Positions 1 through 37,687 of a DNA stretch of 37,687 nucleotides are shown one piece after another. The stretch lies in the NCBI GenBank assembly GCA_021413675.1, contig JAIOQA010000211.1, forward strand, positions 1 to 37,687, written 5' to 3'. Below the pieces are notes generated by a model. That model was given only the letters and a program-made list of their open reading frames with translations. It had not been told where the DNA came from and searched no databases. A program made the position numbers and the translations under genes. Source of the DNA: Deltaproteobacteria bacterium (GTDB lineage: Bacteria; Myxococcota_A; Polyangia; Haliangiales; Haliangiaceae). The stretch's first letter is position 1. Each line of letters opens with the position of its first letter.

Positions 1-144
1 CGGGCCGGGCGCGAGCTCGCCGCCGTGCGACAGCGCGAACCCGCCGCCGTGGGCGAGCGCGCGCCGCTCGCGCCGCGGATCGTCCTCGAGGCGCAGCGAC
101 ACGTGGGCGCCATCGTGCTCGAGACGGAGGATCGCGACCGCCAT
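1..144 (-). CDS. Unrecognised protein, 5' part only (runs off window)
   Basis: The ATG at 144 overlaps the stop of the upstream gene by one base (TGATG), so translation is probably coupled to it. The 48 visible codons begin MAVAILRLEHDGAHVSLRLE and then become Arg, Ala and Gly rich. The reading frame is open to base 1 with no stop, so the rest of the gene lies outside the window. The visible part suggests two beta-strands and no known motif. I do not recognise the family. The tight overlap suggests a two-gene unit with the helical-repeat protein at 144-767. Confidence 0.5.
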   Translation of the reverse strand, partial: MAVAILRLEHDGAHVSLRLEDDPRRERRALAHGGGFALSHGGELAPGP

Positions 145-767
145 CAGCCCGGCTCCAGCGCCGACGCGAACCAATCGCCTTCGGCAGCCTCGTCGATCTG
201 CGCGAGCCAGTCGCGCACCGGGTCGAACACCGCCGCGCCGCGCGCCGCCGCGACCTCGCGCACCAGGTGGTAGAGGTTGAGCGGGTGGATGTCCTGCCAC
301 TCGTGGTGCGCACAGGCCTCGGCGAGCGCCTCGAGCTCGAGCACGCAGGCCCCCGGCGGGCGCAGGCGCAGCGCGCAGCACGCGATCATCTCCGCGTGCT
401 TCAGCGCGAGGTACGGCGACAGCGCGCCCGGATCGATCCCGAGGAACAGCGCCTCGGCGTCGGCGTACGCCCCGCGATCGTAGGCGTCGTGGCCGAGGTA
501 CGACCGCGCCATCGCGTGCGCGGGGGCGATCGCGAGCACGCCGTCGAGCGCCGCCGCGAGCTGCGCCTGCAGCGCGGGCGACGTTCGCCGGTCGGGATGC
601 AGGTAGGTCGCGTAGCCGAGCAGGTAGCGCAGCTCGAGATCGTCGTCGGTCGCCATCGCCGCGCGGATCGCCGCGAGCGCCGCCTCGATGCCCGCGCGCC
701 GCCGCGCGACGTCGTCGGTCGCGTCGGCGTCCGCGATCAGATCGCGCAGGTGCGGGACGGTCGCCAC
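144..767 (-). CDS. Conserved hypothetical protein, probable all-helical (TPR-like) fold
   Basis: This 207-residue protein has no signal peptide or membrane segment and should be cytoplasmic. It is Ala and Leu rich with helical pairs, for example around LGYATYLHPDR and YADAEALFLGI, that look like tetratricopeptide-type helical hairpins, but no clean TPR consensus is visible. The start is GTG at 767: a TATGCT box lies at 774-779, six bases upstream, which fits a leaderless transcript. The 3' end overlaps the ATG of the next gene by one base. It diverges from the rSAM gene at 818. Function is not recognised. Confidence 0.6.
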   Translation of the reverse strand: MATVPHLRDLIADADATDDVARRRAGIEAALAAIRAAMATDDDLELRYLLGYATYLHPDRRTSPALQAQLAAALDGVLAIAPAHAMARSYLGHDAYDRGAYADAEALFLGIDPGALSPYLALKHAEMIACCALRLRPPGACVLELEALAEACAHHEWQDIHPLNLYHLVREVAAARGAAVFDPVRDWLAQIDEAAEGDWFASALEPG

Positions 768-773
768 GCGCGC

Positions 774-779
774 AGCATA
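774..779 (-). promoter_or_regulatory. Putative -10 box (TATGCT) for the gene starting at 767
   Basis: On the minus strand TATGCT is followed by six bases and then the GTG start. This spacing puts the transcription start at or next to the start codon. Confidence 0.5.
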
Positions 780-804
780 GCGAGGCCGCTGGCGGTTCGG
801 GCAC

Positions 805-810
805 TATGGA
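805..810 (+). promoter_or_regulatory. Putative -10 box (TATGGA) for the rSAM gene at 818
   Basis: TATGGA is seven bases ahead of the ATG at 818 and itself contains the first in-frame ATG (806). If this is the -10 element, the 806 codon is not in the transcript and translation starts at 818. Confidence 0.4.
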
Positions 811-817
811 TGTGGCG

Positions 818-1969
818 ATGGAGCTCCGCGATCACCTGCTGGCGCTGCTGGGGCCGATCGCGATCGGGGATCCGCTCGCGCCGGAGGTGAGGCTCACCGG
901 CGCGTCGACCGAGCTGGGCCTGCGGCTGACCTTCGTCGCCCACGGGCGCGAGATCCACGTCGAGCTGGCGCCCGCCGCCGACGGCTCGCGCCACGCCGCA
1001 CGCACGCCGCGGCTGCTGGTCGCCTATCGCGCCAGCGATGCGCTGCCGGTCGATCCCGCCGCCGGCCAGGCGCTGTGCGCGCTGGTCGCCGCGCGCATCG
1101 CGCCGCGGGAGGACGCGGTGCTGGCGGCGATCGCCGCCGATCCGGACGTGCTCGCGGATGCCGCGAAGATCCGCGAGGTCGAGGTCGCGCGCCTGCTCGA
1201 GCTCGCGGGAGCGCCCGACGCGCGCTTCTACACGCTCAGCCCGTACGTGGGCTGCCTCATCGGCTGCCGGTTCTGCTACGCGCAGTCGCGCCTCGCCTCG
1301 GTGCGCCGGCTGGTCGGCGCACCGCCGATCGCGTGGGGCTCGTGGGTCGACGTGCGGGTCAACGCGCCCGAGATCCTCGCCGCCGAGCTCGCGACCCTGC
1401 CGCCGCATCCGATCAAGTTCTGCCCGATCGTCAGCGACCCGTACCACGCCATCGAGCGCGACCGCGGCCTGACCCGGCGCTGCCTCGCGGTGATCGCCGC
1501 GCACCCGGCGCCGTCGCCGGTGCTGTTGCTCACCCGCTCGACCCTGATCGAGCGCGACGTCGATCTGCTGGCCGCGATCCCGCGCGCGATCGTCGGCATG
1601 TCGGTGCCCACGCTCGACGACGACGTCCGCGCGCACTTCGAGCCGCGCGGCGCGCCGATCGCGCATCGCCTCGCGACCCTCGGCCGCCTGCGCGCCGCCG
1701 GCATCGAGACCTGTGCCGTCATCCAGCCGCAGCTGCCGGGCCCGGTCGACGCGCTCGCCGACGCGCTCGCCTCCTGCGTGCGCTCGGTGAGCCTCGACAT
1801 CCTGCGCGGGGAGGAAGGCGCGGCCGCGCTGTTCGACGATCCGCGGTTCGCGCACGCGCGCGACCCGGGCTGGCAGATCGCCCAGCGCGCCGCGCTCGCC
1901 GCCGCGCTCGTCGCCCGCGGCGTCGCGGTGTGGGACGGCGAGCTTCCGTCCAGCTTGCTGCCATCGTGA
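818..1969 (+). CDS. Radical SAM protein, spore photoproduct lyase/COG1533-like, with N-terminal accessory domain
   Basis: This is a 383-residue protein if started at ATG 818; an in-frame ATG at 806 adds four residues. Residues about 1-95 form an accessory domain ending in LVAARIAPRE that resembles, by eye, the N-terminal domain of the rSAM protein at 33290-34504 and the Tat-exported protein at 25389-25955. The catalytic part has C146-x3-C150-x2-C153 within YVGCLIGCRFCYAQ, which should bind the [4Fe-4S] cluster that cleaves SAM. The following LLLTRSTLIERDVDLLAAI segment is typical of the COG1533 photolyase-like rSAM group. It lacks the C-terminal auxiliary Cys cluster seen in its neighbours. 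It ends 17 bases before the next rSAM gene. The substrate is unknown; the family name does not imply DNA repair here. Confidence 0.85.
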   Translation: MELRDHLLALLGPIAIGDPLAPEVRLTGASTELGLRLTFVAHGREIHVELAPAADGSRHAARTPRLLVAYRASDALPVDPAAGQALCALVAARIAPREDAVLAAIAADPDVLADAAKIREVEVARLLELAGAPDARFYTLSPYVGCLIGCRFCYAQSRLASVRRLVGAPPIAWGSWVDVRVNAPEILAAELATLPPHPIKFCPIVSDPYHAIERDRGLTRRCLAVIAAHPAPSPVLLLTRSTLIERDVDLLAAIPRAIVGMSVPTLDDDVRAHFEPRGAPIAHRLATLGRLRAAGIETCAVIQPQLPGPVDALADALASCVRSVSLDILRGEEGAAALFDDPRFAHARDPGWQIAQRAALAAALVARGVAVWDGELPSSLLPS

Positions 1970-1974
1970 GGTGG

Positions 1975-1980
1975 TAGCCT
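1975..1980 (+). promoter_or_regulatory. Putative -10 box (TAGCCT) for the gene at 1987
   Basis: TAGCCT sits six bases ahead of the ATG at 1987, giving a likely leaderless start even though the preceding rSAM gene ends only 17 bases upstream. Confidence 0.45.
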
Positions 1981-1986
1981 CGGATC

Positions 1987-3588
1987 ATGTCGCGCCGCGA
2001 AGGGACTGTCGCCGCGCCGGCGCGGTCCCGCGTCGGGCTGCCGATCGTCGCCGACGGCTCCGCGCGCCACCCGCTGCTGCTGCGCCTGCCCGACGGCGAT
2101 GCGCCCGAGGGCGCGTGCAACAACGGCTGCGCGACCTGCGTGACCCGCGCGATCCAGCTCGACACCAGCGCGTTCGACGTCGAGGTCGCCGGTCGCCACG
2201 TCGTGATCCGCCACCGCGAGGCCACCCTGCGCCGCGATCTCCCCGCGCAGATCCGCGCGCTGGTCACGCGCGGCGCCGCCTCGGTCGCGCTCGTCACCAA
2301 CGGCCGCGTCCTCCTCTATCCCGAGCGCGTCGCGGCGCTGGCCCGGGCGGGGCTCGGACGCGCGATCATCAAGCTGTTTGGCCTCGACGCCGCGACCCAC
2401 GACGCCCACACCCGCGTCGATGGTTCGTTCGCGCAGGCCACCGCCGCGATCGCCGCCATCCGCGCCCATGGCGCGATCGAGGCGCTGGTCGCGTTCCCCG
2501 ACGCGCCACCGGATCAGACCGCCCATGCCGCGCTGGCCCGCGCGCTCACCGATCGCGATCCGGTGCGGCTGCCCGAGCCGGAGGTCGAGAGCCACGCCAA
2601 CGAGTACCGCTACGATCTCGTCGCGCTCCACCCCGCCGCCGCGCCGCCGTGGACCACGAGCTACTTCCCGATGGTCCATCTCAACACCGGACCGCTCTGC
2701 AACATCCGCTGTGTCTACTGCAACGTCCGCGGCGGCACCGATCAGCGGCTGTTCAGCGCCGACTACATCGAGCGCCTGCTCGACGACGCGACGGCGCGGG
2801 TCGGCGCCGCGCCGGGGCGGCCGACGATCGACTTCATCGGCGGCGAGCCGACGATGCACCCCGAGCTGCCGCGGCTCATCCGCGCGGCGCGGGCCCGCGG
2901 GTTCGCGCAGGTCTTCATCTGCACCAACGGCGTGCGGCTGGCGCGCCCCGGCTATCTCGACGAGCTCATCGCCGCGGGCCTGACCGGCGTGCGGCTGTCG
3001 TTCCACGATCACCGGCCCGAGGTCGCCAACGCGCTCGCCGACGTGCCCGGGCTCGACACCACCTACGCCGATGTCGCGGCCGCGCTGCTCGCGCGCCCCG
3101 AGCTGCACACCCACCTGTTCCGCATCCTGCTCGCCGACACGATCGATGCCTTGCCCGACTACCTGCGCTGGTTGCACGCGCACAACCGCACCGGGCGGCC
3201 GATCGATCTGACCCTCGGCATGCCGTCGTTGCGCGGGCGGCTGTTCGATCGGCCGTCGCTCTATCCACCGCTCGATCGACTGCGGCCCGCGGTCGCCGCG
3301 GCGATGGCGCTCGCCGCGGAGCTGGGCTTCGAGCCACTGATCCACCACGCGCCCGCGTGCCTGTACCCGGCGGCGCCGGCGCGGACCGCGTGCGTGAACG
3401 TGGTCACCACCCAGGTCGACGCGATCGCCGACACCACGACGGTCATGAACTTCGAGGGCGACGCGGTCCACGGCGCGGCGTGCGCGGCCTGCCCCGCGAA
3501 GGCGCGCGGCTGCGCCGGCCTGCCCCGCGCGTATTTCGATCAGGACCCCGCGACCGCCGAGGCCTGGCTGACGCTGGTCGCGCCGTGA
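1987..3588 (+). CDS. Tandem radical SAM protein (two rSAM-like halves)
   Basis: This 533-residue protein contains two CX3CX2C motifs. The first, C44-C48-C51 in CNNGCATCVTRA, is followed by VALVTNGRVLLYPERVAAL and TRVDGSF, which look like a shortened rSAM barrel without a GGEP motif. The second, C238-C242-C245 in CNIRCVYCNVRGG, is canonical and is followed by FIGGEPTMHPELPRL and a TNGVRL strand. The C-terminus carries Cys residues in CAACPAKARGCAGLPRAY, matching the auxiliary-cluster signature of the neighbouring rSAM proteins. It is predicted to be a cytosolic Fe-S enzyme acting on a peptide or another substrate that I cannot name. Its TGA overlaps the ATG of the next gene (TGATG), so the two are probably translated together. 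Confidence 0.85.
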   Translation: MSRREGTVAAPARSRVGLPIVADGSARHPLLLRLPDGDAPEGACNNGCATCVTRAIQLDTSAFDVEVAGRHVVIRHREATLRRDLPAQIRALVTRGAASVALVTNGRVLLYPERVAALARAGLGRAIIKLFGLDAATHDAHTRVDGSFAQATAAIAAIRAHGAIEALVAFPDAPPDQTAHAALARALTDRDPVRLPEPEVESHANEYRYDLVALHPAAAPPWTTSYFPMVHLNTGPLCNIRCVYCNVRGGTDQRLFSADYIERLLDDATARVGAAPGRPTIDFIGGEPTMHPELPRLIRAARARGFAQVFICTNGVRLARPGYLDELIAAGLTGVRLSFHDHRPEVANALADVPGLDTTYADVAAALLARPELHTHLFRILLADTIDALPDYLRWLHAHNRTGRPIDLTLGMPSLRGRLFDRPSLYPPLDRLRPAVAAAMALAAELGFEPLIHHAPACLYPAAPARTACVNVVTTQVDAIADTTTVMNFEGDAVHGAACAACPAKARGCAGLPRAYFDQDPATAEAWLTLVAP

Positions 3589-6500
3589 TGCGGACCGCGC
3601 TCCTGAGCCTGCACAGCCACGGCGATCGCTCGTTCCTCGATGATCACCTGCTCGCGCACCTCTCGGGCGAGCTCGCGGCGCGCGGCCACGCCAACGATCT
3701 GATCGCGGTCGCGCTCGACGCGCACGCGCCGATCGCGGGCGACGCGTTCGCGCGGCTGATCGAGGTGCTGCGCGGCTACCCGACGATCGTCTACGAGCGC
3801 ACCTGGACGCGCGCGATCCCCGAGGCGGTCGCCGCGGCGCTGCCCGAGGCGATCCTGGTCCACTGCCGCGGTGAGCACGCGCTGGCGGATCCGCCAGGCC
3901 GCTACCTCGTCGAGGATCGCGCGGCGCTGCCCGCGTTGCTCGAGCATCTCGCCGGGCGGCGCACGTCGCTGCCGGCCCGCACCGCGCTGCGCACCGATGC
4001 CGGCCTGCGCCCGGGCCTCGGCGCGATCGATCTGCCGCCGGTCGCGTCGCGCCCGAACCTGCGACCGATCCTCGTCAACGCCCTTGCGTTCCCCGCCGCG
4101 CGCTCGTTCTCGATCGACGGCAACACCGGCTGTCCGTACCAGGCCGACGCCCGCGCCAATCCGGTCTACGCCGGCGTCGCGATCCCCGACGGCATCGGCC
4201 GCGGCTGCGCCTTCTGTACGACCGGCAACCACCACGCCGCGCGACCGCAGGCCGAGCTGGTCGCGGATCTCCTCGGCCAGCTGCGCCACATCCGCGCCGA
4301 AGCGCCGGCGATCACGCAGATCGTGCTGCGCGATCAGAGCCCGCTCGGCTACCTGACCGAACTGCTCGGCGCGTGCGCAGACGCCAAGGTCGGCGGTTTC
4401 ACGCTGATGCTGCAGACCCGCGCCGACTGGTTGCTCGCCGGCGAGCGTCGGTTCAAGGCCGCGCTCGACGCCGCGGCGCGCGCGGCGATCACGATCACGC
4501 CGTTCCTCGTCGGGATCGAGAGCTTCGCCCAGGCCGAGCTCGATCGCTTCAACAAGGGCGTCACGGTCGACACCAATCGCCGGCTGCTGGCCGCGCTGCG
4601 CGCGTGGGAGGCGCACCCCGCGTTCGATCTCGCGGGCGCGTCGTTCGGCTTCATCCTGTTCTCGCCGTGGACCACGCTCGCGGATCTGCGCGCCAATCGC
4701 GATGGCATCGCGGCCACGGGGCTCGATCGCCTGCGCGGCAAGCTGCTGCGCTCGCGGGTGCGGCTCTACCCCGACACCGCGCTCTACCACCTCGCGGCGC
4801 GCGACGGCCTGCTCGTCGATGACGCGCCCGGCGCCCAGGGCACCGGCGACACCGCCGCGCGCTACGGCTACTACCCGGACCGGCCGTGGCGGTTCGCGGA
4901 TCCGGTCGTGGCGCGGTTCGCGACGCTGGCGGCGGAGGCGAGCGACGCGACCGAGGGCAAGGACGAGCTGCGGCTGTTCGGCTGCCTGCTCGACGCGTTC
5001 GCGGCGGATCCCGCGCCGACCTTGGCCGACGTGCTCGCGCGGTTTCGCGCGCCGCCAGCGCCGGTCATCGCCCCTGCCGCGCTGGTGCGCAGCTCGCGCC
5101 GCACGATCGTGCTCGATCTCGGCCACGGCTGCGGTGCCGCGCGTTGCCCGGTCTGTCCGCGTCCGGGCGCCGGACAGGATGCGGCGGCGATCCTGCGCGG
5201 CGGCGGTGCGCGGGTCGTGATCCGCGGCGCGGGGCGCGATCCGGACCGCCTGGTCGGCGTGATCGCGACCGCCCGCGCCCAGGGCTTCGGCGAGATCGTG
5301 CTCGCGACGCACGCCAGCGAGATCGCGGGAGCGCGCGACGCCACGCGGCTCGCGAGCGTCGGCGTGACCGCGGTGCTGGTGCCGATCGTCAGCGCGGTCG
5401 CCGCGGTCCACGATCGGATCGTCGGCGAGCCCGGCGCGCTGGTGGCGGCGCTGGTCGCGATCCGCGCCTTCGCCGCCGCCGGCCTCGCGATCGAGATCGA
5501 GGTCCCGATCGTGCCCGCGCGCCTGCAGGATCTGGGCGCGCTCGTCGAGTTGCTCGCGCGGGCCGCGCCGGTCCGGACGCTGCGCCTCGTGGTGCCGCGC
5601 CACGCGGTGCCCGACGCGATCGCGCCGCCGCCGCTGGCGGAGCTCGGCGCGCGCGTCGACGCCGCGATCGCCCGCGCCACGGCCCTCGGCATCGCCGCGC
5701 CGCTCGAGGTCACCGCCGGCGTGCCGATGTGCGCGGTCATCGATCACCCCGCGGCGCGCGCGGCGCTGCGCTTCGATCCGCGGCGCACGAGCGCGGTCGC
5801 GGGCTGCCTGCACGTGGCGGCGTGCGCCGGCTGCGCGGTGCGCGGGCAGTGCCCCGGCGTGCCCGCGGCGTACGTGCGCGCGCACGGCGATCGTCAGGTC
5901 GCGGCGATCGCGACCCGGCCGCGCGATCTCTACGAGCAACGCACGACCCCGCGCCGGATCTGGTCCGAGGCCGAGCGCGCGTCGGCGCGCCAGGCCGGCC
6001 TGCTGGTGCTGCGCCCGACGGTGCACTGCAACCAGGACTGCGCGTTCTGCAGCGCCAACGAGAGCACGCCCAACGTGTGGGCGGACCCCGATGCCATGCG
6101 TCGCGCGATCGCGCGGGCCGCGCAGCGAGGCGTCGAGCGGTTCTGGGTGTCGGGAGGCGAGCCGACCCTCGCGCGCGAGCTCGCCGGGTACATCGAGGTC
6201 GCGCGGCGGAGCGGCGTGCGCAAGATCGAGCTGGTGACCAATGGCGTGCTGCTCGATCGCGAGGCGCGGGTCGCCGAGCTGGTCTCGGCCGGCCTGACCC
6301 ACGCGTTCGTGTCGCTGCACGGCCACGACGAGGTCGTCAGCCGCGCGATCACCCGCAAGGAGGGCGACTTCGCGCGCACGCTCGCGGCGATCGGCCACCT
6401 GCAGCGCGCCGGCGTGCTGACCGTCATCAACCACGTCGTCAGCGCGCACAACTACCGGTTCCTCGAGCGGTTCGTCGAGCGGGTCCACGCGCGCTTCGGC

Positions 6501-7997
6501 GGCGGCGTGATGATCTCGCTCGCGTTCGTCACGCCGCAGTACAAGGCGCTCGAGCACCCCGAGGTGGTGCCGCGCCTGTCCGAGGTGCAGCCGTACCTGC
6601 AGGCCGCGATGTGGCGCGCGCTGGCGCTCGGCCAGCCGTTCGTGGTCGGCTCGCGCCAGGGCGTGCCGCCGTGCCTGCTGGGTGCGTTCGAGGCCTGGTC
6701 GGATCTGCTGCAGCTCGCGCACGAGGCGCGATCCGAGGACGCGCCGCAGAAGCAGCAGGGGCCGCGCTGTCACGCGTGCAAGTACGCGCAGGTCTGCACC
6801 GGCCTGTGGCGGCCGTACGTGGCGCGCTTCGGCACCGACGAGCTGGTGCCGATCGCCGGCGCGCCGATCGATGACGCCGAGCGGATCGCGCTGCTCGCCC
6901 ACGCGCGGCGCCCGCCGTGGGGCCAGCCGATGCGCTTCGAAGAGGCCGCGCCGCGGCTGCGCAACCTCGCCGCCGAGCACGCCGGGCCGCCGGTGGTTCC
7001 TCGCGACGATCCCGCGCCGGCGATCGCGGCCGAGCTGACCCGGCCCGCGCGCGTGCTGATGGTCGGCAGCGGGCCGCGCGCGCGGGTGCTCGCCGCCGCG
7101 CTGCGCCGGGTGCCGGGACTGGCGATCGCCGGCGTGTGCTCGCCGCACGCGCCCGATCGCGATCGCGCGTTCGATGGTGCGCCCGCGTTCGTCGAGCTCG
7201 GCGAGGCGCTCGATCGCACGCGGCCCGACGCGGTGATCATCGCGTCGGCGACGCCGACCCACGCCGCGCTGGCCCGCGCGGCGCTCGCGCTCGACCTGCC
7301 GGTGCTGGTCGAGAAGCCGCTCGCGACCGACGAGGCCGAGGCGGGCGCGCTCGAGCATGCCGGCGGCGCGCGGCTTTGGCCGGCGCACGCCGATCGCTTC
7401 GCGCCCGGGCTCGACCAGGTCTTCGCCCGCGGCGGCGACCTGGTGATCGCCCGCCACAGCCCGACCGGCGCGCCCGACGTGCCGCTGGTGTGGAGCCGCC
7501 CCGCGCTGTACGAGAGCCTCTATCACTTGCTGGTGCTCGCGCATGCGCACGCCGGTGATCAGGGCGGCGCGCTCGTGGTCACCAGCGTGCACGCGACCGG
7601 CGAGCAGCGGCTCGAGCGCCTCCGGGTCGAGCTGCGCGCGCCCGCGGCCGCGATCGCGATCGCGTGGGAGCTCGGCGGCGCGCGCGATGCGCTCGTGCTC
7701 AGCGCGGGCGACCTCACCGGGGCGCGGGTCGGGCGCGCCGTCACGCTCGATCGCGGCCTCGGCCCTGCGCCGGTCGCGCGTCGCGGCGGCGATCTCGAGG
7801 TCATGCTGGCCGCGTGGCGCGACTGGCTGCGCGATCGCGCGCAGGCCCCGGTCCGCGGCAGCGACGGCGTCGAGGTCATGCGCGCCACCCGCCTCGTCCT
7901 CGACGCGATGGCCGCCGCCGGCGCGCCGTTCGTCCGACCTGGCACACCCCGGCACGCGGCCTCACGGTCGCTCGCCCGCCGGTACGACGGCCGGTAG
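3588..7997 (+). CDS. Giant multidomain protein: three radical SAM modules fused to a Gfo/Idh/MocA-type oxidoreductase
   Basis: The start is ATG 3588, overlapping the previous stop; the frame is uninterrupted for 1469 residues. Residues 1-120 resemble a cobalamin-binding-like Rossmann domain of class B rSAM enzymes. Module 1 has an odd Cys pattern: C182, then C207 and C210 in GRGCAFCTTG. Module 2 has C515-x4-C520-x2-C523, lacks GGEP and looks degenerate, but is followed by an auxiliary cluster (C740, C746, C749, C755). Module 3 is canonical: C814-C818-C821 in CNQDCAFCSANE, SGGEPTL, VTNGVLL, then auxiliary Cys 1061, 1064 and 1070. Residues about 1150-1469 are an NAD-binding oxidoreductase with VLMVGSGPRARVLAAAL and the family motif EKP (K1243). 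The combination suggests radical chemistry coupled to a redox step on one substrate. I know of no described protein with this layout. Confidence 0.85.
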   Translation: MRTALLSLHSHGDRSFLDDHLLAHLSGELAARGHANDLIAVALDAHAPIAGDAFARLIEVLRGYPTIVYERTWTRAIPEAVAAALPEAILVHCRGEHALADPPGRYLVEDRAALPALLEHLAGRRTSLPARTALRTDAGLRPGLGAIDLPPVASRPNLRPILVNALAFPAARSFSIDGNTGCPYQADARANPVYAGVAIPDGIGRGCAFCTTGNHHAARPQAELVADLLGQLRHIRAEAPAITQIVLRDQSPLGYLTELLGACADAKVGGFTLMLQTRADWLLAGERRFKAALDAAARAAITITPFLVGIESFAQAELDRFNKGVTVDTNRRLLAALRAWEAHPAFDLAGASFGFILFSPWTTLADLRANRDGIAATGLDRLRGKLLRSRVRLYPDTALYHLAARDGLLVDDAPGAQGTGDTAARYGYYPDRPWRFADPVVARFATLAAEASDATEGKDELRLFGCLLDAFAADPAPTLADVLARFRAPPAPVIAPAALVRSSRRTIVLDLGHGCGAARCPVCPRPGAGQDAAAILRGGGARVVIRGAGRDPDRLVGVIATARAQGFGEIVLATHASEIAGARDATRLASVGVTAVLVPIVSAVAAVHDRIVGEPGALVAALVAIRAFAAAGLAIEIEVPIVPARLQDLGALVELLARAAPVRTLRLVVPRHAVPDAIAPPPLAELGARVDAAIARATALGIAAPLEVTAGVPMCAVIDHPAARAALRFDPRRTSAVAGCLHVAACAGCAVRGQCPGVPAAYVRAHGDRQVAAIATRPRDLYEQRTTPRRIWSEAERASARQAGLLVLRPTVHCNQDCAFCSANESTPNVWADPDAMRRAIARAAQRGVERFWVSGGEPTLARELAGYIEVARRSGVRKIELVTNGVLLDREARVAELVSAGLTHAFVSLHGHDEVVSRAITRKEGDFARTLAAIGHLQRAGVLTVINHVVSAHNYRFLERFVERVHARFGGGVMISLAFVTPQYKALEHPEVVPRLSEVQPYLQAAMWRALALGQPFVVGSRQGVPPCLLGAFEAWSDLLQLAHEARSEDAPQKQQGPRCHACKYAQVCTGLWRPYVARFGTDELVPIAGAPIDDAERIALLAHARRPPWGQPMRFEEAAPRLRNLAAEHAGPPVVPRDDPAPAIAAELTRPARVLMVGSGPRARVLAAALRRVPGLAIAGVCSPHAPDRDRAFDGAPAFVELGEALDRTRPDAVIIASATPTHAALARAALALDLPVLVEKPLATDEAEAGALEHAGGARLWPAHADRFAPGLDQVFARGGDLVIARHSPTGAPDVPLVWSRPALYESLYHLLVLAHAHAGDQGGALVVTSVHATGEQRLERLRVELRAPAAAIAIAWELGGARDALVLSAGDLTGARVGRAVTLDRGLGPAPVARRGGDLEVMLAAWRDWLRDRAQAPVRGSDGVEVMRATRLVLDAMAAAGAPFVRPGTPRHAASRSLARRYDGR

Positions 7998-8022
7998 CCC
8001 CATCGCTTCGCCAGCGCCGCGG

Positions 8023-8028
8023 TATGCT
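8023..8028 (+). promoter_or_regulatory. Putative -10 box (TATGCT) for the kinase gene at 8038
   Basis: TATGCT lies nine bases before the ATG at 8038 in the 40-base gap after the giant rSAM gene. Confidence 0.45.
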
Positions 8029-8037
8029 CCGGCCGCA

Positions 8038-11000
8038 ATGGGCGTCGGGTGTCCCGGTGAGCCAGTGGTGGCCGACTTCGTCGCCGGCCGCGCCTCGCCC
8101 GCGATCGCCGCCGCGATGGCGCTCCACCTCGACACCTGCGCGGCCTGCCGCGCGCGGATCGCCGCGGCCGCGCGCGACTCACTGGCCTCGACCGGTGCGC
8201 GCGTCCCGCTCGCCGACGCAGAGACCCTGGATTCGGGCGGCAACACGCTGCCCACCGGCGACGTCCCGATCCCGCGCACCGCCGACGAGCTGCCCACGGT
8301 GTCGCGCGGTCACTACGAGGTGCTGTCCGAGCACGCCCGCGGTGGCCTCGGCCGCATCCTGCGCGCGCGCGATCTCCGCACCGGGCGCCTCGTCGCGATC
8401 AAGGAGATGCTCGCGGGCACGCCGGGCGCGACCGCGCGGTTCGTGCGCGAGGCGCTGGTCACCGCCAACCTGCAGCACCCCGCGATCGTGCCGGTCTACG
8501 AGCTCGGGCGCTGGCCCGAGGGCGAGCCGTTCTACGCGATGAAGCTGGTCGCCGGTGGCTCGCTCGACGCAGCGATCCGCGACGCGCCGACCCTGCGCGA
8601 TCGGCTCGCGCTCCTGCCGCGCCTGATCGACGTCGCGGACGCGATCGCGTACGCGCACGGCGAGGGCGTGATCCACCGCGACCTCAAGCCGGCCAACGTC
8701 CTGGTCGGCAACTTCGGCGAGACGATCGTGATCGACTGGGGCCTCGCGCGTCGCGCCGGCGATGTCGAGATCGCCGCGCCGGCGGCGGTCGCGCTCGACG
8801 CGACCGCGATCCACACGCTCGCCGGCGACGTGCTCGGCACGCCGGTGTACATGCCGCCGGAACAGGCGCGGGGCGAGGCCGTCGATGCGCGCGCCGACGT
8901 CTATGCGCTCGGCGCCATGCTCTACCACCTGCTGTCCGGGCAGGTGCCGTACGCCGGCGCGAAGAGCGGCGCGGAGGTGCTCGCGCTCTTGCTCGAACAA
9001 CCGCCCCGGCCGCTGGCCGAGCTCGAGCCCGCGACGCCGCCCGATCTGCTCGCGATCGTCACCAAGGCGATGGCGCCGCGCCGCGACGATCGCTACGCCT
9101 CGGCCCGCGAGCTGGCGGAGGATCTCCGGCGCTTCCAGACCGGCCAGCTCGTCGGCGCGCACGCCTACTCGGCGTCACAGCTGGTGCGGCGCTGGATCGC
9201 GCGCCATCGCGGCATGGTCGGCGTCGCCGCCGTGCTGGTCACGCTGCTGGCGATCACCGCGGTCGTCGCGGTCCGCGGCATCACCGCCGAGCGCAACGTC
9301 GCCGAGCGCGAACGCGGTGAGGCCGACGCGCTGCGGATCGAGGCCGTGCGCCAGCGCGGCCTGGTCGAGGCGCGCAACAACGAGCTCATCATCGCGCAGG
9401 CCCGCAGCTACGTCGACCGCGATCCGACCCGGACGCTCGCGTGGCTCAAGCAGCTACCGCCGGGCGCGCCCGAGTGGGCGATGGTGCGGACGATCGCCGG
9501 GGACGCGCGCGAGCAGGGCGTGGCGCGCTGGGTGCTCCGCGGCCACACCGGGCACGTCCTCGACGTCGAGTTCACGCCCGACGATCGCGGCGTGGTCTCG
9601 GCCGGTGACGACGGCACGATCCGGATCTGGGACCTCGCGACCGGCACCGCGCGGGTGCTGACCTCGCCGGAGCCGGTGACGGAGGTGCTGCTCACCCCCG
9701 ATGGCGCGCGCGCCGTCGGGATCGGCCCCTGGGATCCCGACGCGCCGCGCGGCCGCGCGATCCGCGTGTGGGACCTCGCGGCCGGGACGTCGCGCGAGGT
9801 GCCCGACGCGCCCGATCGCAACGACGCGGCGATTCTGTCCCCCGATGGCCGCACGCTGGCGCTGATCACCTGCCCGGGCGACGTGAGCGTGGTCGCGCTC
9901 GACACGCTGGCGCGGCGGGCGCTCCTGTCCGCGCCCCAGGGCGTCGAGCGGAGCCACGTGTGTGCCAGCGCGATGGCGTTCTCCCCGGATGGCCGGCTGC
10001 TGGCCGCCGAGGGCGGATCGCGGGTCGCGTCCTGGGTGTCGGTCCTGCGCACCGACGACGGGCAGGTCGTCCGCACCCTCGAGTTGCCCGACGGCGCGAA
10101 CCCCCGGCAGATCGTGTTCTCGACCGATGGTGCGCGTGTGCTCACCCTGACCCGCGACGGCATCACCTCGTGGGGCGTGGCGAGCGGCGATCGGGTGACC
10201 GTGACCCCGCCCGAGCGGACCGTCCGCTTCTTCACCGCGATCGGCGACTCCGGGGGCATGCTGACCGCCGGGACCGATCGCACGATCCGCGTCTGGAGCC
10301 CGGGGGCCTCGGCCGGCCGGGTGCTGACCAGCGTCGACGACGATCTCTCCGCGTTGCTGCTCGCGCCCGACCACCAGCGGTTGGTCGCCGCCGGCGACGA
10401 TCGTGTGGTGCGCGTGCTGAACCTCACCGGGACCGCGTCGCGGATGCTGCGCGGCCACGACGCCGGGGTCACCGATCTCGCCCTGTCGCACGATGGGGCG
10501 TGGATCGCCTCGGCCTCCGATGACGGCACGGTCCGGATCTGGTCGCTCGATGGCGCCCGGCGGTACCTCGACGCCTTCGGCTCGCGGCGCGACGCCGCCG
10601 ATGGCCTCGCGCTCGCGCCCGACGATCGCTCGGTGGTCCTCGCGACCCGCGCGGGGTGCGTCGAGCGCTGGGACCTGGACCGCGCACTCACGGAGCTGCG
10701 TGGGTGCGACGCCCCGACCGACGCCACGATCCCGCTGGCGACCACCCGCGACCGTCGCGTGGTCGCGGTCGGCCGGGTCGGCCCCGGCGTCGACGTGTGG
10801 ACCGGCGGGGCGCACGCGTCGCTGCCCGGGCCGCCGACGGTGGCGTCGCTGGCGCTGACCGACGACGGCGCCCGGCTGTTCGTCGTCGAACACACCGGCG
10901 CGGTCCACCTGATCGAGGTGGCGACCGGGCGCGACCGCGTGCTCGCGAAGCCGGTCCTGCCCGAGGTCTGGAGCCGCGCGCTTGCCCTCGCCGATGATGG

Positions 11001-11619
11001 ATCGCGGGTCGCGTGGGCCGAGCAGGATGGTGCGCTCGGGGTCTATGACCTGGCTCGCGACCTGACGCGCACCTTGCCCGGCACCGGCGGCGAGGTCCGC
11101 CGGGTCGTGCTCACCCCGGATGGCGCGACCGCGATCTCGACCAACGACAATGGCGACGTGGCGCGCTGGGATCTGGCGAGCGGCGCCGTGACGACGCTCC
11201 GGCGCGGCGGTGCGCGCGCGCCGCTGGCGCGATCGCCGGATGGCGCGCGGGTCGCCTCCGCCGATCCGACGTTCGCGATCCACGTGACCGAGATCGCGAC
11301 CGGTCGCGATCGCGTGCTCACCGGGCACGGCGCCGAGGTCGTGTCGCTGGCGTTCTCTCCGGACGGCCGGACACTCGCATCGGCGTCGGACGACGACACC
11401 ACGCGCCTGTGGGACCTCGCGACCGATCAGCAGCGGACCGTGGTGCACCACGACGACGTGGGCGCGGTGGTGTTCACCGCCGACAGTGCCCGGATCGCCA
11501 CCGCGACCTGGGGCGGGACGCTGTCGATCATCCAGGACGATCTCCCGCGCGACGAGGCCGGGCTGCGCGCGTTCCTGGCCGCGGCCACGAACCTCGTCGT
11601 CGGTCCGAACGCGCCCTGA
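8038..11619 (+). CDS. Membrane Ser/Thr protein kinase with N-terminal zinc-finger-like motif and C-terminal WD40 propeller
   Basis: This 1193-residue protein starts at ATG 8038. Near the N-terminus, HLDTCAACRARI resembles an anti-sigma type (HC2) zinc motif. The Hanks-type kinase domain spans about residues 95-370 with VAIKE lysine K122, HRDLKPAN with catalytic D215, and DWG (D233) in place of DFG. One transmembrane segment lies near residues 392-414, so the kinase faces the cytoplasm and the C-terminus should be periplasmic. From about residue 490 there are many WD40-type repeats with endings such as DDGTIRIWDLATG and DDDTTRLWDLAT, probably two propellers. Such kinases are common signalling proteins in myxobacteria. 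The 3' end converges on the rSAM gene ending at 11635, with 15 bases between. A link with the rSAM cluster is only positional. Confidence 0.9.
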   Translation: MGVGCPGEPVVADFVAGRASPAIAAAMALHLDTCAACRARIAAAARDSLASTGARVPLADAETLDSGGNTLPTGDVPIPRTADELPTVSRGHYEVLSEHARGGLGRILRARDLRTGRLVAIKEMLAGTPGATARFVREALVTANLQHPAIVPVYELGRWPEGEPFYAMKLVAGGSLDAAIRDAPTLRDRLALLPRLIDVADAIAYAHGEGVIHRDLKPANVLVGNFGETIVIDWGLARRAGDVEIAAPAAVALDATAIHTLAGDVLGTPVYMPPEQARGEAVDARADVYALGAMLYHLLSGQVPYAGAKSGAEVLALLLEQPPRPLAELEPATPPDLLAIVTKAMAPRRDDRYASARELAEDLRRFQTGQLVGAHAYSASQLVRRWIARHRGMVGVAAVLVTLLAITAVVAVRGITAERNVAERERGEADALRIEAVRQRGLVEARNNELIIAQARSYVDRDPTRTLAWLKQLPPGAPEWAMVRTIAGDAREQGVARWVLRGHTGHVLDVEFTPDDRGVVSAGDDGTIRIWDLATGTARVLTSPEPVTEVLLTPDGARAVGIGPWDPDAPRGRAIRVWDLAAGTSREVPDAPDRNDAAILSPDGRTLALITCPGDVSVVALDTLARRALLSAPQGVERSHVCASAMAFSPDGRLLAAEGGSRVASWVSVLRTDDGQVVRTLELPDGANPRQIVFSTDGARVLTLTRDGITSWGVASGDRVTVTPPERTVRFFTAIGDSGGMLTAGTDRTIRVWSPGASAGRVLTSVDDDLSALLLAPDHQRLVAAGDDRVVRVLNLTGTASRMLRGHDAGVTDLALSHDGAWIASASDDGTVRIWSLDGARRYLDAFGSRRDAADGLALAPDDRSVVLATRAGCVERWDLDRALTELRGCDAPTDATIPLATTRDRRVVAVGRVGPGVDVWTGGAHASLPGPPTVASLALTDDGARLFVVEHTGAVHLIEVATGRDRVLAKPVLPEVWSRALALADDGSRVAWAEQDGALGVYDLARDLTRTLPGTGGEVRRVVLTPDGATAISTNDNGDVARWDLASGAVTTLRRGGARAPLARSPDGARVASADPTFAIHVTEIATGRDRVLTGHGAEVVSLAFSPDGRTLASASDDDTTRLWDLATDQQRTVVHHDDVGAVVFTADSARIATATWGGTLSIIQDDLPRDEAGLRAFLAAATNLVVGPNAP

Positions 11620-11634
11620 CCAGGCCCGCGCGCG

Positions 11635-13419
11635 CTACTCCGCGATCGGCTGCAGCTGACCGAAGCCGTGGGCGCGGACGTAGTTGATGTGCATGCCGCG
11701 GCAGCGGGCGCGCTCGCGGCAGCCGTCGCAGCGCAGCGGCCGCGCGAGGAACCGCTCGGTGATGTAGCGCTTCGTGTAGCGGAAGATCTCGAGCCGCCCG
11801 TCGGGGCGCAGCATCGCGGTGTCGGCGGTGCGCGGCTCGGGGCGCGGCGCGCGGCCGAGGACGCACGCGGTCACGTTCTCGACCGGGATCGCCGGCGCGA
11901 TCGGCGCGAGCCGCGCGAAGAACGCGGGGAGATCCAGATCGTTCGCGGTCGCGTCCGAGACCCGCTCGTAGGTCGGCTGGCGCAGCACCAGCCGCGGTGA
12001 GGTCGCGTGGTCGAGGATCCAGGCCTCGAGATCGCGGCGCAGCGGCACGACCACCTCGAAGCTGGCGTCGATCGCGAGCAGCGCAAGCGCTTGTGCCGCG
12101 TCGCGCGCGACCGCGCGGACCAGGTGCTTGCCATCGAGCGCTTCAGCATCGAGCTGCTCGCGCAGCCCGGCGTAGTCGGCGAGCTCGAGCGCGATCTCGC
12201 CGACGGTCGCGAACCCGGCCGCGGTGGCGCGCGCGGTCGCGAGATCCGGCGCGACGATCTGCACGACCCGCGCGCCGCCGTGCGCGGCCAGCTCGACCGG
12301 CGGGCGCCGCGGCTCGAGCGGCGCGCTCGCGACGAACATCGGCAGGCGGCGCTTGCCGTCGTCGCTCGGGGCGCTCGCCTCCGCGATCGCCGCCGCGCGC
12401 TTGGCGCTCGCCGGATCGCCGCCGTAGATCGGCGGGAGCGTGGCCTCCCAGCCGGTGTCGACCCGGATCACGTCGAAGCGATCGGCGATCGTCGCGCGCA
12501 CGTCATCGAGCGTGTCGCACAGCGGCTGCAGGTAGCAGTGCCGGCACTGCTCGGGCTGGCGGCAGTGCAGCGGTTCGCCGCGCTCGAGCAGGAGCTCGTA
12601 CTCCTCCTGCCGGCCGCGGACCTCGTCGTTGAGCTTGTACGGATCCTGGATCAGATCCTCGAAGCCCTCGCAGTGCGCCGGCGGGAAGCGGTTGAGCCAG
12701 ATGTGCATGTCGGGCTTGCGCGCCCACGCGAACGCCTCCTTCAGGTACGGCTGCATCTCGGCGAGGTCGTAGAACAGGATCTCCTTGCCGTCGGTGTACG
12801 CGCGGCCGAACGGGATGATGTGCAGCAGGTCGAACTCGCGCACGCCCTTCGCGACGAAGGTCTCGATCAGCGCGGGCAGCTGGCGCACGTTGCCGCGGTT
12901 GACGCAGACGTCGATGTTCACGATCGGCCGGCCGTCGGCGAGCGCGTGCTCGAGCCCCGCGACCTCCTGCTCGAACGCGCCGGCGACGCCGACCAGCGCG
13001 TCGTGGATCTTGGCGTTGGGCCCGTGGATCGAGAACGTGATCTCGCCGAGGCCGGCGTCGAGCGCGCGGGTCAGGAACTCGCGATACGCGAACAGCCGGC
13101 CGTTGGTGACGGTCTGGATGCGGGGATAGCCGGCGAGCTTGCCGAGCTTCACGAAGTCCACGAACTGCGGATGGATCGTGGGCTCGCCGCCCGACAGGAT
13201 CAGCCGGGTCGCGCCCTTGCGCCGCCCGTCGAGGATCTGGCGCTTGACCTCCTGCACGTCGCGCATCTCGCCGTCGTGGGCGCGCGAGTCGAGGCAGAAG
13301 ATGCAGTGGTCGTTGCAGTCGTAGGTCAGCCGGACCCAGTTGCGCTTGTCGTGCGCCGCCTCCTCGCGCACGACGATCTCGTCGGGCACGACTCCTCCTG
13401 CGGCGGACTCCGGTGGCAC
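11635..13419 (-). CDS. Radical SAM protein with canonical N-terminal half and cluster-less second half with its own auxiliary Cys motif
   Basis: From the GTG at 13419 the protein has 594 residues. C35-C39-C42 in CNDHCIFCLDSR binds the SAM cluster; LILSGGEPTIHPQF, VTNGRLFAY and FSIHGPNAKIHD follow in the usual order. A first auxiliary Cys set is CRQPEQCRHCYLQPLC. The second half, from about residue 340, reads like a barrel without the CX3CX2C motif and ends with CDGCRERARCRGMHINYV, the same auxiliary signature as its neighbours. Two starts compete: GTG 13419 sits six bases after a TATGCT box (leaderless), while GTG 13389 follows AGGAGG by four bases (residues MPDEIVVREE). A 19-base inverted repeat lies just upstream. 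Cytosolic Fe-S enzyme; the substrate is unknown. Confidence 0.85.
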   Translation of the reverse strand: MPPESAAGGVVPDEIVVREEAAHDKRNWVRLTYDCNDHCIFCLDSRAHDGEMRDVQEVKRQILDGRRKGATRLILSGGEPTIHPQFVDFVKLGKLAGYPRIQTVTNGRLFAYREFLTRALDAGLGEITFSIHGPNAKIHDALVGVAGAFEQEVAGLEHALADGRPIVNIDVCVNRGNVRQLPALIETFVAKGVREFDLLHIIPFGRAYTDGKEILFYDLAEMQPYLKEAFAWARKPDMHIWLNRFPPAHCEGFEDLIQDPYKLNDEVRGRQEEYELLLERGEPLHCRQPEQCRHCYLQPLCDTLDDVRATIADRFDVIRVDTGWEATLPPIYGGDPASAKRAAAIAEASAPSDDGKRRLPMFVASAPLEPRRPPVELAAHGGARVVQIVAPDLATARATAAGFATVGEIALELADYAGLREQLDAEALDGKHLVRAVARDAAQALALLAIDASFEVVVPLRRDLEAWILDHATSPRLVLRQPTYERVSDATANDLDLPAFFARLAPIAPAIPVENVTACVLGRAPRPEPRTADTAMLRPDGRLEIFRYTKRYITERFLARPLRCDGCRERARCRGMHINYVRAHGFGQLQPIAE

Positions 13420-13425
13420 CCGCGC

Positions 13426-13431
13426 AGCATA
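13426..13431 (-). promoter_or_regulatory. Putative -10 box (TATGCT) for the rSAM gene at 13419
   Basis: The box is six bases before the GTG at 13419. The -35 position would fall inside the inverted repeat at 13438-13456. Confidence 0.45.
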
Positions 13432-13437
13432 CCCCGA

Positions 13438-13456
13438 GCGGAACCGAAGGTTCCGC
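13438..13456. repeat. Perfect inverted repeat, 8-base arms with 3-base centre
   Basis: Arms GCGGAACC and GGTTCCGC flank GAA. The element lies in the 142-base gap between the stop of the DUF5519-like gene (13562) and the rSAM start (13419), seven bases upstream of the TATGCT box. It could be an operator covering the -35 region or a hairpin ending the upstream transcript; no T-tract follows. I see no gene in the rest of this gap. Confidence 0.5.
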
Positions 13457-13561
13457 GGCTCCGAGTCCGGAGGAGATCGGGACCGGCGTCCTCGACGGGG
13501 CCGATCGATCGAAGAAGAAGCCGAACTCGAACGGTTGCAGCTTCGTCCCGGGTCGCGGCGA

Positions 13562-13984
13562 TCAGCTGGCGTTCGCGCGATCGCGAACGCGGGCGCGCAG
13601 GTCGGCGACCTTGGCGCCGTCGATCTGCGCGCGGCGCAGGCCGAACACCCACACCGCGGTCGCGGCATCGGCGGTGTCGACCACCACGAACTCGCGGGAC
13701 CACGGAAAGCGGCGGCCGAGGCCGGCGCGGATCACGACCTCGACCAGCGTGTGGCCGAGCGGCACGTGGGCCTCGCCATCGAGGTGGATGTGGCCCAGCT
13801 CGTCCTCGCCGACGTAGAAGTCGGTGCCGTTGACCGCGGTCTGCGAGCCGATCTCCCAGTGGGCCTGGGCGATGACGCCGGGGAGGGCGGCGACGGCGTC
13901 GGCGACCGCCTGGGCGGCGGGGGCGAGGCGAGGGGCCGGAGCGACCCGGCCCTTGGCCCGGCGCGACATGGTGCCTGCGAGCAT
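13562..13984 (-). CDS. DUF5519/luciferase-domain-like small protein
   Basis: From ATG 13984 the protein has 140 residues; ATG 13969 (MSRRAKGRVAP) is an alternative. The section from about residue 55, with GHIHLDGEAHVPLG followed by a hydrophobic strand and a C-terminal LRRAQIDGAKVADLRARV helix, matches my memory of the DUF5519 fold, a small alpha/beta domain often annotated as a luciferase domain without known activity. No signal peptide is present. A TAGAGT box ends five bases before ATG 13984. It precedes the rSAM gene on the same strand but is separated by 142 bases with another promoter, so co-transcription is uncertain. Confidence 0.6.
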   Translation of the reverse strand: MLAGTMSRRAKGRVAPAPRLAPAAQAVADAVAALPGVIAQAHWEIGSQTAVNGTDFYVGEDELGHIHLDGEAHVPLGHTLVEVVIRAGLGRRFPWSREFVVVDTADAATAVWVFGLRRAQIDGAKVADLRARVRDRANAS

Positions 13985-13989
13985 CCCGA

Positions 13990-13995
13990 ACTCTA
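13990..13995 (-). promoter_or_regulatory. Putative -10 box (TAGAGT) for the DUF5519-like gene
   Basis: The box lies five bases ahead of ATG 13984 on the minus strand and helps choose that start over 13969. Confidence 0.4.
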
Positions 13996-14046
13996 GCGGC
14001 GATCGCGCGGTCGTCGAGTTCGCCGCCGCGGCGCGCGCTCGGATGA

Positions 14047-14052
14047 TAGCCT
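14047..14052 (+). promoter_or_regulatory. Putative -10 box (TAGCCT) for the double rSAM gene at 14060
   Basis: TAGCCT is seven bases ahead of ATG 14060. Together with the box at 13990-13995 it forms a divergent promoter pair within a 75-base gap. Confidence 0.5.
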
Positions 14053-14059
14053 CGCGGTC

Positions 14060-16426
14060 ATGCGCGCCCGTCGGATCGCGGTGATCCACCCGCCGGTGTC
14101 GGTGGCGCGCGACTTCATCGACTATCCGTACCTCGCGGACCTCGGCGCGGTGCAGCTCGCCGCGGTGCTGCGCGACGCGGGCCACGCGGTGACGCTGGTC
14201 GATGCGTACGCGATGCCTGGATCGTCCTTGATCTGGCGCGACGACGATCGCGCGCACCTGGGCGCGCCGGTCGCCGACGTGCTCGCGCGGGTGCAGGCCG
14301 GGATCGATGCGCCCTTCGATGCGATCATCGTCGCGCTCACGCCCTTCCACCGGCCGCCGCACCGCGACGACGTCCTCGCGGCGCTGCTGGTCGGGCTCCA
14401 ACGCGACCACGCCGCGCCGATCGTCCTCGCCGACGCCTACCAGTCGGGCCAGCACTACGTCGACACCGACGACGGCGCGGTGCTCGCCGCGTATCCCGAG
14501 GCCCGCGCCTACGTGAAGTACGAGGCGGAGGTCGCGATCCCGGCGCTCGTCGCCAGCGATCCGATCCCCGCGGGCACCCACCGCGGCGCGTCGCCTGCGC
14601 TCGCCGACCTGCCGTTTCCGGCCTGGGACCTCGTCGATCTGCCAGCGCGCGATCGCTTCAGCCGCGCGGTCATGCGCGAGCTCGGCCGCGGCCGCTGGGA
14701 GTTCCCGATCGATGGCCGCACGCTGCCGATGGTGACCTCGCGCGGCTGCCCGTTCACCTGCGCGCACTGCAGCTCGAACCCCGAGCGCTTGCCCGACGAG
14801 CCCAAGCTCCAGCGCCGCTATCCGCCGGAGCGCCTGGACGCGTACCTCGCGGCGATGGTCCGCGATCACGGCGCGACCCGGCTCGCGGTCCTCGACGAGC
14901 TGATCAACGTCAACGCCGCCCACTTCGATCACTTCCTCGAGACCATCACCGCGCTCGACGTCGCGTTCGAGCTGCCCAACGGCCTGCGCGCCGACTACCT
15001 CGAGCCGCGCCACCTCGGTCGCATGCGCGGCCGGGTCACGACCGTGAGCGTCAGCGCCGAGAGCGGCTCACAGCGCGTGCTCGACGAGAGCGTCGGCAAG
15101 CGCCTCGATCTCGCCGAGATCCGCCGGGTCGCCGCCGATGCCCAGCGCGCCGCGGTGCCGCTGATGATCCACTACATGATCGGCCTGCCCGGCGAGACCG
15201 CCGAGGAGATCAACCAGACGCTCGAGCTCGCGCTGACCTTGCACGACGAGCACGGCGCGGTCCCCGCGGTGCAGTTCGCGACGCCGCTGCCGGGCACGCG
15301 GCTCGCGGGGACCTCGGGCGCGCCCCCGGCGAGCCGCGCGCTGCCGGTCATCGCCGACTGGGGCCCGCACTTCCAGCGCGGCGGCGACGCGTCGCTGTCG
15401 CAGGTCGACGCCGCCACCCTCCGCACGTTCATGGCCACGTTCCGCGCGCGCCTCGCCGCCTCGGCGGGACCGCAGAAGCTGATCATGAACGTGACCTACG
15501 TGTGCAACAACCACTGCACGTTCTGCGCGGTGGGCACGCGGACCCAGCTCGACGGTCATCCCGTGCGCCAGCGCGAGCACCTCGCCAAGTACCGGCGCCA
15601 CGGCGTCCACATGGTCGACTTCGACGGCGGCGAGCCGACGATGAACCCGGAGCTGATCCCGCTGGTGCGCTACGCCCGCGCGATCGGCTACGACCGCATC
15701 AACGTCACGACCAACGGCCGGATGTGCGCGTACCCGGAGTTCGCGACCAGGCTCGTGCGGTCCGGGCTCACCACGCTCCTGTTCAGCGTCCACGGCGCGA
15801 GCGCGCGCAGCCACGGTCGCGAGGTCGGCGTCGCCGAGGCCTTCGACCAGACCGTGCTCGGCATCCAGCACTGCGTCGCGGCAAGGCCGCCCGGCGTCGA
15901 GCTCGGCATGAACGTGACGATCACCAAGCACAACGCCGACGAGATCCCGGCGATCGGCGACCTCGCGCTCGCCCTCGGGTTGCGCTGGATCAACCTGCAG
16001 TTCCTGACGCCGTTCGGTCGCGCCACCGCGCGCCACGCGCCCGACACCCAGGCCGCCGCCGACATCGTCATGCGCTTCATCGACAGCCACCAGGCGCGCA
16101 TGAAGATCCAGGTGATCAACCTGCCGTTCTGCTACGCGCCGGGCTACGAGCGGTTCCTCGCCGGCGATCTCAACAAGCTCCGGCGCCACATGGTCTTCGT
16201 CAACAACGAGACCGTGAACCTCGCCGATTACCTCGCGGAGCACCGGGTGCACCGCGCCGCGTGCGCGCCGTGCCCGCACCGCTGCTTCTGCGGCGGCTTC
16301 TACGAGCTGGGCGAGACCCCCGAGCCGCCGTGGCTGGTGTCGGCCGAGTCGCTGGTCCGCCGCGTCGAGCCCGAGCTCGATCGCGGGCTCGCGCCCCGCG
16401 TCGGCACGCAGCCGCGCGACACATGA
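14060..16426 (+). CDS. Fusion of a cobalamin-type radical SAM enzyme and a SPASM-type radical SAM enzyme
   Basis: This is a 788-residue protein. Residues 1-190 look like the B12-binding Rossmann domain of class B rSAM proteins (HPPVS start, LADLGAVQLAAVLRDAGH). The first rSAM motif is C230-C234-C237 in RGCPFTCAHCSSN, followed by YMIGLPGETAEEI, typical of class B enzymes. The second module begins near residue 470 with C482-C486-C489 in CNNHCTFCAVGT, then DGGEPTMNPE, TTNGRMCAY and FSVHGASARSH. The C-terminus has CAPCPHRCFCGGFYELG, a modified auxiliary-cluster motif. Known class B enzymes often methylate unreactive carbons, while SPASM enzymes usually modify peptides, so a two-step modification is a reasonable inference. 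Its stop overlaps the ATG of the lipoprotein gene at 16423 (ATGA). Confidence 0.9.
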   Translation: MRARRIAVIHPPVSVARDFIDYPYLADLGAVQLAAVLRDAGHAVTLVDAYAMPGSSLIWRDDDRAHLGAPVADVLARVQAGIDAPFDAIIVALTPFHRPPHRDDVLAALLVGLQRDHAAPIVLADAYQSGQHYVDTDDGAVLAAYPEARAYVKYEAEVAIPALVASDPIPAGTHRGASPALADLPFPAWDLVDLPARDRFSRAVMRELGRGRWEFPIDGRTLPMVTSRGCPFTCAHCSSNPERLPDEPKLQRRYPPERLDAYLAAMVRDHGATRLAVLDELINVNAAHFDHFLETITALDVAFELPNGLRADYLEPRHLGRMRGRVTTVSVSAESGSQRVLDESVGKRLDLAEIRRVAADAQRAAVPLMIHYMIGLPGETAEEINQTLELALTLHDEHGAVPAVQFATPLPGTRLAGTSGAPPASRALPVIADWGPHFQRGGDASLSQVDAATLRTFMATFRARLAASAGPQKLIMNVTYVCNNHCTFCAVGTRTQLDGHPVRQREHLAKYRRHGVHMVDFDGGEPTMNPELIPLVRYARAIGYDRINVTTNGRMCAYPEFATRLVRSGLTTLLFSVHGASARSHGREVGVAEAFDQTVLGIQHCVAARPPGVELGMNVTITKHNADEIPAIGDLALALGLRWINLQFLTPFGRATARHAPDTQAAADIVMRFIDSHQARMKIQVINLPFCYAPGYERFLAGDLNKLRRHMVFVNNETVNLADYLAEHRVHRAACAPCPHRCFCGGFYELGETPEPPWLVSAESLVRRVEPELDRGLAPRVGTQPRDT

Positions 16427-17640
16427 GCGTGCGCGTGATGATCGTCGTCGTTGCGCTGGCCGCGTGCGCCCCCGCGCCGCGCGTGCCCGCGATCGATCCC
16501 GCGACCTGCGCCGCGACCTTGCGCGCGCGCTACGCGATCGACACCGCGCCCGCGCCGGCGATCTGCGCGCCGCTCGCCCTTGCGCTGGCGCCGCTCGGGC
16601 CGGTGGCGATCGAGCGCATCCGCGGCCTCGCGATCGTCCGCGGCGGGCGCGGTCGCTGCGGCGACGCGTGCCCCGATCTCGCGGCGGCGCTGATGAGCGA
16701 CGCGACCCTCGCGTACTACCGGACGTCCGCGCACGCGCTGGTCGTCACCGACGCGACCTTCGCCGGGCCGCGCTGGCGGGGTGGCGCGCCGGCGCCGGCC
16801 GCGCTGCGCGCGTACCTCGACGGCCTCGGCATCGACGGCCCGGCGCTGGTCGCGCGACTCGGGCTCGGCGCGCTCGCGCCCGGCGATCCGCGGGTGTTCG
16901 ACGCGATCGTCACGCGCGGTCCGCACGCGCTCCTGGGCGACGCGTCGCTCGTCGATCTCCTGCGCCACGAGCTCGGGCACGCGGTGGAGCTCCACCAGGC
17001 CGATCTGACCGACGCGGCCACCGCCATCCATGGCTGGAGCAGCGCGACCGGCTGGCGCGACACCGATGGCCCCGGGCCCACCGATGGCAACGTCGGCGGC
17101 GTGTACGCGAACGAGCAGCCGATCGTCGCGTCGCGGCTGGTGCTCGGCCTGCCGCGCGGCGCGGGCTCCTATCTGCAGCGGGGCCCGACCCCGACTGGCT
17201 ATGCCCGCTTCGATCCGATCGAGGACTTCGCCGAGGCCTTCCGGCTGGTGCATCAGGATCCAGTCGCGCTCGGCGAGCGCTCGCCGGTGCGGCTGGTGAT
17301 CGCGGCCGCGGGCGAGGTCTCGCTGCGCGCGCCGGCTCTGCGCCGCTTCGTGCTGCCCGGCGTGACCGCGCTGCTCGCCGACGGGGTCGATCCGCTCTAC
17401 GCGATGGCGATCCTGCGCGCCCACGGCGACGCGCTGCTCCCCGCGATCGCGCCGCTCGCCGATCCGCGACCGCTGGTGATCCCCGCGGACCTCGATCCCG
17501 AGGTGCGTGGCCTCCTCCACGAGGCCGATCTCGTCGCCGTCATCGGCGGGCTGCAGTTCCGACCGAGCGACGCGGCGATCGCCGCCTACGTGGCGCGGGT
17601 GAACGACGAGGTCATGGAGCTGCGCGAGTTCAATCGCTGA
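16423..17640 (+). CDS. Lipoprotein with HELGH zinc-metalloprotease motif
   Basis: This 405-residue protein starts at ATG 16423 inside the stop of the rSAM gene, so the two are translationally coupled. The N-terminus MSVRVMIVVVALAACAPAP is a lipoprotein signal with a lipobox ending at Cys15. RHELGHAVELHQ near residue 185 is an HExxH zinc site, and DPIEDFAEAFRLV about 80 residues later supplies a likely third ligand, as in lethal-factor-like (ATLF) metallopeptidases. It should sit in the cell envelope facing the periplasm or outside. Coupling to the double rSAM enzyme makes it a candidate processing protease for a modified peptide, but this is inference. The gene converges on the nitrobindin-like gene with 12 bases between stops. 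Confidence 0.75.
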   Translation: MSVRVMIVVVALAACAPAPRVPAIDPATCAATLRARYAIDTAPAPAICAPLALALAPLGPVAIERIRGLAIVRGGRGRCGDACPDLAAALMSDATLAYYRTSAHALVVTDATFAGPRWRGGAPAPAALRAYLDGLGIDGPALVARLGLGALAPGDPRVFDAIVTRGPHALLGDASLVDLLRHELGHAVELHQADLTDAATAIHGWSSATGWRDTDGPGPTDGNVGGVYANEQPIVASRLVLGLPRGAGSYLQRGPTPTGYARFDPIEDFAEAFRLVHQDPVALGERSPVRLVIAAAGEVSLRAPALRRFVLPGVTALLADGVDPLYAMAILRAHGDALLPAIAPLADPRPLVIPADLDPEVRGLLHEADLVAVIGGLQFRPSDAAIAAYVARVNDEVMELREFNR

Positions 17641-17652
17641 CGCGCGCCTGCA

Positions 17653-18207
17653 TCACCCGATGCGGCGCAGCGTGTTGCGGTCGGTGTGGTGGAACAGCGC
17701 CTCACGACCCTTCATCTGCAGGACAGTGTCCTGGTCGTAGCGCAGCGTGTCGCCGTCGATCGCGAGCGTGATCTCGAAGGCGACGGTCTTGAACTCGATG
17801 TCGAGGAACGGGTTCGAGCAGATGCCGTAGGTCGGCGAGCCGAGCGTGGCCTTGAGGGTGAACGTCCGCGCGTCGGGCAGCACGGTGCCGCCGGCGATCA
17901 GCGCCATGCCGCGCGGCACCAGGAAGCAGCGCATGACCTGCTGGCGCGCCGCGTCCCACAGGAGGTAGCCGGTCTCCTGGTGGAAGCCGTCGGCGGCGCC
18001 GAGCCGCCACGCCATGGTCGTGTACGTGAGCCCGTGCAGCACCTGCTCGTGGTTGTCGACGCGGCCGAGCGGCGCGAACGCGATGCGCTCGCGGTAGAGG
18101 CTGGTCGCAGGGGTACGGTCGGCGCCGGGCGCGAGGTCGGTGCCCTTGTCGCCCTCCCAGGAGCCGAGGAAGGGAGCGAGCGGGCCGAGGTCTGGTGAAG
18201 CGTCCAT
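17653..18207 (-). CDS. FABP/nitrobindin-like beta-barrel protein (DUF1794 family)
   Basis: The protein has 184 residues from ATG 18207. LGPLAPFLGSWEGDKGTDLA at residues 7-26 matches the GxWxGxG-type opening of the fatty-acid-binding/nitrobindin heme-binding barrel family, and length and beta-rich pattern fit. Family members bind heme or small hydrophobic ligands; no specific function can be read here. No signal peptide is present. TACCGT lies eight bases before the ATG. It follows the rSAM gene ending at 18237 by 29 bases on the same strand and could also be read through from it. Confidence 0.75.
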   Translation of the reverse strand: MDASPDLGPLAPFLGSWEGDKGTDLAPGADRTPATSLYRERIAFAPLGRVDNHEQVLHGLTYTTMAWRLGAADGFHQETGYLLWDAARQQVMRCFLVPRGMALIAGGTVLPDARTFTLKATLGSPTYGICSNPFLDIEFKTVAFEITLAIDGDTLRYDQDTVLQMKGREALFHHTDRNTLRRIG

Positions 18208-18215
18208 CGCGCGAA

Positions 18216-18221
18216 ACGGTA
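18216..18221 (-). promoter_or_regulatory. Putative -10 box (TACCGT) for the nitrobindin-like gene
   Basis: TACCGT on the minus strand lies eight bases ahead of ATG 18207 in the 29-base gap. Confidence 0.35.
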
Positions 18222-18236
18222 GCGGATCCGGTGGGC

Positions 18237-19217
18237 TCACCGAAACGTGGACGCGATCGGCAGGCGCGTCGCGATCGATCCGGTCGCCGATCCGGTCATC
18301 GTTGCAGCTTGCCCTCGCGCTGCGGCGATCTCGCCATCGCCGTACCGCGCGACGTAGTCGGTGCGGACCCCCGGGCAGATCGCGCGGTGCAGGCAGCCCT
18401 CGCACGCCGGCACGTGGACCTGGCCGGCGAGCTTCGAGTGCGAGAGCGCGAACGTGGCCTCGGGCGTGACGACCTTGACCCGGCCGGCGCCGGGATCGAA
18501 CGCATGCGCGTGCAGGTCGCCGAGCAGACAGCGCGGGATGTGGAGCGAGCGCACGCGCATGGCGTGCGTCGCGGCGAGCGCGATCGCGGCGCGGACCTGC
18601 GGCAGCGCCTCGGTCATCCGCGGCATCGACGCGACGTTCCCGGCGTTGCCGTCGGTGAGCGAGACGAACCACAGATCGATCCGGCGCACGCCGAGGTCCG
18701 CGAGCCAGGCGATCGCCTCGGCCAGGCGCGGCGCGGTCTCGGTCGTGAGGATGACGTCGGCGGTGACCGGGATCGCCGCGGCGATCGCGTGGCGCAGGCC
18801 GGCGACCATCGCGGGGTGCGCGCCCTCGCGGCGGACCATGCGGTCGTAGGCGACCGGATCGTGCGTGTGGATCGAGACGTGGAGCTCGTCGCAGCCCGCC
18901 TCGACGAGGCGCGCGAGGTTGGGCGCGTGCGCGAACGCGAGGCCGTTCGACTGCACCTTGATCGCGGCGTAGCCGAGCGCGCGAGCCCGGCGGACCAGCG
19001 CGACCAGCTCGGGGCGGATCGTCGGCTCGCCGCCGGTGAACGAGACGCGGGCGTAGCCCTCGCGGCGGCCCTGCTGCAATTCGCGATCGATCGCCGGCGC
19101 GGTCAGCGCGCGCGTCCGCATCGCCGGGGTGATCGTGCAGTAGTCGCAGGCGAGGTTGCAGTCGTAGCCCATGATGACGTCGAGGAGCGGCAGCGCAAGG
19201 CGCTCGGCGTCGGTCAT
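18237..19217 (-). CDS. Radical SAM/SPASM-like protein
   Basis: The protein has 326 residues. The start ATG 19217 overlaps the stop of the upstream rSAM gene (ATGA), so the two form a coupled pair. C20-C24-C27 in CNLACDYCTITPAM is the SAM-cluster site, followed by SFTGGEPTIRPEL, VQSNGLAFA and VSIHTHDPVAYDR. The C-terminal half has IPRCLLGDLHAHAF and CEGCLHRAICPGVRTDYV, the auxiliary-cluster signature shared across this island. The same PRCLLG motif appears in the half-rSAM protein at 25958, which suggests close common ancestry. It is a cytosolic Fe-S enzyme whose substrate is not identifiable from sequence. Confidence 0.88.
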   Translation of the reverse strand: MTDAERLALPLLDVIMGYDCNLACDYCTITPAMRTRALTAPAIDRELQQGRREGYARVSFTGGEPTIRPELVALVRRARALGYAAIKVQSNGLAFAHAPNLARLVEAGCDELHVSIHTHDPVAYDRMVRREGAHPAMVAGLRHAIAAAIPVTADVILTTETAPRLAEAIAWLADLGVRRIDLWFVSLTDGNAGNVASMPRMTEALPQVRAAIALAATHAMRVRSLHIPRCLLGDLHAHAFDPGAGRVKVVTPEATFALSHSKLAGQVHVPACEGCLHRAICPGVRTDYVARYGDGEIAAARGQAATMTGSATGSIATRLPIASTFR

Positions 19218-21139
19218 GCGCGCTTGCCGATCGCGATCAGGCGCGCGGGTGCGGGCTCGATCGCGGGCGCGACCAGCGGCAGCGGCGTCGCGCCGGCGAG
19301 CACCTCGGGCGCGATCCGGATCGGCGCGAGCTCGGCGTCGCCGTAGCAGCGCACGTAGTCCTTGCGCACGCCGATGCAGTAGCGATCGAAGTCGCAGCCG
19401 CGGCACGCCGCCGCCTTGTGGAACTGCGCGTCGAAGTCGGGGCTGCGATAGACCTTGTCGAGGACGCCCTGGTAGTAGGCCATCTCGCCGTCGAGCTGGC
19501 AGGGCGGATAGCCGCCCTGGCCGATGAGCCCGCCGAAACCCACGCCGCGCGCGCGGCACAGATCGAGCGCGGCGCGCAGGTGCGGCCGGACCTCGGTGAA
19601 GGTCGGCAGCACCCACGCGTAGACCAGATCGCTGATGCCCTGGGCGATCGCGAAGCAGATGCTGAGATGTCGCGTGCCGCCGGCGAACTCGTCGAGGATC
19701 GCGGCGGTGAACGCGGGCAGGGCCTGGTAGTTCTGGCGCGTGATCACGTGCGCGAGCTGGGTCTGCACGCCCAGCTCCTGCAGGTGATGGAGCCCCGCGA
19801 TCGTCCGCGCGAACGCCTTCGGCATGCGCGTGATCTCGTCGGACAGCGCCGGATCCATGCTGTGCAGGGACACGGTGGCCTTGGTGAGCCCCGCGGCGAC
19901 CAGCGTCGCCGCGTAGTCGCGATCCTCGCAGCGCACGCCGTTGGTCTGGATCTCGATCGTGCGATAGCCGAGCCCGCGCGCGTGCGTGATCAGCGCCGCC
20001 AGCTCCGGGTGGAGCGTGGGCTCGCCGCCCGAGAACACGACGTGATCGACGTGGCGCGCGGCGAGGCGATCGAGCTCGGCGATCAATGTCGCGAGCGGCA
20101 GATCACCGGCGCTGCGATCGACGAAGCAGAACGCGCACGCCATCTGGCAGTGGCCGTTGATGCGGAGCAGCGTGCGGCCGTTGCCGGCGTGGTCGTTGTC
20201 GAACGGCGAGATCTGCTTGTAGTCGACCTCGTGCGCGCGGCCGGTCGGGCGCAGCCGCCAGCTGGTCGATGACGCCAGCGGCACCGGCGCGAGCCCGGCC
20301 TCGCCGAAGGTCGCGACGTACTCGGGCTCGACGCCGCGACAGGCGTGGCGCAGCGAGCAGGACGCGCACGCCGTGATCGGCACGAGCGCGCGCGCCGGCT
20401 CGTGGGCCTGGCGACGCAGGCTGTCGTGGAACACGCTGCCGAAGCGATCGAGCGCGCCGTGCGCGGCGCACGCCGGGGGCGCGTCGGCGCCGGCGAAGCC
20501 ATGGGCGAGGCCGGCGCGCTTGCAGCGCTCGAACACCTGCGCGGCGCGGGCGGCGAGCTGATCGTGCGGCAGGAGCGCGGCGCGATGCGCTGGCGCGGTG
20601 GTCGCGACCCGCGGCACGGCGATCGCGAGCGCGGGGCGACGGCCGGGCAGGGTCGCGAGCCAGTCGACCAGCGGGACCAGATCGTCGGCGTTCCAGCGCA
20701 GCGCCGGGATCACGACCTCGACCTCGAGCGGCGAGGCGACCGCGGCGGCCAGGCCCTGCGCCGCGCGCCGCCAGGTGCCGGGCGCGCGCATCACGGTTTC
20801 GGCCACCTGCTCGCGGATCCCGCCGATCACGACCCGCAGCTTCGCCACGCCGCGCAGGCGCGCGAGCGCATCGGCATCGATCCAGGTGCCGTCGCACTCC
20901 AGCGTGACCGGCGCGATCGCGGCCGCGAGGATCGCGTCGAGCCCCGGGTGATCGATCGGCCGCGCGGCCGCCAGCACCAGCTCGCGCGGCGGCGCGGCGC
21001 GCAGGTTCTCGATCGCCGCGAGGATCGCCGCGGTGTCGACCGCGCGCGCCTGGGTGCGCCAGGCCGGCGTCGCGAAGCGCTGGACCAGCACGTCGCCGAC
21101 GACCAGCTCGAGCCGCGCGCTGCGTTCGTGCCCCGACAC
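19214..21139 (-). CDS. Radical SAM protein with degenerate N-terminal half and active C-terminal half
   Basis: The protein has 641 residues from GTG 21139. The first 250 residues look like an rSAM barrel that has no CX3CX2C motif, but the half ends with CASCSLRHACRGVEPEYV, the auxiliary signature. The second half is intact: C331-C335-C338 in CQMACAFCFVDRS, VVFSGGEPTLHPELAAL, IQTNGVRCEDRDY, VSLHSMDPALSDE, PPCQLDGEMAYYQ and CRGCDFDRYCIGVRKDYV. The order (dead half first) is the reverse of the protein at 11635-13419. The degenerate half may recognise substrate or hold extra clusters; this is inference. The GTG start is chosen because TAGAAT lies seven bases upstream. Confidence 0.87.
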   Translation of the reverse strand: MSGHERSARLELVVGDVLVQRFATPAWRTQARAVDTAAILAAIENLRAAPPRELVLAAARPIDHPGLDAILAAAIAPVTLECDGTWIDADALARLRGVAKLRVVIGGIREQVAETVMRAPGTWRRAAQGLAAAVASPLEVEVVIPALRWNADDLVPLVDWLATLPGRRPALAIAVPRVATTAPAHRAALLPHDQLAARAAQVFERCKRAGLAHGFAGADAPPACAAHGALDRFGSVFHDSLRRQAHEPARALVPITACASCSLRHACRGVEPEYVATFGEAGLAPVPLASSTSWRLRPTGRAHEVDYKQISPFDNDHAGNGRTLLRINGHCQMACAFCFVDRSAGDLPLATLIAELDRLAARHVDHVVFSGGEPTLHPELAALITHARGLGYRTIEIQTNGVRCEDRDYAATLVAAGLTKATVSLHSMDPALSDEITRMPKAFARTIAGLHHLQELGVQTQLAHVITRQNYQALPAFTAAILDEFAGGTRHLSICFAIAQGISDLVYAWVLPTFTEVRPHLRAALDLCRARGVGFGGLIGQGGYPPCQLDGEMAYYQGVLDKVYRSPDFDAQFHKAAACRGCDFDRYCIGVRKDYVRCYGDAELAPIRIAPEVLAGATPLPLVAPAIEPAPARLIAIGKRA

Positions 21140-21146
21140 GCGGCCT

Positions 21147-21184
21147 ATTCTAGCCTGCTGGCGCCGCGCGAACGCGTGTATCCT
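21147..21184. promoter_or_regulatory. Divergent promoter pair between two rSAM genes
   Basis: On the minus strand TAGAAT (21152-21147) is seven bases ahead of GTG 21139. On the plus strand TATCCT (21179-21184) is six bases ahead of ATG 21191. Both give near-leaderless transcripts from a 51-base gap. Confidence 0.5.
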
Positions 21185-21190
21185 CGCCCC

Positions 21191-22240
21191 ATGGATGAGC
21201 CCGGGCCCGCCGCCAGCGCGCCGACCGCCGAGAGCGTGGTCGAGCGCATCGCCGGCATGCAGGAGCGCGTGCACATCCTCACCGGCGCGATCTGCAACAA
21301 CAACTGCATCTTCTGCATGGAAGAGGATCGCGACGGTCGCTACGAGACCAACTCGCAGACCACCGACGAGACCGTCCGCTGGATCACGGGGCTCAACCGC
21401 AACACCGAGGAGGTCTGCTTCACCTCGGGCGAGCCGACCACCAACCCGAGCCTCGCGCGCTGGGTGAAGATCGCGCACGACCAGGGCATCCGCCGCATCA
21501 GCGTGATGACCAACGCGCGCGCGCTGTCGCACGAGCCGACCCTGCGCCGCCTGCTGGCCGCGGGCATGACCCGGTTCTACGTCAGCATCCACGGCCACGA
21601 CGCCAAGCTGCACGAGAGCCTGACCCGCACGCCGGGCTCGTTCGACCAGACGCTCGGCGGGATCGACAACATCCGCAAGTACAAGAGCCGCGGCATCGAG
21701 CTGCACACCAGCACGGTGATCACGCGGCGCAACCTGCCGCACCTCGGCGAGATCTACCGGTTCCTGCGGGCGCACGGCGTCGATCAGGTCGTGTTCAACG
21801 TGATGCAGGCCAACGGCCGCGCGAACACCTACTTCGAGCGGATCTTCCCGCCGTACACCGAGATCGCCGCGGGCGCGAAGGCGTTCCTCGACGAGCAGGG
21901 CGCGATCGAGGCGCAGGTGCCGGCGTTCCTGGTCGACATCCCGCTGTGCACGACCACGGCCTTGCCCGACTTCAACCGCGGCTACGTCGAGCGCTACGCC
22001 CACTACGAGCCGCCGACCGCGGCCGCCGAGCAGCTCATCCCGGCGTCGCGGCTCGCGTCGCGGACGATCGAGCGCGAGGATCAGAAGGCGGTGAAGGTCA
22101 CTCGCAGCGATCTCGACGACGCCCAGCGCCAGAAGCGCGCGGCGTGCGCGACCTGCCGCTACGACGCGAGCTGCGAGGGCGTGTGGACCAACTACCTCAA
22201 GCGCTACGGCTGGGACGAGTTCGTGCCCGTGCCGGCGTGA
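21191..22240 (+). CDS. Radical SAM/SPASM-like protein
   Basis: This 349-residue protein starts at ATG 21191. C35-C39-C42 in CNNNCIFCMEEDRDGR binds the SAM cluster; FTSGEPTTNPSLARWV replaces the usual GGEPT with SGEPT; VMTNARALSHEPTL and VSIHGHDAKLHESLTR follow. The C-terminal CATCRYDASCEGVWTNYL plus RYGWDEFVPV is the island-wide auxiliary signature. An extra CTTT sits about 100 residues before the end. It is predicted to be cytosolic. It is followed after 15 bases by the GFA-family gene. Confidence 0.88.
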   Translation: MDEPGPAASAPTAESVVERIAGMQERVHILTGAICNNNCIFCMEEDRDGRYETNSQTTDETVRWITGLNRNTEEVCFTSGEPTTNPSLARWVKIAHDQGIRRISVMTNARALSHEPTLRRLLAAGMTRFYVSIHGHDAKLHESLTRTPGSFDQTLGGIDNIRKYKSRGIELHTSTVITRRNLPHLGEIYRFLRAHGVDQVVFNVMQANGRANTYFERIFPPYTEIAAGAKAFLDEQGAIEAQVPAFLVDIPLCTTTALPDFNRGYVERYAHYEPPTAAAEQLIPASRLASRTIEREDQKAVKVTRSDLDDAQRQKRAACATCRYDASCEGVWTNYLKRYGWDEFVPVPA

Positions 22241-22255
22241 TGGGAGGAACCGACC

Positions 22256-22630
22256 GTGATCGTTCGCCACGGAACCTGCCTCTGCGGCCAGGTGCAGCTC
22301 ACCGTCCGCGGTGAGCCGGTCCGCGTCGGCATCTGCCACTGCACCGACTGCCGGCGCGAGAGCGGCTCGGCGTTCACCTACTACGCGATCTGGCCCTCGC
22401 ATCAGCTCGAGCACGCGGGCGCGACCGCGGAGTTCCGCGGTCAGCACTTCTGTCCGCGCTGCGGGGCGCGGCTGTTCTCGGTCGACGAGCGTGAGGCGGA
22501 GATCAAGCTGGGGATCCTGACCGACGCGCCGACCGGCCTCGTGCCGAGCTACGAGCTCTGGATCAAGCGCCGGGAGCCGTGGCTCCGGCCGATCGACGGC
22601 GCGGCGCAGTACGAAGAGAACCGATCCTGA
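22256..22630 (+). CDS. GFA/CENP-V family protein (glutathione-dependent formaldehyde-activating-like)
   Basis: The protein has 124 residues. The start is GTG 22256, preceded by GGGAGG eight bases upstream as a ribosome site. Zinc ligands are visible in the family order: CLCGQV at residues 8-13, CHCTDCRRESGSAF, and CPRCGARL. Family members have a Cys4 structural zinc and a second zinc site and are loosely linked to glutathione adducts of small carbonyl compounds. The gene follows the rSAM gene at 21191-22240 closely and may be co-transcribed. A specific substrate cannot be assigned. Confidence 0.88.
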   Translation: MIVRHGTCLCGQVQLTVRGEPVRVGICHCTDCRRESGSAFTYYAIWPSHQLEHAGATAEFRGQHFCPRCGARLFSVDEREAEIKLGILTDAPTGLVPSYELWIKRREPWLRPIDGAAQYEENRS

Positions 22631-22805
22631 CCCGGCACGGCGCGTGACCTGGGTCGCGGCCGGTAGCGGTTCGACGGTTGAGAACTGACATGGGTGTCGC
22701 GCTGCCCGGTCAGGTGACGGCGTGAGGGCTGCCCTGGAGCACAGTAATGTCGCGATGGTAGCCCCCGTGTGCGATGGCCCGACCGTTGCTTTGGTGAAGG
22801 GGCCT
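22631..22805 (+). other. Intergenic region without recognised gene
   Basis: The 175 bases hold a possible TAATGT box at 22745-22750 that could drive the lipoprotein at 22806. An in-frame extension of that gene reaches GTG 22722 or ATG 22755, but the signal peptide favours ATG 22806. I see no RNA gene. Confidence 0.3.
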
Positions 22806-23675
22806 ATGCTGCTTCGTCGCCTACCGCTGGTCCTGATCCTCGCCGGAGGTTGCACCTATCAGGTCAACCGCGCCGCCACCGTGCCGCACATGAGCCCGAT
22901 CATGCGCAGCGGCGCCCCGCTCGAGTCGGTCGCCGAGATCTCGGTCGGCGCGTCGAGCCTGACCACGATCACCAACCCGACCGCGAGCGACTCGACCGCC
23001 GCGGTCGAGGTGCCCGGCACGCAGCTCGAGGGTGGCGGCCGGGTCCGCGTCGGCAAGCACGTCGCGCTCGGCCTGGTGATGGCCGAGGGCCTCGAGGCCA
23101 CGGCGAAGCCGGCGAAGACCACGCAGGTGCCGGTCGACAACGGCGATCCGCGCGGCTACGGCTTCTCGATGCTGGCGAGCATCCCGACCAGCGATCCGCA
23201 CTGGCACGTCGGCCTCGGGCTCGAGGTCCTGGCGTGGAGCGTCCCGTACGTCGAGTACAAGGTCTGCATCGACTGCGGCGGCGCGGGTTTCCAGATCCAG
23301 GAGAAGGGCCGCAACAGCGTCGGGCAGGTCGCGCTCGCGGTGACGCCGACCTATCGCAGCGGCAAGGTCGATGTCTACGGCGGGCTCACGGTCCGCAACC
23401 ACCCGACGATCAAGCAGAAGGGCATCGAGAACGGCCTCGATCTCAGCGATGACGTCGAGGCCGGGCCGCTCAACGTCGTCGCGTCGGTCGGCGTCGACGT
23501 GGATCTCGGCGGCGGCGTGCGCGGCGGCGCGGTGCTCTACACGCCGATCAACGGCACCCCGGTGCGCTACGGCCCGAGCATCGGCGCGATGCTGACGTTC
23601 CCGCTCGGCCGCGATGCCGCGCGGGCCGCGGCGCCGGCCGCGGCGCCGGGCGCGGCGCCGGGCGCGGTCCAGTGA
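22806..23675 (+). CDS. Probable outer-membrane-associated lipoprotein, unknown function
   Basis: The protein has 289 residues from ATG 22806. MLLRRLPLVLILAGGCTYQV is a lipoprotein signal with Cys16 as the lipidated residue. The mature part is Gly and beta-strand rich (for example WHVGLGLEVLAWSVPYVEYK and VDVYGGLTVRNHP), which resembles a beta-barrel or beta-sandwich envelope protein. KVCIDCGGAGF contains a CxxC pair. The C-terminus is a low-complexity AAAPAAAPGAAPGA tail. No family is recognised. It converges on the DUF483-like gene with a 3-base gap. Confidence 0.65.
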   Translation: MLLRRLPLVLILAGGCTYQVNRAATVPHMSPIMRSGAPLESVAEISVGASSLTTITNPTASDSTAAVEVPGTQLEGGGRVRVGKHVALGLVMAEGLEATAKPAKTTQVPVDNGDPRGYGFSMLASIPTSDPHWHVGLGLEVLAWSVPYVEYKVCIDCGGAGFQIQEKGRNSVGQVALAVTPTYRSGKVDVYGGLTVRNHPTIKQKGIENGLDLSDDVEAGPLNVVASVGVDVDLGGGVRGGAVLYTPINGTPVRYGPSIGAMLTFPLGRDAARAAAPAAAPGAAPGAVQ

Positions 23676-23678
23676 CCA

Positions 23679-24572
23679 TCACGCGAAGCGCGCGACGAAG
23701 CCGGTGCGCGGTGCGATGCGCTGAACACGGCCGACGACGACGCCCGCGCGGGTGATCCCGAGCGCGTCGTCGTCGAGCGCGATCGCGTCACCCGCGGCGA
23801 TCGCCGACGCGAGCGCCTGCACGCCGGGACCATCGCCGACCCGCGCGATCGGGTGGTGCGCGTTCGCCAGCCAGATCTGCCGGCCGTGATCGAGGTAGAG
23901 CACCGTCCGCGCCAGTGCGGCGCGCACCGTGTCGCGCGCGCCGGGATGCGCGGCGTCGAGGGCGGCGAGGGTGGCGTCAGCGAACGCGACCGCGGCCAGG
24001 CAGCGATACGAGCACGGGTAGAACGGGATGACGCGCGCGTGCAGCTCGTTGAGCTGCCAGGGCCACGGCGCGCGATCCTCCGGGGTGCGCGCGGCCGCGA
24101 GGTAGCGGTTGCGGGTGTTGTCGCTGCGATCGGGCTGGCGCACGAACGCGTCCACGCAGCAGCGCGGATAGCCGAGGAGCGAGCCCAGCTCGACCGCGTC
24201 GCGGGTCGGATCTCCCTCGATCTGCAGCTGCGCGGCGCGGCGCGCGAGCGCGGGATCGCGCGCGATGTACAGCTCGATGCGCGGCTCGCCGCGCGCGCGA
24301 TCGTCGGTCCAGCGATCGCGGGCGTCGACCTGGACGCGCCGCGCGTGGCGCTCGACGTGTGCGCCGCCGCAGCGCGCGACGAGCGCGGCCTCGCGCGCCG
24401 GCTCGACGGTCAGGAACACCACCGGCTTCACGCCCGCGGCGAACGCCCACAGCTCCATCGGGCCCGGCACCGCCAGGTGCGGCAGCGGCGCGACCGGTGG
24501 GCCCGCGACCCCGACGAGCGGCGTGAAGCCCAGCGCCGCGAGCTCGGCATCGGCGTCGGACGCGGACGGCAT
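23679..24572 (-). CDS. DUF483-like Cys-rich protein, paralogue A
   Basis: The protein has 297 residues from ATG 24572. The core LGSLLGYPRCCVDAFVRQ near residue 155 and FYPCSYRCLAAVAFA near 205 give four cysteines in a CC and CxxxC arrangement, which resembles DUF483, a family of unknown function known to me mainly from archaea. No signal peptide is present. The divergent gene at 24595-25329 carries the same two motifs, so the two are paralogues. The cysteines could bind metal or an Fe-S cluster. ATG 24572 is chosen because TACAAT lies six bases upstream; the longer frame to 24626 would cross the divergent promoter. Confidence 0.65.
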   Translation of the reverse strand: MPSASDADAELAALGFTPLVGVAGPPVAPLPHLAVPGPMELWAFAAGVKPVVFLTVEPAREAALVARCGGAHVERHARRVQVDARDRWTDDRARGEPRIELYIARDPALARRAAQLQIEGDPTRDAVELGSLLGYPRCCVDAFVRQPDRSDNTRNRYLAAARTPEDRAPWPWQLNELHARVIPFYPCSYRCLAAVAFADATLAALDAAHPGARDTVRAALARTVLYLDHGRQIWLANAHHPIARVGDGPGVQALASAIAAGDAIALDDDALGITRAGVVVGRVQRIAPRTGFVARFA

Positions 24573-24578
24573 CGCGGC

Positions 24579-24588
24579 ATTGTAGCCA
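24579..24588. promoter_or_regulatory. Overlapping divergent -10 boxes
   Basis: TACAAT on the minus strand (24584-24579) serves ATG 24572. TAGCCA on the plus strand (24583-24588) could serve ATG 24595. The two boxes share two bases in a 22-base gap. Confidence 0.4.
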
Positions 24589-24594
24589 CTTGCG

Positions 24595-25329
24595 ATGCGC
24601 CCGCGCGCACGGGAGCATCGCGCCATGGCCGGTCCGCCGTATCCGCCCGAGTGGCTGGCGCTCCTCGAGGGCCTGAAGCCGGCGCTGCGCCTCTGGCGCG
24701 ACGACGCGCGCGCGATCGCCGAGATCCGGGCCGCCGAGCGCCGCGGCTTCGCGACCGCGCGCTCGCCGCTGCCGGCCGCCGGGCCGCGCGGGCCGCAATC
24801 GATCGTCTATCTCGCGCGCACGCCGGCGGCCGCCGAGGCGCTGCGCGCGCTCGAGGAACCGATCCTCCCGACCCGCGGCGTGGCCGCGCTCTCCACCGAT
24901 CACGTCGCGCGCCACCGCGCCCTCGGCCTTGCCCTGGGGTTCCCGGGGTGCTGCATCGACGCGTTCCTCGCGCGGCTGGTGCGCGGCGTCGACCGGCTCG
25001 CGAACGGCGATGTCGCGCACGAGGACCACGTCGCGGTCTGCGATGCGCTCGGCCTCAGCCAGGCGCTGCACGCGCGGCTCAACATGTTCCCGCGCGATCA
25101 CGGCGCGACCTGGCTGTCGCACGTGCCGTGTCGGTTCGACTGCGCACCGTCGATCGCGTACGCGGATGTGCTCCACGCTGCGTTTCACCGCCGCGACCCG
25201 GCGGCGGCCGCTGGCATCGACGCCGGGCTCGGGACCGGCGTGGCGATCGCGCAGGACGGGCGGCGCACCGCGCTCGACGACGCGCCGCCGGGCGCCTGCC
25301 GACTGGTCTTCGCGGCCGCCGAGGCGTGA
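24595..25329 (+). CDS. DUF483-like Cys-rich protein, paralogue B
   Basis: The protein has 244 residues from ATG 24595; ATG 24625 (MAGPPYPPEW) with GGGAG ten bases upstream is a credible alternative. LGLALGFPGCCIDAFLAR and HVPCRFDCAPSIAYAD match the paired motifs of the divergent neighbour, and the C-terminal third is also similar. The N-terminus contains WLALLEGLKPALRLW. No signal peptide is present. The role is unknown. Retention of the same four cysteines in both copies suggests a shared metal- or cluster-binding fold. Confidence 0.65.
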   Translation: MRPRAREHRAMAGPPYPPEWLALLEGLKPALRLWRDDARAIAEIRAAERRGFATARSPLPAAGPRGPQSIVYLARTPAAAEALRALEEPILPTRGVAALSTDHVARHRALGLALGFPGCCIDAFLARLVRGVDRLANGDVAHEDHVAVCDALGLSQALHARLNMFPRDHGATWLSHVPCRFDCAPSIAYADVLHAAFHRRDPAAAAGIDAGLGTGVAIAQDGRRTALDDAPPGACRLVFAAAEA

Positions 25330-25349
25330 GCTCGGCCGAGCGTTCGACC

Positions 25350-25379
25350 TTGACCCTGCGCGCGCCGGCCGCGTACCCT
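25350..25379 (+). promoter_or_regulatory. Sigma-70-like promoter for the Tat-exported protein
   Basis: TTGACC at 25350-25355 and TACCCT at 25374-25379 are separated by 18 bases; the ATG is nine bases further on at 25389. Confidence 0.6.
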
Positions 25380-25388
25380 GACTCCGGG

Positions 25389-25955
25389 ATGGGCAACGAC
25401 ACGACCGATCGCCGGGCGTTTCTCGGGCGTGCTGCGCTCGGCGCTGCCACCATCGTCGGCGGAGTCGCGGCCGCGGGCCTCCTCGCGCCGGGTCTTGCCC
25501 ACGCCGATGCCGGGCCGCAGGTGCTGCCGCCGCCGGCGCCGCCGCGGGCGATTCACGATGATGTCGCCGGCGATCCCGACGACGCGGTGCGCGCGTTTCT
25601 CGGGCCGATCGAGGTCGACACCGCGATCGGCGCCTGGTCGATCGCGCGCATCCACGGTGTGTTCCGCGGCGCCTTGCCGTTCGTGCTCGCCCACGCCGAT
25701 GGTCGCCGCGTGCAGGTCGATCTGATGGCGACCGAGGCCGGCGCGCCGGCGGGCGTCGCTGCGACCACGCGCGGTCAGCTCTACCTGGTCAATCGCGGCC
25801 GCGGCAGCGCCGTGACGCCGCCAGATCTCGAGGACGCGATCCGCGCGCTCGCGGCGAGGATCGCGGACCGCGAGGCGGTCGCCGCGCTGCCGCTCGACAG
25901 CTTCGTCGCGCGCCACTTCCGCCACCCCGGCGGCGTCTTCGTCATCGCGCTCTGA
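25389..25955 (+). CDS. Tat-exported protein with the accessory domain found fused to rSAM proteins
   Basis: The protein has 188 residues from ATG 25389. DRRAFLGRAALGAATIVGG is a twin-arginine signal, with probable cleavage after GLAHADA. Mature residues about 55-175, starting AVRAFLGPIEVDTAIGAWSIARI and ending RALAARIADRE, resemble by eye the N-terminal domain of the rSAM proteins at 33290-34504 (APWTIARV ... LAAALATFE) and 818-1969 (LVAARIAPRE). The Tat route suggests folding, or loading of a cofactor, before export. Only two bases separate it from the half-rSAM gene at 25958, so the pair looks like an rSAM protein of the 33290 type whose N-terminal barrel half has been lost. Function is not known. 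Confidence 0.6.
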   Translation: MGNDTTDRRAFLGRAALGAATIVGGVAAAGLLAPGLAHADAGPQVLPPPAPPRAIHDDVAGDPDDAVRAFLGPIEVDTAIGAWSIARIHGVFRGALPFVLAHADGRRVQVDLMATEAGAPAGVAATTRGQLYLVNRGRGSAVTPPDLEDAIRALAARIADREAVAALPLDSFVARHFRHPGGVFVIAL

Positions 25956-25957
25956 TC

Positions 25958-26461
25958 GTGGTCGCGCCGCCGATCGCGCTGCACGGCCCCGATGCGGCCT
26001 GCCACGATCACCACGCCCAGCCCGGCGACTTCGCGCGCGCGATCGAGGCCTTGCGCGCGACCCGCGGCGCGACGGTCACCACCGCCCTCACGCGCTCGAA
26101 CTACCGCGCGCTGGCCGCGATGCCCGCCTTGCTCCACGCCCACGGCGCCGCCGCGTGGCACGTCGTCGTCGCGCCGTTCGCCGAGGCCACGACCGATCAG
26201 CCCGCGCGCTCGCCGCGCCTCGCGCTCGCCTTGCCGTTCGCGCTCCACGCCCTCGCACGCGCCGAGCAGCTCGGCCTCGCGATCGCGATCGTCGATGCGC
26301 CGCGCTGCCTGCTCGGCCGCTTCGCGCCGTCGCTGGTGATCACCGCGCCGCGATCGTTCCCCGCGCCATGCGAGGCCTGCACCGCGCGCGCGCGGTGCGG
26401 CGGCGTGGATGCGGCCTACGCCGCGCGCTTCGGCGCCGACGAGCTCGCGCCCGTAGCGTAG
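25958..26461 (+). CDS. C-terminal half of a radical SAM/SPASM protein (no SAM-cluster motif)
   Basis: The protein has 167 residues from GTG 25958. It begins at the strand usually found mid-barrel (IALHGPDAACHD) and continues with LTRSNYRALAAMPAL, DAPRCLLGRFAPSL and CEACTARARCGGVDAAYAARFG, so it matches the second half plus the auxiliary cluster of the rSAM proteins at 18237 and 33290. The CX3CX2C half and the GGEP motif are absent, and the preceding gene does not supply them. It may be a decayed gene or a stand-alone substrate or cluster domain; the intact frame and conserved Cys favour the second slightly. Its stop directly abuts the stop of the HxsA-like gene. Confidence 0.65.
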   Translation: MVAPPIALHGPDAACHDHHAQPGDFARAIEALRATRGATVTTALTRSNYRALAAMPALLHAHGAAAWHVVVAPFAEATTDQPARSPRLALALPFALHALARAEQLGLAIAIVDAPRCLLGRFAPSLVITAPRSFPAPCEACTARARCGGVDAAYAARFGADELAPVA

Positions 26462-26854
26462 CTACCAGCTGCCGTGCGAGCCGTGCGATCCGTGGCTGCC
26501 GTGCGATCCATGGCTGCCGTGCGATCCGTGGCTGCCGTGCGAGCCGTGGGATCCATGGCTGCCATGCGAACCGTGCGAGCCATGCGAACCGTGCGATCCG
26601 TGGCTCGCGTGCCCGGCGGCGAATTGCGCGCCGCCCTGGGTCTCCTCGGGCGAGGTCGGCTTGGCGAGATCCGCGTTGTCCTTCGCGCGATCCGAGAGCG
26701 CGGCCTGCTCGGGCGACAGCCCCGAGGCCGCCTTGCGCTTGAACACCGGGAACGCCTCGTCGTCACCAGCGACGTCATCCCCGTCTCCAGTCCCCGCCGC
26801 AGGCGCGTCCGCGGGTGGATCCTTCGGGCCGAGGAGATCGTCGTTGGTGCCCAT
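26462..26854 (-). CDS. hxsA: HxsA-like His-Xaa-Ser repeat peptide precursor
   Basis: The protein has 130 residues from ATG 26854. Residues 1-81 are an acidic, Ala and Gly rich leader-like part (DDLLGPKDPPADAPA, EAFPVFKRKAASGLSPEQ). Residues 82-129 are HAS followed by fifteen perfect HGS triplets, and residue 130 is Trp. His-Xaa-Ser repeats next to an HxsB maturase define the HxsA family, predicted to be modified ribosomal peptides of unknown final structure. It has no obvious signal peptide. It lies 53 bases after hxsB on the same strand; a TAGCAT box and a GGAG ribosome site in that gap may give it extra expression. His and Ser side chains are the likely targets or metal ligands after modification; this is inference. 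Confidence 0.8.
   Translation of the reverse strand: MGTNDDLLGPKDPPADAPAAGTGDGDDVAGDDEAFPVFKRKAASGLSPEQAALSDRAKDNADLAKPTSPEETQGGAQFAAGHASHGSHGSHGSHGSHGSHGSHGSHGSHGSHGSHGSHGSHGSHGSHGSW
26468..26602 (-). repeat. Tandem 9-base repeats encoding (HGS)15
   Basis: Fifteen in-frame 9-base units encode His-Gly-Ser without any amino-acid change. Codons vary: Ser is TCG, AGC or TCC; Gly is GGC, GGA or GGT; His is CAC or CAT. Parts form an 18-base higher-order unit alternating TCG and AGC serines. Confidence 0.9.
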
Positions 26855-26907
26855 GTCAGCTCTGCTCCGATGCTAGACCGAACTGGCGTCCCGGTGCCAC
26901 CACGATT

Positions 26908-28407
26908 CTACGGGCGATCCTGGAGGAAGTGGTCGCGCGGCCGGTTGGTGGTCCACTGCTCGAAGGTCTTGAGGGTCCGGGGATCGCCCTCGCCGAGCTT
27001 CTCGAACAGGTAGTCCTGGATGCCCTTGTGGACCTGGCACAGGGCGCTCTCACGCATGCGCCCGAACACGGTGCCCTGGGTCTTGTGGCTGTAGCTGGGC
27101 GGCACGCCGCAGTAGGGCAGGTAGGTGCAGTCGACGCAGTCGGGCGTGGCCTCGAGGTTCGAGGCGATCGTCACCGCGCGCACGGTCTCGTGGCCGACCA
27201 CCTCGCGGTACTTCGACGTCGCGACGTGGCCGATCTGGAAGGTCGGATCGCCCATCGCGTCGAGCATGCGGCCCTCGTCGCAGGTGAAGATCCGGCCGTC
27301 GTGGTTGTAGGCCAGCGCGCCCAGGCCCGCGCCCGCGGGCCAGCGCACGTCGAGGAAGTTGGGATCCTCGCCCTTGAGGATCTTGGTCAGGAAGATCGCG
27401 GCGTAGCGCTCGAGCACCTCCACGCCCCGGGCGTTGAGCTCGAGCATGTAGTCGACGGCCCGCCGGTAGAACGCGAGGTACTCGGCGCGCGGGTACTCGA
27501 TCTTCGGGCCGGTCTTGGCGGCGAAGCCGAACGGATCGACCGGTCGCAGGAACAGCGCGCGGCAGCCGAGCGCCACGTACGTGTCGACGACCTCCTTCCA
27601 CTGCGGCAGGGTCGCGCGCGTCGTCGTGAGCAGCGCCTCCACGTGATAGAGCGTCGGATCGAGGCCCTTGGCGGCGTAGGCCTCGTTGATGCGCTTGATC
27701 CAGCGCGACGCGGTGTCGAAGGCGCTCGCCATCGGCAGGATGCGCTGCTTGTCGTGGATCGCCGCCGGCCCGTCGATGCTGGTGCAGATCTGGACCTTGT
27801 GATCGATCAGGTACGCGAGCTTGTCCTCGTCCATGAGCGACAGGTTCGAGACCATCGTGAACTCGAGGGTCTTGGCCGCCGCACGGTTCTTGGTCAGCGC
27901 GTACACGATGATGTGCTTGACCACCGGGAAGTTCACGAGCGGCTCGCCGCCCTGGAACTCGATCGTGATGAACGGGCTGGTGGTCCGGAAGATGAAGTCG
28001 ACCATCTTCTCGGCGGTCTCGACGGTCATGTCGGTGTGGACCGCGTCGAGGTCGGCGCGCGAGGCGTGGCAGTACACGCAGGTCTCGTTGCAGCGCAGCG
28101 TGACCACGGCCATGTGCAGGTTCGGGCCGCTGTCGAGGAAGCGCTTGCGCGCGCGCAGCATCGCCGCGGCGGCGCGGACGTCGTAGTGATCGCGCAGGAA
28201 GTTGTGGGACTTGAGACGCTCGAACAGCGCGTCGCCGGGCGCGACCTTGCCGCGGGTGAACGCGTCGAACTCGGCCGGTTCGAGGAGCAGCCAGCGGCCC
28301 TCCTGATTGGTGACGAGCACGCGCGCCCCGACCCGGCGGAACCGGAACATCGCCGGGCCGCGGGTGTCGAGCTCGGCGAGCGGCGCGAGCGGCAGGTGCG
28401 TGGTCAT
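26908..28407 (-). CDS. hxsB: His-Xaa-Ser system radical SAM maturase HxsB-like
   Basis: The protein has 499 residues; ATG 28407 overlaps the upstream stop (ATGA). Residues 20-71, with RRVGARVLVTNQEGRWLLLE and PAEFDAFTRGKVAPGDALF, match the characteristic N-terminal domain of HxsB. C106-C110-C113 in CNETCVYCHASR binds the SAM cluster; EFQGGEPLVNFPVVK follows. The C-terminal SPASM region includes FTCDEGRMLDAMGD, CVDCTYLPYCGVPP and a final Cys in ESALCQVHKGIQ. Among all rSAM proteins in the window this is the only one with clear full-length resemblance to a named RiPP maturase. It should act on the HxsA peptide encoded just downstream. Confidence 0.85.
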   Translation of the reverse strand: MTTHLPLAPLAELDTRGPAMFRFRRVGARVLVTNQEGRWLLLEPAEFDAFTRGKVAPGDALFERLKSHNFLRDHYDVRAAAAMLRARKRFLDSGPNLHMAVVTLRCNETCVYCHASRADLDAVHTDMTVETAEKMVDFIFRTTSPFITIEFQGGEPLVNFPVVKHIIVYALTKNRAAAKTLEFTMVSNLSLMDEDKLAYLIDHKVQICTSIDGPAAIHDKQRILPMASAFDTASRWIKRINEAYAAKGLDPTLYHVEALLTTTRATLPQWKEVVDTYVALGCRALFLRPVDPFGFAAKTGPKIEYPRAEYLAFYRRAVDYMLELNARGVEVLERYAAIFLTKILKGEDPNFLDVRWPAGAGLGALAYNHDGRIFTCDEGRMLDAMGDPTFQIGHVATSKYREVVGHETVRAVTIASNLEATPDCVDCTYLPYCGVPPSYSHKTQGTVFGRMRESALCQVHKGIQDYLFEKLGEGDPRTLKTFEQWTTNRPRDHFLQDRP

Positions 28408-28631
28408 GCGAGCCTCGCGGCGCGGCGGCGCTCGTCGGTGAGGCCGAGCGCGAGGTTGCCGAGCTCGCCGGCCAGCGCGCGCTCGCGCTCGGGCTTGCGC
28501 GCGGTCACGCGCACGACCCAGTGGCTGGAATCCTCGGCCAGCTCGAACGCGCCGAAGCGCGCGAACTGCTTCACCGCGGCGTCGACGGCCTCGCCAGCGT
28601 AGACCGCGCGGTGGAAGCGCAGCTCGATCAC
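28404..28631 (-). CDS. Small HxsD-like protein, second copy
   Basis: The protein has 75 residues from GTG 28631, overlapping the upstream stop (GTGA) and ending in an ATGA overlap with hxsB. The pattern VIELRFHRAVYAGEAVDAAV followed by a Tyr/Phe-rich strand and ELGNLALGLTDERR resembles the HxsD pattern of an initial strand, a YxxxAvxxA helix and a closing N-x-L helix. It is much shorter than the upstream HxsD-like gene. HxsD is thought to assist the maturase, perhaps in substrate binding, but its role is unproven. The three-gene overlap chain implies equal, coupled synthesis. Confidence 0.55.
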   Translation of the reverse strand: MIELRFHRAVYAGEAVDAAVKQFARFGAFELAEDSSHWVVRVTARKPERERALAGELGNLALGLTDERRRAARLA

Positions 28632-29152
28632 GGCGCGTCCTCGTCCTTCTCGCTCGTCGGCTCGTCCTTCGCGTCGTCCTTCGCGTCGTCCTTCGCCTCG
28701 GGCTTGGGCTTCTTGGCGTACTTCTCCTCCCACGACTGCGCGATGCCGAGCGGATCCTCGAACGCCTCGTTGGAGAAGTCGAAGTCCTCGAGCTCGTCGA
28801 GCGTGGGCGGGCCCATCGCGCCGGCCAGCGCCTGCAGCGTGACCGCCTCGACGGTGACGCGGTTGTCCTTGGCGAGGCGGTGGCGATACGCGCAGCTCAG
28901 CAGCTCGTTGGCGAAGCCGCCGATCCATCGCTGCAGGGTCTCGGCGTCCTGCGCGCCCGCCTTGGGCGTGAGCACCACCTTGTGGCGCGCTTCGTCGGCG
29001 ACGTCGATCACGACCCAGCAGTCGTTGATGAACGTGAACGCGGCCGCGAAGATCGCGTCGAGCGGGTACAGCTCGCGCTGCACCAGCAGGTGGACCGAGC
29101 CCGCGACCACATCGGCGCCGGCGAGGGACTCGGGGAAGGCGGGCGTGGACAT
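28628..29152 (-). CDS. hxsD: HxsD-like protein
   Basis: The protein has 174 residues from ATG 29152. Residues 17-100 fit the HxsD pattern: VHLLVQRELYPLDAIFAAAF, FINDCWVVIDV, then GGFANELLSCAYRHRLAKD and VTVEAVTLQALAG. The C-terminus is an added acidic/basic tail with DAKDDAKDDAKDE repeats, which is not part of the family core. It is the first gene of the coupled hxsD-hxsD2-hxsB set and has its own promoter at 29159-29188. The assignment rests on pattern memory plus location beside hxsB and hxsA. Confidence 0.68.
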   Translation of the reverse strand: MSTPAFPESLAGADVVAGSVHLLVQRELYPLDAIFAAAFTFINDCWVVIDVADEARHKVVLTPKAGAQDAETLQRWIGGFANELLSCAYRHRLAKDNRVTVEAVTLQALAGAMGPPTLDELEDFDFSNEAFEDPLGIAQSWEEKYAKKPKPEAKDDAKDDAKDEPTSEKDEDAP

Positions 29153-29158
29153 GGATCG

Positions 29159-29188
29159 GTGGTACAGGGTCGCGCTCGGCGCGGTCAA
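29159..29188 (-). promoter_or_regulatory. Sigma-70-like promoter for the Hxs cassette
   Basis: On the minus strand TTGACC (29188-29183) and TACCAC (29164-29159) are 18 bases apart, and ATG 29152 is six bases further on. The -35 box contains the stop codon of the upstream rSAM-methyltransferase gene. Confidence 0.5.
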
Positions 29189-30996
29189 GCCGAGGCCGAC
29201 GCCACACGCGGGGTCCGGTAGCGCACCGCCCACTGGTTCGAGCTGGTGCGCGTCACCGGGTGGAGCGCCAGGCGCTCGAGGCCCATCGCGGCGGCGAGCG
29301 GCAGCACCGCGTCGACGTCGTCGTTGCGGTAGTGCTCGAACCGCGCCGGGCCGGCCTCAGCGCGCGCGCTCTGCGCCCGGGTGCGGACCAGGCCGAAGGC
29401 GACGTTGTCGACGATCGTGAGCACGCCGCCGGGGCGGCACAGCGCGACCAGCTTGCCGAGTGCGTCCTGGCGATCGGCGAAGTGGTTCCAGCTGCGCAGC
29501 GCGAGCACGTGATCGAAGCGCTCGACCGTGCCGAGCTCCTCGAGCGTGGACCGGCGCAGCTCGATCCACGGTCGGGTCCGCGCGATGACCTCGGCGTGGC
29601 CCAGGTCGGGCTCGACGCCGACGTAGCGGATCGCGCCGCGCGCGACCAGCGGCGCGAGGATCGCGTCGTAGCGGCCGCCAGCGCCGCACCCGACATCGAG
29701 CACGTCGCCGCGCAGCGCGCCCAGCCAGTCGCGGACGAGCGCGTCGTCGCGCTCGAAGACCTCGTCGGCGGCCGGGCCGTAGAGGCCGGTGCAGCCGTCG
29801 TGCGCGGTGCAGCCGGCGCAGCGCGGGCTGCGCATCAGCTTGACCAGATCGGTCGCGAAGTCGTCGGGCGCCGGCTTGTCGGAGACGTCGAGGTAGAGCT
29901 GCTCGCGGTCGTGCTTGATCGCGACGATCTCCTCGTCAGAGAAGTCGCGAGTGTCGGCGCGGAACCGCGCGACGTGCGGGCCGTTGGCCACGAACAGGTG
30001 GCGGCCGCGATCCCACGGCGCCGGGCCGACGCGCTCGATCGGGCAGCGGGCGTCGTCCGGGCTGGTGCGGACCTTGGCCTCGAACGTGTAGTTGAACGAG
30101 TTGGCGCGCAGCCCGCCGGTGCGCGGCCGCAGCTCGGCGGCGCCGAACGCCTCGTGGTAGCCGCGGTAGAGGCCGGGGCACCCGCCGCGCAGCGCGCAGT
30201 CGCGGCATTTCTCGTCGGGCTGGAGCTTGTTGCGATCGTCGACCGGGAAGAAGTCGGGCTCGCCGATCTCGGTCATCGACCAGTACTGATCGGTCCGCAG
30301 ATCGGCGTAGCGCGCCTCGTGGCCGGGCATGAGGCACAGCGGAAAGCCGCCGTGGGCGAAGCGCTGCGCCGGCGCCTGCGCGAGGCCGTAGTCGATCGCG
30401 TCCACGACCTTCGCCGCGGCGTCGGCGACGCGCGGCATCAGCGATGCGAACAGCGCCTTGCCGCCGCCCTTGGGCTCGACCATCGAGAACTTGAGCGTGA
30501 CGTCGGGGTAGGGGCGCAGCGCGTCGACCAGCTCGCGCAGGTGGTCGACGTTCTGGAGCGTGACGACGCAGTTGACCTTGAGATCGAGGCCGCGGCCGCT
30601 GAGCTCGGCGAGCGCGCCGTACGACTGCGCGAACGCGTCGGTGCGGACCAGCCGGTTGTGGATCGTGGCGCTGCCGCCGTGGAGCGACAGGTAGACGTAG
30701 CGCAGGCGGCGCGCCAGCAGCTGCGCGACCACGTCGGGGTAGGACAACAGGCGACCGTTGGTCACGAGCCCGAAGTCCATCCCGAGCGCCGCGACCTCGC
30801 CGGCCCAGCGGACCAGCTCGGGCCGGATCGTGGGCTCGCCGCCGGACAGCACGACCATCGTGTGGCCGAGAGCGCGGGCACGCGCGATCTTGCGCGACAC
30901 CTCGGCGGCCGTGCCGTCGATGTGCCGGACCTCGAGCGTGTGGCAGAAGGTGCAGTGGTCGTTGCACCCGTAGCCGACCTTGATCAGCGCCTTCAT
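29185..30996 (-). CDS. Radical SAM protein fused to a SAM-dependent methyltransferase
   Basis: The protein has 603 residues from ATG 30996. C11-C15-C18 in CNDHCTFCHTLEVR starts the rSAM domain; VLSGGEPTIRPELVRW, LVTNGRLLSYPDVV and LSLHGGSATIHNRLV follow. Auxiliary Cys motifs are CRDCALRGGCPGLYRGYH and a second CAGCTAHDGCTGLYG near residue 390. From about residue 405 there is a class I methyltransferase: DVLDVGCGAGG (near 430), GVEPDLGHAEV, FDHVLALRSWNHF and LCRPGGVLTIVDN. Two SAM-using activities in one chain suggest radical modification followed or preceded by methylation. It is 32 bases upstream of the Hxs cassette on the same strand, so it is the best local candidate for a second Hxs enzyme, but it does not look like HxsC. 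Confidence 0.88.
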   Translation of the reverse strand: MKALIKVGYGCNDHCTFCHTLEVRHIDGTAAEVSRKIARARALGHTMVVLSGGEPTIRPELVRWAGEVAALGMDFGLVTNGRLLSYPDVVAQLLARRLRYVYLSLHGGSATIHNRLVRTDAFAQSYGALAELSGRGLDLKVNCVVTLQNVDHLRELVDALRPYPDVTLKFSMVEPKGGGKALFASLMPRVADAAAKVVDAIDYGLAQAPAQRFAHGGFPLCLMPGHEARYADLRTDQYWSMTEIGEPDFFPVDDRNKLQPDEKCRDCALRGGCPGLYRGYHEAFGAAELRPRTGGLRANSFNYTFEAKVRTSPDDARCPIERVGPAPWDRGRHLFVANGPHVARFRADTRDFSDEEIVAIKHDREQLYLDVSDKPAPDDFATDLVKLMRSPRCAGCTAHDGCTGLYGPAADEVFERDDALVRDWLGALRGDVLDVGCGAGGRYDAILAPLVARGAIRYVGVEPDLGHAEVIARTRPWIELRRSTLEELGTVERFDHVLALRSWNHFADRQDALGKLVALCRPGGVLTIVDNVAFGLVRTRAQSARAEAGPARFEHYRNDDVDAVLPLAAAMGLERLALHPVTRTSSNQWAVRYRTPRVASASA

Positions 30997-31006
30997 CCCC
31001 GCCGTG

Positions 31007-31012
31007 AGAATA
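31007..31012 (-). promoter_or_regulatory. Putative -10 box (TATTCT) for the rSAM-methyltransferase gene
   Basis: TATTCT on the minus strand is ten bases ahead of ATG 30996. Confidence 0.45.
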
Positions 31013-31047
31013 GTCCCGTGGGTGGGGATCGGGGCTCGAAAAGGCGT

Positions 31048-31077
31048 TTGGAATCGCCGGGGCCTATGGAGTACGCT
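31048..31077 (+). promoter_or_regulatory. Sigma-70-like promoter for the MopE-like lipoprotein
   Basis: TTGGAA (31048-31053) and TACGCT (31072-31077) are 18 bases apart; ATG 31090 is twelve bases further on. The in-frame ATG 31066 lies within the promoter and is unlikely to be used. Confidence 0.5.
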
Positions 31078-31089
31078 CGGCCTCAGGGG

Positions 31090-32139
31090 ATGAAGGGCCA
31101 CCGACCTGCGCGCGGTTCCGGACTGCTGGCTGCCATCGGCGCGATCGCGCTCGGGGGCTACGCGATGGTCGCGTGCGCGCACTCGAGCGGCACCGACGGG
31201 ATCGACGGCGGCGGCGGCGACGCCGCGACGATCGACGCCAGCGTGCCCGACGCCGCGCCCGACGCGAGCCTCTGCATCGGCGTCACCTGCACCGGCCTGA
31301 ACTACTGCGACAACGGCGTGTGCACGCCGTTCCCGACCTGTGCCGATGGCGACGCCGGTCCGCCCTGTCGCGCGGGCGAGACCTGCCGCAACGGCGTGTG
31401 CATCCCCGACGCGGACGACCCCGATGGCGATGGCTCGCCGGCCACGATCGACTGCGACGAGACCGATCCGCAGATCCACCCGGGCGCGCCCGAGCGCTGC
31501 AACGGCAAGGACGACAACTGCGACGGCAACACCGACGAGGGTGATCCGATCGCGCTGTGCTCCAACGATCCGTCGGGCGACATCTGCTCGAACGGCAGCT
31601 GCGGCTGCCTGCCCGGTAACTACGATCTCGATCCGACCGTGCCGGGGTGCGAGTGCGTGGCCTCGCCGCTGTCGGATCAGGGCACGAGCTGCGGCGCGGC
31701 GATCGAGCTGGGCTCGCTCTCGGATGTCGGCCAGTCGGCGGTGGTCGCGGGCAACATCGTGCCGGCCGAGCGCCAGGTCTGGTACCACTTCACCGCGGTC
31801 GATCTGCCCGACACGACCTGCGACAACTTCCACGTGCGCGCGCAGCTGACCGCCAACCCCGGCGATCAGTTCCGCGTCCAGGTCGCGCGCGGCTCGTGCG
31901 GCAACATCAACGCCGGCGACTACACCGACTACACCTGGGCGACCGACCTGCGGCAGACGATCAACGGCGGGCTCACCGGGGAGTGTCCGTGCTGGAGCGG
32001 CACCCCGGTCGACAATGTCTCGCCGTGCACCGATGACGGCGGCGACTACTACGTCGTCGTCACCCGGACCGCGGGCAGCACGCTGACCTGCGAGAGCTTC
32101 GCGCTCGAAGTGTCCAACGGTCTCTACGACTGGCAGTGA
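31090..32139 (+). CDS. Cys-rich lipoprotein with MopE-like metal-binding motif
   Basis: The protein has 349 residues from ATG 31090. A basic N-terminus, a hydrophobic stretch and YAMVACAHSS give a lipoprotein signal. The mature part is rich in Cys and Asp, with CNGKDDNCDGNTDEG, the MopE-type putative metal-binding motif frequent in myxobacterial surface proteins, preceded by GDGSPATIDCDETDPQIHPG. Several CxxxxC(D/R)NGVC pieces resemble short disulfide-rich modules. The last 170 residues look like a beta-sandwich (QVWYHFTAVDLPD, DYYVVVTRTAGSTLTCE). It should sit on the cell surface. It lies between the rSAM-methyltransferase and the rSAM gene at 32149, which it precedes by 9 bases. Confidence 0.8.
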   Translation: MKGHRPARGSGLLAAIGAIALGGYAMVACAHSSGTDGIDGGGGDAATIDASVPDAAPDASLCIGVTCTGLNYCDNGVCTPFPTCADGDAGPPCRAGETCRNGVCIPDADDPDGDGSPATIDCDETDPQIHPGAPERCNGKDDNCDGNTDEGDPIALCSNDPSGDICSNGSCGCLPGNYDLDPTVPGCECVASPLSDQGTSCGAAIELGSLSDVGQSAVVAGNIVPAERQVWYHFTAVDLPDTTCDNFHVRAQLTANPGDQFRVQVARGSCGNINAGDYTDYTWATDLRQTINGGLTGECPCWSGTPVDNVSPCTDDGGDYYVVVTRTAGSTLTCESFALEVSNGLYDWQ

Positions 32140-32148
32140 GGATCGGGC

Positions 32149-33303
32149 GTGGCCAACCTCGGCTACATCCAGGTCGTCCGTCACTGCAACCACTTCTGCG
32201 GCTTCTGCTCGAACCCGGCGACGCCGTACACCCACGACCTCGCGTCGATGCAGCCGCTGGTCGACGACTTCGTCGCGCGCGGCTACTTCGGGGTGATCCT
32301 CACCGGCGGTGAGCCGACCTTGCACCCCGAGTTGCCGGCGATCGCGCGCTACGCCCGCGACCGCGGCCTGCACGTCCGGCTGATCACCAACGGCACGCGC
32401 CTCGCCGATCCGGCGTTCGCGCGCGAGCTGGCGCAGGCCGGCGTGCAGCTCGCGCACGTGTCGATCTACTCGGTGGTCGCCGCGGTCGAGGCCGAGCTGC
32501 GCGGCGTCGACGGCACGCTCGAGCGCGCCCGCGCCGCCCTCGACGCGGCGCACGCCGCCGGCATCGAGGTCAACGTCAACACGGTCATCAACCGGCGGAA
32601 CGCCGACCACCTCGATCACACCGTGCGCGTCCTGACCCGCGATCATCCGCAGGTGCGGCACTTCGTGTGGAACAACCTCGATCCGTCGATGGGCCGCGCC
32701 GAGGTCAACCAGGCCCGGTTCACGCCGCGGCTCGCCGACTTCGAGCTCAGCCTCGAGCGCGCGATGCGCCACCTGCACCGCACCGGCCGCACGTTCCGCG
32801 TCGAGAAGGTGCCGCTCTGTTACATGGGCTCGTTCCCCGAGGCCTCGACCGAGACCCGCAAGATCGTGAAGAGCGAGGAGCGCATCGTCCACTTCCTCGA
32901 CGCCAAGCAGACGGTGCGGCAGACCGCGTGGGACCACGTCTACGCCGACGGCTGCCGCGCGTGCACGCTGCGCGACATCTGCGGCGGGCTGTTCGATCGC
33001 GGCCAGGCCTACGATCCGGCGGAGCTCGCGCCGCAGTTCGTGGATCGCGACGCCATCGTGAAGAAGATCATCGAGGACCCGGGCGATCCGGCGTACCCGC
33101 TGCGCGACCTCGCGGCGTGGAAGCAGGCGTTCGCGGCGCGGCAGCGCGCCGGCGATACGAGCGGACTCGCGATCGACGCGGGGCTACCGGTCGGGACGGT
33201 CACGCCCCAGGGCGAGCGGCTCTATCAGGCGAAGCGGCGGCGCGAGGCGGTGCTGGCGCGCGAGGGCGACATCGCGCAGGAGCCGGACGTCAGCGAGGGC
33301 TGA
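32149..33303 (+). CDS. Radical SAM protein with auxiliary Cys motif
   Basis: The protein has 384 residues from GTG 32149, with GAGGA about six bases upstream inside the end of the lipoprotein gene. C13-C17-C20 in CNHFCGFCSNPATP binds the SAM cluster, very near the N-terminus. ILTGGEPTLHPELPAIA, LITNGTRLADPAF and a VSIYSV strand follow. A single auxiliary motif CRACTLRDICGGLFDRG is near residue 275, followed by DPAELAPQF and then an extra 90-residue tail absent in its neighbours. It is probably co-transcribed with the lipoprotein. Its last 14 bases overlap the 3' end of the convergent rSAM gene. Confidence 0.87.
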   Translation: MANLGYIQVVRHCNHFCGFCSNPATPYTHDLASMQPLVDDFVARGYFGVILTGGEPTLHPELPAIARYARDRGLHVRLITNGTRLADPAFARELAQAGVQLAHVSIYSVVAAVEAELRGVDGTLERARAALDAAHAAGIEVNVNTVINRRNADHLDHTVRVLTRDHPQVRHFVWNNLDPSMGRAEVNQARFTPRLADFELSLERAMRHLHRTGRTFRVEKVPLCYMGSFPEASTETRKIVKSEERIVHFLDAKQTVRQTAWDHVYADGCRACTLRDICGGLFDRGQAYDPAELAPQFVDRDAIVKKIIEDPGDPAYPLRDLAAWKQAFAARQRAGDTSGLAIDAGLPVGTVTPQGERLYQAKRRREAVLAREGDIAQEPDVSEG

Positions 33304-34504
33304 TCGGCACCAGCGCCGCGTCGCCGAACCGCGCGAGGTACGCCGACCACGCGCCACCGCAGACCCGATCGAGCGCGCAGCGCGCGCAGCCGGCGGGCTT
33401 GTGCTTGCCGGGCTCGATCGGTCCGCCGCGGCCGTCGCGGATCGCGGCGTGGTGATCGCGCACGTCGGGCGGCAGCGCGCAGGGCGGGAGCCCGCAGCGC
33501 GCCGGGATGATCGCCTCGATGCCGTGTGCGGTCGCGCGCCGGATCGCGGCGGCGAGGTGCGGCGCGAGCTGATCGTAGGGCATGAGCAGCTCGAGCGCGG
33601 TCGCGCCATCGCCGACCGGCGCGACCGGCGACAGCGTCATCGAGCGGAAGCCGGGCCAGCGCGCCGCGACCGCGTCGACCAGCGCCGGCACCTCCGCGGC
33701 GTTCAGCGCGGTGAGCACGACGACCAGGTGCACCCGCACGCCGGGCGTCTCGGCCAGCGCGTCGAGGCCGGCGCGGGTGTGCTCGAGCAGGCCGCGCGAT
33801 CCGATCAGCGCCTCGAAGGTGTCCGGATCGAGCGTGTGCAGCGAGACCTCGGCGGCGTTCATGCCCGCGTCGACCAGGCGATCGCGCAGCGGCCGGTGGT
33901 GCAGCGTCGTGCCGTTGGTCTGGACGCGGCGCGTGGCGATGCCGGCGTCGCGCGCGGCGCGCAGGTACTCGGGCAGGCGCGGATCGAGCGTGGTCTCGCG
34001 GCCGGTGAGCAACAGCTCGCGGCAGCCGGCGCGCGCGGCCGCGGCGATCTGCGCGAGCACCGCCGCGGCGTCGGGCAGGATCGTCGGCGAGTCCTCGGGC
34101 GTGTTGCAGAACCGGCAGCGCTCGTTGCACGCGCGGTTGATGCGCAGCTCGACCAGCGCGCCGCCGCCGTGGAGCACGGGCAGGAACTTCGGGCCGCCAC
34201 CCTCGAAGGTCGCGAGCGCCGCGGCGAGCCGGCGCACGACCGCCGCGGCGGCGGCGTGATCGACCCCAGCATCGGCGTAGTACGACAGGTGCAGCGCGCC
34301 GGTCGCGGCGAGATGGGTCGCGCCGGCGACGCGCGGCTCGACGCACACCGTGATCGGCGCCGCGCCGGTCAGCGCGATGTCGACCGCGGCGCGCACCGCG
34401 CTGGCCGCGACCCGCGCGATCGTCCACGGCGCGACCGACGCGACGACGCGAGCGTCATCGAGCGGGTAGACGCGCAGGAACGCGGCGAGCGGGTCCTCGG
34501 GCAT
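33290..34504 (-). CDS. Radical SAM protein with N-terminal accessory domain
   Basis: The protein has 404 residues from ATG 34504. Residues 1-105 form the accessory domain shared with the Tat-exported protein at 25389 and the rSAM protein at 818. C126-C130-C133 in CNERCRFCNTPEDS binds the SAM cluster. The usual GGEP is replaced by GRET in LLTGRETTLDPRLPEYL, then VQTNGTTLHHRPL and VSLHTLDPDTFEAL. The C-terminal CARCALDRVCGGAWSAYLARFG is the shared auxiliary signature. TAGCCT (34515-34520) is ten bases before the ATG. It is predicted to be cytosolic. Confidence 0.87.
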   Translation of the reverse strand: MPEDPLAAFLRVYPLDDARVVASVAPWTIARVAASAVRAAVDIALTGAAPITVCVEPRVAGATHLAATGALHLSYYADAGVDHAAAAAVVRRLAAALATFEGGGPKFLPVLHGGGALVELRINRACNERCRFCNTPEDSPTILPDAAAVLAQIAAAARAGCRELLLTGRETTLDPRLPEYLRAARDAGIATRRVQTNGTTLHHRPLRDRLVDAGMNAAEVSLHTLDPDTFEALIGSRGLLEHTRAGLDALAETPGVRVHLVVVLTALNAAEVPALVDAVAARWPGFRSMTLSPVAPVGDGATALELLMPYDQLAPHLAAAIRRATAHGIEAIIPARCGLPPCALPPDVRDHHAAIRDGRGGPIEPGKHKPAGCARCALDRVCGGAWSAYLARFGDAALVPISPR

Positions 34505-34514
34505 GCGCCCGACG

Positions 34515-34520
34515 AGGCTA
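34515..34520 (-). promoter_or_regulatory. Putative -10 box (TAGCCT) for the rSAM gene at 34504
   Basis: TAGCCT on the minus strand lies ten bases ahead of ATG 34504, in the 16-base gap after the small gene ending at 34521. Confidence 0.4.
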
Positions 34521-34829
34521 TCACCGTGGCGGGTGGTCGTCGTCGGCCGCGGCGAACACGTCGCGCACGATCGCGGTCGCCGCGAACAGCAGGAACCGCC
34601 GCGCCATCGTCCGGATCGCGGACGCGCGATCGAACGAGCCCGCGGCGTAGCCCACGACGATCGCCGAGCCGAAGCGCAGCCACGGGTTGCGCAGGAGCCC
34701 GGTGAGGGGCTCCGCCGCGCCGAGCGGCGCGCGCGCCGACGAGGCCGACGACGTCGGCGGGGCGGGAGGGTCGCGAAACGCGCGGCTCGCCGCCGCCATT
34801 CGCGAGGAGATGCCAGTGGGGCGCTGCAT
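34521..34829 (-). CDS. Small membrane-associated protein of unknown function
   Basis: The protein has 102 residues from ATG 34829. The only notable segment is LLRNPWLRFGSAIVVGYAAG, a short hydrophobic Gly-containing stretch after an NP pair, like the C-terminal membrane segment of DUF883/ElaB-YqjD-type proteins. The next gene upstream (34835-35077) has the matching segment MGRNPIAFAVAGLAMGYVIA, so the two are probably related and co-transcribed (5-base gap). No further function is visible. Confidence 0.55.
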   Translation of the reverse strand: MQRPTGISSRMAAASRAFRDPPAPPTSSASSARAPLGAAEPLTGLLRNPWLRFGSAIVVGYAAGSFDRASAIRTMARRFLLFAATAIVRDVFAAADDDHPPR

Positions 34830-34834
34830 GACGG

Positions 34835-35077
34835 CTAGCGGCGCGACCGCATGCGCGCGATGACGTAGCCCATGGCCAGGCCGGCCACGGCGAACGCGAT
34901 CGGGTTGCGCCCCATGCGGCTGGAGAGCTGCTTCATCGCGCCCTGCACGCGATCGCGGGCGGCCTTGCCGCGGGCGGCCGCGCTCTTGGATGCGTCGGCC
35001 ACGCCGTCGACGAGGCGCGACGTGCCGTTGTCAGCGTGATCGGTGTGGTTGGTCTGGGTCTCGGTCTCGATGGTCAT
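34835..35077 (-). CDS. Small DUF883-like membrane-anchored protein
   Basis: The protein has 80 residues from ATG 35077. An acidic, Thr-rich start (MTIETETQTNHTDHADNG) leads into a helix with repeated Ala/Lys (ASKSAAARGKAARDRVQGAM) and ends with a Gly-zipper-like membrane segment and an RMRSRR basic tail. This order resembles the ElaB/YqjD/DUF883 proteins that tether to the inner membrane and in E. coli are linked to ribosomes and stress. The link to this function is by resemblance only. Confidence 0.55.
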   Translation of the reverse strand: MTIETETQTNHTDHADNGTSRLVDGVADASKSAAARGKAARDRVQGAMKQLSSRMGRNPIAFAVAGLAMGYVIARMRSRR

Positions 35078-35330
35078 GCAACGCCCTTGTGCATCGCGAG
35101 TGCCACCTCGCGCGGCGCACCGGATCGCCCGCCGAACGGTTCGTATCATCAAAGCGCGGCGGTCGATCGCGATCGCGTCGTGGCCGACGTCGCCGTGCGG
35201 ACGCGCCCATGCGCGCGGCGGCATGTGCGGACGCGCCCGATCGCCCTGCGCTCGTCCGCGCACTCGGCGCCGCACGCCGCCGGAATCGCTGGGGCCGGGC
35301 GGTGGCGCGAGCCGTGCACAACCCGCGGCC
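35078..35330. other. Divergent intergenic region with a 14-base direct repeat
   Basis: No gene is seen. GTGCGGACGCGCCC occurs at 35195-35208 and again at 35225-35238, exactly 30 bases apart. A TATCAT box at about 35149 could act as a promoter. Otherwise unremarkable GC-rich sequence. Confidence 0.4.
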
Positions 35331-35503
35331 ATGACCATCGAGAAGACCCCTGTTCCGAACCAGCCCGTCAAGACCCCGCAGATGGCGCAGAAGAAGGGCG
35401 CCGCGCCGGCCGCCGTGTTCCTGGCGCCGATCTCAACCGCTGGCTCGAGGGCTCCAAGCACCTCGCCGAGCCCGCCGCGCCGCCGCCGGGCGCCGCTCAC
35501 TGA
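35331..35503 (+). pseudogene. Small protein gene with a one-base frameshift
   Basis: ATG 35331 opens MTIEKTPVPNQPVKTPQMAQ and stays protein-like through GAAPAAVF. After about 35424 the plausible continuation is in another frame: GADLNRWLEGSKHLAEPAAP, ending at TGA 35503. The span is 173 bases, one short of 58 codons, so a single-base deletion near 35420-35424 would explain it. It may be a real mutation or a sequencing error. The protein would be about 57 residues, basic then amphipathic, of unknown function. Confidence 0.5.
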
Positions 35504-35535
35504 CCCGCCTCGATCACGCCGAAAGGATCGTCACC

Positions 35536-35811
35536 ATGATGCGTCGAACGCTGTCCGCCGTTCTCGTCACCGCCGCGCTCGTCGCCGCGCCCTCCGGCGC
35601 GGCCTTCGCGGCGCCCACGCCCATCGCCGCGGCCGCACCGGCTCCGGTGAGCTCGCCGGCGCCCGCGCGCACGGACGCCGCGCGCTACGCGGCGCTCGAG
35701 GCCGCCACCCCGACGGCCGCGGCGTTCGAGGGCGGCAGCCGCGTGCTCATCATCGGAGGCAGCACGCTCACGATCGTGCTGATCGTGCTGCTCGTGGTGA
35801 TCCTGGTGTGA
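35536..35811 (+). CDS. Small exported protein with C-terminal membrane segment
   Basis: The protein has 91 residues from ATG 35536, with GAAAGGA eight bases upstream. MMRRTLSAVLVTAALVAAPS plus GAAFA is a Sec signal, cleaved likely after AFA. An Ala/Pro-rich linker follows, then FEGGSRVLIIGGS and a C-terminal hydrophobic segment of about 18 residues (TLTIVLIVLLVVILV). The mature product is only about 65 residues. It could be a small inner-membrane protein; no family is recognised. A strong hairpin follows seven bases after the stop. Confidence 0.65.
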   Translation: MMRRTLSAVLVTAALVAAPSGAAFAAPTPIAAAAPAPVSSPAPARTDAARYAALEAATPTAAAFEGGSRVLIIGGSTLTIVLIVLLVVILV

Positions 35812-35817
35812 TCACCG

Positions 35818-35847
35818 CCGGCCTGGGAGGCTTCGCCTCCGGGCCGG
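35818..35847 (+). terminator. GC-rich hairpin after the small exported protein gene
   Basis: The arms CCGGCCTGGGAGGC and GCCTCCGGGCCGG pair around TTC with a one-base bulge. It starts seven bases after the stop at 35811. No clear T-run follows, so its efficiency as an intrinsic terminator is uncertain. Confidence 0.5.
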
Positions 35848-35878
35848 AACCGCATTTCGCCGACGTCGCGTCGGATGA

Positions 35879-35927
35879 TCGACCCTCGCCGCCCAGGTCC
35901 GTTGGACCGACGGGTCGCGAGGGTCGA
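35879..35927. repeat. Nested inverted repeats (possible structured RNA or operator)
   Basis: Outer arms TCGACCCTCGC (35879-35889) and GCGAGGGTCGA (35917-35927) are perfect over 11 bases. An inner perfect pair GGTCC/GGACC (35896-35908) forms a second stem. It lies 52 bases upstream of the lipoprotein gene at 35979. Confidence 0.5.
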
Positions 35928-35978
35928 CGTCGTCCGGCGCCGCCGGCTTGGGCGCGCAACCACGCGCCGAGGTCTCGC

Positions 35979-36512
35979 ATGCGCATGCTTCCCCAGGTCC
36001 TGACCGCCGCACTGGCGACCACGCTGCTCGGTGGTTGCTTCGTCCGCCCCGCCACCTACGGCGAGGTCTCCGTCACCACGCCGGGGATGGTCTACATCGA
36101 CTCCGACGTGCAGGTCGTGGCCGACTACGAGTACCCGGTGTTCTACTCGTCCGGCGCCTACTGGCGCTTCGACGGCGGCTACTGGTACCGGTCGCCGTGG
36201 CGCGACCGCAGCTGGTCGCGCACCGAGAACGTGCCGGTCGCGGTGCGTCGCGTGCCGCACCCCGAGAACTACGCGCACTACACCCCCGGGCCGCGCGACC
36301 ACCGCGTCGCCCCGGCGCCCCGCCGCCTGCCGCCGCCGCGTGAGGTCGATCACCGCACGCCGGTCGAGCGCCGCGCGCCCGCGCCGCCGGTCGATCACCG
36401 CGCGCCGGCGCCCGAGGCGCGCCCGCCCGTGGATCACCGCGCCCCACCGCCGCGGACCGCGCCGCACGAGGATCGCGGCAACGACCACCGCGAGCCTCGC
36501 GATCGCCACTGA
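35979..36512 (+). CDS. Lipoprotein with Tyr/Trp-rich core and Pro/His/Arg-rich repeats
   Basis: The protein has 177 residues from ATG 35979 (ATG 35985 is also possible). MRMLPQVLTAALATTLLGGC is a lipoprotein signal. Residues 25-75 are rich in Tyr and Trp (VFYSSGAYWRFDGGYWYRSP), a pattern found in small envelope proteins of delta-proteobacteria. From about residue 105 the sequence is low complexity, with four copies of a VDHRxP motif between Pro, Arg and Ala. Such tails often bind cell wall or polyanions, but this is a guess. No enzyme motif is present. Confidence 0.7.
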   Translation: MRMLPQVLTAALATTLLGGCFVRPATYGEVSVTTPGMVYIDSDVQVVADYEYPVFYSSGAYWRFDGGYWYRSPWRDRSWSRTENVPVAVRRVPHPENYAHYTPGPRDHRVAPAPRRLPPPREVDHRTPVERRAPAPPVDHRAPAPEARPPVDHRAPPPRTAPHEDRGNDHREPRDRH

Positions 36513-36566
36513 CGAACGCACTCCCGCAGGCGCCTCGCCGGCATGGCGAGTGCACAGGAGCGCTGC

Positions 36567-37687
36567 ATGTTCACCGAGCTACCGACCAGCGAGCCCGGCC
36601 TCCCCGACGAACGCTCCGGCGATCGCGGACGGCTTCCACCGGGGACGCTCGCGGGCCCGTGGCGGGTCGAGCACGAGCTCGGGCACGGCGGCATGGGCAC
36701 GGTGTACGCGGTCACGCACGAGACCATCGAGAAGCGCGCTGCGCTCAAGGTCGTGCATCCCCACGCGCTGACGCCGTGGTTCACCGCCGAGCGATTCCTC
36801 GCCGAGGCCCACGTCGTCAACCAGGTCGCGCACTCCGGCATCGTGGACATCTTCGAGACCGGGCGGCTCCCGGATGGGCGGCCGTACCTGGTGATGGAGC
36901 GGCTCGAGGGCGAGACCCTGGGCCAGCGGGTCGCGAAGGGCCGGCTCGCGCCCGAGGAGGTCTGCGAGATCCTCCACGAGGTCTGCGCTGCGATCGGCGC
37001 CGCGCACCGGGCGCACATCGTCCACCGCGATCTGAAGCTCGACAACATCTTCCTGGTCGAGGCGCACGACGAGCAGCGCGCGTGCATCAAGGTCCTCGAC
37101 TGGGGCATCGCCAAGGTCCTGTCGACGGACCCGCTGGCGACCTGCGCCGAGCGCCTCACCGGCACGCCCCGCTACGTCTCGCCGGAGCAGGCCTGCGGCC
37201 AGACGATCACCGTGCAGTCCGACGTCTACTCGCTCGGCGTCGTCGCCTACGAGCTGTTCGTCGGTGCCGCGCCGTTCGACGCCGACTCCGCCGGTCAGCT
37301 GTTGCTGATGCACGCGCGCGACGTCCCGGCGCCGCCGCGCGCGCACTGGCGCGAGATCCCACCGGACCTCGACGCGCTGGTCATCTCGATGCTGGCCAAG
37401 GACCCGCGCCAGCGGCCGCCGATCGATCAGGTCGCGCAGCGGCTGGCGGTGATCCACGCGCGGCTGCGCGGCCAGCGTCGGACGCAGGTCCGGCACGGGA
37501 TCGCGCCGATGCCGCGCCGGGCGCACGGGCCGCGCCGGGTCGCGAGCGCGGTGTCGAGCACGGTGCTGGCGCCGCGCGTGTCGCGCTGGACCTCGCCGCG
37601 CCTGCGCTTCGTGCGCGCGCTCGCGCTGGTCGCGTTGCTCGGCGACGTGGTGCTGTCGGCGCATGCCCGCACCGCGGGCGCCGATCC
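36567..37687 (+). CDS. Ser/Thr protein kinase, 5' part (runs off window)
   Basis: The frame is open from ATG 36567 to the window end (373 codons visible). AGGAG lies six bases upstream. The Hanks-type kinase domain begins near residue 33 with LGHGGMGTVYA; the ATP lysine is K61 in AALKVV; HRDLKLDNIF starts at residue 153; DWG (D178) replaces DFG; GTPRYVSPEQA and SDVYSLGVVAYELF follow. After the kinase, an Arg-rich linker leads to a hydrophobic segment near residues 350-366 (VRALALVALLGDVVLSA), probably a transmembrane helix. The extracytoplasmic part is not in the window. It has no clear tie to the rSAM genes. Confidence 0.88.
   Translation, partial: MFTELPTSEPGLPDERSGDRGRLPPGTLAGPWRVEHELGHGGMGTVYAVTHETIEKRAALKVVHPHALTPWFTAERFLAEAHVVNQVAHSGIVDIFETGRLPDGRPYLVMERLEGETLGQRVAKGRLAPEEVCEILHEVCAAIGAAHRAHIVHRDLKLDNIFLVEAHDEQRACIKVLDWGIAKVLSTDPLATCAERLTGTPRYVSPEQACGQTITVQSDVYSLGVVAYELFVGAAPFDADSAGQLLLMHARDVPAPPRAHWREIPPDLDALVISMLAKDPRQRPPIDQVAQRLAVIHARLRGQRRTQVRHGIAPMPRRAHGPRRVASAVSSTVLAPRVSRWTSPRLRFVRALALVALLGDVVLSAHARTAGAD

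What the first reader, a model, noticed from the sequence alone, without database searches (positions are those of the whole stretch)
26462..29152. Hxs-type peptide cassette with a perfect (HGS)15 core and terminal Trp
A coupled hxsD-like, short hxsD-like and hxsB set is followed by a precursor whose core is HAS, fifteen HGS and a final Trp. The families HxsA, HxsB and HxsD are known by name, but their product is not characterised to my knowledge. Two features look unusual: the long invariant HGS core (known examples in my memory have shorter, mixed H-x-S clusters) and a second small HxsD-like protein between hxsD and hxsB.
Basis: partly seen in the sequence, partly recalled or inferred. Interest (0 to 1): 0.93.

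Follow-up and report, generated by a model that had tools for sequence, protein, structure and literature searches.

The report
Radical-SAM array around an HGS-repeat peptide
This bacterial DNA encodes a small protein that ends in sixteen His-x-Ser triplets and a tryptophan, directly beside the radical-SAM enzyme gene hxsB and inside a 37.7-kb stretch with 13 radical-SAM matches; those enzymes likely modify the repeat, but the finished product and its job are unknown.

Summary
The cassette is real: a Cys-free precursor with core HAS-(HGS)15-Trp, downstream of hxsD, an hxsD-like gene and hxsB. NCBIfam already knows the kind: HxsA4, HxsB and HxsD-like pass their cut-offs; HxsD falls just below. 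The 'unusual' features are common: all 58 complete cores among 61 precursors (selected for long repeats) end in Trp; the HxsD-like gene was found in 37 of 109 loci. What is new is the surroundings. 13 of the genome's 57 Radical_SAM matches lie in this window. One is HxsC4. Others, below every HxsC-type cut-off, are co-inherited with HxsB in 282 phylum genomes: rS6-type domain in 94 (89 with HxsB), rS7 in 62 (61), a radical-SAM/methyltransferase in 22 (22), often not near hxsB in the assemblies. Best reading: a ribosomal peptide whose triplets are likely cross-linked His to Ser by HxsB and further altered by HxsC-like enzymes. The chemistry is inferred; product and role are unknown. Verdict: new variant of a known kind.

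The parts
26462..26854 (-). hxsA4: precursor protein, 130 aa (leader 26612-26854; stop 26462-26464)
   Evidence: NF038313 84.5 bits, cut-off 55; sequence
26465..26611 (-). core: HAS, (HGS)15, terminal Trp (Trp codon 26465-26467)
26908..28407 (-). hxsB: radical SAM maturase; C-terminal SPASM match is below Pfam's cut-off
   Evidence: TIGR03978 540.5 bits, cut-off 370; Pfam; CNETCVYC motif
28404..28631 (-). HxsD-like short protein, overlapping hxsD and hxsB
   Evidence: NF038315 69.4 bits, cut-off 41; model pLDDT 96.7, beta-alpha-beta-beta-alpha
28628..29152 (-). hxsD
   Evidence: TIGR03976 42.3 bits, below cut-off 50, E 7e-11; homologous to the HxsD-like protein, hhalign probability 94.6%
29185..30996 (-). 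rSMT: radical SAM + methyltransferase fusion, 603 aa, 32 bases upstream of hxsD on the same strand
   Evidence: PF04055 and PF08242 over cut-offs; matches in 22 of 282 genomes, all with HxsB
21191..22240 (+). hxsC4 (rS12)
   Evidence: NF038332 599.5 bits, cut-off 500
11635..13389 (-). rS6: HxsC4-like radical SAM protein whose N-terminal domain tracks HxsB across the phylum
   Evidence: NF038332 100.2 bits, below cut-off; 89 of 94 genomes with a match have HxsB, 12 of the 94 matches full-length
14060..16426 (+). rS7: AprD4-like radical SAM half fused to an HxsC4-like radical SAM half
   Evidence: two PF04055 stretches; AprD4 (6fd2) E 2e-10; 61 of 62 genomes with it have HxsB
18237..19217 (-). 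rS10: HxsC4-like radical SAM protein
   Evidence: NF038332 86.1 bits, below cut-off; PF04055
19214..20950 (-). rS11: degenerate N-terminal and intact C-terminal radical SAM domain
   Evidence: NF038332 115.3 bits, below cut-off; N-terminal domain lacks CxxxCxxC
32149..33303 (+). rS21: HxsC-like radical SAM protein
   Evidence: TIGR03977 92.8 bits, below cut-off; group with members from other islands, support 100
33290..34504 (-). rS22: HxsC4-like radical SAM protein
   Evidence: NF038332 82.7 bits, below cut-off
1987..3588 (+). rS2: HxsC4-like radical SAM protein with two CxxxCxxC motifs
3588..7997 (+). 1469-aa open frame: HxsC4-like radical SAM domain and a Gfo/Idh/MocA domain
   Evidence: PF04055, PF01408; NF038332 113 bits, below cut-off
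25958..26461 (+). rS17c: C-terminal half of a radical SAM protein without CxxxCxxC, tail to tail with hxsA4
   Evidence: longer relatives with the motif in other islands

Best explanation
A protein whose core is HAS-(HGS)15-Trp is encoded beside hxsB, hxsD and an hxsD-like gene, and it is likely a peptide precursor on which HxsB is predicted to cross-link each His to the Ser two residues on, while co-inherited HxsC-like radical-SAM enzymes would add further changes. SHOWN: the sequence, the family assignments, the radical-SAM array and its co-inheritance with HxsB and HxsA4. INFERRED: HxsD and its short paralogue act as adaptors that present the leader; HxsB runs along the triplets and joins the His imidazole to the Ser beta carbon (H-G-S fits the aromatic-x-residue pattern of known three-residue cyclophanes); HxsC4, rS6, rS7 and rSMT then act on the same repeat or its ends (for example methylation), giving a stiff rod with a His every third residue and Trp as the end mark. 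What the rod does is unknown; binding a metal or heme along the His ladder is the guess I would test first.
For: Families. No Cys anywhere in this precursor, and 10 of 61 distinct cores (this one included) are Cys-free, so Cys-based thioethers cannot be the conserved reaction. H, S and a terminal Trp are kept, with Gly in 913 of 997 middle positions, among precursors chosen for long repeats. Precedents for i/i+2 cross-links, His C2 to Ala C-beta (HaaB) and Phe C4 to Ser C-beta (MscB), and for one radical SAM enzyme modifying many repeats (TvgB): PMC11002830, passages seen. Array: 13 of 57 Radical_SAM matches (E<=1e-5) in this window. In the single-contig 10.3-Mb genome G177, 11 of 11 HxsC4-like matches at E<=1e-10 lie within 44 kb together with HxsB and HxsA4. 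Co-inheritance in 282 genomes: rS6 89 of 94, rS7 61 of 62, rSMT 22 of 22, HxsC4 (E<=1e-80) 35 of 35 with HxsB. In G168 and G187 a precursor lies next to HxsC4, rS6 and rSMT or rS7 without HxsB; G187 has a further precursor beside one of its HxsB genes.
Against: No chemistry is shown. HxsB's best-scoring solved relative is 5wgg, which I recall as CteB, a thioether-forming enzyme; the cyclophane-maturase models among its 25 listed hits are far below their cut-offs (YhhB 51 bits against 445). 9 of 98 HxsB genomes lack rS6, 37 lack rS7 and 76 lack rSMT, so the array is not needed for every HxsB. 82 of the 94 rS6 matches cover only about the first 300 of 584 residues, so they show the domain, not the whole protein. 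In most genomes array genes are not near hxsB in the assemblies (within 40 kb in 10 of 44 genomes for rS7, 43 of 94 for rS6, 11 of 22 for rSMT, 6 of 35 for HxsC4), so direct action on HxsA4 is inference. None of the 20 window proteins scanned with Pfam is an exporter or protease; several other ORFs were not scanned. Related genomes share ancestry, so the Fisher p-values are only descriptive.
Confidence: 0.45

Rival explanations
1. The cassette is a peptide/maturase pair but the chemistry is not a His-Ser cyclophane: HxsB changes each triplet in place (for example epimerises or dehydrogenates Ser, or oxidises His) without a cross-link.
For: H and S are both kept, which fits any His- or Ser-centred change. 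HxsB is not close to any cyclophane-forming model in its listed hits.
Against: Spacing of exactly i, i+2 with a small middle residue is what a side-chain cross-link needs; inference from the passages.
Confidence: 0.3
2. The array acts on something else (a cofactor, or other peptides) and HxsA4 is one client or a carrier; co-inheritance reflects a shared pathway, not a shared substrate.
For: Most array genes are not near HxsA4 or HxsB in most assemblies. rS7 resembles AprD4, which I recall as a small-molecule enzyme, and rSMT carries a methyltransferase domain.
Against: 61 of 62 rS7 genomes and 22 of 22 rSMT genomes also have HxsA4 at E<=1e-5; G168 and G187 place a precursor next to the array without HxsB.
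Confidence: 0.25
3. The HGS tail is an ordinary His-rich metal-binding or collagen-like low-complexity tail, and its closeness to radical SAM genes is incidental.
For: Pfam Collagen scores 29.4 bits against a gathering score of 27.2. His every third residue could bind metals (inference).
Against: 87 of 90 genomes with an over-cut-off HxsA4 have HxsB; the core has no Pro; Trp ends all 58 complete cores.
Confidence: 0.08

Closest known systems
NCBIfam HxsA4 / HxsB / HxsC4 / HxsD / HxsD-like (NF038313, TIGR03978, NF038332, TIGR03976, NF038315)
   Same: Precursor, maturase, HxsC4 and HxsD-like all score over their curated cut-offs
   Different: HxsD is just under its cut-off; the first triplet is HAS where 51 of 61 collected precursors have HCS; nine further HxsC-like radical SAM proteins stand around it that no HxsC-type model claims
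Classical Hxs system HxsA/B/C/D (Haft and Basu, not held; as cited in PMC9062424, passage seen)
   Same: HxsB family; His-Xaa-Ser repeats
   Different: HxsA model TIGR03979 gives 13.5 bits against a cut-off of 121.65; the HxsC model gives sub-cut-off matches only
Triceptides (three-residue cyclophanes: HaaB, YhhB, MscB)
   Same: Aromatic residue, any residue, then a residue with a C-beta: H-G-S fits (passages)
   Different: HxsB is not over the cut-off of any cyclophane-maturase model in its listed hits; no cross-link has been measured
TvgA/TvgB poly-cyclopropylglycine peptide
   Same: One radical SAM enzyme acting on many copies of a short repeat (passages)
   Different: TVGG repeats and Val chemistry; no array of HxsC-like enzymes known to me

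Membership tests
HxsA4-type His-Xaa-Ser system | Precursor over the NF038313 cut-off with C-terminal H-x-S triplets | tested here: met
   84.5 bits, cut-off 55
HxsA4-type His-Xaa-Ser system | HxsB over the TIGR03978 cut-off | tested here: met
   540.5 bits, cut-off 370
HxsA4-type His-Xaa-Ser system | HxsC4 over the NF038332 cut-off | tested here: met
   window 21191-22240, 599.5 bits, cut-off 500
HxsA4-type His-Xaa-Ser system | HxsD over the TIGR03976 cut-off | tested here: inconclusive
   42.3 bits, cut-off 50, E 7e-11; the HxsD-like protein is over its own cut-off
Triceptide (three-residue cyclophane peptide) | Aromatic-x-residue motif in the core | tested here: met
   H-G-S throughout; pattern from passages
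Triceptide (three-residue cyclophane peptide) | Maturase in a known three-residue cyclophane-forming family | tested here: not met
   YhhB 51.3 bits (cut-off 445), AmcB 42.0 (425), FxsB 40.4 (370); best 25 of 67 hits shown
Triceptide (three-residue cyclophane peptide) | Side-chain C-C cross-link | not testable with these tools
   needs mass spectrometry and NMR
Sactipeptide or ranthipeptide | Cys in the core as thioether donor | tested here: not met
   no Cys in the whole precursor
RiPP recognition element (PqqD-like) in HxsD | Winged-helix RRE fold | tested here: inconclusive
Collagen-like protein | Gly every third residue, Pfam Collagen over gathering score | tested here: met
   29.4 bits, gathering 27.2; no Pro in the core, so I do not file it there

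The most novel reading that the evidence does not exclude
An assembly line of about a dozen radical-SAM proteins (HxsB, HxsC4, rS6, the double-headed rS7, the radical-SAM/methyltransferase and further HxsC-like paralogues) works on one ribosomal repeat, turning HGS triplets into a rigid His-Ser cross-linked, further methylated rod with a His every third residue that carries metal ions or heme; it would be the most radical-SAM-rich peptide pathway known to me.
Probability: 0.2. Interest if true: 0.92.

Novelty: new variant of a known kind. Interest (0 to 1): 0.62.

Why it matters
Hxs systems have family names but, in the listings and passages I saw (open-licence papers), no product, chemistry or role. 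The co-inherited partners found here (rS6, rS7, rSMT, beside HxsC4) are concrete genes to co-express and delete, and a Cys-free (HGS)15-Trp substrate is a clean test peptide because thioether chemistry is ruled out. If the array really works on one repeat, it would be a very compact source of new radical chemistry.

Tried and rejected
Rejected: (1) Recent DNA slippage or chance as the source of the repeat: all differences between the HGS triplets are silent. (2) Sacti- or ranthipeptide chemistry: no Cys. (3) The idea that a pure HGS core or a second HxsD is unusual. (4) A heme role from gene neighbours. In family f23, 10 of 13 fetched HxsA4 loci have ccmE and ccmF just downstream, and in family f3, 5 of 6 fetched loci have hemL beside the precursor. 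But each is synteny within one family, and 2 f23 loci with sequence on both sides (G083, G161) keep the precursor without ccm genes (a third, G209, is cut by its contig end). Loci of other families that I fetched (f19, f37, f39, f17, f46, f54) showed neither. I keep it as a lead only. (5) HxsD as an RRE: the predicted folds do not show it, and the fold matches listed no RRE, which excludes nothing.

Led nowhere: tRNA scan (none); translations downstream of hxsB in relatives without a nearby HGS gene; paper searches for Myxococcota radical-SAM peptides and Kofleriaceae (no paper).

Limits of the counts. One extra repeat ORF, in L038, runs on past the repeat to its contig end instead of ending in Trp; it is not among the 61, whose filter asked for six or more consecutive triplets and at most six residues after them. 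51 of the 80 HxsB loci and 20 of the 29 of L009-L037 show no such run in the DNA held. The HxsA4 list has 100 places in 91 genomes, 90 of them over the cut-off plus G001 at 54 bits; split matches within one frame were typed once; distances are start to start. Of one search's rS7 places only the 45 strongest (44 genomes) were typed into. In one search, 3 of 22 genomes (G051, G056, G147) match only one half of rSMT, 8 of 62 genomes match under 600 of rS7's 788 residues in any one place.
Full report
WHAT IS THERE. On the minus strand, in order of transcription: a 603-aa radical-SAM/methyltransferase fusion (rSMT, 30996-29185), 32 bases, hxsD (29152-28628), an overlapping HxsD-like gene (28631-28404), an overlapping hxsB (28407-26908), and hxsA4 (26854-26462). 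The precursor is 130 aa, has no Cys, and ends in HAS, fifteen HGS and Trp. Profile scores put HxsA4, HxsB and the HxsD-like protein over their curated cut-offs and HxsD just below. The 15 HGS triplets are spelled in 8 different ways at the DNA level, with only silent differences, so the protein repeat is most simply held by selection.

IS THE CORE UNUSUAL? Not among its relatives. In the loci fetched by then I collected 61 distinct precursors (the window's own included) with six or more consecutive triplets at the end of an ORF; they have 8 to 42 triplets. The middle residue is Gly in 913 of 997 triplets. All 58 complete ones end in Trp; the other 3 (L056, L104, L146) are cut by the end of the held DNA. 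The first triplet is HCS in 51 of 61; this window has HAS, as do the near relative L039 (78% identical HxsB, a record titled Kofleriaceae) and L062. Ten of 61 cores have no Cys. One extra repeat ORF, in L038, runs on to its contig end and does not end in Trp. The filter favours long cores: 51 of the 80 HxsB loci have no run of three or more triplets in the DNA held. The HxsD-like gene was found by tblastn in 37 of 109 loci, HxsD in 55. The two are homologous (hhalign probability 94.6%) and are predicted to share a beta-alpha-beta-beta-alpha core.

THE ARRAY. 13 of the 57 Radical_SAM (PF04055, E<=1e-5) matches of the 10.78-Mb draft genome lie in this 37.7-kb window, against about 0.2 expected by length (arithmetic mine). 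One of them, 21191-22240, is the true HxsC4 (599.5 bits, cut-off 500). Of the twelve radical-SAM proteins other than HxsB (rS17c counted), nine have the HxsC4 model as their best NCBIfam match, but only HxsC4 itself passes the cut-off; rS21 matches HxsC best, and 806-1969 and rS17c match other models best. In the single-contig genome G177 all 11 HxsC4-like matches at E<=1e-10 lie in C1:414146-457478, together with HxsB (419678-421129) and HxsA4 (419306-419542). In G085 11 of 11 lie on contig C72 (15288-51595), in G000 10 of 12 in the window, in G284 12 of 14 and in G283 12 of 16 on the island contig. Islands from eight genomes, the window's included, share rS6, rS7 and rSMT; the other seven are 50-71% identical to the window's proteins. 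A tree of 92 radical-SAM domains puts the window's 11 domains in separate groups, each with members from other islands. Support (SH-aLRT) is 100 for rS7, rS21 and HxsB, and for two small groups (the 1469-aa frame, rS22); 93 for rSMT, 87 for rS2, 85 for rS10; and weak for rS6 (28), HxsC4 (18) and rS11 (15). So most paralogues look old rather than freshly duplicated.

CO-INHERITANCE. The same 282 genomes of the phylum were searched for each part (tables). HxsB (E<=1e-60): 98 genomes, 97 over cut-off. HxsA4 over cut-off: 90, of which 87 have HxsB. rS6 (E<=1e-50): 94, of which 89 have HxsB; the five exceptions are G139, G156, G237, G241 and G260, the first three of which do have HxsA4 over cut-off. 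Only 12 of the 94 are full-length matches; the rest cover about the first 300 of 584 residues. rS7 (E<=1e-60): 62, of which 61 have HxsB; the exception, G279, is 67% complete. rSMT (E<=1e-60): 22 of 22, three of them matching one half only. HxsC4 at E<=1e-80: 35 of 35 (17 over cut-off). Within family f3 all 8 HxsB genomes have rS6 and rS7, and the 9 listed genomes without HxsB have neither; f4 gives 4 against 5 and f8 3 against 2 in the same way (tables; only 20 negatives are listed per call). Against: in f6, G066 has HxsB without rS6 or rS7 and G139 has rS6 without HxsB; in f11, G201 has HxsB, rS7 and rSMT but no rS6. Overall 9 of 98 HxsB genomes lack rS6, 37 lack rS7 and 76 lack rSMT. The genomes are related, so p-values are descriptive.

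LINKAGE. Only 44 of 100 HxsA4 places start within 3 kb of an HxsB. In G168 and G187 a precursor (two in tandem in G187) sits next to HxsC4 with rS6 and rSMT or rS7 nearby but not HxsB; G187 has a further precursor beside an HxsB on another contig. Array genes lie within 40 kb of an HxsB in 43 of 94 genomes (rS6), 10 of 44 (rS7, the places typed in), 11 of 22 (rSMT) and 6 of 35 (HxsC4). Co-inheritance without linkage argues for a working partnership rather than hitch-hiking, but assemblies are broken, so true linkage is underestimated.

HOW IT LIKELY WORKS (inferred). H-G-S fits the motif of three-residue cyclophanes, in which an aromatic side chain is bound to the C-beta of the residue two places on. 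His-to-Ala and Phe-to-Ser cases are reported in the review PMC11002830 (passages seen), and TvgB is reported there as changing many repeat units. HxsD and its paralogue are guessed to be adaptors. rS7 joins an AprD4-like half to an HxsC4-like half; rSMT joins a radical-SAM and a methyltransferase domain.

LITERATURE. In the listings and passages I saw, HxsA/HxsB, His-Xaa-Ser and HxsD appear only as annotations and in one note that HxsB and HxsC putatively mature His-Xaa-Ser peptides (PMC9062424 and PMC8446631, passages seen). The original Haft and Basu paper is not held, and subscription papers are mostly missing, so experimental work outside this library is not excluded.

VERDICT.

Noticed in passing
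window 25958-26461: C-terminal half of an HxsC4-type radical SAM protein without CxxxCxxC, seen so in the window and in G085 of the same family, while other islands have longer relatives with the motif.
   Followed up: partly
window 23679-24626 (-) and 24595-25329 (+): Two divergent proteins with a GYPRCC / GFPGCC motif; one passes Pfam DUF483, the other is below cut-off. Relatives near hxsB in L039.
   Followed up: partly
window 3588-7997 (+): A 1469-aa open frame joining a degenerate and an intact radical-SAM domain to a Gfo/Idh/MocA oxidoreductase domain.
   Followed up: no
L175, L176, L180, L182, L184-L186, L188, L190, L191: In family f23 the HGS-repeat gene lies just upstream of ccmE and ccmF, heme-handling genes (10 of 13 fetched f23 loci).
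   Followed up: partly
L168-L171, L179: In family f3 the HGS-repeat gene lies tail to tail with hemL, near ppdK or glyS (5 of 6 fetched f3 loci).
   Followed up: partly
   Followed up: no
L038:11778-11946: A repeat ORF of the nearest relative that does not end in Trp but runs on to the contig end; assembly edge or real difference not settled.
   Followed up: partly
G279:C734:1-2142: The only genome with rS7 but no HxsB match; 67% complete.
   Followed up: no
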